From contig NZ_CP051180.1 in assembly GCF_012295575.1 (NCBI RefSeq), positions 3,968,001 through 4,032,000 of the forward strand: 64,000 bases of DNA, written 5' to 3'. The notes under the pieces are model-generated. The model did not search any database. It was not told where the DNA came from and saw only the letters and a list, made by a program, of their open reading frames with translations. This document shows, one piece after another, positions 1 through 64,000 of the stretch; within the stretch, counting starts at the first letter, position 1, and each line of letters starts with the position of its first letter. The DNA is from Ferrimonas lipolytica. Lineage in GTDB: Bacteria; Pseudomonadota; Gammaproteobacteria; Enterobacterales; Shewanellaceae. The position numbers were made by a program, and so were the translations under genes.

Positions 1-243
1 GCTTAAGGCGCCTTGCTGGTATAGATAACCGTTGTGCGCGCCGTGCACCTGATAGTCGATGGCGTTGGTGCCCTCATCTAAACTGCCGGTGGCAAGTTCG
101 TGCAACAATGGTTTCCAGATATGGTGATTACAGATGTCGACTAAGGTGATTTCGGCTTTGTGTTGCTTGCCTAGCTTTGAGCCGATTTTTTTAACCAATT
201 CCATCCCGCCGGCACCACCGCCGACTACTACGATCTTCTTCAT
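1..243 (-). CDS. ndh: type II NADH:quinone oxidoreductase, N-terminal part (cut by window edge)
   Basis: Only the first 81 codons are present; the gene runs leftward off the window. The protein begins MKKIVVVGGGAGG, a Rossmann FAD-binding fingerprint (glycines at residues 8, 9, 10, 12 and 13), followed by a second strand ending in an acidic residue (ITLVD). The later segment HHIWKPLLHE then ATGSLDE is characteristic of respiratory Ndh, a peripheral membrane flavoprotein that passes electrons from NADH to quinone without pumping protons. The start is the ATG at 243-241. Its promoter must lie in the 244-561 spacer. The C-terminal membrane-anchoring part cannot be checked here. Confidence 0.85.
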   Translation of the reverse strand, partial: MKKIVVVGGGAGGMELVKKIGSKLGKQHKAEITLVDICNHHIWKPLLHELATGSLDEGTNAIDYQVHGAHNGYLYQQGALS

Positions 244-561
244 GTGTCACTCCAATGTAGGGTCGTTTGGCTTGGCGTCACGTACCAGGCATTACTCAAA
301 CCTAGTTGAGTTTTTTGGTGTTACCGTGACCGCCCAATGCCATATGCTATTTTTGTTGTTATGGGCTGAGCAGCGGCCCTGAGTCGAAGTTCGACTACCG
401 CAGAGACAACAAACTAGCGGTATAACCTTAATTTTTAAAGAGCAACCCTATGAATTGGCTTAGTTTTAATCGAAATTGCGGTACCTGTCGCTAACACATT
501 AGGTTTGCTAGTGCGATGAACTGGGATCGAAATAGTATCGCCTCATCTAAGGGCTTATTTT
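244..561. other. intergenic spacer upstream of ndh
   Basis: No convincing gene is present; the open frame at 134-382 on the plus strand is a shadow of ndh plus spacer. The stretch should carry the leftward ndh promoter. A weak hairpin with six-base arms (ACTCAA/TTGAGT, about 293-309) is followed by a T run on the plus strand. It ends where the mobile-element copy begins at 562. Confidence 0.5.
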
Positions 562-851
562 GGCTGTGTCACAGTTAAGTGTTGAGGTTAATATCAAGCC
601 TTCGGCTCTACCGGTTGCAGACTCTTAAGGGGTTATGTCGCGGTGGCGACGGTACATTCTTGTATGTATTAGGGGGAGCTTCGCCCCTTTGGAATCCCCT
701 TTGCCTTAGGTCGCCGTCCAAAACGCTTCGCTGGATTGCTCCAATGCGGCAGAAGAACAACGGCGCTATAGTGCCTTGCCCTTGTATCAACACTCGCCAT
801 GCCGGTGCTTTAACAGCCTTGGAAAGAGCAACACTTAGTTGGTACACCGCC
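562..851 (+). mobile_element. MITE-like non-autonomous element, copy 1 (290 bp)
   Basis: First of three copies of a non-coding element in this window. Its ends are GGCTGTGT and ACACCGCC, an imperfect terminal inverted repeat. It is flanked by CTTATTTT (554-561) and TTTATTTT (852-859), an 8-bp target duplication with one mismatch. The interior shares long blocks with the copies at 19736 and 44180, for example AAACGCTTCGCTGGA and the hairpin GTCGCGGTGGCGAC. It encodes no transposase; short open frames on both strands are not conserved between copies. It lies upstream of the DUF3016-like gene. Confidence 0.75.
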
Positions 852-987
852 TTTATTTTTGCAGCTGAGTTGATTTAAATCTGAACAATTTCTGTCGTTA
901 ACGTACCTATCTTGGACAAAATTGAATCTTTTCTAATCCTTCTGCTCTAATGTTTTGAGCGCATATTAAATGAATGAGGTACGGCAG

Positions 988-1518
988 ATGAATAAACTGG
1001 TTTGGTTGATGGTTGCAATGACCAGTGGTGTTGCTGTTGCAGCAGAAACTGAGTCTTGGCCACAACAAGACGGAGATGTGACTGTGGTATGGCAAGAGCC
1101 CGAAAACTACCGTGATGTTGATGCTACCAGTGGCGTTCAATCTCGTTATCAAAATCACGTGTTTGCTAAGCTTGGTAAGCATATGCAGGAGCAGATAACC
1201 CCGAAGCTGCAAACCGGTGAGAAGATTACTGTCACTGTGACGGATCTCGATTTAGCTGGCGATGTGCGACCAACCTTCGGCGCTACGACTAACGATATCC
1301 GGGTGGTGAAATCGGTGTATCCACCGATGATCCATTTCACCTACCAGCTTAATAATGGCGATGGTGAGGTGCTGCAACAGCAGAAGGTTGAGTTACGTGA
1401 TATGAGCTTTGACAGTGGTGGGTTACAGCGTAACCGTCATGAATCGCTGCATTATGAGATGAATATGCTCGACGATTGGGTCAAAAAGATATTAGAACCC
1501 CAGTTGGCTAATCGTTAA
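988..1518 (+). CDS. DUF3016-like exported protein
   Basis: Predicted 176-residue protein with an N-terminal signal peptide (MNKLVWLMVAMTSGVAVAAE, cleavage near residue 19), so it is probably periplasmic. The mature part is a small alpha/beta domain that I place, from memory of the family pattern, with DUF3016 proteins of Alteromonadales; no function is known. An in-frame ATG lies six codons upstream at 970, but GAGG at about 975-978 is well spaced for the ATG at 988 and this start gives a cleaner signal peptide. It is monocistronic and closed by the hairpin at 1557. The MITE-like element ends about 140 bp upstream and may contribute to its leader. Confidence 0.7.
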   Translation: MNKLVWLMVAMTSGVAVAAETESWPQQDGDVTVVWQEPENYRDVDATSGVQSRYQNHVFAKLGKHMQEQITPKLQTGEKITVTVTDLDLAGDVRPTFGATTNDIRVVKSVYPPMIHFTYQLNNGDGEVLQQQKVELRDMSFDSGGLQRNRHESLHYEMNMLDDWVKKILEPQLANR

Positions 1519-1556
1519 TCTGCACTAACTGTAGATGTCACAACGTAGCTACAGAT

Positions 1557-1583
1557 ACGCCGCCTAATTAGGCGGCGTTTTTG
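1557..1583 (+). terminator. Rho-independent terminator
   Basis: ACGCCGCCTA followed by its complement TAGGCGGCGT forms a strong stem with almost no loop, followed by TTTTTGG. It closes the DUF3016-like gene. Confidence 0.85.
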
Positions 1584-1601
1584 GTTCTCAATGAACAGCA
1601 C

Positions 1602-1916
1602 CTATTTGGTTGCTTTTACCTGCTGTCTAAATTGCGCCAAGGTAGTGAGTAACAACTCTAACTGTTTAACTAATGTCGCCAACTGATCGTTACTTGGGTT
1701 GGCTTCAAAGTCGATAAGGGATTGACCCATCTCTTTGACATAAGGGCCAAAGCGGTTGGAATCGGTGCTAAATCCCGCTTCGCTGGTGAAGATTGCGGCG
1801 AATTTACCTTGGCCATCTTTCTGGATTTGATCCAAAACGGCGTCGGCGTCGATCCCCTGACGGTAAGCTGTTTGTAAGCTGTTACGGATCTGATCAATGA
1901 TGGTTTGGTAAGACAC
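1602..1916 (-). CDS. conserved hypothetical protein, 104 residues
   Basis: A soluble, mostly helical protein beginning MSYQTIIDQIRNSL. There is no signal peptide, no membrane segment and no recognisable catalytic motif. Heptad-like leucine spacing in the last third (QLATLVKQLELLLTTLAQF) suggests an amphipathic helix, perhaps for oligomerisation. AAGGGGAA just upstream of the ATG at 1916 (reverse strand) is a good ribosome binding site. It stands alone between a convergent neighbour on its 3' side and a divergent one on its 5' side. I do not recognise a function. Confidence 0.7.
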   Translation of the reverse strand: MSYQTIIDQIRNSLQTAYRQGIDADAVLDQIQKDGQGKFAAIFTSEAGFSTDSNRFGPYVKEMGQSLIDFEANPSNDQLATLVKQLELLLTTLAQFRQQVKATK

Positions 1917-1974
1917 GATGATTCCCCTTTGCTGATTGGGGATAATTATAGAGAGCCGTTAGGATTGACTCAAT

Positions 1975-2829
1975 ATGAGCGCCAAGATGAAATATCTTTT
2001 GTTAGCAATATGGTTCGTTATCGGCAGTGGATTGCCGTTGGCAGCGGCTGAAACCGACAAGCCGTTGTTCTATCAGTTGCAGCTTGGTGAGCAACAGGCG
2101 TGGTTGTTGGGATCGATTCATGTCGGTACAGCAGACTTTTACCCATTGCCGATGCAGATTGAAGCCGCCATCGAACAAGCGTCTGCGTTGGTGCTGGAAG
2201 CCAACCCCAACGATCCCAACCTACCGGCTTTATTTGCTCAATATGCCTTAGCTAAGAAGCCATTACCGCATGCCTTAGCCAGCAAAATTCGACAACACTG
2301 TCAGCAGCAGCAACTGCAGTGCAATCTGGATCTGGCCCCATGGTTACTGAGCTCGCAGATGGCGCTAGCGATGATGACACAAGCGGGTTATTCCCCTGCG
2401 CTTGGGGTGGAGTCACAGCTACTGTTGCGCTTTAAACCACAACAGGTGTTAGAGCTTGAAGGGATGGCGATGCAGTTAAAATTGTTCGATTCACTCAGTT
2501 ATGACGCCAATATCGCTATGGCGGAAGCCAGTATTGATGAGTTTGATGTGGGGCAAATGGTTGATGCATGGCGCCACGGTGATAGCGATGCCTTGCAGCA
2601 GCTGATCTTTGACGACTTCACTGAAGATGAGCTTATGCAAGTGCTGATGTTCGATCGTAATCGCTACATGGTAAACAAGATTGAACGAATGATGTCTGCC
2701 CAGAACCAACTATTGATTGTGGTCGGGGCAGGGCACTTGGTGGGCCAACAAAGCATGGTTCAGTTGTTGCGACAGCAAGGCGTTACCGTAACCAACTGTT
2801 GGCAACGCCAGTGCCAGCTGCGTCAGTAA
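1975..2829 (+). CDS. TraB/GumN family protein
   Basis: Predicted 284-residue exported protein of the TraB/PrgY/GumN family, whose bacterial members are proposed metallopeptidase-like proteins without settled substrates. It has a signal peptide (about residues 1-25, ending LAAAE). The family landmark GSIHVG lies at about residues 46-51, and the C-terminal VVGAGHLVG carries a conserved His; these two regions form the putative metal site. An AGGA at 1961 is placed for the ATG at 1975; a second ATG four codons in (1987) is possible. It is divergent from the 104-residue gene and convergent with the hydrolase gene. Confidence 0.85.
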   Translation: MSAKMKYLLLAIWFVIGSGLPLAAAETDKPLFYQLQLGEQQAWLLGSIHVGTADFYPLPMQIEAAIEQASALVLEANPNDPNLPALFAQYALAKKPLPHALASKIRQHCQQQQLQCNLDLAPWLLSSQMALAMMTQAGYSPALGVESQLLLRFKPQQVLELEGMAMQLKLFDSLSYDANIAMAEASIDEFDVGQMVDAWRHGDSDALQQLIFDDFTEDELMQVLMFDRNRYMVNKIERMMSAQNQLLIVVGAGHLVGQQSMVQLLRQQGVTVTNCWQRQCQLRQ

Positions 2830-2858
2830 GCTGGTTTATCGATTGGGGGTTTTGAGCT

Positions 2859-3413
2859 TTAGTCACGCAAGAACCAACGGATCAGCACAGCCAGATCTTG
2901 GGTGGCGGCGATGGGATCATAATGGTCGCTACGAGGGTTAAAGTAACCGTGAGTTTGTTCGGTTAAGGCAAGGTCAGCGTGTTGATTCAGTAACGTTTGC
3001 TGTGCCTTTACCCCAGCATCATCTTGGCATAGCCATAACTGAGTCGGACAGTTAGGTTGGAGTTGGGCCTTTAATGGAATGCTATTGCCATACACTAATG
3101 CCGCTTTGGCCACTTTGTCGGTATTGGTTAACAACGGCCAGGTGGCATCGGCTCCGGCACTAAAGGCCAAGATGTTCATCGGTGCTGCGGCGCTAGATAG
3201 GCAATCTTGAACCTTTTGCTGATAAACGGCGGCGCTACAACGGCGCTCGAAATAGCCGAAAGCCTCGTTACTATTACCAAACACAAATCGTTGTCCGCTG
3301 TAGGGGTCGAGCACAGCCACCGCTGGAAAATGTTTCTCCAGCTCAGTGATAAGTGGCTCTAAGGTTTGATGTTGACCCCAGATATCGGTGATTAAAAGCA
3401 GTGGCGCAGTCAT
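2859..3413 (-). CDS. alpha/beta-hydrolase-like protein
   Basis: Predicted 184-residue cytoplasmic protein with a dienelactone-hydrolase-like pattern: an early strand LLLITDIWG, a central nucleophile elbow reading AFSAGAD (serine flanked by A and G, a relaxed form of GxSxG), and a late histidine in EQTHGYFNPRSDHYDP. These would form a Ser-Asp-His triad. The ATG at 3413 is chosen over one eleven codons upstream because GGAAG precedes it at the right spacing. It lies just downstream of epmB on the same strand (43 bp) and may be co-transcribed with it. The substrate is unknown. Confidence 0.7.
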   Translation of the reverse strand: MTAPLLLITDIWGQHQTLEPLITELEKHFPAVAVLDPYSGQRFVFGNSNEAFGYFERRCSAAVYQQKVQDCLSSAAAPMNILAFSAGADATWPLLTNTDKVAKAALVYGNSIPLKAQLQPNCPTQLWLCQDDAGVKAQQTLLNQHADLALTEQTHGYFNPRSDHYDPIAATQDLAVLIRWFLRD

Positions 3414-3455
3414 AGTACTTCCTTGAACTGTACAGTCTGTCGCCAATGCTAGCGC

Positions 3456-4478
3456 TTAGCTAAGGTGTAGATCAATCGGAGTTTTTGAGGATTTACCCGC
3501 CACCTCTCGCACCAATTTAGGAACCAGAAACCCCGGTAGCAGAGTAATAACTTCAGCCATAATCGCTCTGGCCTCATCGTCACTCACTTCGTAATGGGTA
3601 GCACCAACCACCTTGTCGAGCTGGTGCATATAGTAAGGCATCACACCAACCTCGAACAGTCGCTCCGATAGATCCACCAAGGTTTGGGCGTTGTCGTTAA
3701 TGCCCTTGAGCATCACCCCTTGGTTGAGCAGAGTAACGCCGGCTGCCCGAAGCTGCGCGAGTTTATCTGCCAGCTCTGAGCAGATTTCATTGGCATGGTT
3801 GCTGTGTAACACCAAGATGATCTGCCATGGAGCCTGTTGGCAAAGGTTAATGAACTCATTGGTAATGCGATTAGGGATGCTGACAGGCAAACGGGTGTGG
3901 ATCCTGATCCGCTTTAGATTACGGGCTTGACGTAGCTGCAGAAATAGATCGGCCAGGTGATCGTCCCTAGCCATCAGCGGATCGCCGCCGGACAACAGCA
4001 GTTCGTTAATATTGCTGTCGTTATTGATGTGGTCAATGGCTTCGGCAATCTCGCTCTGACCGACTTTATGATCCTGATAAGGGAAGTGGCGACGGAAGCA
4101 ATAACGGCAGTTTATGGCGCAGCCGCCACGAAGCATCAACAGTACTCGAGAACGGTATTTGTGGAGCAAGCCCGGCTTGGCGTCGTCTTGTTCACCGGTT
4201 GGATCGGTATTAAAGCCCGCTTGTTCAATAAATTCTGCCGCCACCGGAAGCACTTGTTGAAGTAATGGGTCATGGACGTTGCCATGTTCCATTTTTGCGG
4301 CAAAGGCCTTGGGAACCCGCATGGGGAATAGCTTTCTGGCGGTTAAACCTTCGCCATAATGGTTTGGGTCTATGCCAAGAAAGGCCAAAAGTTGCAGGGG
4401 ATCGCTGTAGGCGTCGGCGACTTCCTGCTGCCAACGTCGGTCTAAGCACTGCACAGAATCTAAATTTCGGGTTATCAT
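3456..4478 (-). CDS. epmB: EF-P beta-lysylation protein (lysine 2,3-aminomutase-like radical SAM enzyme)
   Basis: EpmB converts (S)-alpha-lysine to (R)-beta-lysine, the donor used by EpmA to modify Lys34 of elongation factor P. The 340-residue protein has the radical-SAM cluster motif CAINCRYC, with cysteines at 120, 124 and 127, and then RRHFPY as in lysine aminomutases. The length fits EpmB rather than the longer catabolic KamA. It is divergent from efp, only 40 bp apart, so the two share a promoter region. With epmA just beyond efp, the whole EF-P modification pathway is contained in under 3 kb. Confidence 0.95.
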
Positions 4479-4518
4479 TGCTCGGTTAATATCAACAGAA
4501 TTGCTGGAACTAGAGAAG

Positions 4519-5088
4519 ATGGCATCTTACACCACGAACGATTTTAAAAGCGGCTTAAAATTTATGTTGGACGGCGAACCGTGCAGCATCATCGAAAACG
4601 AAGTATACAAGCCGGGTAAGGGTCAAGCGATTAACCGCGTTAAGATCCGTAAATTGCTTAGTGGCAAAACCTTCGAGAAAAACTTTAAGTCTGGCGAATC
4701 TGTAGAAGCGGCAGACGTGATGGATTACGAACTGGCCTACCTGTACGAAGATGGCGAGTTCTGGCACTTCATGAACAATGACACCTTCGAACAGATCGCA
4801 GCGGACGAGAAAGCCGTGGCTGATGCCAAGAAGTGGTTGGTAGAGCAAGACGTTTGTACCTTGCTGCTGTGGGACGGTCGTCCAATCGTGGTTACCCCGC
4901 CAAACTTTGTTGAGCTGGAAGTTACCGAAACCGATCCTGGTTTGAAAGGCGATACTCAAGGTACCGGTGGTAAGCCTGCCACTCTGTCTACCGGCGCGGT
5001 TATCCGTGTACCACTGTTCATCACCATCGGTGAAGTAGTGAAGGTTGATACCCGTAATGGCGAATACGTAGAACGCGTTCGTAAGTAA
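4519..5088 (+). CDS. efp: translation elongation factor P
   Basis: EF-P relieves ribosome stalling at consecutive prolines by entering between the P and E sites. The 189-residue protein begins [10 protein letters not shown] and carries the modified loop [10 protein letters not shown] with the target lysine at residue 34, so it is the beta-lysylated type, consistent with epmB and epmA next to it. The three beta-barrel domains are full length. An in-frame TTG six codons upstream is rejected because the family N-terminus begins at the ATG at 4519. A strong terminator follows at 5119. Confidence 0.98.
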
Positions 5089-5118
5089 TTAATCGCACAA
5101 TTTGGTTGTACGATTTAG

Positions 5119-5146
5119 AGAGTGGGCTTAGGCCCGCTCTTTTTGT
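5119..5146 (+). terminator. Rho-independent terminator of efp
   Basis: AGAGTGGGC and GCCCGCTCT form a nine-base stem (one G-T pair) with a short loop, followed by a T-rich tract. Confidence 0.85.
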
Positions 5147-5233
5147 TTGTGCTACTTAAGTATTGTGAGGCACTTTTAGCCATCTTACCTTAGAGCTGGG
5201 TGCTGTTAATTGGTGGGTAATGGAGATTGATTA

Positions 5234-6199
5234 ATGAGTTGGCAACCAACCGCAGATATGGCTCAGTTGCGTCAGCGCGGGCACTTGTTGGCACAGATCC
5301 GGCAGTTTTTTGCTGAGCGCGATGTGCTGGAGGTGGATACGCCGGCAATGAGCCAAGCGGCAGTTACGGACCCGCACCTTTATAGCTTTGAAACTACCTT
5401 CGTTGGCCCCGGTGCGTCACAAGGTTTGCCACTGCATCTGATGACCTCGCCAGAGTTCCATATGAAGCGGCTGCTTTGCGCGGGTTCCGGTTGCATCTAT
5501 CAGATCGGCAAGAGTTTCCGCAACGAGGAGTCGAGCCGTTATCACAACCCAGAATTTACGATGCTGGAGTGGTATCGAGTCGGCTTTAACGAACACGATT
5601 TGATGGTAGAGATGGCGCAGCTATTGCGGCTAACGCTTGGCTGCGGAGAGCCCGAGAAGAAGAGCTATCAACAGGTATTTATTGATGCACTTGGGCTTGA
5701 TCCGCTGAGTGCTTCGGTAACTGAGCTACAGCAGGAGTGTGCCAAACATGGCCTGGCTGATATTGCTCAGACTGAAACCACAGCCGCGCCATTGCAACAA
5801 ATGCTGTTCTCGATGGTGATTGAACCAACGATTGGCCAAACCGTGCCCCTAATGGTGTTTGACTTCCCTGCCAATCAAGCGGCATTAGCGCGGATCAACC
5901 CAGATGACCCCCGTGTTGCTGGGCGATTTGAGGTGTACTTTAAGGCGATTGAGTTGGCTAATGGCTTTTACGAACTGGCGGATGCCGATGAACAGTTAGC
6001 GCGGTTTGAGCAAGATAATCGTGACCGAGTTGCACTGGGGCTGCCTGCCAAGCCTATCGATCACAACCTGATTGCTGCGTTACGCCACGGCTTACCGGAT
6101 TGCGCTGGGGTTGCACTGGGGATAGACCGTTTGTTGATGTTGGGCATTGGCGTTGATCACATCGAGCAGGTAACGGCGTTTCCTGTCTCCCGCGCGTAG
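5234..6199 (+). CDS. epmA: EF-P--(R)-beta-lysine ligase
   Basis: EpmA (GenX/PoxA/YjeA) activates beta-lysine with ATP and attaches it to Lys34 of EF-P. The 321-residue protein is a class II lysyl-tRNA synthetase catalytic core without the anticodon-binding domain. Motif 2 is visible as [21 protein letters not shown] (about residues 96-116) and motif 3 near the end as [12 protein letters not shown]. Length and motifs fit the family. It is in the same direction as efp but separated by a terminator, so it probably has its own promoter in 5147-5233. Confidence 0.95.
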
Positions 6200-6307
6200 G
6201 TAGTTAGAGCAAGCCTTAACTTACAGTTACAATCGCAACATCTTTGTACTTGTTGTTTACATTGGCAATGGGTAGGCTAAGCCAAAATTGTATGGTCTTA
6301 GCCTCTT

Positions 6308-6589
6308 ATGTTGTTGCACCGTGTTGTATTGCCGTTGATGATCTTGTGGGTGCTAGCGTTATCGCTGGCAACTCAGGTTCACGCTGCATCCCACATCAGC
6401 GGCCACCACCATAGCAACAGCGTTTGTGAGTGGTGCCAACAACACGACAACTTCAGCTCCGTTGTTACCCACTCCTCGGTGGTTCCCACCCCCGAGGCAA
6501 GCGCCATACAAAACAGTCCGCGTTACTGCAATGACGTCCCGCTTCGCAACAGTTACCGTTACGCCATTCGCGCCCCACCACACCCTTAA
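6308..6589 (+). CDS. small exported His/Cys-rich protein, first gene of metal-uptake operon
   Basis: A 93-residue protein with a clear signal peptide (residues 1-26, ending VHAA) and then HISGHHHSNSVCEWCQQHD, a dense His/Cys motif well suited to zinc or copper binding. The rest is polar and low in predicted structure. It lies 69 bp upstream of the His-rich outer-membrane barrel gene and ahead of ZnuA/ZnuB-like genes, so a periplasmic metal-binding or sensing role is inferred. I do not recognise a named family. The sequence after the motif is not conserved in a way I can judge. Confidence 0.6.
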   Translation: MLLHRVVLPLMILWVLALSLATQVHAASHISGHHHSNSVCEWCQQHDNFSSVVTHSSVVPTPEASAIQNSPRYCNDVPLRNSYRYAIRAPPHP

Positions 6590-6648
6590 TTCCATCTCAT
6601 AAGGACAGTTTTATCGTCGTTACGGCGAGATATTTTGTGGAATTAAGG
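6584..6648 (+). promoter_or_regulatory. intercistronic RNA stem covering the ribosome binding site of the next gene
   Basis: CCTTAATTCCA (6584-6594) and TGGAATTAAGG (6638-6648) are a perfect 11-bp inverted repeat. An inner ATCTC/GAGAT pair (6594-6598, 6627-6631) can extend the fold. The left arm includes the stop codon of the small exported protein; the right arm includes the AAGG of the ribosome binding site for the ATG at 6659. The stem could therefore limit translation of the barrel gene, or protect or process the mRNA. Confidence 0.5.
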
Positions 6649-6658
6649 AAAAGATTAA

Positions 6659-7825
6659 ATGCGCATTAATAACATTACTGCTGGCATCGTGCTGGCGTCT
6701 TTGGCTACCTCTGTTTCAGCGGTTGAAGTGACCTTACCTGCGATCAGTGTGGTGCTAGATGGGTACTATCAAGATGGCGAGCGCGCGCTGGGCAGCCGCG
6801 AAGATGGCTTTGGCTTAGGTGAAACTGAGCTAGCATTGTCGGGGAGCATCGATGATTTGTTCTACGGTAAGTTAACCACGGTGATTGCCACGCAAGACAG
6901 CGATACTGAGGTGGAATTAGAAGAGGCCTTTATTCAAACGCTGGCGCTGCCAGCTGGTTTTTCTGTTCGTGCCGGTCGTTTCTTGGCTGACTTTGGTTAC
7001 CTCAACAATCAGCATCTGCACAGTGATGCCTTTGTGGAGCGTCCAGTGGTGTACCGTGCCTTTCTGGGCGGCCACTACTTTGATGATGGGGTGCGCCTTA
7101 ATTGGGTGGCGCCGACAGACACCTACTGGACTTTGGGCATCGAAGCCTTTGATGGTGAATCGTTGCAGGCCGATGAGTTCGAAGATCCTGATAGCGTTGG
7201 GGTTTACCACGCCTACACCAAGTTTGGTGGCGATATTGGCACCAGCCACAGCTGGCAGCTTGGCCTTTCCTACCTTCACAACGCCAATGGCGAAGCCTCT
7301 TTAGAGGAGCATGAAGAGGAGGAACATGAGCATGATGAAGATGAAGAGAGCGGCCACAACCACGGCGCCACTTTCAGTGGTGAAACCCTGTACGGCGTTG
7401 ATGCTGTATACAAATGGGCACCAAATGGTAATTACAAAAACAACTACCTGACCGTATCCGCTGAGTACTTACAATTAGAAGATTTGTACCAAGAGGATGA
7501 AGCCGGTTTACCTGATGATCATAGTGGTTGGTACCTCTCTTCGGTATACCAAGTCAATCCTAATTGGTCTGTCGGTTTGCGCTATGGCGAACTCGATGCG
7601 GCGATGGCGCATGAAGAGGAGCACGAAGGAGAGCATGAGCTGCACATTGAATCAGGTAAGGTGAAGGAGACTGACTTTATGGTGGCGTGGCACCACAGCC
7701 ATTTCTCAACGATTCGTCTGCAGTACAGTGACATTGACGATGAGCTGTTTGATTCAAAAGATGATCAGATTATCTCGCTGCAATTCATCATGGCATTAGG
7801 AGCTCACGGTGCGCACCAATTCTAA
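6659..7825 (+). CDS. outer-membrane beta-barrel with His/Glu-rich loops, putative zinc porin
   Basis: A 388-residue protein with a signal peptide (ending about residue 21), alternating strands typical of a porin and a C-terminal phenylalanine (HGAHQF) as expected for outer-membrane insertion. Two extracellular-loop-like segments are extremely rich in His and acidic residues (about 216-235 and 318-329), suggesting divalent metal capture. It has no plug domain or TonB box, so it is not a classical TonB-dependent receptor, although similar proteins are often labelled zinc-regulated receptors. The downstream ZnuA-like gene overlaps its end by 17 bp, so the two are translationally coupled. Confidence 0.75.
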   Translation: MRINNITAGIVLASLATSVSAVEVTLPAISVVLDGYYQDGERALGSREDGFGLGETELALSGSIDDLFYGKLTTVIATQDSDTEVELEEAFIQTLALPAGFSVRAGRFLADFGYLNNQHLHSDAFVERPVVYRAFLGGHYFDDGVRLNWVAPTDTYWTLGIEAFDGESLQADEFEDPDSVGVYHAYTKFGGDIGTSHSWQLGLSYLHNANGEASLEEHEEEEHEHDEDEESGHNHGATFSGETLYGVDAVYKWAPNGNYKNNYLTVSAEYLQLEDLYQEDEAGLPDDHSGWYLSSVYQVNPNWSVGLRYGELDAAMAHEEEHEGEHELHIESGKVKETDFMVAWHHSHFSTIRLQYSDIDDELFDSKDDQIISLQFIMALGAHGAHQF

Positions 7826-8720
7826 TTTATCCTTGCTGAGTGCAGTTGTTATCACTGGCTTAATGCTGAGTCCACAAGCGCTAGCTCTGAAAATATTTGC
7901 CTGTGAACCTGAGTACGCTGCCTTGGCGCAGGAGCTGGCACCAGCAGCAACCATCTTTAGCGCGACCTCGGCATTGCAGGATCCTCACCATGTTCAGGCT
8001 CGTCCCAGTTTGATCGCTAAACTGCGCCAAGCGGATCTTGCGATCTGCGCTGGTGCTGAGTTGGAGGTGGGCTGGTTGCCGATGTTGCAGATGAAGGCCA
8101 ATAACCCGCAGGTTCGAGATGGCAATGCTGGCATGTTCTATGCCATGGACTACATTGAACCGCTTGGAGTACCTGACAAGGTGGATCGCAGTATGGGGGA
8201 TATCCATGCTGGTGGTAATCCGCACATGCATTTCTCACCTCAGCGAATTGAGCAGGTTGCAGCTGCTTTGCGTGACCGCTTAATGTCGATTGATTCTGAT
8301 AATGCCGAGGCCTATCAGCAACAGTGGCAGTTGTTCGCCAGCCGTTGGCAACAAGCGCAGCAGCAGTGGCAGCTAAAAGCTAAGCCGTTGCAAGGTAAAC
8401 AGGTGATCGCCTATCACAGTAGTTTTATGTATCTGTTCGACTGGCTTGGGATGGAGCAGGTGGGCAACTTAGAGCCCAAACCTGGTCTGCCACCGACTAG
8501 CGCGCATTTGAGTTCGCTGCTGCAACAGGTGCAAGCAACGCCACCATTGGCTTTGATATACACGGGTTATCAGGACAATAGAGGGGTTAATTGGTTAGCC
8601 AAGCGAACAGACGTTACCGCGTTACAGTTGCCTTTTGGTCCCGGTGTTGATGGTATCGATAGCTTATTTGAGCTTTACGACAGCGTACTAGATAAGTTGT
8701 TAGCGGTGCCTTCATCATGA
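7809..8720 (+). CDS. ZnuA-like metal-binding lipoprotein/periplasmic protein of ABC transporter
   Basis: Cluster A-I metal-binding protein (SBP_bac_9 family), 303 residues with an N-terminal signal segment ending near ALALK. Predicted ligands are His in LQDPHHVQARPS (60/61), NPHMHFSP (139/141) and AYHSSF (202), plus a late Asp in GPGVDG. This three-His pattern favours zinc. The start is a GTG inside the preceding gene, supported by AGGAG at 7798-7802, six bases upstream. The stop overlaps the next ATG. Together with the permease it should import zinc (inferred) or manganese. Confidence 0.85.
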   Translation: MRTNSNLSLLSAVVITGLMLSPQALALKIFACEPEYAALAQELAPAATIFSATSALQDPHHVQARPSLIAKLRQADLAICAGAELEVGWLPMLQMKANNPQVRDGNAGMFYAMDYIEPLGVPDKVDRSMGDIHAGGNPHMHFSPQRIEQVAAALRDRLMSIDSDNAEAYQQQWQLFASRWQQAQQQWQLKAKPLQGKQVIAYHSSFMYLFDWLGMEQVGNLEPKPGLPPTSAHLSSLLQQVQATPPLALIYTGYQDNRGVNWLAKRTDVTALQLPFGPGVDGIDSLFELYDSVLDKLLAVPSS

Positions 8721-9490
8721 TGGATATGCTAAGCATCTTATTACCAGCGCTCGCTGCTGGAGTGCTGGTGTTGGCAAGTCATGTGGTGATGGGGCGACAG
8801 GTGTTGGCTCGAGGGATTATCTTTATCGACTTGGCCATTGCTCAGATCGCGGCATTGGGGGCGGTGCTAGCTAACACCTCCCATCAGCTCGAGCATCTCG
8901 TTGGGGTTGGCTGGTGGCTGCCATTACTCTTTGCCATTGCTGGTGCTGCGCTTATCGCCTGGCTTGAGCGGGTGGCAAAGGCTGAGCTAGAGGCGATGAT
9001 CGGTTGCCTCTACGTGCTGGCGGCAGTGGCGGCAATGCTACTGTTGGCCAATGATCCTCACGGTGGAGAACTGCTAAAGCAACTGCTATCGGGGCAGATC
9101 TTATGGACCGATTGGGATGCGCTGTTATGGCCTAGCGTTGCCACTGGAGTGGTGTTGCTGTTGTTATGGTGGCGACCTACGCTACTCAGTGGCCGTGGTT
9201 TTTATCCACTGTTCGCACTGATGATAACCTTCTCGGTGCAGCTAGTTGGAGTTTATCTGGTGTTTGCCAGTTTAATCCTGCCTGCACTTGCGGTAAATCG
9301 AATGGATGGCAGTCGAGCCTTGTTTAGTGGTTATGGCGTTGGATTGGCGGGGTACCTCGTTGGACTAGGACTTTCGGCGTGTTGGGATCTGCCCTCGGGT
9401 GCGACCATTGTCGCAAGCTTGGTGGCAGTGGCACTGCTTGCGCGGTTGCTGGTATGCCTATGCCGCGATGAGCGACGGGTAACACTATAA
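8717..9490 (+). CDS. ZnuB-like metal ABC transporter permease
   Basis: A 257-residue integral membrane protein of the ABC-3 family with about eight hydrophobic segments. The stretch AKAELEAMIGCLYVLAAVAA is the cytoplasmic coupling region typical of ZnuB and MntB, and GVYLVFASLILPALA is the conserved late helix. Its ATG overlaps the TGA of the binding-protein gene (ATGA). The expected ATP-binding subunit is not encoded next to it: the next gene is bfr on the other strand. The ATPase must be supplied from elsewhere. Confidence 0.88.
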   Translation: MMDMLSILLPALAAGVLVLASHVVMGRQVLARGIIFIDLAIAQIAALGAVLANTSHQLEHLVGVGWWLPLLFAIAGAALIAWLERVAKAELEAMIGCLYVLAAVAAMLLLANDPHGGELLKQLLSGQILWTDWDALLWPSVATGVVLLLLWWRPTLLSGRGFYPLFALMITFSVQLVGVYLVFASLILPALAVNRMDGSRALFSGYGVGLAGYLVGLGLSACWDLPSGATIVASLVAVALLARLLVCLCRDERRVTL

Positions 9491-9512
9491 ACACTGCTGC
9501 GGCAACGAGTTA

Positions 9513-9543
9513 GCAACAGCGGCCATTGTGCCGCTGTTGTTGA
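9513..9543. terminator. hairpin between convergent permease and bfr genes
   Basis: CAACAGCGGC and GCCGCTGTTG form a ten-base perfect stem with a six-base loop between two convergent genes. The T tract is poor, so it may act as an mRNA 3' stabiliser for either transcript. Confidence 0.6.
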
Positions 9544-9557
9544 TTTATCTAACGGAA

Positions 9558-10040
9558 TTACCCAGCAGGCTGATCGCCCATTTGGCTTTGTTGGTAATTC
9601 TCGATGCCAACTTTGTTTATTAGCTCTAGTTGGGTCTCGAGCCAATCAACGTGCTCCTCCTCTGAGTCGAGGATCTTCTGAAACAGATCGCGGCTGACGT
9701 AATCACGCACCTGTTCACAATATTCAATGCCATCACGCAGGTCAGGAATGGCGTCCATCTCGAGGTTAAGATCGCATTCGAGCATCTCTTTGGTGTGCTC
9801 GCCGATCCGCAGCTTACCCAAGCTTTGCAAGTTGGGTAGCCCTTCTAAAAATAGAATTCGCTCAATCAACCAGTCGGCGTGATTCATTTCGTCGATGGAT
9901 TCGTGGTATTCGTAGTCGCCGAGCTTTAACAACCCCCAATCTTTGTACATTCGAGCGTGGAGAAAGTATTGATTGATTGCAATCAGTTCATTGCCTAGCA
10001 CCTTGTTTAGGCACGCGATGACTTTTGGATCGGCCTTCAT
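9558..10040 (-). CDS. bfr: bacterioferritin
   Basis: Iron-storage protein forming a 24-subunit shell with haem at subunit interfaces. All ferroxidase ligands are present: Glu18, Glu51, His54, Glu94, Glu127 and His130. The haem ligand Met52 is also present in SIDEMNHAD. The 160 residues fit the usual length. It lies 123 bp downstream of bfd on the same strand. A hairpin upstream (10046-10067, arms ATCACC/GGTGAT) includes the AGGTGA ribosome binding site and may control translation. Confidence 0.97.
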
Positions 10041-10045
10041 TTCAG

Positions 10046-10067
10046 ATCACCTATTCCGAGTTGGTGA
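10046..10067 (-). promoter_or_regulatory. hairpin over bfr ribosome binding site
   Basis: On the minus strand ATCACC and GGTGAT are six-base arms around an unpaired decamer. The second arm contains the AGGTGA placed seven bases before the bfr ATG, so folding would hide it. This is a structural prediction only. Confidence 0.35.
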
Positions 10068-10163
10068 TTAAAAAATGGCAGAGGATTTGGAATGTAGCAA
10101 GCCGCGCACGGTAAACCGCGCGTGATAGGGGGTAGGACTCTGCTTACAGTAAGTAGGCTGAGA

Positions 10164-10355
10164 TTAAGCGGCTTGGTAGTAGTTTGGTTCTAAGTCTTTG
10201 GTTTGCTCCATCATTTCAAGCGTCGTTCGGATGCACTTGCCACATTGGCTACCCACATTTAGCTCAGCCTGTAGGGCTTTAAGATCAGTGGCACCATTTT
10301 CAATGGCTTGTTTGATCTGAGTGTCGGTTACGCCAAAGCAAACGCAGATGTACAT
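10164..10355 (-). CDS. bfd: bacterioferritin-associated ferredoxin
   Basis: A 63-residue [2Fe-2S] protein that reduces the haem of bacterioferritin so that stored iron is released. The cluster ligands are Cys4, Cys6, Cys38 and Cys41 (MYICVC and GSQCGKC), the standard Bfd arrangement. It is upstream of bfr in the same direction, the usual pair. A candidate Fur box lies about 45 bp upstream of its start, fitting the known iron-repressed expression of bfd in other gammaproteobacteria. Confidence 0.95.
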   Translation of the reverse strand: MYICVCFGVTDTQIKQAIENGATDLKALQAELNVGSQCGKCIRTTLEMMEQTKDLEPNYYQAA

Positions 10356-10399
10356 CGTGTTAGTTCCAAGTGAGAGTATCTAGCTTATGGATGGACTGT

Positions 10400-10419
10400 A
10401 AATGCAAACGATTCGCATG
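10400..10419 (-). promoter_or_regulatory. candidate Fur box upstream of bfd
   Basis: AAATGCAAACGATTCGCATG is an imperfect palindrome (ATGC ... GCAT) resembling gammaproteobacterial Fur sites. The location upstream of an iron-mobilisation gene supports the call; the match is by eye. Confidence 0.4.
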
Positions 10420-10534
10420 TCCAATTGGCTTTTGGGCCTAAATCTCTATGTATTGAAAACTAAGGAAATAAAATTTTCGCCATTGTGAGGTTACGCACAA
10501 TGGCTCGAAGAAGCGGGAGCTAAAAGCAGCAGCT

Positions 10535-11434
10535 TCAGTAACCTTTATTGAGGTCAACTAGGTGTTGTAATGGCTGCTGTTGTTGGTAGCGCTGCAGGTT
10601 TTCGACAAATTGACCGACCACTTGCTCAGGAAAGCTGGCAGCGGCGACATGGGGAGTTATGGTGAGGTTTGGGCAATGCCATAGTGGAGAGTCTGCCGGC
10701 AGTGGCTCCTGTTCAAATACATCCAATACCGCAAAGCCCAGTTGCTGTGTGGTTAGGGCGGTTATCAGGGCATCGATATCCACGCTATTGCCACGACCTA
10801 CGTTGATAAAACCGGCGTGAGGCTGCATGGTGGCGAAGCTGTGTTGATTAAATAACGCAGTGGTGTGGGTTGTGCTAGGCAAGATAGACACCACTACATC
10901 GGCGCAACTCATTGCCTCATGGAGCTGGGTAGTGGCGAAACAGCGCTCAAACCCAGAGATATCGCGGCCATCGGTGTTTACGCCAATTACCTGCATGCCA
11001 AAGGCGGTGGCTACTGTAGCAATCTGCTGACCAATGTTGCCGGTGCCGACAATGACCATGGTTTGATTGGCAAGGCTATCGTAGCCCTTAGGTTGCCACA
11101 ACTGCTGTCGCTGCGCTTCAACATAACGGGGCAGGTGGCGCATTCGGCTGAGTAAATGGGCAAAAACATATTGGGTCATTAATGGGCCAAACACTTGGCG
11201 GATATTGGTGAGCTGATAGTTGCGCGGTAGATCGGCGGCAATCAATGCATCAACCCCAGCATAAACACTGGCGATCCATTCCGGTTGATGCCTTTGGCGT
11301 AGCGCCTTTGCTGCTAATGCTGGTTCTGCCAACCAAATATCACAACAACTGGGATCGTCGCACACATCAATATTGTGCAGTGCCAACCGCTTTTTATAAC
11401 GTTCGAAGTGACGTTGAGAAAGGATGCAAATCAT
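10535..11434 (-). CDS. D-2-hydroxyacid dehydrogenase (GhrA-like)
   Basis: A 299-residue NAD(P)-dependent oxidoreductase of the D-isomer-specific 2-hydroxyacid dehydrogenase family. Visible landmarks are the nucleotide fold VGTGNIGQQIA, the catalytic Arg in NVGRGNSVD, the Glu in FEQEPLP and the His in TPHVAA. The arrangement is most like glyoxylate/hydroxypyruvate reductase A, but the substrate is not settled by sequence. The ATG at 11434 overlaps the stop of the upstream glycerophosphodiesterase gene as ATGA; a GTG three codons earlier is possible. The two form a leftward pair. Confidence 0.85.
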   Translation of the reverse strand: MICILSQRHFERYKKRLALHNIDVCDDPSCCDIWLAEPALAAKALRQRHQPEWIASVYAGVDALIAADLPRNYQLTNIRQVFGPLMTQYVFAHLLSRMRHLPRYVEAQRQQLWQPKGYDSLANQTMVIVGTGNIGQQIATVATAFGMQVIGVNTDGRDISGFERCFATTQLHEAMSCADVVVSILPSTTHTTALFNQHSFATMQPHAGFINVGRGNSVDIDALITALTTQQLGFAVLDVFEQEPLPADSPLWHCPNLTITPHVAAASFPEQVVGQFVENLQRYQQQQPLQHLVDLNKGY

Positions 11435-12150
11435 GTGTTCCACCCTTGTGTCTGGTGATGTTGTTGAAGGTGCTGCCGGCTGCGCTGGGGATAGTTGGTG
11501 AAGACTCCATCCACTCCTAGTTGTTTTAGCTCGTTGAGCATTTTTGGCCGGTCGACGGTGTAAACGTATACTGGCAGCCCGCGCTGTTTGGCGTCGGCTA
11601 TCAGCTCTTTACTGACCATCTCCGCTTCGACGTGCAGGGTGTTGGCATCTAAGTCAGTGGCAAACTTGGCTAAATCGAGCGGGCAGCAAGCGGTCAATGC
11701 GCCGATGGCATATTGCGGTGCGTTGCGATGAAAGCGTGCCAACATCGGGTGATGGAACGAGGAGATGATGAACTGCTCCGGGCGATAACCCAGTTCGTCG
11801 ATGGCCCGTTGTAATAGCTCGGGTAAGGGTTGGTCGCAACCATGGCCCTTGAGCTCGATATTAAACTCCATTTTGCCGGCAGCCAGCTTTAATACCTGCC
11901 ACAGGGTTGGTACGCGTTGGCCTTGGCCTGCATCCAGTTGTTGCAGCTCCGCTAAGCTGTAATCGAGTACCGGACCAGTACCGCTTGTGGTCTTATCGAC
12001 GTGATGATCGTGGATCACTACCAGTTCATTTTGGCAAAGATGTACATCGATTTCGATGGCGTCAGCACCTTGCTCAATGGCTAATGCCATTGCCGCTAAA
12101 GTGTTTTCTGGTGCTTCGCCAGAGGCACCGCGATGGGCAATTATCTTCAT
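11431..12150 (-). CDS. ugpQ: cytoplasmic glycerophosphodiester phosphodiesterase
   Basis: Hydrolyses glycerophosphodiesters to glycerol-3-phosphate and an alcohol. The 239-residue protein has the GDPD motifs IIAHRGASGEAPENT near the start (catalytic His6, Glu in PENT), ADAIEIDVHL and VVIHDH. There is no signal peptide, so it is the cytoplasmic UgpQ type rather than the periplasmic GlpQ type. It is 13 bp downstream of mscM on the same strand, so it is probably read through from that gene. Confidence 0.9.
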   Translation of the reverse strand: MKIIAHRGASGEAPENTLAAMALAIEQGADAIEIDVHLCQNELVVIHDHHVDKTTSGTGPVLDYSLAELQQLDAGQGQRVPTLWQVLKLAAGKMEFNIELKGHGCDQPLPELLQRAIDELGYRPEQFIISSFHHPMLARFHRNAPQYAIGALTACCPLDLAKFATDLDANTLHVEAEMVSKELIADAKQRGLPVYVYTVDRPKMLNELKQLGVDGVFTNYPQRSRQHLQQHHQTQGWNT

Positions 12151-12163
12151 CTATAGACTGCAC

Positions 12164-15100
12164 TTAGTTGCGAATAAGGCCAGTGTCTTTCACTTCGTTA
12201 TTGATGTGCAAGTCCATCTGCGGATATGCCATCACAATGCCAGCATCTTTGAATTTGGTATTGATGCGCATGTGTAGATCGTGGCGCAGCGGCCAGCGTT
12301 TGGCCATCTCATCGGCATAGACCCGCACCTCAAAGTTTTGGGTGTGGCCGGTGAAACCATCAAAGAAGATCTCCGGTGCTGGTTGCTGTAATGCCAATGG
12401 CGCTTCGCTCACAGCTTGGTGCAGAACTGCATCGACCAAGGCAGGATCTGATTCTCGCGCCACCGATACCTTTAGGATCACCCGGGTAATTGCATCAGAC
12501 AGCGACCAGTTGACCAACTGCTCGGTAATGAAAGCTTTGTTAGGAACGATGATCTCTTTGCGATCCCAATCGACGATCGTGGTTGCGCGGATCTGGATTT
12601 TTGAAACGGTGCCGGTGAGATCGCGAATAGTCACGGTATCGCCGATGCGGATCGGTTTTTCAAATAGGATGATTAAACCGGAGATAAAGTTGGCAAAAAT
12701 TTCTTGTAAACCAAAGCCTAAACCAACAGTTAGCGCCGCAATCAGCCACTGCATTTGGTTCCATGACAAGCCGAGGGCAGAGAAGGTGGCGATGGTGCCG
12801 AACAGATAGACTAGGTACTTACTGACGGTGGAGATAGCAAAGCCGGTACCGGGACTGAGCTCGAGTCGTTGCAGGATCACAAGCTCTAGTAGGCCAGGCA
12901 GGTTGCGGGCAATTAGATAGCTAAAGCCACCAATGAGCGCTGCAGCAATTAACGACTTGAAAGTGATCGGCACCTGTTGCTCTATCCCACCGACAACTTG
13001 AGTGCTGGAGTAGAGGGTAATTGAATCGAGGAAGCTGAATACCGCCGGATGGGTTTGGGCCCATAGGGCAACCAGCGAGAACGCAAAGGCCAGCAACAAC
13101 ACCGAGCGGATTAACCCCAATGACTGGGTGGAGATGGTGTCCAGATCAATCGGTTGCTCTTCCGGCAGATCGAGGGTGACATCGGTAATGGCGCTGTCGG
13201 TTTTGTCTTTCTCCCGTTGCGCCAGCAGCTCTGCTCGTTTAGCTCGAGCCTGTGCCAGCTGTAAGCGACGGCGCTCAATCAAGATGCGCCGTTTCACCAT
13301 CAGGTAGGTCAGCATGTAGGTCGCACCAACGGTAACGGTTAACTGTGCCTGACCTAACGCCTGTTGGGCGCTGTAGTAGAAGCCCTGCAGGGCTAAACCG
13401 ATGGAGACTAATGGCAGCACCATCAGCACAAACCACATGAAGGTCTCGAGCAGAGCGCGGTTGGTGTCGCTATAACCGTGGAAATGGTGGTACTGCTCTG
13501 AGTATTTGGCTAAGCGACGGTAGGTGTAGCTTAGCAGCAAACACAGGCCAATAAAGGCGGTACGGCCCAAGCTCTCTGGTAGTTGCGGCAGCTCGATAAA
13601 GTGGGTCATAGCAACAGTAAACACCAGTGGTGCGCCAATTAGGTGCATCTTGGTGAGAAAGCGCCGTACCGTGGCAACCAACGGTGCATTGCGTCGAAAA
13701 TGTGCCACTAGCAGCGCTTGCGGCAACGAGAGGTGATGGAGAAAGGAGTAGAACTGGGCCACGACCGCAAGTCCGAGCAAACCAGCACCAAAGGCGTGGG
13801 CGAAGTTTGGCCCCTCGCCGAAGAAGAAGATTACCCCTGCAGCCCACAGCGGTGCAGGCAGCAATACTGAATAGACCGCAGCTAGTCCCAGCGCATGAAG
13901 GGAGGCGCGGAATTTATCTTGGGTTACGTTACCGACAAATCGGGCTTGTTGTTCGCGGAGCCTATCAACTCGGTGGCGACTGAGATCAATCACCACCATT
14001 ACCACAACAGTTAACAGCAGCCACCACGACCACCACACGATGTTATTTAGGCGCGATTGCTCCAGCTCTTTCCAGCGTTCATTGCTAAGCAGCCAGTCGA
14101 TGCTAAACATCACCTGTATTAGCATCTTACCGTTAGCTGGCTGGGCGTTTGGCAACCACAACAGGTTTTCGGTGATAAGTGTTTGGTAACGCTCATTGAG
14201 GGTCAATAGCTGACTTTGTTGCAGTTGGAGGCGGCTGAAGTCAACCGTGAGTTGCTCATTAGCTTGCAGCAATTGTTGCAGTAGCTGGTATTGGCGTTGC
14301 AGTAATTTTAATTCGGACTTGGGCCTATCGGTTTGCTGCAACTGGCGTTGAAGTTGTTCCCGTTGCTGCTCGTAGTCGTAACGATTGAGCCGAGATTGGG
14401 TAACTATTTCAGCATTAAGTGGGGCGGGTTTACTGCGCTCAAGTCGGTTTAGTCGTTGCAACAATGCTTGGCCGACAACCGCACTGGTGCTATCCCAGTT
14501 TAACTGTTCACGGGTTTCGTTGTACTCCATCGATAAGCTTTGATGCAGCTGTTCGCTGTTAAGCAATTGGCTGCTGATCTGCTCTAAGCGCCCGTTTGTT
14601 TGAGCTAAAGCTCGGGCGTAATTAGCGTTCTGTTCACTTAATCGTGACAACGATAGATCTTGTTGCAAGCCTTGGTGTGCGGAAGAAATTGCGTCACGAC
14701 TTTGCTGACGTCGAGCTTCGTTACTGGCGCGATTGATGTTGGTGAGACGCAGTTCTAGATCCGCCTGCTGGCTTTGCACTAGCCGTTGTTGCAGTTGCAA
14801 TAACTGGATCTGTCGCGGTAGCGCTTGTTGCTCGGCAGTAAGGGTCGCAATTAGAGTGTTGTAGTAGTTTTCTCTAGTGGTGTTGAGATCACTGGGTGGT
14901 TGCTGTTGTGTCAGTCGCAGTTGTTGATTGGCTTGCTGGTGGGCATCGGGCAATGCCTTTAAACGTTGGCGTAACAGTGCCAATTGCTCTGTTTGAGTCT
15001 GACTGCTGGTTTTTAACTGCTGCAGCTGGTTGTGGGTCATTGAGCTTTGTTGGCTCAAATCTTGGTTTAGCTCCACCTTAGTTGGCAGTGGTTGTTGCAA

Positions 15101-15340
15101 CTGCTGTTGCAGCTGGCTGTATCGTTCGGAAAAGCTAAGCAGCAGTTGGTTATGTTCGTTGCCCTGTTGGCTGACTTGAGAGATCTGCTGTTGCCACTGC
15201 TCAATGCCAGCAACTTGACTACTTTGTTCTACCCCAAACGGATTGAGCCGCCGCTCTAGCGATAGAGGGCCGGAAGCATAGCTGGAAAATGTCAGCAAGG
15301 TGATTAGGCAAAGCAGTAAAAAGCGCCACATGTTGAACAA
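12164..15340 (-). CDS. mscM: large mechanosensitive channel, MscM/MscK type
   Basis: A 1058-residue inner-membrane protein next to psd, the position of mscM (yjeP) in E. coli. It has a signal peptide, then a long Gln-rich periplasmic coiled-coil region (about residues 25-480), a series of transmembrane helices (about 430-900) and a C-terminal MscS domain with the pore-lining helix region GLGFGLQEIFANFISGLIILFEKPIRIGD. MscM-like channels open under membrane tension to release solutes on hypo-osmotic shock. Length fits the family. A terminator lies between psd and this gene, so it likely has a promoter in 15341-15450. Confidence 0.92.
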   Translation of the reverse strand: MFNMWRFLLLCLITLLTFSSYASGPLSLERRLNPFGVEQSSQVAGIEQWQQQISQVSQQGNEHNQLLLSFSERYSQLQQQLQQPLPTKVELNQDLSQQSSMTHNQLQQLKTSSQTQTEQLALLRQRLKALPDAHQQANQQLRLTQQQPPSDLNTTRENYYNTLIATLTAEQQALPRQIQLLQLQQRLVQSQQADLELRLTNINRASNEARRQQSRDAISSAHQGLQQDLSLSRLSEQNANYARALAQTNGRLEQISSQLLNSEQLHQSLSMEYNETREQLNWDSTSAVVGQALLQRLNRLERSKPAPLNAEIVTQSRLNRYDYEQQREQLQRQLQQTDRPKSELKLLQRQYQLLQQLLQANEQLTVDFSRLQLQQSQLLTLNERYQTLITENLLWLPNAQPANGKMLIQVMFSIDWLLSNERWKELEQSRLNNIVWWSWWLLLTVVVMVVIDLSRHRVDRLREQQARFVGNVTQDKFRASLHALGLAAVYSVLLPAPLWAAGVIFFFGEGPNFAHAFGAGLLGLAVVAQFYSFLHHLSLPQALLVAHFRRNAPLVATVRRFLTKMHLIGAPLVFTVAMTHFIELPQLPESLGRTAFIGLCLLLSYTYRRLAKYSEQYHHFHGYSDTNRALLETFMWFVLMVLPLVSIGLALQGFYYSAQQALGQAQLTVTVGATYMLTYLMVKRRILIERRRLQLAQARAKRAELLAQREKDKTDSAITDVTLDLPEEQPIDLDTISTQSLGLIRSVLLLAFAFSLVALWAQTHPAVFSFLDSITLYSSTQVVGGIEQQVPITFKSLIAAALIGGFSYLIARNLPGLLELVILQRLELSPGTGFAISTVSKYLVYLFGTIATFSALGLSWNQMQWLIAALTVGLGFGLQEIFANFISGLIILFEKPIRIGDTVTIRDLTGTVSKIQIRATTIVDWDRKEIIVPNKAFITEQLVNWSLSDAITRVILKVSVARESDPALVDAVLHQAVSEAPLALQQPAPEIFFDGFTGHTQNFEVRVYADEMAKRWPLRHDLHMRINTKFKDAGIVMAYPQMDLHINNEVKDTGLIRN

Positions 15341-15452
15341 CTTAGTCTAAGGGCCGGGAATCGTGCAGATTTTATCGGAGATGGAGCGATGAAACTATTG
15401 TTGTAACGGGATTTTTAGCAGTAATCTCACCATTAAATAGAACCAGCAGAGA

Positions 15453-15476
15453 CAAAAAAGGAGGCGTCAGCCTCCT
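15453..15476 (-). terminator. Rho-independent terminator downstream of psd
   Basis: On the minus strand GGAGGC and GCCTCC form a six-base stem with a four-base loop, followed by TTTTTTG. Confidence 0.85.
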
Positions 15477-15506
15477 TAGTGAAATTATCTAGAGTAACCG
15501 CAGTCA

Positions 15507-16373
15507 CTACAGTTTTGGTTGCGCCATCATCTGACCCAAACGGGTTTTTGCACCTGGGGTGAATCCCGCCACAAACTCGTTGATCATCCCTTCGCCGAAG
15601 CAGGCAACGATGGTGCTGCCCAGTTTAAAGCGGCCCATCTCTGCGCCTTTCTCTAGTTTGATTGCACCAAGGCCATCTTCTGGGTAATCCCAGCTCATGA
15701 TCTTACCGGTTGGTGGGGTGATGGTACCGGCCCAAACGGTTTCGATTGAGGCTACGATAGTCGCACCAACCAATACCATTGCCATTGGGCCGTATTCGGT
15801 ATCAAAGATGGTCACCACACGCTCATTGCGCGCGAATAGGTTCGGTACGTTTTCAGCGGTTAATGGATTTACCGAGAACAGATCACCGGGAACGTAGATC
15901 ATTTTGCGCAAGGTGCCGGCAAACGGCATATGGATGCGGTGATAATCTTGTGGTGACAGGTAAATAGTAGTGAAAGAGCCATTACGGAATGGGTCAGCAT
16001 CCTTGGCGTTACCACCCAATAACGCTTCTAGCGTGTAATCATGGCCTTTGGCTTGAATGATGCGATTGCCATCAATTGGTCCCACTTGGCTAACGCGGCC
16101 ATCAACTGGTTGCACTAGAACGGTGTCGTCACCAATCAATGGGCGCAGACCCGGCTTCAACTCTCGGGTGAAGAAGTCATTAAAGGTTTCAAACTGAGTG
16201 GTGTCCTCAATCAGCGCTTCATCCATGTTGATGTTGTACTGTTTGATAAACCAGTCGATAGCGGCGGTTGTTACCTTACCGCATTTGGCTGCAGCAAAGC
16301 GGCCCACTAAGCGGGACAGTCCATGCTGGGGCATAACGTACTGCAGTTTGACTTTAAATTGGTCTAAAGACAC
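15507..16373 (-). CDS. psd: phosphatidylserine decarboxylase proenzyme
   Basis: Converts phosphatidylserine to phosphatidylethanolamine at the inner membrane. The 288-residue proenzyme has the self-cleavage motif LGST at residues 251-254; cleavage between Gly252 and Ser253 generates the pyruvoyl group. The catalytic Asp in PVDGRV (91) and His in DYHRIHMP are present. It is 19 bp downstream of rsgA on the same strand and upstream of mscM, the same neighbours as in E. coli. Confidence 0.97.
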
Positions 16374-16392
16374 AAGCTTGCCTCTTATTATT

Positions 16393-17445
16393 TTATTTAG
16401 CGTTTAACGGATCAACGAAGTGTCTTGTTGAACGGTCTGTCGCCATAGTTTCTAAAATTCGCTGATAATTATCAAAGCGTTGGACGCTGATAACGCCATC
16501 TTCCACAGCCTGACGTAAAGCGCAACCAGGATCGTCCCCGTGCTTACAATCACGGAACTTACAGCCGCCTAATACATCGCGGAACTCTTTAAAGCCCCAG
16601 GTGACGCGCTCTGCTTCTAAGTGCCATAGGGCAAACTCGCGAACTCCTGGTGAGTCGATAAGATCGCCTCCAGCGGGGAAGCGCAACAGTTTAGCAGTGG
16701 TAGTGGTGTGCTGACCTAAGCCTGAGTTTTCCGACACTTCACCGACTTCGAGGTTCAAATCTGGCATCAAGTTGTTAACGATGGAAGATTTACCGACACC
16801 GGATTGGCCAACAAAGATGCTGATGTTGCTTTTAAGGATCTCTTGCAGTTGCTCGATGCCTTCACCGGTATCCGAGCTCACCAGATAGATTGGGTAGCCA
16901 ATCTCGCGGTACGGTTCGAGGATCTGTTGAACCACGGCCATGCCTTCATCATCGAGGAGATCGATCTTATTTAGTACCAAGATTGGTGGGATACCGGTGT
17001 CCTCTGCGGCCACTAGGTAGCGGTCGATGATCATCGCCGATAATTCAGGCACGACAGCAGAAACAATCAGCATCTGATCGATGTTTGCGGCTACGGGCTT
17101 TAAGCCATCGTAGTAATCAGGGCGCTTTAGCTCGCTGCGGCGGGGATGAACCGCTTCAACGACACCGGCAATGCCGGCATTGATCTCGTTACCTTGGCGC
17201 CATTCAACTTCATCACCAACAACCACGCTACCAATGGTGCGTCGCAAATTGCAGCGGAACACCTCACCTTCGCGGGTTTCAACGTCTGCGTGTTGGCCGA
17301 AACGGCTGATGATCCGTCCCCAAATCTGCGGACCTAACTGGTCGTTGTCCCATACGGCATCTTTCTTACCGGATAGGCGTTTATCGCGATTGGCGCGGAT
17401 CCGGCGGGTTTGACCTTTGGTCAGCTTCTTTTTGCCTTTGCTCAC
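16393..17445 (-). CDS. rsgA: small-subunit ribosome biogenesis GTPase RsgA
   Basis: Circularly permuted GTPase that acts late in 30S assembly. The 350-residue protein starts with a basic N-terminus ([12 protein letters not shown]), followed by an OB fold, the G motifs in permuted order (NKIDLL, then the P-loop GQSGVGKSS) and a C-terminal zinc knuckle ([16 protein letters not shown]). The GTG at 17445 is chosen because AGGAG lies five bases upstream and the family N-terminus begins there; the frame stays open much further upstream, overlapping orn, but that is not coding. It is divergent from orn. Confidence 0.96.
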
Positions 17446-17569
17446 GGTGCTCCTAGCTAACCTGTGGATGCTACCAAGTGAGCAACTCGTTAGCTCACTT
17501 GGTATATTGATCTGAATAACACGTATGATACTACGTTCTGATAAAAAATGGCTGCGAGGCGAGAACCTG

Positions 17570-18115
17570 ATGTCACTAGACCCAAATAACCTAATCTGGA
17601 TCGATCTGGAAATGACCGGATTGGACCCAATCGACCACAAGATTATCGAGATCGCCACTATCGTTACTGATAGCCAGCTGAACATTCTGGCGGAGGGGCC
17701 GGTGTTGGCCGTGCACCAGCCAGAAAGCGAACTGGCCAAGATGGATGAGTGGAATGTTCGCACTCATGGTGAAAGTGGATTAGTTGACCGTATTCGTAAT
17801 GACAGTGTCAGTATTGAAGAGGCGCAGGCGCAAACCATCGCATTCCTTGAGCAATGGGTTCCGGCAGGGAAGTCACCGATTTGCGGTAATAGCGTTGGCC
17901 AAGATCGACGCTTCTTAGTGAATTACATGCCTGAGTTGGAGGCTTACTTTCATTACCGCTACTTGGATGTAAGCACAATTAAAGAGCTGACTCGCCGCTG
18001 GAAGCCAGAAGTAATGGAGCAGTTTACTAAGAGTGGTTCGCACCAAGCGCTAGACGATATTCGAGAATCGATTGCTGAATTGGTATTTTATCGCCAATCT
18101 GTTTTTAAAATTTGA
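17570..18115 (+). CDS. orn: oligoribonuclease
   Basis: 3'-5' exoribonuclease that degrades RNA fragments of two to five nucleotides and clears pGpG from cyclic-di-GMP turnover. The 181-residue protein has the DEDDh residues: Asp12 and Glu14 ([10 protein letters not shown]), Asp in [11 protein letters not shown], and His and Asp in [10 protein letters not shown]. The ATG at 17570 matches the family start; an upstream ATG at 17525 would add an unusual 15-residue extension. Position next to rsgA and tRNA-Gly genes is as in E. coli. Confidence 0.97.
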
Positions 18116-18145
18116 GCAACTAGCAAAAAAATGCGTTTTCAGGGG

Positions 18146-18173
18146 TTGCCACTATGAGGATTTGCCTTATAAT
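18146..18173 (+). promoter_or_regulatory. strong sigma-70 promoter of the tRNA-Gly array
   Basis: TTGCCA (18146-18151) and a perfect TATAAT (18168-18173) are separated by 16 bp. A GC-rich discriminator (GCGGCC) follows, as in stringently controlled rRNA and tRNA promoters. Confidence 0.75.
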
Positions 18174-18299
18174 GCGGCCTCGCTTTTGACGACAGCTGTC
18201 GCTCAATTAAGCGTGTGATGCAGTACTAGCTCAGTGTGGTTAGAATTAGCAGCGCGATCAGCCTGCAGTTCACACTAAGTAGACGCAACACAGATTAAA

Positions 18300-18375
18300 G
18301 CGGCACTAGCTCAGTTGGTAGAGCGCGACCTTGCCAAGGTCGAGGTCATGAGTTCGAACCTCATGTGCCGCTCCA
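18300..18375 (+). tRNA. tRNA-Gly(GCC), copy 1
   Basis: 76-nt gene with encoded CCA. The acceptor stem GCGGCAC pairs with GTGCCGC, the D arm is GCTC/GAGC, the anticodon loop TTGCCAA gives GCC, and the T loop is TTCGAAC. It is the first of six apparently identical copies in one transcript. Confidence 0.98.
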
Positions 18376-18432
18376 AATTTTAAGGTGTTTTGTTGACCAA
18401 ACAAGGCATCGGCGCAAGCCAAATAGATTAAA
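18376..18432 (+). repeat. 57-nt linker that follows each of the first five tRNA-Gly genes
   Basis: Begins AATTTTAAGGTGTTTTG and ends GCAAGCC ... GATTAAA. Near-identical copies lie at 18589-18645, 18882-18938, 19175-19231 and 19468-19524. TTGTTGACCAAACAA or TTGTTTACCAAGCAA inside it can form a short hairpin, plausibly a processing signal. It shares its last bases (GATTAAA) with the end of the 80-nt units. Confidence 0.8.
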
Positions 18433-18512
18433 GCGACTCTAGCTCAGTGTGGTTAGAATTAGCAGCGCGACTTGCCTGCGGTTCACACTAAGTAGACGCA
18501 ACACAGATTAAA

Positions 18513-18588
18513 GCGGCACTAGCTCAGTTGGTAGAGCGCGACCTTGCCAAGGTCGAGGTCATGAGTTCGAACCTCATGTGCCGCTCCA
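18513..18588 (+). tRNA. tRNA-Gly(GCC), copy 2
   Basis: Same sequence as copy 1, with anticodon loop TTGCCAA, T loop TTCGAAC and encoded CCA. Preceded by one 80-nt tRNA-like unit. Confidence 0.98.
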
Positions 18589-18805
18589 AATTTTAAGGTG
18601 TTTTGTTTACCAAGCAAGGCATCGGCGCAAGCCAAATTGATTAAAGCGACTCTAGCTCAGTGTGGTTAAAATTAGCAGCGCGACTTGCCTGCGGTTCACA
18701 CTAAGTAGACGCAACACAGATTAAAGCGGTCCTAGCTCAGTGTGGTTAGAATTAGCAGCGCGACCTGCCTGCGGTTCACACTAAGTAGACGCAACACAGA
18801 TTAAA

Positions 18806-18881
18806 GCGGCACTAGCTCAGTTGGTAGAGCGCGACCTTGCCAAGGTCGAGGTCATGAGTTCGAACCTCATGTGCCGCTCCA
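18806..18881 (+). tRNA. tRNA-Gly(GCC), copy 3
   Basis: Same sequence as copy 1. Preceded by two tandem 80-nt tRNA-like units. Confidence 0.98.
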
Positions 18882-19098
18882 AATTTTAAGGTGTTTTGTT
18901 TACCAAGCAAGGCATCGGCGCAAGCCAAATTGATTAAAGCGACTCTAGCTCAGTGTGGTTAAAATTAGCAGCGCGACTTGCCTGCGGTTCACACTAAGTA
19001 GACGCAACACAGATTAAAGCGGCACTAGCTCAGTGTGGTTAGAATTAGCAGCGCGACCTGCCTGCGGTTCACACTAAGTAGACGCAATACAGATTAAA

Positions 19099-19174
19099 GC
19101 GGCACTAGCTCAGTTGGTAGAGCGCGACCTTGCCAAGGTCGAGGTCATGAGTTCGAACCTCATGTGCCGCTCCA
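19099..19174 (+). tRNA. tRNA-Gly(GCC), copy 4
   Basis: Same sequence as copy 1. Preceded by two tandem tRNA-like units, the second of which begins with the same GCGGCACT as the tRNA itself. Confidence 0.98.
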
Positions 19175-19391
19175 AATTTTAAGGTGTTTTGTTGACCAAA
19201 CAAGGCATCGGCGCAAGCCAAATAGATTAAAGCGACTCTAGCTCAGTGTGGTTAGAATTAGCAGCGCGACTTGCCTGCGGTTCACACTAAGTAGACGCAA
19301 CACAGATTAAAGCGGCACTAGCTCAGTGTGGTTAGAATTAGCAGCGCGACCTGCCTGCGGTTCACACTAAGTAGACGCAATACAGATTAAA

Positions 19392-19467
19392 GCGGCACTA
19401 GCTCAGTTGGTAGAGCGCGACCTTGCCAAGGTCGAGGTCATGAGTTCGAACCTCATGTGCCGCTCCA
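19392..19467 (+). tRNA. tRNA-Gly(GCC), copy 5
   Basis: Same sequence as copy 1. The copy 4-to-5 module repeats the copy 3-to-4 module almost exactly, which indicates recent tandem duplication. Confidence 0.98.
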
Positions 19468-19604
19468 AATTTTAAGGTGTTTTGTTGACCAAACAAGGCA
19501 TCGGCGCAAGCCAAATAGATTAAAGCGGTCCTAGCTCAGTGTGGTTAGAATTAGCAGCGCGACCTGCCTGCGGTTCACACTAAGTAAACGCAACACAGAT
19601 TAAA

Positions 19605-19680
19605 GCGGCACTAGCTCAGTTGGTAGAGCGCGACCTTGCCAAGGTCGAGGTCATGAGTTCGAACCTCATGTGCCGCTCCA
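19605..19680 (+). tRNA. tRNA-Gly(GCC), copy 6
   Basis: Same sequence as copy 1. It is the last gene of the array; its CCA is followed within ten bases by the terminator. Confidence 0.98.
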
Positions 19681-19687
19681 AATAAAG

Positions 19688-19718
19688 AAAAAAGCCTCCC
19701 TAGTGGAGGCTTTTTTCG
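19688..19718 (+). terminator. Rho-independent terminator of the tRNA array
   Basis: AAAAAAGCCTCC and GGAGGCTTTTTT form a long stem around CTAGT, followed by a T tract. The symmetry would also stop transcription from the right. Confidence 0.9.
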
Positions 19719-19735
19719 TTTCATGCCTAATTAAT

Positions 19736-20026
19736 TGCGGTGTCACAGTTAAGTGTTGAGGTTTATATCAAGCTTTCGGCTGTACCGATTGCATTACTAT
19801 TAAGGGTTATGTCGCGGTGGCGACGGCACATTCTTGTATGCATTAGAGCGGGAGCTCCACCCCCTTTGGAATCCCCCTTGCCTTAGGTCGCAGTCCAAAA
19901 CGCTTCGCTGGACTGCTCCAATGCGGCGCAAGAGCAACGGCGGTAGTGCTTTCCCCTTGTATCAAAACTCGCCTAGCCAGTGCTTTAACGGCATTGGAAA
20001 GAACAACACTTAGTTGGTACACGGCC
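19736..20026 (+). mobile_element. MITE-like non-autonomous element, copy 2 (291 bp)
   Basis: Closely related to copy 1 over its full length, in the same orientation. The ends have decayed (TGCGGTGT and ACACGGCC), and the flanks TAATTAAT (19728-19735) and AAATTGAT (20027-20034) match at six of eight positions, as expected of an older insertion. The interior hairpins GTCGCGGTGGCGAC and the block AAACGCTTCGCTGGA are kept. There is no coding capacity. It lies between the tRNA terminator and nnr. Confidence 0.75.
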
Positions 20027-20135
20027 AAATTGATGCTCATTCGTACCATTCCCTTAACCCAATTGTTGCAGCTTTCTTGTTCAAGTTGGCCACGCTCTGA
20101 TATAACCGATTCATAGCAATCTGTTAGGTACCCTT

Positions 20136-21602
20136 ATGCGCGCCGATCTGTGTTCACTGCCACCGCAGGTTAATCTCGCCTCGACCATTCGCGAACAAGA
20201 GCCATTAATTGCCAAGCAATTGGGGCTAGCGCTTTATCAGGTCATGGAGCAAGCGGGGCAACAAGCGTTTTTACTGCTGCGGAAGCGTTGGCCTAGTAAG
20301 AGCAACATTTGTGTTCTGTGTGGCAGTGGTAACAATGCTGGCGATGGTTATGTATTAGCGCGTTATGCCAAGCTGGCAGGTTATCGGGTTGCGCTATTGC
20401 AGCATGCCACTACTCTGAGTGGCGATGCGTTGAAGGCGCAGCAGGCTTGGCTTGAGATAGGCGGCGAGATAAGCGATCTTGCTGGGGCTTGGCCCGACGC
20501 AGAGATCTATGTTGATGCCTTGCTTGGTACTGGGCTTTCAGGGCCGCTGCGACCGGCAATAGCTCGTGTTATCAAGCAATTGAATCAACTTAACAAACCT
20601 GTTCTTGCCATTGATATTTCGTCTGGTTTAGATGGCGATACCGGTACTATCGCAACCGCTGCGGTAAAGGCTGACGTCACCATTACGTTTGTCGGCTGCA
20701 AAGTTGGTTTACTGACAGGCAAAGCGGCTACGGTGGCTGGAGAGATCGTTCTGGCGCCATTGCAGTTGGGCGCAGGCTTAAGTGCTGATGGAAGGTTACT
20801 GCAACGGTCGGTATTCACTGCATTACCTACTCGCAGTGCGGTTAGTCACAAAGGTGATCATGGCAAACTGCTGCTGATTGGCGGCGGCTGCGGTATGGCG
20901 GGGGCAGCGAGGCTGGCAGGAGAAGCGGCACTGCGAAGCGGTACCGGCATGGTGAGCGTTGGTTGCGACAATAGTTCGGTAACGGCAATAGTCAGTGCTC
21001 GCCCTGAGATAATGGCCTTCCCGGTTGAACGCCAACTTGGCGAACGCTTAAGCTGGGCCGATGCCGTGGCAATTGGGCCCGGTTTAGGCACAGATGCCTG
21101 GGCTCAAGCGCTTTGGCAACAGGCACTGCAGTCCGAGTTGCCACTGTTAGTGGATGCGGATGCACTGACGCTCTTAGCCCAACAACCGCTGCGTCGAGAT
21201 AACTGGTTGTTAACTCCGCATCCCGCCGAGGCGGCAAGGTTACTGGGCGTGACCACCGCTGAGATTGAAGCGGATCGGGTCACGGCAGTTAACAGGTTGC
21301 AGCAACGCTACGGCGGTGTGGTTGTACTCAAAGGCAGCGGCACCCTCATTTGTTCTGATGAGGGTTGGGCCTTAGCCGTTGTTGGTAATGCCGGCTTGGC
21401 TTGTGGGGGCAGCGGTGATGTTCTTTCTGGTATACTCGCCGGTTTGATGGTGCAGGGCCTCACATTAGTCGATGCGGCGTACTGCGGTGTTTTGGTGCAC
21501 GGTGAAGCGGCGGATAGGGCGGCGCGAGACGGCATGCAAGGCATGTTACCTTCAGATCTATTTCCACACATTCGGTATCTGGTAAATCAAGGAACTCTAT
21601 GA
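20136..21602 (+). CDS. nnr: bifunctional NAD(P)H-hydrate epimerase / ADP-dependent dehydratase
   Basis: Repairs damaged NADHX and NADPHX. The 488-residue protein joins an N-terminal YjeF_N epimerase domain (about 1-215, with GSGNNAGDGYVLAR) to a C-terminal ribokinase-like dehydratase domain (about 225-480, with GPGLGTD and GNAGLACGGSGDVLSG). It begins the large rightward housekeeping operon and overlaps tsaE by ATGA, the same order as in E. coli. Confidence 0.96.
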   Translation: MRADLCSLPPQVNLASTIREQEPLIAKQLGLALYQVMEQAGQQAFLLLRKRWPSKSNICVLCGSGNNAGDGYVLARYAKLAGYRVALLQHATTLSGDALKAQQAWLEIGGEISDLAGAWPDAEIYVDALLGTGLSGPLRPAIARVIKQLNQLNKPVLAIDISSGLDGDTGTIATAAVKADVTITFVGCKVGLLTGKAATVAGEIVLAPLQLGAGLSADGRLLQRSVFTALPTRSAVSHKGDHGKLLLIGGGCGMAGAARLAGEAALRSGTGMVSVGCDNSSVTAIVSARPEIMAFPVERQLGERLSWADAVAIGPGLGTDAWAQALWQQALQSELPLLVDADALTLLAQQPLRRDNWLLTPHPAEAARLLGVTTAEIEADRVTAVNRLQQRYGGVVVLKGSGTLICSDEGWALAVVGNAGLACGGSGDVLSGILAGLMVQGLTLVDAAYCGVLVHGEAADRAARDGMQGMLPSDLFPHIRYLVNQGTL

Positions 21603-22057
21603 CTCAGGTTGCATTCGAGTTAGCTAATGAAGCGGCGACATTAGCATTAGGCCAAGCGTTGGCCGCTAACGTAAGTGCGCCACTGGTGATCCATCTGCAC
21701 GGTGACTTAGGGGCAGGCAAAACCACGTTAACCCGTGGGATCATCCAAGCACTGGGCCACGTGGGAGCAGTAAAAAGCCCTACCTATGCATTAGTTGAGC
21801 CATACCAACTGCAAGATATGCAGATCTATCACTTTGATCTTTATCGTCTTATGGATCCGGAAGAGCTTGAATTTATGGGAATCCGTGATTACTTTGCCAA
21901 CAACACGTTGGCATTAATTGAATGGCCAGAGCGGGGACATGGCTTATTGCCTGATCCGGATTTAGTGATTGAGATCCAGTATCAAGGTGAGGGTCGTCAG
22001 GCGGTTATTACTGGCCAGACTGACGCAGGCATTAACTTAGTAAATAAAATTAAATAA
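21599..22057 (+). CDS. tsaE: tRNA threonylcarbamoyladenosine biosynthesis ATPase TsaE
   Basis: P-loop ATPase that works with TsaB and TsaD to form t6A37 in ANN-decoding tRNAs. The 152-residue protein has the Walker A GDLGAGKTTLTRG and the family segment KSPTYALVEPY followed by HFDLYRL. The ATG overlaps the nnr stop, and amiB follows after five bases. Confidence 0.96.
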   Translation: MTQVAFELANEAATLALGQALAANVSAPLVIHLHGDLGAGKTTLTRGIIQALGHVGAVKSPTYALVEPYQLQDMQIYHFDLYRLMDPEELEFMGIRDYFANNTLALIEWPERGHGLLPDPDLVIEIQYQGEGRQAVITGQTDAGINLVNKIK

Positions 22058-22062
22058 TAACG

Positions 22063-23358
22063 ATGAATCGGCTGCTGCGTACCCTGAGCTTGATCTTGCT
22101 TGGACTGTTTACTGTTTCTGCTTGGGCCAACCAAGTAAATTCTGCCCGCCTGAGTGCGACGGCTGAGAAGACTCGATTGGTGTTTGAGCTAAGTCAGAAG
22201 CCAAACTTCACGACCTCGCGGTTGAGCAGCCCAGATCGTATTGTTATTGATATAAAAAATACCACGCTCAAAACCAAGCTCGAAGGTCTGGCTAAGCAAA
22301 CCAAGCTCATTGAGCGGATCCGTACCTCACAACCGGCAGGAAAAGGGCAGTTGCGGGTGGTACTGGATATGGCTTATCCGTCCAGCTATAAAGCCTTTAA
22401 GTTAGGCCCCAGCGGGAAAGTGGGGCACCGACTCGTGGTGGATGTTAGCCCGAGTAGCAGTAAAGCGGCTAAAGCGCAGGTGGTAAAACCCGGGCGCGAT
22501 ATTGTGATTGCTATCGATGCCGGCCACGGTGGTAAAGATCCAGGCTCGATCGGCCCATCTGGCATCTACGAAAAGAATATTGTGCTGCCGATTGCGAAGC
22601 AGTTAAAGGCCAAAATCGACGCGACTAAAGGCTTTAGAGCGGTATTGATCCGTAGCGGTGATTATTTTGTTAGCTTGAATCAACGATCCGAACAGGCCCG
22701 TCAAGCGGATGCGGATCTGTTGGTGTCTATTCACGCTGATGCATTCTCTAGTCCTCAGCCTCGTGGTGCGTCGGTGTGGGTGCTGTCACTAGGACGTGCC
22801 AATAACGAAATGGGTCGCTGGTTGGAGAAGGATGATAAGCTCTCGGAGCTGCGTGGTATCGGGGAGGTTATCTCCGAATCGAGCCAAGGTGATGAAGATC
22901 TGCAGCGCACCATTGTTGACCTCGCTCGGCAGAATAATATGGCGGAAAGTCATACCTTAGCTGGGCACATTTTGAGTGAATTTAATGGCTTTACTAAGCT
23001 GCATAAAAAGCAGCCGCAGGCGGCGTCATTGGCGGTGTTGAAGTCGCCAGATTTGGTGTCGTTGCTGGTCGAGGTTGGTTTTATCTCCAACCCGAAAGAG
23101 GAAAAAATGCTACGTTCCAGTGCCCACCAAAATAGGTTGGCGAATGCGCTGCAAAAGACCATCACCAACTACTTTAAAAGCAACCCGCCCCGAGATAGCT
23201 GGTTAGCACAAACACGCACTCATAAAGTGAGTTCGGGCGAGTCATTGTCTGTTATCGCCCGTCGTTATGGGGTAACGCTAACCGCACTTAAACAAGCCAA
23301 CCATCTTAAAAACAATACCATTCGTATTGGCCAAAATCTGGTGATTCCACGAGTCTAG
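22063..23358 (+). CDS. amiB: N-acetylmuramoyl-L-alanine amidase AmiB
   Basis: Periplasmic zinc amidase that splits septal peptidoglycan. The 431-residue protein has a signal peptide (about 1-23), an AMIN septal-targeting domain (about 25-135), an Amidase_3 catalytic domain with zinc ligands in IDAGHGGKDPG and SIHADAF and the catalytic Glu in LLVEVGFISN, and a single C-terminal LysM repeat (about 386-431). The LysM is typical of AmiB in Alteromonadales and Vibrio. Eight bases separate it from mutL. Confidence 0.95.
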   Translation: MNRLLRTLSLILLGLFTVSAWANQVNSARLSATAEKTRLVFELSQKPNFTTSRLSSPDRIVIDIKNTTLKTKLEGLAKQTKLIERIRTSQPAGKGQLRVVLDMAYPSSYKAFKLGPSGKVGHRLVVDVSPSSSKAAKAQVVKPGRDIVIAIDAGHGGKDPGSIGPSGIYEKNIVLPIAKQLKAKIDATKGFRAVLIRSGDYFVSLNQRSEQARQADADLLVSIHADAFSSPQPRGASVWVLSLGRANNEMGRWLEKDDKLSELRGIGEVISESSQGDEDLQRTIVDLARQNNMAESHTLAGHILSEFNGFTKLHKKQPQAASLAVLKSPDLVSLLVEVGFISNPKEEKMLRSSAHQNRLANALQKTITNYFKSNPPRDSWLAQTRTHKVSSGESLSVIARRYGVTLTALKQANHLKNNTIRIGQNLVIPRV

Positions 23359-23366
23359 GAGGCCCT

Positions 23367-25208
23367 ATGGCCATTCAAATTTTGCCACCGCAGTTGGCAA
23401 ACCAGATCGCCGCCGGTGAAGTGGTCGAACGGCCAGCATCGGTAGTGAAGGAGCTGGTTGAGAACTGCCTTGATGCGGGTGCGACCAAGATCGATATCGA
23501 GGTGGAAAAGGGCGGCAGTAAGGCGCTTATCGTCCGTGACAACGGCAAAGGGATTGCCAAGTCTGAATTGGAGCTGGCGCTAGCGCGTCATGCTACTTCT
23601 AAGGTTGCTAGCTTGGCTGATCTGGAGTCGATACTAAGCTTCGGTTTTCGTGGTGAAGCGCTGGCATCCATCAGCTCTGTGTCAAGGTTGACCCTAAGCT
23701 CTCGCCAACAAGACGCGAGCGAAGCGTGGCAGGCATACGCCGAAGGTCGAGATATGGCGGTTAAGGTTCAACCTACCGCGCACCCGGTTGGCACCACGGT
23801 TGAAGTGGTTGATCTGTTTTTTAATACGCCGGCACGTAGACGTTTTCTCCGAGCGGATAAAACTGAATTTACCCATATTGAAGAGCAGTTGAAGCGGATT
23901 GCCTTGGCCAAAGAGGAGATTCACTTCAGCCTGCGTCACAATGATAAGTTGGTGCGTCAATATCGACCAGCTCGCAATGATCGGCAACGACAGCAACGGC
24001 TGGCTTCGATCTGTGGCAGCGCTTTTGCTGATCGCGCCTTTATGCTGCGTAGCTCAAATGATGATCTTGCGTTAACTGGGTTCTTGGCGCTGGATGACGA
24101 TAAAGCCCGTGTTAGCGAAGTACAGTACTTCTACGTTAATGGGCGGGTGGTGCGAGATAAGCTAGTTAATCATGCGGTGCGGCAAGCTCTTGAAGAAGCG
24201 GGCGTCGCGCAAGCAGCAGGCTTTGTGTTGTACCTAACTGTCGATCCTCATGAAGTAGACGTTAACGTGCATCCAGCCAAGCATGAAGTGCGGTTTCACC
24301 AAGCTCGTTATGTACATGACTTCATCCTGACCGCGCTGCAGCAGGGATTAAGCCAGCGAACCTCGTTATTGAATGATGAGCCTGCACTAACACAACAGCA
24401 GCCGCAAACCCCCAGTTTTGCGCCGCAACAGCCAGCGACAGGCACCGATTTACATGAGGCGACTTATTCGCACCGTGCACAGGTCGCTGAAACCAATGTT
24501 GGTTACGGCAGTAGCGGCGGTGGTTTTGGGGCGAGTGGTGGTGGTAGTTCGTCCTCGAGAGAGAGCGGGGTTGGTTATCGCCCTGCACCATTGCGGCCGA
24601 TGGCGGTAAAACCATCACTGGACGCCACCAATAGCTACGGTGAGTTGCTGCAAACACCGAACCTAGCCAACCAACAAGTTAATACCAGCAGTGAAAATGG
24701 TTGGCAGTTGCTGTCCCAATTGAATAAGACCGCCGTTCTGTTTGGTAAAGGCGAACATTTGAAGTTGGTATCGATGCAAATGCTGCATCAGGCAGTACAG
24801 AAAGCGTCCCTGCTGCAGCGACTGCCGCAAGGACTGGTTGGGCAACCACTGCTGCTGCCGGTCTCGTTACCGGCGGATGTGAATTGGCTGCAGGTGCTGG
24901 AACGGCACCAAACCTTGCTGCGCCAACTTGGTGTTGATCTGAGTAAACAACATCAACGGATAGTATTGAAAACCGTACCAGCAGTACTGCGGCATGGGGA
25001 CCTGACCAAAATAATGGCGGAGCTACTGCAGTGGCTCGATGGCGACACCCCAACCAATGAAGCGTTGGCTAACTGGCTAGCGCAATGGAGTGAGCCAAGT
25101 GAGTCTGGCGCGCAACTGTGGCTACAATTACCCCAACAACAACAAGATTTATTGCTAACAGCAGCAATTGAGCTGCCGTGGCAAAGCGTTTTGGAGCAAT
25201 CTGAGTGA
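23367..25208 (+). CDS. mutL: DNA mismatch repair protein MutL
   Basis: Links MutS mismatch recognition to MutH and UvrD. The 613-residue protein has GHKL ATPase motifs ([34 protein letters not shown]) in its first 110 residues, the transducer domain to about 330, a low-complexity Gln- then Gly/Ser-rich linker (about 335-420) and a C-terminal dimerisation domain. No DQHA(X)2E(X)4E endonuclease motif is seen, as expected for a MutH-dependent species. The stop overlaps the miaA start. Confidence 0.97.
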
Positions 25209-26134
25209 GTACTGATCCACGGCCTTTGGCCATCTGTTTAATGGGCCCAACCGCATCGGGGAAAACCGATTTGGCCATCGCCCTTAAACAACACCTTCCG
25301 GTGGAGTTGATAAGTGTTGATTCCGCCCTCATATACAAAGGTATGGATATTGGAACTGCTAAGCCTACGGTGGCAGAACAGGCCCAAGCACCGCATCGAC
25401 TGATTGATATTTTGGATCCGTCGGAAAGCTATTCTGCTGCTGATTTTGTCGCGGATGCACACCGAGAGATGGCTAAAATTGTTGCCGACGGCAAGATCCC
25501 ATTGTTGGTTGGCGGCACCATGCTTTATTTCAAGGCGTTAATTGAGGGTTTATCTCCTCTGCCTTCAGCCGATAAAGTTATTCGTGAACAGCTTAACGCT
25601 GAAGCGGAACGCGATGGCTGGGATGCAATGCATCAATTATTGCAGCAGATCGACCCTGTTTCGGCAGAACGGATCCATCCTAATGACCCGCAGCGATTAC
25701 TGCGAGCATTGGAGGTGTATCGGGTCAGCGGCAAATCGATGACTGAGCTAACGGAAACCAAGGCACCACCGAGCCCTTACCGCTATGCTCAGTTTGCAAT
25801 AGCACCATCGGATCGGGCGGTATTGCATCAACGCATTGAGCAGCGGTTCTTAGCGATGTTGGAGCAGCCGTTTGAACAAGAGGTGCAAGCGCTGATTGAT
25901 CGCGGCGATCTTAGCGTTGATCTGCCATCGATACGTTGTGTTGGATATCGACAAATGTGGTCGTATCTTCACGGTGAGGTAGATAGAGATACTATGATTG
26001 CACAAGGGGTAGCCGCAACTCGTCAATTAGCCAAGCGACAATTGACTTGGCTGAGGGGCTGGGAAGCACTAGATTGGCTCGAATCCGGAGATGGTGATAA
26101 TCTATCCAAGGTACTGACAAAATTAGCCTTGTAA
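25205..26134 (+). CDS. miaA: tRNA dimethylallyltransferase
   Basis: Adds dimethylallyl to N6 of A37 in tRNAs reading U-starting codons. The 309-residue protein has the P-loop [14 protein letters not shown], then [16 protein letters not shown] and the substrate-site segment [12 protein letters not shown]. The start is the GTG at 25205 that overlaps the mutL stop. Order mutL-miaA-hfq is as in E. coli. Confidence 0.97.
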
Positions 26135-26227
26135 AGTGGTCTAGGCTATAAAAGACTAGCGCTTTTATGCGCTTATCGCCGACAATAAACTGTTTAATCA
26201 AATTACAAATTTAAAAAGGAAGACAGA

Positions 26228-26518
26228 ATGGCTAAAGGGCAATCATTACAAGACCCGTTTCTGAATGCGCTTCGTAGAGAGCGTGTGCCAGTATCTATTT
26301 ATTTGGTCAATGGGATCAAACTTCAGGGCCAAATCGAGTCTTTCGACCAGTTTGTTATTCTCCTGAAGAATACTGTAAGTCAAATGGTTTACAAACACGC
26401 AATTTCCACTGTGGTACCAGGTCGCCCATTTAACATGAGCAACCAAGCCCCAGCTGCTGGTGGTCAACCACAGCAAGGTGGTTACGGTAACCATGAACAG
26501 GGCGATTCACACGCTTGA
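26228..26518 (+). CDS. hfq: RNA chaperone Hfq
   Basis: Hexameric Sm-like protein that pairs small RNAs with mRNAs. The 96-residue protein has the Sm1 core ([19 protein letters not shown]) and Sm2 ([10 protein letters not shown]), with the proximal-site residues Gln8, Phe42 and Lys56 in their usual places. The C-terminal tail is short and Gly/Gln/His rich. AAAAAGGAAGACAG precedes the ATG. hflX follows after 24 bp. Confidence 0.98.
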
Positions 26519-26542
26519 GACAACAATTAGGAGTAAGTCTGC

Positions 26543-27829
26543 TTGTTTGAGAGGTACGAAGCAGGCGAACGCGCTGTACTGGTTCACATCGACTTTAGTC
26601 GCGAAGGTGAACGAGAAGATCTCGAGGAGTTGCGCCTATTAGCCAGCTCCGCCGGGGTTACTTCCTGTGGGGTAATCACAGGACGGCGCGCCAGTCCCCA
26701 TCCAAAATATTTTTGTGGTACCGGTAAAGCAGAAGAGATTGCTCATTTTGTAGCGGCTCAAGAAGCTGATATCGTTATCTTTAACCATTCATTAAGTCCC
26801 GCTCAAGAGCGTAATATTGAGACCATTTGCCAGTGTCGAGTTCTCGATCGCACCGGTTTGATCCTTGATATCTTTGCTCAACGTGCGCGTACCCACGAAG
26901 GTAAATTACAGGTTGAATTGGCGCAATTGCGTTATATATCAACCCGATTGATTCGAGGTTGGACCCACCTAGAGCGCCAAAAAGGCGGCATTGGTCTACG
27001 TGGCCCAGGTGAAACCCAGCTTGAAACCGATCGTCGTTTGTTACGAGAACGAATCAAGACCATTTTGAAGCGGCTGGATAAGGTCGCCAAGCAACGTGAG
27101 CAGGGGCGTCGAGCCCGACAGCGGCGTGAGGTACCGACGGTATCACTGGTTGGTTATACCAACGCCGGCAAGTCTACGTTGTTTAACCGTATTACTGCGG
27201 CAGGGGTGTACGCCGAGGATCAGCTATTTGCTACCTTGGACCCAACCCTCCGTCGAATTGAAGTCGAACAGGTCGGCCCTGCGATTTTGGCCGATACCGT
27301 TGGTTTTATTCGCCACCTTCCACACGATTTAGTGGCAGCCTTTAAAGGCACGCTTACCGAAACGCGGGAAGCAGATCTATTGCTACATGTTGTTGACTGT
27401 GCTGACGATCGCTCTGCAGAGAACATCAGTTCAGTACATGAAGTACTGACCGAGATCGAAGCGGATGAGATCCCGTCGTTGCTGGTTTACAACAAAATTG
27501 ATCAACTCGACGACGCTGTCGCTCGAATTGATCGTAATGAAGAGGGCGTACCAACGCGAGTTTGGCTTAGTGCTCAAGCAGACAACGGCATTGAACTATT
27601 GTTTCAGGCGTTGTCTGAGCTACTGGGGCAAGAGATTGCCGAGCATGATTTGGTTATTCCGGCGTCAGATAGCCGTTGGGTAGCAAACTTACACGAGCTG
27701 AACGCCGTACAATCTCTGGATTACGACGAACAAGGCCAAAGCGTCCTGCGGATAAAAATGCCGGAACGCGATTGGCAAAGGCTGATGAAAGCGTCCGAAG
27801 GACGATTGGCCGACTTTATCCAAATGTAA
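26543..27829 (+). CDS. hflX: ribosome-splitting GTPase HflX
   Basis: Heat-induced GTPase that rescues stalled 70S ribosomes. The 428-residue protein has the glycine-rich HflX segment (GGIGLRGPGETQLETDRR) and the GTPase P-loop GYTNAGKSTLFN, then DTVGF and NKID. The start is a TTG at 26543: AGGAG lies about nine bases upstream and the family N-terminus (MFxRYxAGE) begins there. A TTG start suggests weak initiation relative to hfq. Confidence 0.95.
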   Translation: MFERYEAGERAVLVHIDFSREGEREDLEELRLLASSAGVTSCGVITGRRASPHPKYFCGTGKAEEIAHFVAAQEADIVIFNHSLSPAQERNIETICQCRVLDRTGLILDIFAQRARTHEGKLQVELAQLRYISTRLIRGWTHLERQKGGIGLRGPGETQLETDRRLLRERIKTILKRLDKVAKQREQGRRARQRREVPTVSLVGYTNAGKSTLFNRITAAGVYAEDQLFATLDPTLRRIEVEQVGPAILADTVGFIRHLPHDLVAAFKGTLTETREADLLLHVVDCADDRSAENISSVHEVLTEIEADEIPSLLVYNKIDQLDDAVARIDRNEEGVPTRVWLSAQADNGIELLFQALSELLGQEIAEHDLVIPASDSRWVANLHELNAVQSLDYDEQGQSVLRIKMPERDWQRLMKASEGRLADFIQM

Positions 27830-27890
27830 TTGGCTGATAGATTAGCTAGAGTTACAACATACTACCTTTCCAATTGATGGAGCAGTGTTA

Positions 27891-28997
27891 ATGGCCTGGA
27901 ATGAGCCTGGCAATCAAGGCAAAGACCCCTGGGGAAACCGGGGCGGAAAGGATCAGGGACCACCTGATCTGGACGAAGTATTCCGCAAGTTCTCTAACCG
28001 TTTCGGCGGTGGTGGCAACTTCAGCGGAATTGGTGTGGTTTTGGTGTTGGTTGGTGCCCTTATCGTGTACGGCCTTTCTGGCTTGTACAAGATTGAGGAA
28101 GCCGAACGTGGTGTGGTTCTGCGTTTTGGCCAATTCCATAGCGTCGTAGGTCCCGGTTTGGGGCTGCGTCCGACGTTCGTTGACAAGGTTTACCCAGTTA
28201 ACATTCAGCGAGTAAATCGCTTGAATGCGTCTGGTTTAATGCTGACCAAAGACGAAAACGTGGTAACCGTGCAGATGGAGGTGCAGTACCGCATCGAAGA
28301 TCCGCGCAAGTACCTGTTTAACGTTACTGATCCGGATCAAACCCTAAGTGAAGCCCTCGACAGTGCGTTGCGCTACGTTGTTGGTCACACCACCATGGAT
28401 AATATCCTAACGGTTGGTCGTGAACAGGTTCGTCAAGATACCTGGGAAGAGCTGGACGGCATTATTGCTCCGTATGACATGGGTATCCGTGTGGTTGATG
28501 TCGCCTTTAAAGAAGCGCGTCCACCAGAGGAAGTGAAGCCAGCATTTGATGATGCTATCGCTGCCCGTGAAGATGAAGAGCGTTACGTACAAGAAGCGAC
28601 TGCCTACAGCCGTCAGGTTGAACCACAAGCCCGTGGTCAAGCTGAGCGTATGTTGAAAGAAGCTGATGCGTACCGCCAACGTATGGTTCTTGAAGCGGAA
28701 GGTGAAGTGGCTCGCTTTAATCAGTTGCTGCCTCAATACGAAGCTGCCCCAGTGGTAACTCGTGAGCGCCTCTACCTTGAGACCATGGAACAGGTTTACA
28801 GCAACACCTCTAAGGTGATGGTTGAAAACGATGGTGGTTCTATGTTCTACCTGCCGTTGGATAAGATTATTCAAGGCCAGTCGCCAGCATCAGTACAACC
28901 GATGCAGAACGCGCCGAGCAGTCAGAACCGTGCCATTCGTTCTACTACCAGTGAACCAATAAATAACCGCGTTAGCGGTCGTCAGGGGAGAAACTAA
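27891..28997 (+). CDS. hflK: FtsH modulator HflK
   Basis: SPFH-family inner-membrane protein that, with HflC, forms a cage around the FtsH protease. The 368-residue protein has a Gly/Asn-rich cytoplasmic N-terminus (MAWNEPGNQGKDPWG), one membrane helix (about 46-68), then the SPFH domain and a long helix. The ATG at 27891 has GGAG eight bases upstream; a GTG two codons earlier is rejected. hflC follows after three bases. Confidence 0.97.
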   Translation: MAWNEPGNQGKDPWGNRGGKDQGPPDLDEVFRKFSNRFGGGGNFSGIGVVLVLVGALIVYGLSGLYKIEEAERGVVLRFGQFHSVVGPGLGLRPTFVDKVYPVNIQRVNRLNASGLMLTKDENVVTVQMEVQYRIEDPRKYLFNVTDPDQTLSEALDSALRYVVGHTTMDNILTVGREQVRQDTWEELDGIIAPYDMGIRVVDVAFKEARPPEEVKPAFDDAIAAREDEERYVQEATAYSRQVEPQARGQAERMLKEADAYRQRMVLEAEGEVARFNQLLPQYEAAPVVTRERLYLETMEQVYSNTSKVMVENDGGSMFYLPLDKIIQGQSPASVQPMQNAPSSQNRAIRSTTSEPINNRVSGRQGRN

Positions 28998-29000
28998 GCC

Positions 29001-29882
29001 ATGAATGTTCGGATCTTAGTCATCCTATTTATTGCCGCCATTTTGGGCTTTTCATCGATCTTTGTGGTTGATGAAGGCGAGCGCGCTATCGTTAAGCGTT
29101 TTGGTAAAATTGGCAAAGACGCTGCAGAGCAAACCTTGGTGTACGAGCCAGGCTTGCACTTTAAAGTCCCATTCTTTGACCAAGTTACGCGTTTGAATGC
29201 ACGTATCTTGACCTTGGATGCACCAGCGGATCGCTTTGTAACCTCTGAGCAGAAAGACGTAATCGTTGACTCTTTTGTTAAGTGGCGTATTACTGATTTT
29301 GGTCAGTACTACTTGGCGACCCAGCAGGGTAACCAGCTTATTGCTGAGTCGTTGTTGCAATCAAAGATCAACAACGGCCTGCGTAGTGAGTTCGGTAGCC
29401 GTACCATCCGCGACATCGTTTCTGGTAGTCGTGATGAGCTGCAACGTGCAGCGATGGAAGGTACCCAAGACGACGCTGAAGAGCTTGGTATTACCGTAGT
29501 CGATGTTCGTGTTAAGCAGATTAACTTACCTCGTGAAGTGAGTGAGTTCATCTACAACCGTATGCGCGCTCAGCGTGAAGCGGTAGCTCGTTCACACCGT
29601 GCTGACGGCCAAGAGAAAGCTGAAGTAATGCGTGCTGGTGCAGATGCCTTGGTAACCCTTACATTGGCAGAAGCTGAGCGTGAGTCGCGTACTTTACGTG
29701 GTAAAGGTGATGCCGATGCCGCTGAGATCTACGCTAACGCCTATGGTCAGAACCCTGAGTTCTACAGCCTACTGCGTTCACTTGATGCGTACCGTACCTC
29801 CTTTGCTAGCAAAGAAGATGTATTGGTCGTTTCACCGGATTCAGAGTTCTTCCAATACATGAAGAGCAAAAATCTAAAATAG
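29001..29882 (+). CDS. hflC: FtsH modulator HflC
   Basis: Partner of HflK. The 293-residue protein has one N-terminal membrane helix (ILVILFIAAILGFSSIFVV) followed by an SPFH domain and the helix rich in EAVARSHRADGQEKAE. A terminator directly follows the gene, so most transcripts of the nnr-to-hflC operon should end here. Confidence 0.97.
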   Translation: MNVRILVILFIAAILGFSSIFVVDEGERAIVKRFGKIGKDAAEQTLVYEPGLHFKVPFFDQVTRLNARILTLDAPADRFVTSEQKDVIVDSFVKWRITDFGQYYLATQQGNQLIAESLLQSKINNGLRSEFGSRTIRDIVSGSRDELQRAAMEGTQDDAEELGITVVDVRVKQINLPREVSEFIYNRMRAQREAVARSHRADGQEKAEVMRAGADALVTLTLAEAERESRTLRGKGDADAAEIYANAYGQNPEFYSLLRSLDAYRTSFASKEDVLVVSPDSEFFQYMKSKNLK

Positions 29883-29899
29883 TGGATAATTCCGCAGCA

Positions 29900-29926
29900 A
29901 AGCCCGGCTTAGCCCGGGCTTTTTTG
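29900..29926 (+). terminator. Rho-independent terminator after hflC
   Basis: AGCCCGG and CCGGGCT form a seven-base GC stem followed by TTTTTTG. It lies between hflC and the small membrane protein gene. Confidence 0.88.
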
Positions 29927-29956
29927 TTGCTGAAATTTGTGCGTATGAGGTTTTCG

Positions 29957-30148
29957 ATGCAAACAGCAATGATGATTTTTGCCGGGGTACTATTGATCGA
30001 GGGTCTAGGCCCAATGCTATTTCCTAAACAATGGCAGCGAATGGTTATTCAACTGGCAAAACAGCATCCTCAATCACTGCGGCGAATCGGTGGCTGTCTA
30101 GTCAGTTCTGGTTTAGTCTTGCTGTGGATTTTTTCTTCGTCACAGTGA
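29957..30148 (+). CDS. yjeT: DUF2065 family small membrane protein (YjeT)
   Basis: A 63-residue protein with two hydrophobic segments (MMIFAGVLLIEGLGPMLFP and GGCLVSSGLVLLWIF), matching the YjeT/DUF2065 family by sequence and by position between hflC and purA. Its function is unknown. The ATG at 29957 is chosen because TGAGG lies seven bases upstream and the family length is about 60; the frame extends upstream through the terminator hairpin, which cannot be coding. Confidence 0.88.
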   Translation: MQTAMMIFAGVLLIEGLGPMLFPKQWQRMVIQLAKQHPQSLRRIGGCLVSSGLVLLWIFSSSQ

Positions 30149-30161
30149 TTTGTTTTTGATC

Positions 30162-31502
<1,341 letters not shown>

Positions 31503-31528
31503 TCGTTTTTAAGTAAATCGCGACAAAA

Positions 31529-31563
31529 TTAACGGGGCCTTATGGCCCCGTTAAAGTTTTTAT
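31529..31563 (+). terminator. Rho-independent terminator of purA
   Basis: TTAACGGGGCC and GGCCCCGTTAA form an 11-base perfect stem with loop TTAT, followed by a T-rich tract. Confidence 0.9.
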
Positions 31564-31585
31564 AAAGGGGGTCGATACCCTTTGT

Positions 31586-32206
31586 ATGAACCTAAAATTA
31601 CTTGTTGCTGCGCTGTTGTTATCAACGTCAACACAGGCGGCGGAATCGCTTAAAGCGGTTGATATTTATAGCCAAGAATCGTTGTTAACGATGCTTCGTA
31701 ATAATACGCACCTGCAACAGGTTCGGCGTGACGAGTGCCAGTTGCTGCAAGATATTGAAGCGCGCGCTTCGGTATTGAAGGTACCTGCCTATCAAATGCT
31801 GTGGGCTGATATGCAGCTGTACGGTGTTTGTACTCCCAAAAATGTTGAGCAAGGCTGGGAGTTTTTGCAGATGGCGGCAGGACAGGGGTTGTCTGATGCC
31901 ATTGAGCAGATTGGGCGTTACCATATGGAAGGCCGATTTGTAGTAACGGACCAAGCCTACGGCTTAAGAATGCTACACATCGCGGCTTCTATGGGGCATC
32001 AGCGTGCACTGCTTTCCGTTGCCGATTATTACGGCCAAGGTTATGGCAGCGCTTGGGATTATAGCGACGTGTACCAATGGCTGCACCATGCGGTGTTTAG
32101 CGATGAGCCTCAACGACGCCAAGCCCAAGCACTAATGAGCAAGTTAGCGCAACAACTGCCACCGAGTGTTCGCAAACAAACCAGACGCAGCGTATTACGG
32201 CGCTAA
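31586..32206 (+). CDS. motX: sodium-type flagellar motor protein MotX
   Basis: MotX forms, with MotY, the T ring that holds the PomA/PomB stators of the sodium-driven polar flagellum. The 206-residue protein has a signal peptide (ending QAAE) and Sel1-like helical repeats. The segments CQLLQDIEARA and PAYQMLWADMQLYGVC match what I remember of Vibrio MotX. It lies between purA and rnr, where E. coli has nsrR. Its presence implies a sodium-driven polar flagellum encoded elsewhere. Confidence 0.9.
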   Translation: MNLKLLVAALLLSTSTQAAESLKAVDIYSQESLLTMLRNNTHLQQVRRDECQLLQDIEARASVLKVPAYQMLWADMQLYGVCTPKNVEQGWEFLQMAAGQGLSDAIEQIGRYHMEGRFVVTDQAYGLRMLHIAASMGHQRALLSVADYYGQGYGSAWDYSDVYQWLHHAVFSDEPQRRQAQALMSKLAQQLPPSVRKQTRRSVLRR

Positions 32207-32340
32207 CGGTAAAATAGACGCCATAACCCTCTAATATTGTCTGGTGAAGCTAGATTTAGCGACGCCAGTGCAACTAATTCAGCCTCGTATAACTAATTCC
32301 GTTATACTTTCCAGTGATTTCCCATCCACTTGGTAGACTA

Positions 32341-34743
32341 ATGAGTCACGATCCCAATTTTAATCGGGAGGCGGAAAAGTACGCCAACCCGATAGCGAGC
32401 AGAGAATTTATTCTCGCTTTTATGCAACAACAGAATGCGCCAGTGGCTCGCGAAGAGCTTGCTGCTCATTTTGATCTAGAAGGCGATCAGTTTATCGCTT
32501 TGAGCCGTCGCTTACGTGCGATGGAGCGCGATGGTCAGATTGTTTATACCCGTAAAGGCCGTTACGGCCTGCCTGAGCGCATGAACCTTATCACCGGCAC
32601 CGTATTGGGCCACCGCGATGGTTTTGGCTTCTTCCGCCCGGAAGATGGCAGCGACGATCTGTACCTGCCGGAAAAGGCGATGTTCTCCGTCCTGCACGGC
32701 GACAAAGTGATGGCACAGATTGACGAAGGCGATCGCCGTGGTCGTAAGAGCGCTCGCATTGTTCGCGTAGTTGAACCTCGCAACCCGATGATTGTTGGTC
32801 GCTACTTCCTAGATGAAGGCATCGGCTACGTCGTTCCAGATGACAGCCGTCTGTCGCAAGACATCCTAATCCCAGAAGAGGGTCGTAATGGCGCTCGTGA
32901 AGGTCAGGTTGTGGTTGCTGAACTGGTTAAGCGTCCTGCGCATCATACCCACGGCATTGGTCGTGTTGATGAAGTTCTGGGTAACGAGATGCAACCGGGT
33001 ATGGAGATCGAGATGGCACTGCGTAGCCATGATCTTCCCCATGTATTCTCCGAAGCGTTATTGGCCGAAACAGCTAAAATCGCCGACGAAGTAACTGAAG
33101 AAGATAAGCAAGGTCGCCGCGATCTGCGTAACTTACCGTTGGTCACCATCGACGGTGAAGACGCGCGCGATTTTGATGACGCGGTTTACGCTGAAGCGAA
33201 GAAAAGCGGTGGCTGGCGCTTGTATGTTGCCATTGCTGACGTAAGTCACTACGTACGCCCAGGCATGGAGCTCGATAAAGAGGGCCTTGCTCGCGGTAAC
33301 TCTGTGTACTTCCCTGCACAGGTGATCCCGATGCTGCCAGAGAAGCTATCCAATGGTTTGTGTTCATTGAACCCACACGTGGATCGCCTCTGTATGGTGG
33401 CCGAGATGACCGTCTCTGCAGCCGGTAAACTGTCAGGTTACAAATTCTACCCAGCAGTAATGCACTCCCACGCGCGCTTAACCTACACCAAGGTAGCGAA
33501 GATGTTGGATGGTGATGGCGACTTATGTGCCGAATACGCTGAAGTATTGCCACACCTGCATGAGCTACACCAGTTGTATCAAACACTCGATAGTGCGCGT
33601 CAACAACGTGGTGCACTGGTGCTGGAAAGCGAAGAAACCCAGTTTATCTTCAACGAAGAACGTCGTATCGAGAAGATTGTGCCGCGCAGCCGTAACGTTG
33701 CCCACAAGATGATTGAAGAGTGCATGATCTTAGCCAACGTTGCTGCCGGCAAGTTCGTGAAGAAGCATCACGGTGATGTGCTGTACCGTATTCATGAAGG
33801 CCCAAGTGAGCAGAAATTGCTAACTTTACGCGACTTCCTGAAGCAGCAAGGCTTGGAGCTTAAAGGCGGTACTGAGCCGTCACCATTGGATGTTCAAGAG
33901 TTGTTGCTCAACACCCGCGAACGTGGTGATGCAGAGCTTATCCAAACCATGGTATTGCGTTCGATGAAGCAGGCTGTATACAGCGCTGACAACATTGGTC
34001 ACTTTGGTTTGGCGTTGGACAGTTACGCCCACTTTACCTCGCCAATTCGTCGTTACCCTGACCTGGTATTACACCGAGTTATCCGCTATTTAAGCGCCAA
34101 AGAGCAGAACCCGGAGTTACCTTTACAGCAGTTGCTGACTGACGGTGGTTTTGGCTATGCCGAAGGCCCATTGGCCGAACTAGGTGAACACACCTCAATG
34201 ACCGAGCGCCGCGCTGACGATGCCAGCCGTGACGTATCCGACTGGTTGAAGTGTGAGTTTATGCTCGACCACGTTGGTGATGACTTTGAAGCGGTTGTTA
34301 GTGGCGTCACCAGCTTTGGTTTATTTGTTCGTTTGAAGAGCTACCACATCGATGGCTTAGTGCACATCTCAAGCTTGGCTAATGACTACTACAACTTTGA
34401 TCCACTGCGCCAAGCGCTGGTTGGTGAGAGCAGTGGTAAACGCTACCGCCTTGGCGATGAAGTGCAGGTTAAGGTGATGGCAGTCAAGTTAGATGATCGC
34501 CAGATCGATCTTGCTCTATTCGATGCAGATGCACCGAAGCCAAAAGCCAAGCGTCGCAGTGGCGGCAGCAAACGCACCAGCAGCAGCAAAGCCAAATCGG
34601 GCGCTGCGGCTAAAGGCAACTTACGCAGTGGTAAAGATGCCCCTAAAGACGAGAAGAAGCCTTCACGCAATAAGAAATCTGGTCGCAGCGGTGGCGATAA
34701 GGCCCGCGGCGGCAGTAAGAACAAACGGACCAAAAGCGAATGA
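32341..34743 (+). CDS. rnr: ribonuclease R
   Basis: 3'-5' exoribonuclease able to degrade structured RNA. The 800-residue protein has an N-terminal helix-turn-helix region, cold-shock domains, the RNB catalytic domain with clustered aspartates ([13 protein letters not shown]), an S1 domain (about 640-725) and a Lys/Ser/Gly-rich basic tail of about 70 residues. The ATG at 32341 ([18 protein letters not shown]) matches the family start; a GTG nine codons upstream is not needed. The stop overlaps rlmB as ATGA. Confidence 0.97.
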
Positions 34744-35480
34744 AACATGAAATGGTATTTGGCCTGCATGCAGTAGAAGCACTGCTGCAGCGTCAACCTG
34801 AGCGCGTTAAAGAGCTGTGGTTGCTGAAAGGGCGTGAAGATGAACGCCTAACCAGCATTACTACATTGGCAACGCAATTTGGCCTCAAACCACAGGTTAC
34901 CAGCCGAAAAGTATTGGATGAAAAGTCGGAGTCGACTCAACACCAAGGCGTTTTGGCTCGCTGCGTAGCTGAGCCAGTGAAAGGTGAGAATGAGCTCGAT
35001 GAGCTGCTCGACCGAACTGATGTACCGTTTTTGCTGGTGCTTGATGGAGTAACCGATCCACACAATCTCGGTGCCTGTATCCGCAGTGCGGATGCGGCCG
35101 GTGTCCACGGGGTGATTGTTCCTCGCGATCGCTCCGCTGGTTTGGGGCCAATCGTACGTAAGGTCGCGGTGGGTGCAGCGGAAGCGGTACCACTGTTTCA
35201 GGTTACTAACCTAGCTCGTACCTTACGTCACCTGCAAGAACGTGGCGTGTGGATTGTTGGCGCTGCTGGCGAAGCAACCCATACCCTGTATCAAAGCAAG
35301 CTGACTGGGCCATTGGCTATCGCCATGGGAGCAGAAGGCAAGGGCTTACGTCGTCTAACTCGTGAAGTCTGTGACGATCTGATCAGCATTCCGATGGCTG
35401 GTGAAGTATCGAGTCTGAATGTGTCAGTTGCCACCGGCATCAGCCTGTTTGAAGCGGTGCGACAGCGTTCTGCTGACTAA
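34740..35480 (+). CDS. rlmB: 23S rRNA (guanosine-2251-2'-O)-methyltransferase
   Basis: SpoU/TrmH-family methyltransferase that modifies G2251 in the P loop of 23S rRNA. The 246-residue protein has the N-terminal substrate-binding domain ([11 protein letters not shown]) and the trefoil-knot motifs [34 protein letters not shown] and [18 protein letters not shown]. The start overlaps the rnr stop, the same pair as in E. coli. Confidence 0.97.
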
Positions 35481-35502
35481 CACTCGAGCCTGTAGCTAAA
35501 CG

Positions 35503-35535
35503 AAAAACGCCACCTAGCAATAGGTGGCGTTTTTG
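35503..35535. terminator. bidirectional terminator between rlmB and the DUF481 gene
   Basis: AAAAACGCCACCTA and TAGGTGGCGTTTTT flank GCAA. A T tract follows the stem on both strands, so it serves both convergent genes. Confidence 0.9.
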
Positions 35536-35552
35536 TTGGTTCAATCGGTGTT

Positions 35553-36293
35553 TTAGAAGCTGTAGATTAGGTTAACCGTGGAGATCACATCGGTCTTCTC
35601 GCTGTCTTCCGGCACCTTATCGGTGTAGGTGATGTCTACTCCAAACTTGAGCGCCAAGTCAGCCCAGAACTGATTTCGATAAGCCAACTTCAGATCTGCA
35701 ACGGTATTAACGTCACCGGTTTCAATGGTCGCATCGGCGGTGAAGGTGGTGTATTCCTGCAACTTATGTTCCCACTTAGCTGCGGTACGGAAGATCGCTT
35801 CATCTTTTTTGTTCAAGTCGTCATCGGATTCTTCGCTAACGCTCACTTTGTTATAACGATAACCGAGACCGACCTCAAGGATCAGTTCACTGTCCTTGGT
35901 TTCATAGGGGGTCCAACCGTATCCCGATGAAAAGGTATGTTTACGGGTATATGAACCGAAGCGGTCCCACTTTAGGTCGCCACGACCATAGATGTACTCC
36001 GAGCCCGCTAATTTGTAATCAAGCTGGTACTGAAACTGATATTGCTCGGCGGAGGTTTCATCCTCATCTGAAGCAAAGTAACCCCAAACGCCCCACTCAT
36101 GGCGGGCGGCATCGCCATCGTAAATCGCTTTAACGCGGCTGTTAAAGTTGGAGGTATCGCTGTTGCCGCTGGTGTATTGCATTCCCAACTCAATCTCAGA
36201 GCTGAGATTCTTCTCCGGATCGCTGTAGTTTGGTGGCACCAATGCCATCGCTGGAGCGGACAAGAATAAAGCGGAATAAAACAGTGCGCGCAT
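35553..36293 (-). CDS. DUF481 family outer-membrane protein (YdiY-like)
   Basis: A 246-residue protein with a signal peptide (ending PAMA) and repeated amphipathic strands ending in NLIYSF, an outer-membrane barrel signature. The early segment ELGMQYTSGNSDTSNFNSRV is the DUF481 hallmark. Family members have been called salt-stress-induced outer-membrane proteins but their function is not established. It is monocistronic, between the shared terminator and the rpsF promoter region. Confidence 0.88.
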   Translation of the reverse strand: MRALFYSALFLSAPAMALVPPNYSDPEKNLSSEIELGMQYTSGNSDTSNFNSRVKAIYDGDAARHEWGVWGYFASDEDETSAEQYQFQYQLDYKLAGSEYIYGRGDLKWDRFGSYTRKHTFSSGYGWTPYETKDSELILEVGLGYRYNKVSVSEESDDDLNKKDEAIFRTAAKWEHKLQEYTTFTADATIETGDVNTVADLKLAYRNQFWADLALKFGVDITYTDKVPEDSEKTDVISTVNLIYSF

Positions 36294-36520
36294 GGCCTTC
36301 CCCAGTGAGCAAAATAGGTGCAGGACAGTTTGCCCAAGCTGGGCCTAGATGGGAAGAGGTAAGCACCGCTTGTTGGTTTAATTGATGGTCAACGGATAAG
36401 TTGTGTTCAGTGGTGCTTTCCACTACAATGCGCCGGCTAATCGGCCAAAACCCTTTTTGTTCCTTGCTTCATAGGCCCGGCCGAGCCATTTGAAGCTAAC
36501 TAACCGTAAGGAGCGATACG

Positions 36521-36916
36521 ATGCGTCATTACGAAATCGTATTTATGGTTCACCCTGATCAGAGTGAGCAAGTACCTGGCATGGTTGAGCGTTACACTGC
36601 CACCATCGAAAAGGACGGCGGTAAAATCCACCGTCTGGAAGATTGGGGCCGTCGCCAACTGGCTTACCCTATCGAAAAGCTGCACAAAGCACACTACGTT
36701 TTGGTTAACACCGAAGCAACTGCTGAAGCCGTAGCTGAACTGGAAAACAACTTCCGTTTCAACGACGCAGTTATCCGTTCTATGGTACTTCGTACTAAGA
36801 ACGCTGTAACTGAGCCTTCTCCTATGGCGAAAGCCAAGGAAGAGCGTGCTGAGCGCGCTGAACGTGGCGAGCGTCGTGAACGTTCTGAGCGTCCAGCTGC
36901 ACCTGCTGCTGAGTAA
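36521..36916 (+). CDS. rpsF: 30S ribosomal protein S6
   Basis: Binds the central domain of 16S rRNA together with S18. The 131-residue protein starts [21 protein letters not shown] and ends in an acidic/basic tail ([20 protein letters not shown]) where glutamylation may occur, as in E. coli. TAAGGAGCGATACG is its ribosome binding site. It begins the rpsF-priB-rpsR-rplI operon. Confidence 0.98.
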
Positions 36917-36925
36917 TCGGATTTC

Positions 36926-37234
36926 GTGAACTCCAATCGCCTGGAGCTTAGTGGCCATGTGTCGCGAGCCCCAAAGACCGTAACCGGAATCAATGGCGTA
37001 CCCCACAGTTTCTTTTTGTTAGAGCATCGCTCAATGCAACAAGAAGCAGGTTTGAAAAGACCGGTGTATTGCAAGATTCAGGTTGTGCTCAGTGGCGAAG
37101 GAACACAATCCTTACTGAGTTATCTAGAGTTGGGAAGTAGTATCAAAGTAAGCGGGTTTCTCGCTTGGCAACAAGGCCGTAATGGTCAAAGCCGTTTGGT
37201 ATTACACGCTGACTCGATTGAATCGATTTGCTAG
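36926..37234 (+). CDS. priB: primosomal replication protein N
   Basis: Single-stranded DNA-binding OB-fold protein that helps PriA reload DnaB at collapsed forks. The 102-residue protein begins MNSNRLELSGHV and matches PriB by sequence and by its place between rpsF and rpsR. The start is a GTG at 36926 with a weak ribosome binding site, so it is probably made in lower amounts than the ribosomal proteins and partly by coupling to rpsF. Confidence 0.95.
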   Translation: MNSNRLELSGHVSRAPKTVTGINGVPHSFFLLEHRSMQQEAGLKRPVYCKIQVVLSGEGTQSLLSYLELGSSIKVSGFLAWQQGRNGQSRLVLHADSIESIC

Positions 37235-37474
<240 letters not shown>

Positions 37475-37513
37475 TCCCTGCGGTCTGTATAAACTTTAAG
37501 TAGAGGAAAGGTA

Positions 37514-37966
37514 ATGGACGTAATTCTGTTAGACAAAGTTGCTAAATTGGGCAACTTGGGTGACAAAGTAACCGTAAAATCTGGTTACGCACGTAACTTC
37601 CTGCTGCCACAAGGCAAAGCAGTTGTAGCTAACGCTGCAAACTTGGAAGTATTTGAAGCTCGTCGCGCTGAGCTAGAAGCTAACATGGCTGATGCCCTGA
37701 AAGCTGCTGAAGCTCGTGCTGAGAAAATCGCTGCTCTGGAAGGCGTTTCTATCGCTTCCAAGTCTGGCGATGAAGGCAAGTTGTTCGGCTCTGTTGGTAC
37801 TCGTGACATCGCTGATGCACTGACTGCTGCTGGCGTTGAAGTAACTAAAGCTGAAGTACGTCTACCAGAAGGCGCTCTGCGCAACACTGGTGACTACGAG
37901 ATCGTTATCGGTCTGCACAGCGACGTAACTGCCACTGCTAAGATCGCTATCGTAGCAGCTGAGTAA
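37514..37966 (+). CDS. rplI: 50S ribosomal protein L9
   Basis: Two-domain protein bound near the L1 stalk. The 150-residue protein begins [19 protein letters not shown], followed by the long connecting helix (about 41-75) and the C-terminal domain. It is the last gene of the operon and closed by a strong terminator. Confidence 0.98.
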
Positions 37967-37984
37967 GTTCGTTTAGCTTCAAAT

Positions 37985-38015
37985 AAAAGCACCGCCCTAG
38001 GGCGGTGCTTTTTTG
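37985..38015 (+). terminator. Rho-independent terminator of the rpsF operon
   Basis: AAAAGCACCGCCC and GGGCGGTGCTTTT form a long perfect stem with almost no loop, followed by a T tract. Confidence 0.92.
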
Positions 38016-38204
38016 TACCTAAATTTTATTGTTGTGCGCTAAAAATACACAAATCATGAGTCATTAGTGAGCATTGTTACTCTGTTGTTCACTTACCCTG
38101 CAAAATAACCTTGCCCACATCAAGAATTCACTTCAAAGCCATTGTGCTAATGAAAACTGCCAATTACTGTGGCAAAACAATAACGTCAATTGGTGGTGGG
38201 TTTA

Positions 38205-39149
38205 GTGGATACGTTTAAAGACTTAGATTTCTTTAGCTTACAGGTTTTTAAAAGTATCTATGAAACACGACAGGCAGCGACCACAGCTAAGAGTCTTAAT
38301 GTTTCTGCGCCAAAGGTGAGCCGCTGTTTAACAGCGATGCGGGCGCATTTTAGTGATGAGCTGTTTTATCGCAGCCACAATGGTTTATTACCCACTCCGA
38401 AAGCGGAGCGCCTCTATGCCTTTGTCGATAGCTTGGTTGAAGGCTTCAATAAGATGGCAGAAGTGGCTGATGATGACCTTTACGAGCGCCGGCCGATTGT
38501 ATTGGCGGTTGTGCCATTGTTTTTACCGTTATTAGCAAAAACACTCCACCAACCTGAGTTTAGGGAGCTTTCCGAACGAATCGAGATCCGTGTTTGGAAT
38601 GGCGAATCGCTTAGTGCCTTACTGCAAGGTGAGCTGGATTTTGGGATATCATTAGAACTATCAGATTCAACACGGGTTACTTCGACTTCGATTGATATGC
38701 CGGTAGGGATTAGCTTAGTAGGCCATCAGCATCACCCAATATGGCATCAAATGGATGAATTTAAGCTAGAGATGTTGGCTGAGTATCCTTTTGTTTACCA
38801 AATTCTAGTTGGTTTTAATGACCATATTGATCCGCTTGAGGCGTATTTTAGAAATAATGAACTGCCATTTAAAGCTATTTCAGCGGTGGGGAATAGCGAT
38901 GATTGGTATGCCAAGCTGCTAACTAAAAACACCCTATCGTTCTGTGGTACTGCATACCTTGCTAAGTTTGTTGAGCGGCTACCGGGGCTGAAAATTGGGC
39001 TTATTCCAACAGAGGAGATGATGCGGTTGCACCAACATCAAGAGCCCCCTCAGTTCAAATTATTAGAGCGACAGTCGAATCTACGTCGTTACGATGATCA
39101 AGTACGAGGGCAATTACTATCACTTATCTATAAAGCCTTAAGTGACTGA
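38205..39149 (+). CDS. LysR-type transcriptional regulator
   Basis: A protein of about 314 residues with an N-terminal winged helix-turn-helix (LDFFSLQVFKSIYETRQAATTAK, then SAPKVSRCLTAMR) and a periplasmic-binding-protein-like effector domain. The DNA-binding half is a shortened, divergent LysR pattern. Possible starts are TTG 38190 or GTG at 38193, 38196 and 38205; the last is chosen because GGTGGG lies upstream. It reads toward the multiheme lipoprotein gene 187 bp downstream, so it may regulate it. The effector is unknown. Confidence 0.8.
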   Translation: MDTFKDLDFFSLQVFKSIYETRQAATTAKSLNVSAPKVSRCLTAMRAHFSDELFYRSHNGLLPTPKAERLYAFVDSLVEGFNKMAEVADDDLYERRPIVLAVVPLFLPLLAKTLHQPEFRELSERIEIRVWNGESLSALLQGELDFGISLELSDSTRVTSTSIDMPVGISLVGHQHHPIWHQMDEFKLEMLAEYPFVYQILVGFNDHIDPLEAYFRNNELPFKAISAVGNSDDWYAKLLTKNTLSFCGTAYLAKFVERLPGLKIGLIPTEEMMRLHQHQEPPQFKLLERQSNLRRYDDQVRGQLLSLIYKALSD

Positions 39150-39184
39150 TATTTAACTACTAATTCTTGCCTGTTGCAGATAGT

Positions 39185-39214
39185 GAAATTTCCTATTACT
39201 GATTATGAAATTTC
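39185..39214. promoter_or_regulatory. paired GAAATTTC palindromes upstream of the multiheme lipoprotein gene
   Basis: GAAATTTC occurs at 39185-39192 and 39207-39214, with centres 22 bp apart (two helical turns), and a half-similar GAATTTC follows directly. The spacing suits a dimer of dimers. The binding protein is not known; the adjacent LysR-type regulator is a candidate. Confidence 0.35.
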
Positions 39215-39336
39215 GAATTTCTTATCTGTCTGTAAGTATCACGATTTAATAACGCGATTACATATTCACCTACACTAAATGGGTATTTTCTCATATCGTT
39301 GGATAACTGCAGATGCAGATATAAAAAGGATATGAG

Positions 39337-41250
39337 ATGAAACGATTTAACAAGTCATTATTGGCGCTGGCACTCAGTAGTGCTGTGCTAATTACTGGGT
39401 GTAGTGACGGTGATGATGGTGAAGATGGAGCACCGGGAGCGCCGGGTACACCGGGAACCCCAGGTGAGTCATATACACCAGTTACTGAGACTTCAGAGGT
39501 TACCAACCTCAAATTTATTTCTAATCTAATCGAAGACGGCAGCATCACCATTGAGTTTGAACTGACTGATGATGAAGATGCCTTGATCAATGGCCTAGAA
39601 ACAGCCTCAGTCTATGTTGCCGAAAAAACAGAAGATGGCGTTCAACGCCACCCAGATGGCAGCGTTGGTGGTGTAGTCTCTGTTGGTGGTGATGAAGCCA
39701 CTGAAGGCGCCACTTTGACCATGACCGATGACGGTAACTACCTGTTGGTTGCACCATTGGCATCGGTTACGGCAGATACCGAAGCGTTGATCCGCTTACA
39801 AGTAGGTGGTGGCGACAATATCGCTGCATCTCAGTACATCATCATCAACAAGCCTGATGATATCCATACCACCGCTACTGAAAATTGTTTTGCTTGTCAC
39901 GTTGATTACGCAACGACAGATGCAAGACACGCTAAATATGTCGCTTACGACATTGATGGTGAAGTTGACTTTGTTGCTGGTTGTATGGTCTGTCACAACA
40001 GTGTTGCTGGTGTAAAAGATGAAGATAACAACAAAGTAGGACCTGGGTACGCATCAAACTCAATGCAGATGCTGGGCCACTTGAATCACCAGAAATTTAC
40101 TTCAGCATTTGATGTTACCAACTGTTCCAGCTGTCACACCACCCCAATCAATAATACCGATCGCGGCTGTGTTGATTGTCACGGTTCTGATCTAGCGATG
40201 GTTCAATCGAGCGACATTGATTGGCGCTTAGCACACAGCAAAATTGAAGATCGCCTAGCGTTAATGGAGCAAAATGCCATTACTGCAGAGATAACTTATA
40301 CCTCGGCTGGCGAAACCTGTAATACCGTTACTGCAGCTGAAACCATTGATTTAGAAGCGTTGTACGGTGACGGTTCATCTGATGGTGTAAACGGCTTCCT
40401 GAACTTGAGCACTTACCTGCATACTTACGACAACGTAGAGATGCAATTTGTAAACCGCGCTTTGGTGGATTACAAGGGCTCTACCTATCCTAAGACTGTT
40501 ACCTTCCCTAGCAGTAATGTGATGGATATCTGTTGGCCAGCTCCAGAGCCTCAGGCGCTGTTATCTGGTGACAATTATGAGGTAGCCGGCTCTGTTCGCT
40601 TATATCTAGAAGATCCATTAAGTGACGGCAAAAATGTACCATTGCAAGCGAATACTCATGAAGTTCGCAATGTGATGTCTGATACTTCTTGTACTACTTG
40701 TCACAACTCACACACGCCTATTGAAGGTATTTTCCAGAGCTGGGATGGCAGTGATGTTGATTCTGTAGCATCAAAGGATCATGCGCATTACGGTGGCGTG
40801 GAAGAGGGTGGACTTGGTTGTATTGCTTGTCACAACAGCAGCATGACTCGTGGTGTATCCGCAGGCTTTGGCCCGATGATTCACGATTTCCACTTCGGCG
40901 ATAAAGCTGCAGAGCGTGCCGCTTATGAAACAGCCATTGGTGAATCTCCATCTGCTGAAAAGCTAAATGGCGCTAACTGTGTTGCATGTCACCAAGATGG
41001 AATCGATTTGGCGGCAGTACCTGCATTCACCATGAAGACCAAAGCCGGTGTTGGTAAATCGCCAGTCTCTGCTAATTGTCAGGCGTGTCACTCTGATGGC
41101 GCCGCGGTATCTCACATGCAAAGCATGGGTGGTTTCTTTGATGGTGAGAATGACAACACCATTGAAGCTGCCGAGAGTTGTGCCGTTTGTCACTCAGTTG
41201 GCGATGATCAAGGCATTGATAAGTACCACTTAGTGGAAGCTGCTGAGTAA
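39337..41250 (+). CDS. OmcA/MtrC-like multiheme c-type cytochrome lipoprotein (nine haems)
   Basis: A 637-residue lipoprotein: signal peptide with lipobox ITGC (Cys22), then a short collagen-like Gly-X-Y stretch (residues 30-44). Nine CxxCH motifs start at residues 184, 216, 263, 278, 452, 495, 548, 581 and 615, arranged as four plus five, with a beta-rich domain before each group. This is the OmcA/MtrC layout, which normally has five plus five. Such proteins sit on the outer surface and pass electrons to metal oxides or other acceptors. No MtrA or MtrB partner is nearby, so it would rely on conduits encoded elsewhere. Confidence 0.88.
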   Translation: MKRFNKSLLALALSSAVLITGCSDGDDGEDGAPGAPGTPGTPGESYTPVTETSEVTNLKFISNLIEDGSITIEFELTDDEDALINGLETASVYVAEKTEDGVQRHPDGSVGGVVSVGGDEATEGATLTMTDDGNYLLVAPLASVTADTEALIRLQVGGGDNIAASQYIIINKPDDIHTTATENCFACHVDYATTDARHAKYVAYDIDGEVDFVAGCMVCHNSVAGVKDEDNNKVGPGYASNSMQMLGHLNHQKFTSAFDVTNCSSCHTTPINNTDRGCVDCHGSDLAMVQSSDIDWRLAHSKIEDRLALMEQNAITAEITYTSAGETCNTVTAAETIDLEALYGDGSSDGVNGFLNLSTYLHTYDNVEMQFVNRALVDYKGSTYPKTVTFPSSNVMDICWPAPEPQALLSGDNYEVAGSVRLYLEDPLSDGKNVPLQANTHEVRNVMSDTSCTTCHNSHTPIEGIFQSWDGSDVDSVASKDHAHYGGVEEGGLGCIACHNSSMTRGVSAGFGPMIHDFHFGDKAAERAAYETAIGESPSAEKLNGANCVACHQDGIDLAAVPAFTMKTKAGVGKSPVSANCQACHSDGAAVSHMQSMGGFFDGENDNTIEAAESCAVCHSVGDDQGIDKYHLVEAAE

Positions 41251-41358
41251 GCTCAGCTATTAAGTTGACGGGTTAAGGCAGCAGGCCAGTTGTGCTGCCG
41301 GCTTATAGCGATATGAGCCATCCCTGCTAGGAGTAACTGCCCGTTAACTTAGGTAAAG

Positions 41359-41386
41359 AAAAAGGCCCCATTCGGGGCCTTTTTGT
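41359..41386. terminator. bidirectional terminator between the cytochrome gene and fadH
   Basis: AAAAAGGCCCC and GGGGCCTTTTT flank ATTC, with T runs on both strands. Confidence 0.9.
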
Positions 41387-41415
41387 TTTTAGCTCAAAGC
41401 GAAACTAGTAGCGGT

Positions 41416-43455
<2,040 letters not shown>

Positions 43456-43478
43456 CTAAGTCGAATATTTAGTCAATC

Positions 43479-43518
43479 TAGACAGTGTCAAGTTAGGTGG
43501 TTATTTTGACAGTGTCAA
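43479..43518. promoter_or_regulatory. duplicated operator between fadH and tetR-type gene
   Basis: TAGACAGTGTCAA (43479-43491) and TTGACAGTGTCAA (43506-43518) are two near-identical 13-bp palindromes with centres 27 bp apart. The second is perfect and contains TTGACA, so it may also be a -35 element. The layout suggests that the TetR protein represses both divergent genes. Confidence 0.65.
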
Positions 43519-43571
43519 GATCCATTGGTAGCGTAACTGCAATCAGTACAACGTCAGCTTCGAAAAGGATC

Positions 43572-44177
43572 ATGGCCAGTTTGAGCAGTTCCAATAATTA
43601 TCATCATGGTGATCTACACCAAACGCTACTTGATGCCGCCAGCGCCATGGTGGCAGAGGAGGGGATCGATGGCTTGTCGTTACGAAAGTTGGCCGAGCGG
43701 GTTGGGGTATCGCGCACTGCGCCATACCATCATTTTAAAGATAAACAGACGCTATTGTGTGCCATCGCCGCCGAAGGGTTTCGGTTGCGCACCAAGCAAG
43801 CTCAGGTGTTATTTGCCGATGAAACCATCTCGCCTCAGCAACGATTTCGATCGTTTTTCAGAGATTACATCGCCTTTGCGACCAAGTCGCCACAGATGTA
43901 TGAGCTGATGTTTGGTGGCACTATTTGGCACAGTGAACATCAAAATGATGAGCTGCGACAGGTGGCCTATCCATGCTTTCAACAGCAATTGGGAATGACC
44001 AAGCAGTGGCAGCAGCAAGGGTTATTGCCTGCCGATCAAGATCCACTGCGATTAGCGCAAGTCACTTGGGGCACAATGCACGGTATTGCTCGATTGGTGA
44101 ATGATGGAGTTTATGCCGACAGCAGCCACGTAGCGGAGATGATCGATTGTGCCGTGGCGCTGTTTGTACGCAAGTAA
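43572..44177 (+). CDS. TetR/AcrR family regulator
   Basis: A 201-residue protein with an N-terminal helix-turn-helix (TLLDAASAMVAEEGIDGLSLRKLAERVGVSRTAPYHHFKDKQTLL) and a ligand-binding C-terminal domain of the TetR_C_33/WHG type. The ATG at 43572 has AAGGAT at about seven bases; the frame stays open upstream through the operators, which cannot be coding. Divergence from fadH suggests that it senses an acyl-CoA or fatty acid (inference). Its stop codon lies inside the target duplication of the MITE-like element that follows. Confidence 0.9.
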   Translation: MASLSSSNNYHHGDLHQTLLDAASAMVAEEGIDGLSLRKLAERVGVSRTAPYHHFKDKQTLLCAIAAEGFRLRTKQAQVLFADETISPQQRFRSFFRDYIAFATKSPQMYELMFGGTIWHSEHQNDELRQVAYPCFQQQLGMTKQWQQQGLLPADQDPLRLAQVTWGTMHGIARLVNDGVYADSSHVAEMIDCAVALFVRK

Positions 44178-44179
44178 TA

Positions 44180-44436
44180 GGCTGTGTAGCAATCAAGTGT
44201 TGTTCTTTCTACTACCAGTTAAAGCACTGGCTAGGCGAGTCGCGATACAAAGGGTAAAGCACTAACGCTATTAATCTTCTGCCGCTTGGAGCAGTCCAGC
44301 GAAGCGTTTGGAATTGCGACCTATACGGAGCCCCCCTTTGGGGGCCGTCGCTATCGCGACATTGTCCCCTAAATGCACCGAAATCGGTGAAGCCGAAGGC
44401 TTAAGATAAACTTCAACAGCGAACGATGACACAGCC
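44180..44436 (-). mobile_element. MITE-like non-autonomous element, copy 3 (257 bp, inverted)
   Basis: Reverse-oriented relative to copies 1 and 2. The ends read GGCTGTGT and ACACAGCC, a perfect 8-bp terminal inverted repeat. They are flanked by a perfect 8-bp direct repeat AAGTAATA (44172-44179 and 44437-44444); the next two bases after the right copy also match, so the exact edge could shift by two. Internal blocks shared with the other copies include AAACGCTTCGCTGGA and ACTCGCCTAGCCAGTGC. The intact ends and duplication suggest the most recent insertion of the three. There is no coding capacity. Confidence 0.82.
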
Positions 44437-44560
44437 AAGTAATAGGTGCTCGGCTAGCAGGTTTGAGCCAAGCTCACGCCGCTAGCGCCTTGCTCAAACT
44501 ACGCCTGGGACAAGCCCAATATCTCCTGCAGCTTATCAGCGTGCCGACACTACTTAGTGG

Positions 44561-45391
44561 TTAGGCTACAGCGACTTGGTTTGGTTTGGTCTGCTTGGCT
44601 GACAGCGGTTCGATCTTACGCTGCTTCTCGTACAAGAAGCTGAGAATGGCTGAGCGGTATTGGCTGTAGCGTTGATCATTGGCCATCTCAACCCGGTTAC
44701 GAGGACGGGGCAGATCGATGCTGAGGATCTCACCAATGCTGGCGGCAGGGCCGTTGCTCATCATCACCACGCGATCGGACAGCAATACTGCTTCGTCCAC
44801 ATCATGGGTGATCATAATAACGGTGGTGCCAAGATCGGCGTGGATCTCCATCAACGAGTCTTGCAGGTGGGCTCGAGTGAGTGCATCCAAGGCGCCGAAG
44901 GGCTCGTCTAATAACAGCACTTCGGGCTTCATCGCTAACGCTCGGGCGATCCCAACTCGCTGCTTCATACCGCCGGAGATTTCGTCTGGGCGCTTGTCCA
45001 TCGCATGGTTCATATGAACCAAATTAAGGTTGTGCTCAATCCATTCCTTCTGTTCCATCTTCGATTTATGGCCAAACACCTGTTTTACCGCGAGCTCAAC
45101 ATTCTGATAGGCGCTGAGCCACGGCAATAAGCTGTGGTTTTGGAACACCACTGCGCGCTCTGGCCCCGGAGCATTGACCTCTTTACCGTTGAGAATTACC
45201 CCACCTTTATGGGCTTGGTTTAGCCCTGCAACCACATTTAAAACCGTGGATTTACCACAACCAGAATGGCCAATTAACGAGATGAATTCCCCTTGTTGGA
45301 TCTGTAGATCGACATTCTGCACTGCGGTAAAGGGACCTTTCGGGGTTGGAAATACTACATCAATATGGCTGATATCTAAGTGACAACTCAT
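44561..45391 (-). CDS. nrtD: nitrate-type ABC transporter ATP-binding protein
   Basis: A 276-residue single-domain ABC ATPase of the nitrate/sulfonate/taurine group, closest by eye to NrtD/NasD. Motifs: Walker A GHSGCGKST, Q loop FQNHSLLPWL, signature ISGGMKQR, Walker B VLLLDEPFGALD and the switch His in MITHD. It is the last gene of the leftward nrtA-nrtB-nrtD operon. The C-terminal 20 residues are polar and probably disordered. Confidence 0.88.
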   Translation of the reverse strand: MSCHLDISHIDVVFPTPKGPFTAVQNVDLQIQQGEFISLIGHSGCGKSTVLNVVAGLNQAHKGGVILNGKEVNAPGPERAVVFQNHSLLPWLSAYQNVELAVKQVFGHKSKMEQKEWIEHNLNLVHMNHAMDKRPDEISGGMKQRVGIARALAMKPEVLLLDEPFGALDALTRAHLQDSLMEIHADLGTTVIMITHDVDEAVLLSDRVVMMSNGPAASIGEILSIDLPRPRNRVEMANDQRYSQYRSAILSFLYEKQRKIEPLSAKQTKPNQVAVA

Positions 45392-45421
45392 GCTATTACT
45401 CCATTAACTGAGTGAAGGTGG

Positions 45422-46399
45422 TTACACCTGCGCACTGCTTTTATCCCAGCTGCTTAGCCGCTGCAGTTGCAACATAGAGCGATCGAGCAGGTAACCAATC
45501 AGGCCAATTACAATGACCGCCGTCATAATGCGGCTAAGGCTACTGGAGCTGCCGTTTTGAAACTCGTCCCAGACAAATTTGCCCAAGCCGGGGTTCTGCG
45601 CCAGCATTTCGGCTGCAATCAATACCATCCACGCAACCCCAAGGGAGAGGCGCATGCCGGTAAAGATGGCAGGGATTGATGCTGGTAAGACGATCTTCTG
45701 TACGTGCTTGAGTGGCGACAGCCGTAACACCTTAGAGACGTTAACCCAATCTGAATTGATACTACTGACCCCTACGGCAGTATTGATTACCATCGGCCAT
45801 AGACAACAGAGGGTCACAGTGAGCAGTGAGTTCACAAAGGATTTGGCCAGTATCGGGTCTGGACTAACGTACAGCGCTGATACCACCATGGTGATCAGCG
45901 GCAGCCACGCCAGTGGCGATACTGGTTTGAATACCTGAATGATGGGGTTAAGCGCTTGATGTAACGATTTGCTGAGGCCAATGGTGATCCCCAGTGGAAT
46001 GGCAATCAATGCCGCCAGCGCAAAGCCACTCATTACCGTAATTAGACTGGTGCCGATTTGATCAAGAAAGGTCTCTTTACCGGTGTAGGCTCGAGTTTTG
46101 GCCACGTAGCTGGGATCGACCTTAACCCGTTCGGCGTTACGCTGCTGTTGGCGCTGATAAAATGCCGTCTCTTTTTCCCGTTCCGCGTGGTGCTCGTTAA
46201 TTAAGTTCACGCTCTGCTGAGCCACTTGTACCGGCCCAGGAAAGGTGCCCAGCGAAGTTTTGATTTGGGTTGCCCCGGCCGCCCACAGTAAGAGAAAAAC
46301 AGTAATGCCGATGAGCGGTAGCAGCATCGCTTTTATGCGGCGTTGCCAATCAATCTGACGAATCTTTGCAAAGGGACGAAGTTGGGAAAAAGTAGCCAT
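45422..46399 (-). CDS. nrtB: nitrate-type ABC transporter permease
   Basis: A 325-residue inner-membrane protein of the BPD_transp_1 family with about six helices and the EAA coupling loop (LRLSPLKHVQKIVLPASIPAIFTGMRLSLGVAW). A long charged periplasmic or loop segment (AEREKETAFYQRQQQRNAERVKVD) after the first helix is typical of proteobacterial NrtB-type permeases. It is 15 bp downstream of nrtA and 30 bp upstream of the ATPase gene. Confidence 0.88.
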   Translation of the reverse strand: MATFSQLRPFAKIRQIDWQRRIKAMLLPLIGITVFLLLWAAGATQIKTSLGTFPGPVQVAQQSVNLINEHHAEREKETAFYQRQQQRNAERVKVDPSYVAKTRAYTGKETFLDQIGTSLITVMSGFALAALIAIPLGITIGLSKSLHQALNPIIQVFKPVSPLAWLPLITMVVSALYVSPDPILAKSFVNSLLTVTLCCLWPMVINTAVGVSSINSDWVNVSKVLRLSPLKHVQKIVLPASIPAIFTGMRLSLGVAWMVLIAAEMLAQNPGLGKFVWDEFQNGSSSSLSRIMTAVIVIGLIGYLLDRSMLQLQRLSSWDKSSAQV

Positions 46400-46414
46400 A
46401 ATTGTTATCCCCCC

Positions 46415-47785
46415 TTATAACACTTGGCCGGCTTTTAGGCCGATGGCGAACTTCTGCAAATAGGCGTTGGGTTGATGGCCATCGTAGACAATGCCATCGA
46501 TAAAGTGGGTTTGTGGATCGCGGTAGCCGTCTTCACTGTCAAAATCAGGGAACATCTCAGGGGTTGCCAGCTTCTCTTTAATCAACGATTCAGCGGCCGC
46601 CTGATAGATATCAGGGCGATAGACGCTTTTAGCGACTTGCTCAAACCAGCTGTCGTCCTTGTCTTCGCTTATTTGGCCCCAGCGGCGCATCTGGGTCAGG
46701 TACCACACTGCATCTGAGTAGTAGGGGTAGGTGGCGTTGTAGCGGAAGAATACATTGAAATCAGGTACCTCACGCTTATCGCCCTTTTCATACTCGAAGG
46801 TGCCGGTCATGGAGTTAGCAATCACATCGTAATCGGCCCCGACGTAGTTTGATTGCGCCAAGATCTTAACTGCCTCTGGGCGGTTGGCGTTGTTGTTTTC
46901 GTCGAGCCACATGGCGGCACGGATCAACGCCCTAGTTAGGCGAATAGTGGTATTGGGGTACTTCTTGGCAAAGGCTTTGGTGATGCCAAACACTTTCTCG
47001 GGGTTGTTTTTCCAGATTTCGTAATCAGTGACGACCGGCACACCAATGTTCTTAAATACTGCCTGCTGGTTCCAAGGTTCGCCGACGCAATAACCGTAAA
47101 TGGTGCCTGCTTCTAGGGTTGCAGGCATCTGCGGTGGTGGGGTTACTGATAACAATGCTTGAGCATCTAACTGGCCAGAGGTATCCCCCTTATGCGGGGC
47201 GTAGTAGCCCGGATGGATGCCACCGGCGGCGAGCCAATAGCGCAGTTCGTAGTTGTGAGTGGACACCGGAAATACCATGCCCATCTTGAATGGTTTACCT
47301 TCATCTTGGAACTGCTCAATGACCGGCTTCAATGCATCGGCTTTGATTGGATGTACCGGTTTACCATTGGCTTGCTTAGGAATATTAACCTTCATCTTTG
47401 CCCAGACGTCGTTGGAAACGGTAATGCCGTTGCCGTTTAGGTCCATCGAGAAGGGGGTAATGATCTCAGCGGAAGTGCCGTAGCCGATGTTGGCTGCAAT
47501 GGGTTGCCCCGCGAGCATGTGGGCGCCATCTAAACGACCGTCAATAACGCCGTCAAGCAACACCTTCCAGTTGGCTTGCGCTTCGATGGTGACGTACAGT
47601 CCCTCATCTTCGAAATAGCCTTTCTCATAGGCGATAGCAATTGGCGCCATGTCGGTAAGCTTAATGAAGCCAAAGGTGAGCTCCTCCTTCTCTGGGTAAC
47701 CCAACTCTGCCGCGGCGGCAACGCCACTAAACAAGGCTGTGGCCAATGCCAAGGTTCGAACTAGAGTACGGCTAACGTTAAGCAT
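46415..47785 (-). CDS. nrtA: nitrate-binding protein of ABC transporter (NrtA/CmpA family)
   Basis: A 456-residue periplasmic binding protein with a signal peptide (ending AAAAE). The segments [33 protein letters not shown] and the ligand-pocket region GYCVGEPWN are those of NrtA/CmpA proteins, which bind nitrate or bicarbonate; nitrate is more likely in a gammaproteobacterium. It is the first gene of the operon. A palindromic hairpin lies in its roughly 200-bp leader. No nitrate reductase gene is in the window. Confidence 0.9.
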
Positions 47786-47948
47786 GATCTTCCTCCCTAA
47801 GATACTGACGACCGCACAACGGTTTCGTTGGGCAGCATCGTCTATGGCATAAGAGGTAGCAAAGGTGATGCCAATGAATGAAAGTCAGTAACGGCAGCCC
47901 TTTTAACACCGATGGTGCGCGAACTTGGCGAAGGAGGTGCGTGATGGT

Positions 47949-47964
47949 GGTGCAACCGTGCACC
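47949..47964 (-). promoter_or_regulatory. hairpin in the nrtA leader, possible ANTAR-protein target
   Basis: GGTGCA and TGCACC pair around CGGT. Read on the minus strand with a five-base stem, the hexaloop is ACGGTT, with A at position 1 and G at position 4, the pattern bound by NasR/NasT-type ANTAR antiterminators that control nitrate assimilation operons. A second such hairpin and an intrinsic terminator are not clear. Confidence 0.3.
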
Positions 47965-48025
47965 AAGGAAGTGAGTTCAATTGCGGGGCAACAATTTTGG
48001 GAGTGTGGTTAACCGCAATACCGGT

Positions 48026-49237
48026 TTAGTTGCCGGTGTAGTAGTTCAGGTTGTCGACAAGATTTTGGCCGCGCTGTTGGAATTGCGGTAGCTGTGCAAG
48101 TTCGCGATAGGCGACTTGCGCCTCTGGCCATTGTTGTTGCAGCCAATGACTTTGGCCAATAAGTAACAGCGCTTGGCCACGGCGGTGGTCTCGTTGCTGA
48201 CGTTGTTGCTGCAGTGCTGTGGCAGTCGTCGCGGTTAACGGCTGTTTGCCGATCTGCCACCATAGGTTCCGCGCCTGTTGTGGCTGTTCAAGTGCCGCAT
48301 AAAGCTGGCCTTGCAGTAACCACAACGCATCTTGTTGCTCGGCATCGACGCTAAGGGTATTGCTGCTGGTTAAGGTTGCTTGATAATCCCCGGCCCAATA
48401 ACCGTATTGCAGGCAGTTAAGGGTCAACTGAGTATTACGGCAATCACTGGCAAGGTTATAGGCACCGATGTTGCCATACAGTTGAGTTAGGGTGCGGCTA
48501 TCGGTATTCGGCTGCAACAGCTGCGCTATCTGTAAGGTGGCAGTGGCTTGTTTGAGCTGCTGCTGTTGCAGGTAGCTTTGAGATAGCAGTTGCCACGCTT
48601 GGGCGTTATCCACCTGCACCGCCAACCATTGCTGCGCACTCTGTTGTAGCTGCGGCCACTCCTGCAATGCAAGTTGACTGTAAGCAATCAAAGGCCACCA
48701 ATTATTGGGTCGTGTTTGCCGATTCGCTGTAGCTGCCGCTTGGGTCGTTTGGGCGGCGATAGGCGGGACTATCGACAGCGCATCGACCACCTGCCGGTAG
48801 GCTTCAATCTGATAGAGACTATAGGCGTATTGGTAGCGCAATTGCGCCGAAGCGTGCTCATCAATCCACGGGGTTAGCAGCTCAACTGATTGCTGATAAC
48901 GCTGCGCTTGCAGCAATTGATTGCTTAGCGCCAAGGTGATGGTTTTGTCCTGTGGCTGCTGTTGTTGGCCGCGCTGCCAACACTCCAACGAAGGTTGTTG
49001 TGCTTGTTCTAGGGCTAAACAACCATAGTGAAACAACACCGCTGGTGGTGACGGTTTCGTTAGTAGCGGCGCCAATTGTTGAGCAGCTTCACCGTAGTGG
49101 CCACGCTCCATCTGCTGGCTAGCAGCGGCAAGTACGCGGAACTGATAGCTGCTCAACCCTTGCGGCGCAGTGGTTGCTGCCACAGCAGTGCTGCTAAGCC
49201 ATAGCAGGCTAATTAAGCTGAAAGTTAAGCGGAACAT
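48026..49237 (-). CDS. TPR-repeat periplasmic protein of the TonB2 cluster
   Basis: A 403-residue protein with a signal peptide (MFRLTFSLISLLWLSSTAVAA) and a series of degenerate tetratricopeptide-like helical repeats rich in Gln. It is the last gene of the uptake operon; a TPR protein after tonB2 is common in Shewanella and Vibrio TonB2 loci, where it is thought to support TonB2 function. The ATG at 49237 lies inside the end of tonB (29-bp overlap); the frame extends further upstream, but that part is antisense-free tonB sequence and lacks a signal peptide. Confidence 0.8.
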   Translation of the reverse strand: MFRLTFSLISLLWLSSTAVAATTAPQGLSSYQFRVLAAASQQMERGHYGEAAQQLAPLLTKPSPPAVLFHYGCLALEQAQQPSLECWQRGQQQQPQDKTITLALSNQLLQAQRYQQSVELLTPWIDEHASAQLRYQYAYSLYQIEAYRQVVDALSIVPPIAAQTTQAAATANRQTRPNNWWPLIAYSQLALQEWPQLQQSAQQWLAVQVDNAQAWQLLSQSYLQQQQLKQATATLQIAQLLQPNTDSRTLTQLYGNIGAYNLASDCRNTQLTLNCLQYGYWAGDYQATLTSSNTLSVDAEQQDALWLLQGQLYAALEQPQQARNLWWQIGKQPLTATTATALQQQRQQRDHRRGQALLLIGQSHWLQQQWPEAQVAYRELAQLPQFQQRGQNLVDNLNYYTGN

Positions 49238-49823
49238 CGAGATACACAGCCACGGCTTGTTGGTTGATTTGAGCGGGTTTGAATTGCCACTGTTTGGCAG
49301 CAGTGAGCGCTGCTTGTTCAAACAGTTGTTCAGGTTGTGCCGAAAGTACTTCGGCTTGCAGCACATCGCCGTTGGCGGCGACCACCAATCGCAACATTAC
49401 CTTGCCATTAATGCCTTTGCTGCGTGCTGCTACCGGCATCTTGGGGGCAATGTAGCGTAACAATTTGGGAGCTTGATCGACTTCGGACAAACTGGCGAAC
49501 TGATTTGCCAGCGGCGCCAATTCAATGTTGCTCATCTGCGGTGGCGCCAGTTGCAATGGCGATAAGGTGATCGCCACCGTCGCCGGATTGTTGTGAGCCA
49601 CGGAAGTTGCAACGGAGCGAATTTGCGGTTGTTTTGGGGCCATTTTTTGTGGTGCTGGTTTGCTTGAATCGGGGCGTTGCTCTGGCGCCGGAATGATCAT
49701 CGGCACTACAGTGGTGGTGTCGGTAATGGTGAGTCGCTGACGCTGATTTAGATAGGTTGGTAGCCAGTACACCAGTACCCAACTAACTGCGATTGCTATC
49801 AACAGACGCAGCAGTGCAGTCAT
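49209..49823 (-). CDS. tonB: TonB2-type energy transducer
   Basis: A 204-residue protein with one N-terminal membrane anchor (LLRLLIAIAVSWVLVYWLP), a proline-containing spacer (PAPEQRPDSSKPAPQKMAPKQP) and a C-terminal TonB domain (APKMPVAARSKGINGKVMLRLVV ... FEQAALTAAKQWQFKPA). It spans the periplasm and transfers proton-motive energy to outer-membrane receptors, most likely the one encoded at the head of this operon. It overlaps exbD by four bases. Confidence 0.92.
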   Translation of the reverse strand: MTALLRLLIAIAVSWVLVYWLPTYLNQRQRLTITDTTTVVPMIIPAPEQRPDSSKPAPQKMAPKQPQIRSVATSVAHNNPATVAITLSPLQLAPPQMSNIELAPLANQFASLSEVDQAPKLLRYIAPKMPVAARSKGINGKVMLRLVVAANGDVLQAEVLSAQPEQLFEQAALTAAKQWQFKPAQINQQAVAVYLDVPLNFQLN

Positions 49824-50233
49824 TGGCCGAAGCCCATCGGCTCTGCGGCCACAGCACTGTGTTGTAATCCTGCTTGGTTAGCGATATCGAGCGCCTTAAT
49901 GGTGACACCAGTAGGGCAGCGTTGATCCGCCATTATCAGCAAGCGTGCGTTGGGGGTGGTTGCGGCTAGTTGCTGTAACGTCGCTGGCAGATAATAGATA
50001 TCTAGCTCTTGGTTATCCCAATACATGCGCCCAGCCGCATCAATGCTAAGGATCAACGGCGTACCGTGGCTGACTTCGGCGCTATTGGCTTGTGGCCGTT
50101 CTATCTCAATCTTGTTGTGCTGCACAAAGCTGGTAGAAACGATAAAGAAGATCAGCAGAATAAACACCACATCCAGCATGGGTGTCATGTTTATCTCAGC
50201 GTCTTTATCAAGGTTAAAACGGTTACTGAGCAT
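49820..50233 (-). CDS. exbD: ExbD-type biopolymer transport protein
   Basis: A 137-residue inner-membrane protein with one helix (MLDVVFILLIFFIVSTSFV). The proton-carrying Asp is in NMTPMLDVVFILL, and the periplasmic domain is of the ExbD/TolR type. The ATG at 50233 overlaps the end of exbB by about ten bases, so it is translationally coupled. A longer upstream frame is rejected because it lies within exbB. Confidence 0.92.
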   Translation of the reverse strand: MLSNRFNLDKDAEINMTPMLDVVFILLIFFIVSTSFVQHNKIEIERPQANSAEVSHGTPLILSIDAAGRMYWDNQELDIYYLPATLQQLAATTPNARLLIMADQRCPTGVTIKALDIANQAGLQHSAVAAEPMGFGQ

Positions 50234-50708
50234 AGTGTGCCCCACTCGCAATACGTTGTTGTTGCGAGCCCAAGCGGCGCTGCCACAGATACGCCAACAG
50301 CAATCCCGGTGCACCAATCAATAAACCCGTTTGAGTGCTGATCATCGCCATAGCGATACCATCGGAGATGGCGTTACCGTCGTGTAGGCCACTTTGTGCC
50401 AAGGCGCGAAACATGGTGATCATGCCACTGACGGTACCGAGTAAACCCAGTAATGGTGCCGTGGTTGCCAGTAGACGAATGGATTGCAGCTGCTCCTGTT
50501 GGTGCTGCAGCCACTGTTGTTGACTCAACTGTGCGCGGCGCTCGTCGAGCCAACTAACACCGGTTGGTTTGAGCTCTGGCTGATAGGCTGCTGGGCGAAA
50601 CAGTAATCCCGCAGCCAACCACAGCATCAGTACACTGCAACCAAGCATGGGCCACATTACTGGGCCACCGCTGTGCAGATAGCTAAAGCAGGCGGACAGA
50701 TCGAACAT
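50223..50708 (-). CDS. exbB: ExbB-type proton channel subunit
   Basis: A 161-residue MotA/TolQ/ExbB family protein with three helices. The conserved segment APLLGLLGTVSGMITMF and the following helix AMAMISTQTGLLIGAPGLL line the proton path. It forms the motor with ExbD. The ATG at 50708 overlaps the stop of the upstream ttpC gene (TGATG); a GTG one codon earlier is an alternative. Confidence 0.92.
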   Translation of the reverse strand: MFDLSACFSYLHSGGPVMWPMLGCSVLMLWLAAGLLFRPAAYQPELKPTGVSWLDERRAQLSQQQWLQHQQEQLQSIRLLATTAPLLGLLGTVSGMITMFRALAQSGLHDGNAISDGIAMAMISTQTGLLIGAPGLLLAYLWQRRLGSQQQRIASGAHYAQ

Positions 50709-52018
50709 CACTGCTGTTCCACGCGTTGAGCCATCAGCAGCGCTGCTTGCTGCTCCATATTACTGGTTAGCCGCTGTGCTCGGCGCTTCACTGGGTGGTG
50801 TAACAGTAATAGCGGAATGGCGACCATCAAGCCCGCTTGGGTGGTGATCAACGCCTTACTGATCCCCGACGAAAGTAACTTCGGCTCGGCATTACCGTAC
50901 TCGGTTAACGCTTGGAAGGTCTCAATCATGCCACTAACGGTGCCAAGCAGCCCCAACATCGGCGCTAGTGCAGCAAACAATGCCACTAAGCCTAAGCCTC
51001 GTTCAAACTGACCAAATTGACGCAACATGCCCTGTTTGAGGTGGTGATCCATCGCCTCCAATTGCTGTTGTTGCCACGCTTGAGCCAGCACCTGTGCCGC
51101 TGGAGCGCGGCGCTGTTGTTGCAGCTGCTGTTCGATATTATCGTTACCAAGCGGTTGCAGTGGGCGCCACCAATATAAGCGAACAGTACAGATGGCGAGG
51201 GTAAACAGACCAGCAAGTGCTAATAGCAATATTGGTTGCAGCAGCTCTCCGCCATCGATTACCCACTGTTGCCACGAGTGGCTAGCGGCAAGTGTGGCGA
51301 GGATGCTCCCTTGGCTGATATCCAATGGCAGTGAAGCGCTTTTGCCGCGCAACCACTCAAGTAGCTGCTCGTTGGTATTGCTTGGCAATGGGGCAACGAT
51401 GTTACCGTTGCTGCTATCGAGCAACCCCAGCGGTTGTGCCTGTTGCTCGGCAATAACCATAGCACTGCCTAGTATCGTTAAGGTCGTTGGGTAGCTTTCT
51501 CCACCGGCCCCGGCAATAGCTACCTCAGTCTGTTGGCGTTGTCCGCTGTGTTCAATGTCATCAAGGGCAAACTGAATCAGCTGTGTTAATGCGGCCGAGG
51601 AGGGAAAGCCTTCAGCGCGAGTTTGTTGTTGCAGCCAGAGGTTGCGCTGTGGTGCCAACCAACGGGTTGGGCTGGTTTGCCAGCGCTGCTGTAGCTGAGC
51701 AGTAGTTTGGCGAAAGCTGCTATCTACCAATGCCATATCGGTCTCGGCCGCGGCTTTTTGTTGTTGCAGTGCTTTTTTGTCCGCTTGCAGGGCAACCAGC
51801 TGCGCTTGAAGTTGCTGCATCTGCTTGGTTTTTTGCTGGAGCTGTTGTTTCAGTTCAGCACTAGTCGCGCTACTGCGCTGTTGTTCGTTATTAAGCTGCT
51901 GTTGCCACTGATTGTTGGCGTTGTGCATCGCCTGTGCTTGCTGCTCAACCTGAACCGCAAGCGGATCAGCCAGCCCCAAGCCACTAAAGAATAAGGTTAA
52001 CCACAGTAACGGTTTCAT
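50708..52018 (-). CDS. ttpC: TtpC-like MotA/TolQ/ExbB protein with periplasmic coiled coil
   Basis: A 436-residue protein: signal peptide (MKPLLWLTLFFSGLGLADP), a long Gln-rich coiled coil (about 25-105), a globular region, and then a C-terminal three-helix ExbB-like domain with APMLGLLGTVSGMIETF. TtpC is the fourth component of Vibrio-type TonB2 systems and is required for their function. The ATG at 52018 overlaps the stop of the DUF3450 gene as ATGA. Confidence 0.9.
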   Translation of the reverse strand: MKPLLWLTLFFSGLGLADPLAVQVEQQAQAMHNANNQWQQQLNNEQQRSSATSAELKQQLQQKTKQMQQLQAQLVALQADKKALQQQKAAAETDMALVDSSFRQTTAQLQQRWQTSPTRWLAPQRNLWLQQQTRAEGFPSSAALTQLIQFALDDIEHSGQRQQTEVAIAGAGGESYPTTLTILGSAMVIAEQQAQPLGLLDSSNGNIVAPLPSNTNEQLLEWLRGKSASLPLDISQGSILATLAASHSWQQWVIDGGELLQPILLLALAGLFTLAICTVRLYWWRPLQPLGNDNIEQQLQQQRRAPAAQVLAQAWQQQQLEAMDHHLKQGMLRQFGQFERGLGLVALFAALAPMLGLLGTVSGMIETFQALTEYGNAEPKLLSSGISKALITTQAGLMVAIPLLLLHHPVKRRAQRLTSNMEQQAALLMAQRVEQQ

Positions 52019-52746
52019 TGACTTACCTTCGCGAATGGCAGAGTGATCAACTTTGCGGCCTGTTGGTTTTGGCTGATAGCAATAGCGCTTTGGATTGCAT
52101 CGGCAGCGTCGGTACTTAACGGTTGCCACTGTTTTAGTTGAGTATTGAAATGGGCATTAAATTGACCATCATGGCTTTGGGCAAACCACGCCAACCTCCC
52201 CAAGCGGAAGGTTTGCACCTGCCGTTGCTCACCTGCAACCACGATCACCTCATTGGTGGTATGGCTGCCATAACCTAGCTCGACCTCGATTTTGACCAGC
52301 TCTAGCAAGCGTCGAAATCGCTCTGCGTGGCTCATATCGGCGTTATCCAAGGATTGGCGGAAGAACTGCAAGCGACGTTGTCGCTCTTGCTGTAAAAAAG
52401 GCATGTCCGCGTTAATCTGGTTTTCGATGGCGGCATACCAGATCTCCAAACTCGGCTCGAGTTGCTGGCGGATGGCATCGATATTGGCGATGTCGGTGTT
52501 GAGCTGATTGATCTGTTGCTGTTGTTGCTCAACCTGACGTTGCAGCTTACTTATCTGGAATTCGGTCCAGTACAGCTCGGCCAAGGCCTGCTGTTGTTCA
52601 CTTTGTTGCTGGGCCTTCTGTTGTTGCCATAGCTGTGCTTGTTGCCCTAAGGCGACAGAGGTTGCTAACGGTTGCTGGATCTGTTGTTGCATCGTCGCGG
52701 GTGTCGCTTGGGCAACCGCCGCGCTGAATAATAGAGGCAACAGCAT
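52015..52746 (-). CDS. DUF3450 periplasmic coiled-coil protein
   Basis: A 243-residue protein with a signal peptide (MLLPLLFSAAVAQA) and a long Gln-rich coiled coil (about 25-110), followed by a conserved segment FRRLLELVKIEVELGYGSHT that marks DUF3450. These proteins regularly precede ttpC in TonB2 operons; the function is unknown but is probably structural with TtpC. The ATG at 52746 is chosen because GGAGG lies seven bases upstream; a GTG nine codons earlier is less likely. Confidence 0.88.
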   Translation of the reverse strand: MLLPLLFSAAVAQATPATMQQQIQQPLATSVALGQQAQLWQQQKAQQQSEQQQALAELYWTEFQISKLQRQVEQQQQQINQLNTDIANIDAIRQQLEPSLEIWYAAIENQINADMPFLQQERQRRLQFFRQSLDNADMSHAERFRRLLELVKIEVELGYGSHTTNEVIVVAGEQRQVQTFRLGRLAWFAQSHDGQFNAHFNTQLKQWQPLSTDAADAIQSAIAISQNQQAAKLITLPFAKVSQ

Positions 52747-52748
52747 GA

Positions 52749-53576
52749 TTAATCCTCCAACCTTTTTGAGCACAGCGACAGGTGTAATACGTGCAGCAAC
52801 AGGCTCAACAGTAACAGTAGATAGCAGCCAAAAAAGAAGGCGGTAAGCGGATTATGGATAAGCGTTACCTTAGCGGTTAAGGCACTATCCGGCTGGCCGT
52901 ATGGCACATAAAAATCGGTGACAATAAGCTTATTGCTTTGCCATTGGTAGGGTTCGAGAAAACGCGCTTGAGCGTTGATGTTCTGCTGTTGAATAGAGAC
53001 CACAAACTCAGCGGTGTTATGGCGTGGATCAAATTGGGTAATGCTGCGACGGGTGATGCGGCCAGCAGCGGTATGCCCTTGCAGATCGGCACGGATAGCA
53101 GCGATATCGTCTTGGTAGTCGATATGCTTAAGGGTAATGGTTGTTCCTTCAAATTGGGTGCTGTCACCCACCTGCATTTCAATTTTGGTTGGCTGATGTA
53201 CCCACACAACATCAAGCCCATGACACACAAAGATCAGTAAGGTAAGCAGGTGGATCGGCGCTAACATAATCTGCTTGTGGCGCCAGCGCCGTCGCTGCCA
53301 CAGTGGGATCAAACTGGTGTAAGTGCAGGCTAGAGTGCTGCAGCCGAGTAAGAAAAACACCAGCACTAAACTGGATAGCCAAAGTAGCAGTACAGGTTCA
53401 AGCTGCATGATTGGCCACCACTCAACCAAGGCGATGCTATTGAGCTGTTTTAAGCTGCTGCGATAGCCACCTAAATCCGCTAACCCCATCCCGATGCCAA
53501 ACCAGACAATGCCAGCGCACAGCAGAATAAAGGCCAGTCGCATCGAACTGAGTTGCTTAAGTGAATACTGGATCAT
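52749..53576 (-). CDS. ResB-like membrane protein
   Basis: A 275-residue protein with three N-terminal helices (about 13-33, 60-82 and 105-124), a periplasmic domain of about 110 residues and a last helix (about 247-267). This topology and the opening SSMRLAFILLCAGIVWFGIGMGLADLG resemble ResB (Ccs1), half of the system II cytochrome c synthase. A His in the third helix (HLLTLLIFVCHGLDVVWV) could ligate haem. It is shorter than typical ResB. It overlaps the CcsA-like gene by four bases and ends two bases before the DUF3450 start. A haem-related role is inferred, not shown. Confidence 0.65.
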   Translation of the reverse strand: MIQYSLKQLSSMRLAFILLCAGIVWFGIGMGLADLGGYRSSLKQLNSIALVEWWPIMQLEPVLLLWLSSLVLVFFLLGCSTLACTYTSLIPLWQRRRWRHKQIMLAPIHLLTLLIFVCHGLDVVWVHQPTKIEMQVGDSTQFEGTTITLKHIDYQDDIAAIRADLQGHTAAGRITRRSITQFDPRHNTAEFVVSIQQQNINAQARFLEPYQWQSNKLIVTDFYVPYGQPDSALTAKVTLIHNPLTAFFFGCYLLLLLSLLLHVLHLSLCSKRLED

Positions 53577-54307
53577 AGTAGGCGGTATCCAAGTTGAACG
53601 ACGACGATAAAGCCAAGCAAACTGCCCTTAGCGGCATACATTTTTTGTTTGGTGGCTAACCAGCGGGGAGGGAAATGAAATACCAAGTTAAGCAGCAGAT
53701 AGATCAAGGCAGAGAAGAAGAAGTGGCTACTCCAACTCCAGCTATGGCCCCAGCCTTGAGCGGCCCAATAGCTGCCGGAGATCTCACCAGATAGGAAGAG
53801 AACACCAGACAGCAATGCCAGTTGATGGCAGCGAGCGGCGAGACGTTGACTATCGGCACTATAGAGTAAGGCATAACCGATGGCAGCTACTAAGGCACAC
53901 CCCATCGCCAGTGGTCGCGACAGGAAAAACAGATTGGCCCACACATAGGTGAGCATGGAGCTGTTATCCAGCGGCACGGAATAGAACGCTGAGATAAGTA
54001 GCAGGATCAAACTGGCATTGGTGCTATGCAGTTGCAAGCGACCATTGAGTTTACGGCTAGGATCGCAATGGTGCTGTTGGCAGTGACACGGCGAAAAACT
54101 CTTTAGTGGCATCAGCGTACAGATGAGTACCACCGTTGCGGTCGCGAGCAACATAAACAGGGTGCAGCTAAAGGGGTACAACAGGGTTGCCGCATCGAGG
54201 TAAGCCAGGCTGATTAGGCACAACAACAGAGCAGTATTGCGATACCACTTAATCAGGTTGCAGGTGCCTACCGATTGCACCGTCTCTATCTGGTTCATCT
54301 GCGGCAA
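53573..54307 (-). CDS. CcsA-like membrane protein with altered tryptophan-rich motif
   Basis: A 244-residue protein with about six hydrophobic segments. GSYWAAQGWGHSWSWSSHFF aligns with the tryptophan-rich haem-handling signature of CcsA/ResC and CcmF (WGxxWxWD), but the Asp is Ser and the following Pro-Lys-Glu is lost. Candidate haem-ligand His residues flank it. A cytoplasmic-loop-like cluster CHCQQHHC near residues 74-81 is unusual. It overlaps both neighbours. The pair with the ResB-like gene suggests a haem or quinone-linked membrane module repurposed for this transporter. Confidence 0.62.
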   Translation of the reverse strand: MPQMNQIETVQSVGTCNLIKWYRNTALLLCLISLAYLDAATLLYPFSCTLFMLLATATVVLICTLMPLKSFSPCHCQQHHCDPSRKLNGRLQLHSTNASLILLLISAFYSVPLDNSSMLTYVWANLFFLSRPLAMGCALVAAIGYALLYSADSQRLAARCHQLALLSGVLFLSGEISGSYWAAQGWGHSWSWSSHFFFSALIYLLLNLVFHFPPRWLATKQKMYAAKGSLLGFIVVVQLGYRLL

Positions 54308-55596
54308 AACTCCGTTAGTTTGTTAAGCACTTGCGGATCCTGCGCATCTACAATGGTTGGGTTAGATAGTCCCCAGTGATTGATCGCCCGTTGCACCAAT
54401 GACGGCCGAATGACCCAGATGTGCTTGCGGGCGGGGTTGGTTAATAGTGCCGCCAATGATTTTGCTAAGCCGCCGCCATTGAACTCCATTGGCCCAATCT
54501 CATCCACCAACCAGATACCATTATGCTGGGTCGTCGCTGGGGTTAACGCGTCTTGGCCGAGTTTGATGCCACGCTGAGAAAATTGGAAACGGGTACCGGT
54601 GATCGGGTCGAAATCACTCTGGCGCTGACCAAAGCGGCAGCGTTCGCCGCTGGCGACATTAATAATGTCGCTGCTGAAACGTTTGCCATCGCGCATCTCG
54701 CCGGGGCAAATAATGCCGTTGAGTGGTAATTGTTGGTCGCTATTTTGATTCACCAGTTGTTCTAGGGCGGTAGTCTTGCCACTGCCAGATTCACCGGTAA
54801 GGATTAATACTTCGGGGGGCTGCTGGCTAAGCAATTTTTGCGGCATAAACAGTTCCTGATTGCAGATCTTCACCGAGCCAGTTGTAAGGCCATACAAGCG
54901 GCTGATGTTGTGGTTGGTCATCACCTCGGATGTTGACCCAAACGCGAGGGTTTTACCGTGATCGAGCATCAACACTTTATCGGCGTACAGGTTGGCTAGG
55001 TTAGGATCGTGCAGGATCGCAACAGCTGCGGTGTTGTTATGCTTACAGGCCTGCTGCACTTGGTTCAAAATGTGGTAACGGTTGCGGTAATCAAGATGGT
55101 TGGTGGGTTCATCGAGTAGCAACAGGTTTTGACTTTGCAACATGGCCCGAGCCAACAGCAACAGTTGTCGTTCGCCACCGCTGAGTTGGTTAAAGTCGCG
55201 CTGAGCCAGATGATCGGCACCGAGATTGGCCATGATAGTTAACGCATCTTGGCGGTCTTGTTTACTCGGACTGGCGAAAGCACTTAGGTAAGGGGTACGC
55301 CCCATCAACACCATCTCAACGCCACTAAAAGCGAATGCACTGTCTTGCTGTTGTGGCACCAGTGCCACCTGTTGCGCTAACTCTCGAGTGGAAAGGTTGC
55401 CAATGGGGATGTCATCAAGGGTAATGTCGCCGCTGTCGTATTGCCGCTGTCCCAGGAGGCAATCAAACAGGGTTGATTTGCCTACCCCATTAGCGCCGAG
55501 AATCGCGACTAACTCACCGCGCTCAACGCTAAAGCTAACGTTATGGAGCAGTGGCTTGTCATTGATGTGATGGTTTAGCTTGGCAACCTTAAGCAT
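54295..55596 (-). CDS. ABC transporter ATPase fused to a THEP1-like NTPase domain
   Basis: A 433-residue protein. Residues 1-245 are a FecE/BtuD-type ABC ATPase: Walker A GANGVGKST (34-42), signature LSGGE (138-142), Walker B LLLLDEP (158-164) and switch His196. Residues 260-433 form a second P-loop domain: GESGSGKTT (268-276) and IWLVDEIGPMEF (361-372), the signature of the THEP1/NTPase_1 nucleoside-triphosphatase family. The two domains are in one frame with no internal start needed. The ATG at 55596 overlaps the permease stop. The second domain may couple transport to processing or sensing of the ligand. Confidence 0.88.
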   Translation of the reverse strand: MLKVAKLNHHINDKPLLHNVSFSVERGELVAILGANGVGKSTLFDCLLGQRQYDSGDITLDDIPIGNLSTRELAQQVALVPQQQDSAFAFSGVEMVLMGRTPYLSAFASPSKQDRQDALTIMANLGADHLAQRDFNQLSGGERQLLLLARAMLQSQNLLLLDEPTNHLDYRNRYHILNQVQQACKHNNTAAVAILHDPNLANLYADKVLMLDHGKTLAFGSTSEVMTNHNISRLYGLTTGSVKICNQELFMPQKLLSQQPPEVLILTGESGSGKTTALEQLVNQNSDQQLPLNGIICPGEMRDGKRFSSDIINVASGERCRFGQRQSDFDPITGTRFQFSQRGIKLGQDALTPATTQHNGIWLVDEIGPMEFNGGGLAKSLAALLTNPARKHIWVIRPSLVQRAINHWGLSNPTIVDAQDPQVLNKLTEFCRR

Positions 55597-56632
55597 GGTG
55601 ACCTCGATGCCATTGCGAGCGGTAGAGCAGGAACGCAAACATCGGCGCACCGATGATCGAGGTGATGATCCCAACCGGTAACTCGGTAGAAAAGGCGCTG
55701 CGCGCTAAGGAGTCAGCCATCACCATGAAGGCTGACCCAGCAAGGGTACTTAGCGGCAGCAAACGAACGTGATCAGCACCTACAAAGGTGCGCATCATAT
55801 GGGGGATAACTAAGCCAATCCACGCGACTTGCCCCACCACGGAAACGCAGGCTGCGACCACAAAGGAGCTAATAACGGTGAGCAACAAACGTAGTTGGTG
55901 TGGGGAGATACCGAGGCTACGACTTTGTTTATCGCCAAGGCACAACACGTTGAGGCGATAGCGCAACAGATGGGCGACGGTGTAACCGATAACTAGCGCT
56001 GGCAATAACTTAGCGACACTGCCCCAGCTGCTGGTGGAGAGCGAGCCCATCAACCAAAATACAATGGCTGGCAGCTGGCCGTAGGGGTCGGCCAGAGTTT
56101 TTAGCACCATTAATGCGGCACCAAACAGCGAGCCGACGATGATGCCGGTCATGATCATAATCAGCAGACTGTTGTTACCGACTTTACGGGCCATGCTAAT
56201 GGCTGCGCCAGCAGCCAATAAACCAAAGCTAAACGCCAAGATCTGCACCGACATCCAGCTGCTGTAGGGCAATACTAAACCAAGGGCTGCACCGAACATC
56301 GCGCCGGAGGTAACCCCTAAGATATCTGGCGACACCAGCGGGTTACGAAACACCCCTTGGTAGATGGTGCCAGATAGGGCTAAGCCAGCGCCGACCAGCA
56401 GTGCCATGCATAAACGCGGTAACCGCACCAACAGAATAATCTGTTGTTCTGCGCTGAGATCCGCCGGTAAAGGCGAAGCTAACAGCAAGCACCATAATAC
56501 TTCCGGCAGACGGACTAACGCCGATAAGGTGGCCGATGCGCTGACATCGTAGCGGCCCATCGCTAAGGCGATAATCAAGATGACTGCTGTGGCTAGCCAA
56601 AGTCGCTGCGATGCCGTGGTTGTTACTGGCAT
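55589..56632 (-). CDS. FecCD-family ABC transporter permease
   Basis: A 347-residue inner-membrane protein with about nine to ten helices of the BtuC/FhuB/FecD type. The segments LVRLPRLCMALLVGAGLALSGTIYQGVFRNPLVSPDILGVTSGA and GLVIPHMMRTFVGADHVRLLP are family hallmarks. The substrate class is metal chelates (iron-siderophore, haem, cobalamin). It overlaps the binding-protein gene by ten bases and the ATPase gene by eight. Confidence 0.93.
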   Translation of the reverse strand: MPVTTTASQRLWLATAVILIIALAMGRYDVSASATLSALVRLPEVLWCLLLASPLPADLSAEQQIILLVRLPRLCMALLVGAGLALSGTIYQGVFRNPLVSPDILGVTSGAMFGAALGLVLPYSSWMSVQILAFSFGLLAAGAAISMARKVGNNSLLIMIMTGIIVGSLFGAALMVLKTLADPYGQLPAIVFWLMGSLSTSSWGSVAKLLPALVIGYTVAHLLRYRLNVLCLGDKQSRSLGISPHQLRLLLTVISSFVVAACVSVVGQVAWIGLVIPHMMRTFVGADHVRLLPLSTLAGSAFMVMADSLARSAFSTELPVGIITSIIGAPMFAFLLYRSQWHRGHHA

Positions 56633-57606
56633 TGGCTCGACTCAAATGGAGAAGCGCACGGGCGGGCCAAGATTTGTTGGTAAAACTGAGCAATACGCTC
56701 GTTAACGTCGACATCCTGAAATTGTTGTGGGTGCACAACGCTGGCAAGGTAGTAGGCGCCAGCCACCGCCATTGGTGATGGCATATGCCACAGTGCATCG
56801 GAAGGCAAGGTGGCGCGAGGGTGTTGGGCCAACCAATTGAGCCCTGGTTCTGCCAATTGCTGTTCGAGGGTGTTATTACGGCCTTGCTCTAATACCAAAA
56901 ACTGCGGTTGCCAGCGTAGTAGCTGCTCGAGGTTAATTTTGGGGTGAAAACCCGACGTTGCCGCTGCAACATTAGTTAGCCCGGCTATCTGCATCAGCTC
57001 ATTTTGGTACATCTGGCCGCTAACGCTGCGATAGAAGTCGCTGCCATTAGCGTAGTAAGCCGGCACCGGTTTAGTGTTGGCTAAACGTTGACTTATCTCT
57101 GCCTGCAGTTGTTTGGTGGCGGTTTGAATTGCTAAAGCCTGAGGCATTGTACCGGTTGCGGTGCCAAGCATATTGAGCGCTTGTTGAACCTCTGCAGCGG
57201 ATTCCGCCTTCATTAATAATGTAGGTACACCGAGCAAGCTCAGTTGTTGTGCAAGCCTAGCACCATCTTTTTTATCATTAATAACAACCAAATCCGGCTG
57301 TAGCGAGATGATGGTTTCAATATTAATGCCAGCCGAGCGACTCCCCACTGCCACAGGGTTATTGCCGTTGAGAAGGGTGCTGACTAAAGATTGGCGACCG
57401 TCTTGGCTGGAGATCCCAACCAGTTGTTGGTTCAAACCAAGGCTCAAACAAAAAATAGTGGCGGGCATGTAGGTGGTTACAACCCGCTTGGCTGGTGCGG
57501 GCAGGGTAACGTGACGCCCTGCCATATCAGTAAGCTGCACTGGGGTGGCCAGTGCAGCAAAACTGAGACACCAAATAGCAACGATCGTGATGATCCGTTG
57601 AAACAT
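56623..57606 (-). CDS. BtuF/FepB-like periplasmic binding protein
   Basis: A 327-residue protein with a signal peptide (ending FAALATP) and the cluster A-II fold used for iron chelates, haem and cobalamin. Landmarks: VQLTDMAGRHVTLPAPAKRVV at the start, IETIISLQPDLVVIN at about 95-109, and a long connecting helix. Two Cys near the C-terminus (RPCASPFESSQCQ) may form a disulfide. No ligand-specific motif is evident. It begins 11 bp downstream of the receptor gene. Confidence 0.9.
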   Translation of the reverse strand: MFQRIITIVAIWCLSFAALATPVQLTDMAGRHVTLPAPAKRVVTTYMPATIFCLSLGLNQQLVGISSQDGRQSLVSTLLNGNNPVAVGSRSAGINIETIISLQPDLVVINDKKDGARLAQQLSLLGVPTLLMKAESAAEVQQALNMLGTATGTMPQALAIQTATKQLQAEISQRLANTKPVPAYYANGSDFYRSVSGQMYQNELMQIAGLTNVAAATSGFHPKINLEQLLRWQPQFLVLEQGRNNTLEQQLAEPGLNWLAQHPRATLPSDALWHMPSPMAVAGAYYLASVVHPQQFQDVDVNERIAQFYQQILARPCASPFESSQCQ

Positions 57607-57617
57607 GGATATTCCTA

Positions 57618-59675
57618 TTAGAAGCGGTAGGTTACGCCGACTTCGAAGTTACGACCTTCGTTCGCTTGACCGTCGCCTTCGTAGTAGTTCTCGTCAAACA
57701 AGTTGTTGACGTTGGCAAACGCAGTTAGCTGGTTATTGAAGAAGTCTTTACGAATGCCGCCATTAACGGTAAACACGTTCTCTTCCCACAGGGTATCTTC
57801 GCCATCCCAGTAGATCATGAACTCGTCTTTGTAGTTCATGCGTAGGTTGGCGCTAATGCCGGTGTACTGCTCATCCCAGATCAAGATGGCGGTAAACTCG
57901 TTCTTTGGCAGATCGCGCAGGTGCTCGGTTTCGGCATCGTCGGACTTGTCGCGAGCGTGGGTGTAGGTGTGATCCAAGCTGTAACGCAAGGTATCGGTGA
58001 TGTTACCGGTGAAGGTCAGTTCGGTACCGTAGTATTCCGCTTTACCAATGTTTACTGGGCGCTCATCGGCACAGTAACCATCGTCTTCATACAGAGCACA
58101 TAGCTCACCAATGCGGTCGTCAACATCATGGTAGAAGGCATTGACGTTAACGTTGTTTAACCAACCTTGAGCGAAGTCTTTTTCCCAACCAGCGGCGTAG
58201 CTCAAGCTGCGTTCTGGATCCAGTTCGTACAGCTTACCGTCGTCGGCTTTCATGTCGTCGAAGGTCGCAAAGCGAGTTTTCTGGGCAACCGAGCCAAATA
58301 CGCGGCTGCCATCATTCAAGGCGTAGCTTAAACCAACCATTGGATCAAAGGTATCGGACTCGTCGCCTTTGCCTTCACCTAGTACATCACCAGCAGAGGT
58401 ACCTTGGAAGTCGTTGATCGTTTGCTGGTGCCATGCGATGCCAGCAACTGCAGTTAGGTTGCCAAACTGCATGGTGTCTTCAGCGGCAAGGCTGAAGGTT
58501 TCCAATGAGGAGCGCTCTGTCGGCTCGGAGAAATCAGGATCAATCGCGGAAATGGTTTTTTGCTTGTGAACGTCTTCTTTATAGTTGAAAGACAGGCTCA
58601 AGTTGTTCCAGTTGTTTACTTTAATATCGCCAAACAGTGCGCCACCAACGGTGTAATCGTCGTAGGTGCTGTCACCCAGCTTGACGCTTTTCTCCGCAGA
58701 GTCGTAAAACTCCATGTTGTCGGTGTGGGTGTGGTAATACGCTAACGCACGCATGGTTAGAGTGTCAGTGAACTTGTGGCTGGCGTTGATATCGATGCCG
58801 CGATCTTGATACTCAGATACATCAGAGAAGGTCGAGTAGGAGTACATTACCTTGTTGTAGCTGTCGTGGAACGGCAGGCCACGCTCGGTGTCGTAGCTGT
58901 AGATGCTGGCGTAAATCTCGCTGGTATTATTGGCATAGCCAGCGCGCAGACGACCGTTCAGCGATTCGGAGTCGGAGTTGATGCGCTTGCCACCATCTTC
59001 TACTTCCATGTACTTTGGCAGATCGCCCACTTTGTCTTTAATGTACGACTCAATTGGCTCGTAATCGTCAGAGAGGGAGTAAGCGTCGCGCTCGGTACGA
59101 TCGATGGTAGCAAATACGGTAAAGCCATTCTTACCGTAACTTAATGAGGCGGACTCGTGGTTTTGGCCGTATTCACCAACGCTAGCGGTGATCTCACCAG
59201 AAAGACCTTCGCTGCCTTTTTGGGTAATGATGTTAACCACACCGCCCATACCATTGGGGCCATACAGTACTGAAGATGCGCCTTTGGTTACTTCAACCTT
59301 AGCGATGATTGCCGCAGGGATCTGGTTTAGATCAAGCTGACCATACTTAGTCTCATAATATGGAACACCATCCAACAGGATTAGGATCTTATCTTGTTCA
59401 AAACCCTGCATGGTTAGGAACTTTTCGCCCTTGTTCGACTGGGCAATGTGAACGCCTGGTACGTATTCCAACGCATCGGCTGCGGTTTTTGCACCAACCA
59501 ACTCAATGGTTTCTGCGGTCAGAACATTATTGATGGCAATGTCGCGCACACCGGTGGTTTCTGATACGACGATCTCTCCAAGCGAGAACACTTCCTTGTC
59601 TTCAGCCATGGCGGCTGAAGCTGCTAATGACGCTGATACCACTAGGGCCAGCTGAGAAATACGTAAACCGTTCAC
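57618..59675 (-). CDS. TonB-dependent outer-membrane receptor
   Basis: A 685-residue receptor with a signal peptide (ending AAMAED), a TonB-box-like EIVVSE at about residues 33-38, a plug domain (about 45-150, with ILILLDGVPYYETKYGQLDLNQIPAAII and YGPNGMGGVVNIIT) and a 22-strand barrel ending in VTYRF. It heads the uptake operon. The length and plug are of the BtuB/FepA/haem type; no FRAP/NPNL haem-receptor motif is seen. A candidate Fur box lies about 120 bp upstream. Confidence 0.93.
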   Translation of the reverse strand: MNGLRISQLALVVSASLAASAAMAEDKEVFSLGEIVVSETTGVRDIAINNVLTAETIELVGAKTAADALEYVPGVHIAQSNKGEKFLTMQGFEQDKILILLDGVPYYETKYGQLDLNQIPAAIIAKVEVTKGASSVLYGPNGMGGVVNIITQKGSEGLSGEITASVGEYGQNHESASLSYGKNGFTVFATIDRTERDAYSLSDDYEPIESYIKDKVGDLPKYMEVEDGGKRINSDSESLNGRLRAGYANNTSEIYASIYSYDTERGLPFHDSYNKVMYSYSTFSDVSEYQDRGIDINASHKFTDTLTMRALAYYHTHTDNMEFYDSAEKSVKLGDSTYDDYTVGGALFGDIKVNNWNNLSLSFNYKEDVHKQKTISAIDPDFSEPTERSSLETFSLAAEDTMQFGNLTAVAGIAWHQQTINDFQGTSAGDVLGEGKGDESDTFDPMVGLSYALNDGSRVFGSVAQKTRFATFDDMKADDGKLYELDPERSLSYAAGWEKDFAQGWLNNVNVNAFYHDVDDRIGELCALYEDDGYCADERPVNIGKAEYYGTELTFTGNITDTLRYSLDHTYTHARDKSDDAETEHLRDLPKNEFTAILIWDEQYTGISANLRMNYKDEFMIYWDGEDTLWEENVFTVNGGIRKDFFNNQLTAFANVNNLFDENYYEGDGQANEGRNFEVGVTYRF

Positions 59676-59795
59676 TGTTATCTCCTGCTCAGTGTGATGG
59701 TCGCAAATAGTCCGACCATTTAATGGCGACGCATGCTAGCAAAAGGCCTTAATCAATTAAGGGCTAATAGTTGTTTTTAAGTCTTTGATCACGAA

Positions 59796-59814
59796 TATAA
59801 TGACAATAAATGCC
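59796..59814 (-). promoter_or_regulatory. candidate Fur box upstream of TonB-dependent receptor
   Basis: TATAATGACAATAAATGCC matches 13 of 19 positions of the GATAATGATAATCATTATC consensus by my count. It lies 121-139 bp upstream of the receptor start. Confidence 0.35.
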
Positions 59815-59891
59815 CATTGATATGTTCATTTTGTAGTTATTGGTCAATATGTCTCACTGTTGGTGGTGGTTGAGTGAGTCAGCCTCACGTG

Positions 59892-59990
59892 GGTCAAATT
59901 GACGCAATGAGTGAATCTAAAGACTGTAATTGCTAGGGCATTGGCGAGCAGGATCACAGCTTGTGATGGTTCAATTTGGTCAGTTTGACC
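59892..59990. promoter_or_regulatory. two related palindromes upstream of the receptor operon
   Basis: GGTCAAATTGACG (59892-59904) and GGTCAGTTTGACC (59978-59990) share the form GGTCA-N3-TGACC; centres are 86 bp apart. The regulator is not identified. Confidence 0.35.
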
Positions 59991-60432
59991 CTATTGGCAG
60001 GTAAATGATTAGCTTTGCGAATGCGGTTGTTGACTCAACAGTGGCATAACGTCAGAACGAACCAAGGGGGAGGGGCTATAGAAGCGCTAAAGTGGTCGCC
60101 GCTTTGTTGCTGCTGGAAGTTGGGACGATTTGTTTACTGTGTACAGTCACTATTACATTAGTTGGGGTTTTTGAGGCTAAGTCCAGCAATGGGTACTAAC
60201 CATATGGATTAGTGAACGTCGCACTCAGTTATCGGAAGTGGTAAAGCGTGCCACGCACCAGAGAGCATTGTAAAAACCATGCATATGTTTACTTGCTTTT
60301 GTAGAAGAAAAATATTTCTTCGTTATTTACCTCCAAATTACTTGTTGGCCGTAAATTCGACGGGGAGAGTATCGAATAATAATGCGATTATAATTTTGTT
60401 GAACAAGATACGATTTTACATAGATATACTTA

Positions 60433-60448
60433 CAACCTAATTAGGTTG
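60433..60448. promoter_or_regulatory. 16-bp perfect palindrome upstream of the hexaheme gene
   Basis: CAACCTAATTAGGTTG is fully self-complementary, in AT-rich DNA about 270 bp before the hexaheme start. It is a plausible operator, for example for the TetR protein encoded at the end of this cluster. Confidence 0.35.
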
Positions 60449-60715
60449 GCGGTGAAAATAGACAATATAATATTTAAATAATTCTTTAATAAATCTAACG
60501 AACTCACAGTAGTAATGAACAACTAGCTTTAGTCATTAAAGTTTGTTGGGCTAATATAAATTTACATTTTTGGTTAAAGATTGTCCTGTTTTGTGATTGA
60601 ACCCTTAACGCCTAGGGAAATTTGTAATAAACCTATCATAAATTTTTTCCACGCAATGCATCCGTCGTAACGTCGACATACTCTGCTCTGGCTCGCAGTG
60701 CATTTCAGGAAGCTT

Positions 60716-61210
60716 ATGAAAAACCGTTTACTTATCTCGCTCATTTGTACTTTTACACCTTTGGCTACCCAAGCGATTGAATTTAAAGAAGTCGACAACT
60801 TCTTAAATTGCAATAAGTGCCATATTGAATCAGTGTTACCTGTTGAGCACGTTGCACTCAATCAAAATGATGATTGTGCAAGCTGCCATAATATTGATCA
60901 GCACAATGAGCCGAAACACAATACTTCGCTTAGAGGCAAAATATCGTTAGCCCACTCACACACTCTAAACGGGCTAAGTTGTAATGATTGCCATCAAACC
61001 GAAGGTGATTACCCATCTAATGAACAGTGTTTCGAATGTCACGAAAGTTATCAAAAAATCGCAGAGCAAACTGCCTTTTTAGGGCACATGAACCCTCATG
61101 ATAGCCCGCACTATCAAGACACCCAAACTTGCGATACCTGCCACTACGTGCACGATAAATCAGAAGATCTCTGTCTTGAGTGCCATACCCGTTTCCGTCC
61201 TATTCCATAA
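60716..61210 (+). CDS. periplasmic hexaheme c-type cytochrome
   Basis: A 164-residue protein with a signal peptide (ending TQAIE) and six CxxCH motifs starting at residues 32, 54, 89, 105, 139 and 153. Similar small cytochromes in Shewanella carry four haems and donate electrons to a flavoprotein reductase encoded next to them. The ATG at 60716 has AGGA upstream; one six codons earlier is less likely. The Tat flavoprotein gene starts 17 bp downstream, so the two form an electron-donor and reductase pair. Confidence 0.85.
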   Translation: MKNRLLISLICTFTPLATQAIEFKEVDNFLNCNKCHIESVLPVEHVALNQNDDCASCHNIDQHNEPKHNTSLRGKISLAHSHTLNGLSCNDCHQTEGDYPSNEQCFECHESYQKIAEQTAFLGHMNPHDSPHYQDTQTCDTCHYVHDKSEDLCLECHTRFRPIP

Positions 61211-61227
61211 TTCAAAGGAACCTTAGA

Positions 61228-62733
61228 ATGAGTAATTTACAACAGCGTCGTGATTTTCTAAAACGTGGTATCGCCTTAAGTACCGCGTCTATTACTGGCG
61301 GGACACTATTGTCCTCAAGTGCAACAGCTGCAACGGTGACCGAAGATATAAAATGGGACGAACACTATGATGTCGTTGTGATCGGTAGTGGTTTAGCTGG
61401 TTTATCTGCTGCTTATGCTGCTTCTGAGAATAAGGCCTCGGTAGTGGTATTTGAAAAAATGAAAACAATCGGAGGCAACTCCGCTATTAACGCCGGAAGT
61501 GTGGCAGTTGCTGGTAGTGACTATCAAAAAGAAAAAGGTATTAAAGATTCACCAGAGCTCCTCTATCAAGATATGCTCAAGGCTGGCCGTAACCTAAACC
61601 ACCCCGAACTAACAAAACACGTATGTGACCATACTTGGCCTTATGTAAAAGAATATTGTATTGATAAGTGGGGAGTGGAATTTACTGGCCAAGTTATTCA
61701 TGTTGGTGGACACTCGGTACCGCGTGTAATGAGTACTCAAAGTGGTTCCAAATTTATTAATGCACAAGTTGATGCTTGTAAGAAAAATGGTGTGGTTGTG
61801 CAAACCCGTACAATGATAGATAAGATTATTAGCGATGAGAATAATAATGTTATCGGTGTTCGGGTTCGTGAAAAATACCGCTTTGGAAAGTCAGAAAGTG
61901 GAAAAGTAAAGCACATTAGAGCCAACAAAGGGGTCGTGTTATCTGGTGGAGGTTTTACTGGTGACCAGCGTTACGTGACTTTGCAGGAACCAACGCTTCA
62001 AGACGCTCGTAACACTGGCCAAAAAGGAGCAACCTCAGAGTTATTGATTGAAGCTCTGAAGGCCGGTTGTAATCCTGTGCATCTGAGTTGGGTACAGCAG
62101 TATCCTTTGAGTTCACCAGATGAAAAGGGTTTCGGTTTTGCTTACGCCTTCAGTTCCCGTGCGGCGTGTGTACACGGTATGTTAGTTCGCCCTGATACCA
62201 GCAAACGTTTTATGAATGAACTTGGGAATAGAAAACAGCGAGCGGATGCCATTATTGCGAGTGGCCACCCTGCAATTGCTATTGCCGACAGTGTTGGATT
62301 TGGAAAAGTATCCCACTCTAAAATCCCAATGGCACTAGAAAACAAATCCTTGAAAAAGTTCGATACGCTGGAGGAATTAGCCAAGGAGTATGATTTAGAT
62401 GTGGCGGTACTAAAGGGTGAAATTGCTCGCTACAACGAATTAGCAAGTACTGGTAAAGACGTAGATTTCAATCGTAAAATGAGCGGTGTCAGCATTGCTA
62501 AAGCGCCATTTTACGCTGCGCGTTGTTACCCTAAAGTGCATCATACTATGGGCGGGGTGCAGATTAACGTTCATGGTGAAGCCATTGGCCTTGATGGTGA
62601 AGTTATCAAGGGGTTGTATGCTGCAGGAGAGATGACCGGCGGTGTACACGGGGCTGTCCGACTTGGTGCTTGCGCCATTGCCGATTGCATTGTGTTTGGG
62701 ATTACCGCAGGTAAGAGTGTCTCTGCTGCGTGA
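61228..62733 (+). CDS. Tat-exported FAD-dependent reductase (flavocytochrome c/fumarate reductase-like)
   Basis: A 501-residue protein with a Tat signal (QQRRDFLKRG, cleavage near SATAA), then an FAD_binding_2 fold: VVVIGSGLAGLSAAYAA, KMKTIGGNSAINAGSVAVAG, and a C-terminal HHTMGGVQIN and GGVHGAVRLGACAIADCIVFG. These align with the fumarate/urocanate/acrylate reductase family: the catalytic Arg region is KRFMNELGNRKQRADA, and His in HHTMGG and Arg in AVRLGA correspond to substrate ligands. The usual NRLGGNA is altered to VRLGACA, so the substrate may differ. The partner is the hexaheme cytochrome upstream. Confidence 0.88.
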   Translation: MSNLQQRRDFLKRGIALSTASITGGTLLSSSATAATVTEDIKWDEHYDVVVIGSGLAGLSAAYAASENKASVVVFEKMKTIGGNSAINAGSVAVAGSDYQKEKGIKDSPELLYQDMLKAGRNLNHPELTKHVCDHTWPYVKEYCIDKWGVEFTGQVIHVGGHSVPRVMSTQSGSKFINAQVDACKKNGVVVQTRTMIDKIISDENNNVIGVRVREKYRFGKSESGKVKHIRANKGVVLSGGGFTGDQRYVTLQEPTLQDARNTGQKGATSELLIEALKAGCNPVHLSWVQQYPLSSPDEKGFGFAYAFSSRAACVHGMLVRPDTSKRFMNELGNRKQRADAIIASGHPAIAIADSVGFGKVSHSKIPMALENKSLKKFDTLEELAKEYDLDVAVLKGEIARYNELASTGKDVDFNRKMSGVSIAKAPFYAARCYPKVHHTMGGVQINVHGEAIGLDGEVIKGLYAAGEMTGGVHGAVRLGACAIADCIVFGITAGKSVSAA

Positions 62734-62765
62734 ACCTGTTAAACAGAACTTAGCTGATTAATTGA

Positions 62766-62797
62766 GTCCCCTGACTGATTCAGGGGGCATTTTTTGC
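62766..62797 (+). terminator. Rho-independent terminator after the flavoprotein gene
   Basis: CCCCTGA and TCAGGGG form a seven-base stem around CTGAT, followed by a tract ending TTTTTTG. Confidence 0.85.
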
Positions 62798-62873
62798 GTT
62801 TTGACACGCAGTATTACATCAGCGTTCTCCGTAAACTCGAGTACAACTAACTGACATAATTTATGGTTTTTTG

Positions 62874-63671
62874 ATGCAATGTCCAAAATCGACTAACGAA
62901 CAGCACGCTTGCACCAAAATTCTAGATGCCGCAGAACAACTGGTGGCCGAATTTGGTATTGTTTCATTTCGTTTTGCCGAAGTTGCCCAGCGTGCCAACT
63001 GCTCTAATTACACCCTTTATAAACATTTCAAATCAAAAGAAGACTTGTTGGTTTGCCTGTTTTTAAGAAACTGTGCGACGACCTCTTTGCATGGGTTTAT
63101 TACGAGCAACCCAGATCTTACCCCCCGTCAATTGGCTGTATGCCACCCAATATTTTCCTTTGTGGCAACACAACGAAGCAAAACATTCAGAAGTTTACGG
63201 TTGGTGTCAGTGAACAGTTTGTGCTGGCAATTAGCGAGCAATGAGAAAGAGACGGCTTTAAGACGCCGAGTCGACTTGTTCTGGAATACTGCACAATTCC
63301 TATATGACAATGCCCAACGCTTTGGTGAGTTAAAACTGCCCGCAAGCGATGTGCATCAGGTTACACAGTCTATAGGCTTCTTTTTGGCTGGAATACTATC
63401 AGCTTATGGCAACAAAGCTATTGGTGCTCACCATCTCGGCGACAGCCGTGATAGATTTTTTCATTTTCTAACGATGCAACTGAATCAATTTGTTTGGGAA
63501 ACCCCCTTTGAAGTAGTTGAGTTGCAACAGGTAGAGCAACGAATTAATAAATTTTTTGATAACAAAATAAGTAATTACAAAAATTGTCCAAATTGTAATA
63601 AATGTAATGAAATAAGTGAATTTCCTTGGCAGGCATCCGTTAATATTCGGCTTCCAACCACGGCTAATTGA
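62874..63671 (+). CDS. TetR-like regulator with a C-terminal cysteine cluster
   Basis: A protein of about 265 residues with an N-terminal TetR helix-turn-helix (ILDAAEQLVAEFGIVSFRFAEVAQRANCSNYTLYKHFKSKEDLL) and an all-helical middle. An unusual tail of about 45 residues contains NCPNCNKCNE, a CxxCxxC cluster that could bind a metal or an Fe-S cluster or respond to redox. The ATG at 62874 directly follows a TTG that is also possible. It is downstream of the reductase terminator with its own promoter and is the likely local regulator of the respiratory pair (inference). Confidence 0.8.
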   Translation: MQCPKSTNEQHACTKILDAAEQLVAEFGIVSFRFAEVAQRANCSNYTLYKHFKSKEDLLVCLFLRNCATTSLHGFITSNPDLTPRQLAVCHPIFSFVATQRSKTFRSLRLVSVNSLCWQLASNEKETALRRRVDLFWNTAQFLYDNAQRFGELKLPASDVHQVTQSIGFFLAGILSAYGNKAIGAHHLGDSRDRFFHFLTMQLNQFVWETPFEVVELQQVEQRINKFFDNKISNYKNCPNCNKCNEISEFPWQASVNIRLPTTAN

Positions 63672-64000
63672 ATCAACGGTAACTCCTATGGTAGTGAACC
63701 GTTGTTGGTTCTAGTGGATAATTACCCTGTTGATAATGAGCCTATTATTAAATCATCAAACAGAGTAATTAAGTAGTTAAATCAATTATGTCAAGTAAGT
63801 AATGCAAATAGCAGCCAGTATATAACTCAGCTTAGTTTATAGCGAAGTTTATAATTGATGGTCACTTCCTAGCGAAATCGTTGCCTGCTGCCATTACTGT
63901 AATGGCCAAGTTAGAGCGGACACATGGTGCTAAATGGCGGAATATACAATTGTATTCCACCTCAATGCGACCAGCATTCCGCACCGAGTTGGGCACGCGT
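63672..64000. other. intergenic region at the right edge
   Basis: AT-rich, with no supported gene. The only clear structure is the palindrome at 63890-63906, GCCATTAC-T-GTAATGGC, with perfect eight-base arms, operator-like. The neighbouring gene lies outside the window. Confidence 0.5.

Follow-up and report, generated by a model that had tools for sequence, protein, structure and literature searches.

The question raised by this locus of the marine bacterium Ferrimonas lipolytica (GCF_012295575.1) is what two membrane proteins resembling CcsA and ResB do in the middle of an import gene cluster. The window, i.e. the whole stretch of DNA analysed, comprises 64,000 nt (NZ_CP051180.1, 3,968,001 to 4,032,000). 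As a tentative answer, drawn from sequence comparisons, we suggest a self-sufficient metal-chelate importer, in which the derived pair would most likely act as a b-haem membrane oxidoreductase.

Gene content and organization

Twelve open reading frames, all on the minus strand, were found at 48026-59675, where the original prediction had placed them (Table 1). The starts of the longest open reading frames appear to lie too far upstream for the ATPase, CcsA-like, TtpC, ExbD and TPR genes; for the fused ATPase a probable ATG was preferred over the TTG of the longer frame at 55674. With the chosen starts, ten of the eleven junctions overlap by 4-29 nt and the remaining one is a gap of 11 nt. The predicted leftward run with gaps of 21 bp at most was thus confirmed.

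Table 1 Genes of the twelve-gene locus (positions in the window)
Gene product	Position	Strand	Length and evidence
TonB-dependent outer-membrane receptor, first gene of the cassette	57618..59675	-	685 aa, GTG start; Pfam Plug and TonB_dep_Rec
Periplasmic binding protein (SBP), Peripla_BP_2	56623..57606	-	327 aa; Pfam and NCBIfam
FecCD/BtuC-type inner-membrane permease	55589..56632	-	347 aa; PF01032, 273.5 bits
ABC ATPase fused to C-terminal NTPase_1 (THEP1-like) domain	54295..55596	-	433 aa; PF00005 and PF03266 above cut-off
CcsA-like membrane protein	53573..54298	-	about 241 aa with six or seven hydrophobic segments; start chosen
ResB/CcsB-like membrane protein	52749..53576	-	275 aa; predicted fold; TM-His (H109) kept
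DUF3450 protein (TtpB2-like), opens the TonB2 motor	52015..52773	-	PF11932, 191.5 bits; role by position
Large ExbB/TolQ-type protein (TtpC-like)	50708..52018	-	436 aa from probable ATG; PF01618
ExbB	50223..50711	-	162 aa; PF01618
ExbD	49820..50233	-	137 aa from probable ATG; PF02472
TonB	49209..49823	-	204 aa; PF03544, 66.1 bits; TIGR01352
TPR protein (TtpD2-like)	48026..49237	-	403 aa, probable ATG before signal-peptide-like stretch; TPR matches below cut-off

The receptor, the Peripla_BP_2 protein, the FecCD permease and the ABC ATPase all score above the Pfam cut-offs and constitute a complete FecCD-type importer with a TonB-dependent receptor. For the TPR protein only sub-cut-off TPR matches, and no family above the cut-off, were found in Pfam. 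A dedicated TonB2 motor, as had been proposed, is present as a six-gene module, and two other DUF3450 modules occur elsewhere in the host genome. The DUF3450 protein of the motor, its two MotA/ExbB proteins, ExbD and TonB likewise exceed their Pfam cut-offs. The tightly packed unit from the receptor through TonB and the TPR gene, its self-sufficiency from receptor to TonB and the position of a ResB/CcsA-derived pair between the ABC genes and the TonB2 motor were likewise found as predicted. A promoter consensus scan of 47500-61000 on both strands gave four sites compared with a shuffle mean of 13.3, which is weak evidence; it gave no sign of internal promoters splitting the cluster, in agreement with the original view.

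Distribution of the cassette

The ResB-like gene was detected in 4 of 14 Ferrimonas genomes, the host included. All twelve genes are present in the other three in identical order and on the same strand, and the fused ATPase, the ResB/CcsA-like pair and TonB2 therefore co-occur there. No protein similarity at E 1e-8 was detected among the flanks of the four sites (2.3-4.7 kb compared). The twelve genes are regarded as a cassette because their order recurs while the flanks differ. The fusion of the ABC ATPase with NTPase_1 was found in all four cassette-bearing genomes.

Outside these genomes the ResB-like protein was absent from the 294 other sampled genomes of the order (1/295, the host), and its alignment found nothing in the 368 other sampled genomes of the class (1/369, again the host); both numbers refer to samples, not to the whole order or class. 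It had no match among plasmids. The original prediction had tied the pair to transport. This holds for the ResB-like protein itself, whose four matches in the genus all lie in the cassette, but not for its distant relatives, the true ResB and CcsA proteins, which do occur outside transport loci. A scan of genome contigs with the CcsA-like alignment, covering only sequences that bear two short peptide patterns, gave 46 such stretches, of which three were confirmed; these are the same three Ferrimonas loci.

The other components were traced as well. The NTPase domain matched in 18 of 398 genomes of the phylum, with 344 bits for the host and 19-26 bits for the other 17, which we take for chance P-loop matches. 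On plasmids, the fused ATPase matched at least 5000 records, all below 60% identity; among the 20 matches listed, query coverage is 54-60% for 17 and 84% for three (26% identity). The binding protein matched 227 plasmid records, all below 60%. At 1e-70 the receptor was found in one of 295 genomes of the order, namely the host. The permease at 1e-60 was found in the host and seven others among 369 genomes of the class. Six of these seven other loci were examined; a receptor-type match was present in four, and neither a CcsA-like nor a ResB-like protein was detected in any of the six at E 1e-3.

Ancestry of the membrane protein pair

The ResB-like protein had no Pfam or NCBIfam match up to E 0.5, and the CcsA-like protein stays below the family cut-offs (PF01578, 14.4 vs 29.9 bits; TIGR03144, 19 vs 187.6). 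PDB sequence searches with both alignments gave no match at E 1. Both proteins were recognised through profile-profile alignment with controls. Profiles of short ResB/CcsA pairs, used without a motif pattern, served to pick reference sets of 31 sequences each. The ResB set consists of 23 of 26 loci and eight short rows (L072, L074 and L075 left out), the CcsA set of 25 of 26 loci and six short rows (L073 left out); the picking profiles themselves contain the motifs, and the sets thus represent recognisable family members.

Against the 31 true ResB sequences, hhalign gave the ResB-like protein 94.5% (E 8.4e-8, score 63.3), whereas none of 40 column shuffles scored above 24.7 and the reversed alignment reached 0.6%. 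An earlier set of 22 ResB rows, picked with a His-containing pattern, gave 96.0% (E 3.8e-9) and the same residue results. The predicted fold has three long N-terminal helices, a periplasmic beta domain and a C-terminal helix. Judged by these profiles, the ResB-like protein is distantly homologous to ResB. The link of the CcsA-like protein to CcsA appears weaker (33.9%, E 4.3e-4, score 34.8; at most 24.2 in 40 shuffles). Its profile scored 26.0 and 24.9 on two single CcmF-like rows of the host compared with 34.8 on the CcsA alignment, which is not a like-for-like comparison. A CcmC- or YpjD-type ancestry was considered and was not favoured.

Conservation of haem ligands

According to the available part of PMC10663686, two histidines hold the transmembrane haem of CcsBA, one from TM3 of CcsB and the other from CcsA; a haem of this kind is the proposed reductant in CcmF. 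Among the ResB sequences just one column is occupied by His throughout (31/31), and all four ResB-like rows have His there as well; this residue, H109, falls within the third of the long helices in the predicted fold. The TM-His column of CcsA (His in 31/31 references) is likewise His in 4/4 CcsA-like rows, and the four fully conserved tryptophans of the WWD region are kept in all four. The P-His1 column (His in 31/31) contains Phe and the P-His2 column (His in 31/31) a gap in 4/4 rows, the Asp of WWD (30/31 CcsA) is replaced by Ser in all of them, and a further column with His in 26/31 is lost too. An invariant histidine, H188, is located in the WWD loop. Thus, the pair has apparently lost the site of cytochrome assembly and kept the buried haem-binding histidines.

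The host genome encodes four other PF01578 proteins, three of them with a WWD motif and CcmF- or CcmC-like lengths, and PF05140 ResB had no match in it. For this reason the pair is probably dispensable for general cytochrome c maturation.

Regulation

Eight consensus patterns were searched in four upstream regions with no convincing result. The best Fur match upstream in the window was 13/19, a value reached by 5/60 and 16/50 shuffles, and the haem locus used as positive control reached just 14/19. The upstream regions of the three relatives gave 10-12 of 19, the same control being at best 14/19, and no site of at least 15/19 occurred in nine sequences, including the haem locus. In an alignment of the regions upstream of the cassettes, GTGATC is conserved and short blocks rich in AT occur.

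Proposed mechanism

In the reading that we tentatively favour, a chelate would be bound by the receptor at the outer membrane, and the motor (TtpB-TtpC-ExbB-ExbD-TonB-TtpD) would power its entry into the periplasm. The binding protein would hand it to the FecCD permease, for which the ABC half of the fused ATPase would supply the power. The pair would descend from a System II cytochrome c synthase, with the periplasmic ligating site gone and the bis-histidine transmembrane haem site retained. On the periplasmic side it could transfer electrons to the arriving complex, comparable to the proposal for CcmF, and the metal would thereby be reduced and then released or made transportable. The NTPase_1 domain may couple or regulate transport. 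The proposal of a transmembrane b-haem reductase is drawn from the pattern of transmembrane haem ligands kept and periplasmic ones lost; haem binding, electron transfer, the chelate substrate and the role of NTPase_1 are inferred. None of the twelve genes encodes an electron donor, a part that the quinone pool would need to take. Furthermore, a FecCD permease normally takes in the complex intact, and a release in the periplasm agrees poorly with this.

Substrate and alternative explanations

The best PDB relatives of the receptor are the colicin I receptor and then BtuB; those of the binding protein are, in this order, 4hn9, HI_1472 (3psa), 4ovk, 4mo9 and BtuF. The host genome has two riboswitch-linked B12 loci away from the cassette, no cobalamin riboswitch was found in the window or in loci L013-L015, and on the B12 receptor model TIGR01779 the cassette receptor scores 86 bits compared with 409.4 and 445.8 for the riboswitch-linked receptors, all below the cut-off of 599.7. 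Since the genome has separate loci for B12 and haem, a corrinoid or ordinary haem is less likely. A ligand that is haem or another tetrapyrrole, with the pair as haem conduit or depot, is rated as rather improbable. In this view, imported haem would bind at the WWD loop and at the transmembrane site before being passed on, inside the membrane or into the cytoplasm, in the direction opposite to CcsBA export. The haem-handling ancestry of CcsA/ResB, the retained TM-His pair and the four retained tryptophans fit this explanation, as does the top NCBIfam match of the ABC domain, a model for haem ATPases (225.1 bits against a cut-off of 261). However, the host possesses a standard haem locus with HutX and HutW, in which a receptor scoring 472.3 bits on TIGR01786 and an ATPase scoring 332.3 bits exceed their cut-offs, whereas the cassette receptor remains below those of two haem receptor models (115.2 vs 316.85 and 96.4 vs 323.75 bits), and no HutX/HemS-type or haem-degradation family of Pfam or NCBIfam was matched in the twelve proteins.

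Quite improbable is the import of molybdate, tungstate or a molybdophore in the manner of MolABC, with NTPase_1 acting on metal or pterin metabolism. HI_1472, which ranks second by sequence similarity among the PDB relatives of the binding protein, is the molybdate protein MolA; a related receptor-SBP-permease-ATPase set (L102) adjoins a ModE-type regulator, and the NTPase domain has a weak, sub-cut-off resemblance to MobB (15.7 bits, in the window) and to DUF2478 (13.7 bits, in L015). But the receptor of L102 is only 23% identical, no ModE-like site stands out in the upstream regions, and this substrate would give the haem pair no role. An anticorrelation with ModB was unsupported, ModB being above the cut-off in 14/14 Ferrimonas genomes with and without the cassette. 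An unlikely function of the pair is that of a scaffold, channel or sensor without catalytic haem, e.g. joining the ABC transporter to the TonB2 motor. Its place exactly between these modules and the strong divergence of both proteins, which library models barely detect, agree with such a role, but a loss of haem binding would not predict that both transmembrane ligands are kept in 4/4 while the periplasmic ones vanish. Finally, a role as cytochrome c synthase dedicated to a partner cytochrome is highly improbable because P-His1, P-His2 and the WWD Asp are lost in 4/4, despite the ancestry of the pair and the short ResB genes of other Gammaproteobacteria, which adjoin an open reading frame with 11 CxxCH motifs in 7/8 loci. 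None of the twelve proteins matched a cytochrome c family, and a cytochrome c3-like gene at 60698 sits in a flank not common to the other three sites.

Comparison with known systems

No description of the twelve-gene arrangement was found among the papers listed in literature searches, which were available in part; CcsA genes are described in iron-regulated loci of Bacteroidetes with a different make-up (PMC10434189, available part). It is possible, though on balance doubtful, that a cytochrome c synthase turned transport subunit, with its haem-based electron conduit, the ABC-NTPase fusion and its own TonB2 motor, represents an undescribed class of redox-coupled importers. H188 would perhaps be a new periplasmic ligand in such a conduit. 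If the metal-chelate reading is true, a machine for haem export and ligation was recruited for nutrient import, and a second route to chelate reduction at the inner membrane exists beside the known siderophore reductases. The pair would then be a natural CcsBA variant whose transmembrane haem site exists apart from the ligation site, and it could serve to test the role of that haem. In addition, the portable cassette would offer a small model system for a receptor served by its own TonB motor.

Inner-membrane ferric-siderophore reductases, among them FsrB and FoxB, are described in the source excerpts available as reducing imported ferric complexes at the membrane, which is the role proposed for the pair. 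Their protein family differs from that of the CcsA/ResB-like pair. With System II CcsBA/ResB-CcsA, as presented in the available part of PMC10663686, the pair has in common a two-protein membrane complex, the WWD tryptophans, TM-His1 and TM-His2 and the beta domain of the CcsB partner; it differs in the missing P-His1, P-His2 and WWD Asp, in its location in an importer and in scores below the family cut-offs. For CcmF the same text proposes that a transmembrane b-haem reduces a periplasmic substrate, similar to the role suggested here, but CcmF works in cytochrome c synthesis and possesses a WWD/P-His site.

The peuA-tonB2 operon of Vibrio parahaemolyticus resembles the layout of the cassette in that a receptor gene is transcribed together with those of a TonB2 system; the available part of PMC4141801 describes it as peuA and the six TonB2 genes VPA0151-0156, without genes for a binding protein, permease, ATPase or CcsA/ResB-like proteins. 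The six components of the cassette motor match in kind and order the Vibrio vulnificus operon ttpB2-ttpC2-exbB2-exbD2-tonB2-ttpD2, with TtpB2 (255 aa) encoded first and TtpD2 (425 aa, with TPR motifs) last (PMC6957404, available part). According to the same source, tonB2 of V. vulnificus is a separate operon with a predicted Fur site and serves several siderophores, whereas in the cassette the motor genes follow those for a receptor, an ABC importer and the CcsA/ResB-like pair.

Organization and occurrence of the cassette

The original prediction of one leftward twelve-gene cluster was confirmed in the 4.13 Mb, single-contig genome, with all twelve genes on the same strand (see the table). They encode a receptor, a binding protein, a FecCD permease, an ATPase with an NTPase_1 domain, a CcsA-like and a ResB-like membrane protein and a six-gene TonB2 motor. 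With probable starts, 10 of the 11 junctions are overlaps of 4-29 nt and one is an 11-nt gap.

The ResB-like protein was detected in four of 14 Ferrimonas genomes, including the own genome. The three others (G295, G300 and G304) carry all twelve genes in identical order on a single strand, and the proteins are 39-81% identical over the main matches. The flanks of the four sites, compared over 3.8-4.7 kb on seven sides and 2.3 kb on one, share no common protein similarity at E 1e-8. Thus, the block is limited by the end of the receptor gene and the end of the TPR gene. At one site (L015) an IS110 transposase gene lies about 1.2 kb from the block end. All this makes a good case for a functional cassette, moved or relocated whole. 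Upstream of the receptor a GTGATC motif with AT-rich blocks is kept in all four genomes and is a possible regulator site.

Coordinates of the cassette and of further features (window positions unless a locus or contig is named)
Feature	Position	Strand	Remark
Twelve-gene cassette	48026-59675	minus	
Region upstream of the receptor	~59760-59850		GTGATC and AT-rich blocks
Cytochrome c3-like gene and FAD protein gene	60698-62733	opposite to cassette	170 aa cytochrome; FAD protein with TIGR01813 419.7 bits
Six consecutive tRNA-Gly(gcc) genes	18300-19680		Rfam 68.2 bits each
RpsF ribosomal-protein leader	36444-36523		
DUF3450 module L046	G000:C1 1538000-1554000		own genome
DUF3450 module L047	G000:C1 2170000-2186000		own genome
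ModE-type regulator gene and receptor-binding protein-FecCD permease-ATPase set	L102 1492-2301 and 2401-7829		divergent
PepSY_TM protein gene	L105 15465-16481		within a few kilobases of the standard haem system

In the flank of the cassette, the cytochrome c3-like gene adjoins a separate gene for a flavocytochrome c-type FAD protein; the two are a split fumarate-reductase-like pair. The tRNA-Gly array and the RpsF leader lie elsewhere in the window.

Importer core, TonB2 motor and substrate

Receptor, binding protein and permease are ordinary members of their Pfam families. The C-terminal domain of the ATPase matches NTPase_1 (PF03266) with 67.5 bits for the whole protein and 64.5 bits for the domain alone. 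Its P-loop and a DEIGPME stretch, a motif of the family, are invariant in the four cassette genomes. No comparable NTPase_1 relative was detected among 397 other sampled Pseudomonadota genomes; weak matches of 19-26 bits occurred in 17 of them.

Two more TonB2-type modules (DUF3450, TtpC, ExbB, ExbD) are present in the own genome, with proteins about 26-43% identical to their cassette counterparts where alignable. The 16 kb surrounding either module gave no ABC, CcsA-like or ResB-like match, and a receptor-type ORF lies about 1.1 kb upstream of one of them. Co-transcription of a receptor with a TonB2 system has already been described for peuA (PMC4141801).

Regarding the substrate, our preferred guess is a chelate of ferric iron or of another metal. 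Elsewhere in the genome, two receptor/ABC loci have cobalamin riboswitches (91.9 and 91.7 bits) and B12-type receptors, for which TIGR01779 was the best model with scores below its cut-off; CobU is present at one of them. No cobalamin riboswitch was found in the window or at the three other cassette loci. Another locus encodes a standard haem system that includes HutX and HutW; a gene for a PepSY_TM protein lies near it. In the PDB, the colicin I receptor heads the matches of the cassette receptor; among those of the binding protein, HI_1472 ranks second. Relatives of the permease in the class sample reach at most 46% identity. One such operon (L102) adjoins a gene for a ModE-type regulator, which suggests TonB-dependent molybdate or tungstate uptake by that set. 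Against these molybdate hints, the ModE-type neighbour and the HI_1472 match, stands the presence of ModB in all 14 Ferrimonas genomes.

Homology of the CcsA-like and ResB-like proteins

The CcsA-like protein gave 14.4 bits with PF01578 (cut-off 29.9) and 19 bits with TIGR03144; the ResB-like protein had no match in family-library searches. Because library searches barely detect the pair, true ResB loci and short ResB/CcsA pairs were gathered as references. In the sample for true ResB 39 of 143 class genomes were positive and 30 loci were retrieved. For the final test, profiles built on the short pairs were used to select ORFs at 26 loci, which gave 23 ResB and 25 CcsA sequences; 8 short ResB and 6 short CcsA sequences completed the two sets.

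In profile comparisons the ResB-like protein matched ResB with 94.5% (E 8.4e-8, score 63.3), compared with 0.6% for the reversed control and scores of at most 24.7 for 40 shuffles. For the CcsA-like protein against CcsA the values were 33.9% (E 4.3e-4, score 34.8), 0.2% and at most 24.2, respectively. An earlier, less clean reference set gave 96.0% and 34.2%, and with this set the cross-comparisons (ResB-like with CcsA, CcsA-like with ResB) did not outscore reversed controls. The short pairs by themselves gave 70.9% and 34.1%. The predicted fold of the ResB-like protein (mean pLDDT 74.6, pTM 0.60) starts with three long helices at the N-terminus, followed by a beta domain and one last helix. 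Hydropathy indicates four main segments for this protein and six to seven for the CcsA-like protein.

In seven of the eight fetched short-ResB loci (L081 to L087), all Gammaproteobacterial, the short ResB (330-360 aa) lies directly downstream of an ORF that spans about 830-930 aa and contains exactly 11 CxxCH motifs; no such ORF was found in the eighth (L080). At six of the eight loci, a CcsA-type gene was identified beside that for the short ResB. These loci, which encode the nearest relatives of the pair away from transport genes, resemble ordinary System II sets serving an apparent eleven-haem cytochrome. The mini set recurs in the seven loci, mostly together with a CcsA gene, and the ancestor of the pair was plausibly related to such sets.

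Retained and lost residues and proposed role of the pair

Three alignment columns have His in all 31 CcsA references. In the four CcsA-like proteins the column after the WWD loop retains His, the column before it has Phe, and the C-terminal His is absent since the proteins end before that column. The WWD Asp (30 of 31 CcsA) is replaced by Ser in all four, and four tryptophans of this region, invariant in CcsA, are retained. The sole invariant His column of the 31 ResB sequences is His in all four ResB-like proteins. The earlier reference set gave the same pattern. The assignment of the columns to named residues of the System II synthase CcsBA is based on where they lie with respect to the WWD motif and the helices rather than on a CcsA-like structure.

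For CcsBA, a review of its structures (PMC10663686) describes P-His1, P-His2 and WWD as holding periplasmic haem, and a His in TM3 of CcsB together with one His in CcsA as ligands of the transmembrane haem. As both periplasmic ligands are lost, cytochrome c ligation by the pair, the function of System II, is unlikely. Both buried ligands are kept, which argues for haem binding by the pair. In an importer, such a buried b-haem would most simply serve to transfer electrons to the incoming complex. Comparably, the transmembrane haem of CcmF has been proposed to act as reductant (PMC10663686).
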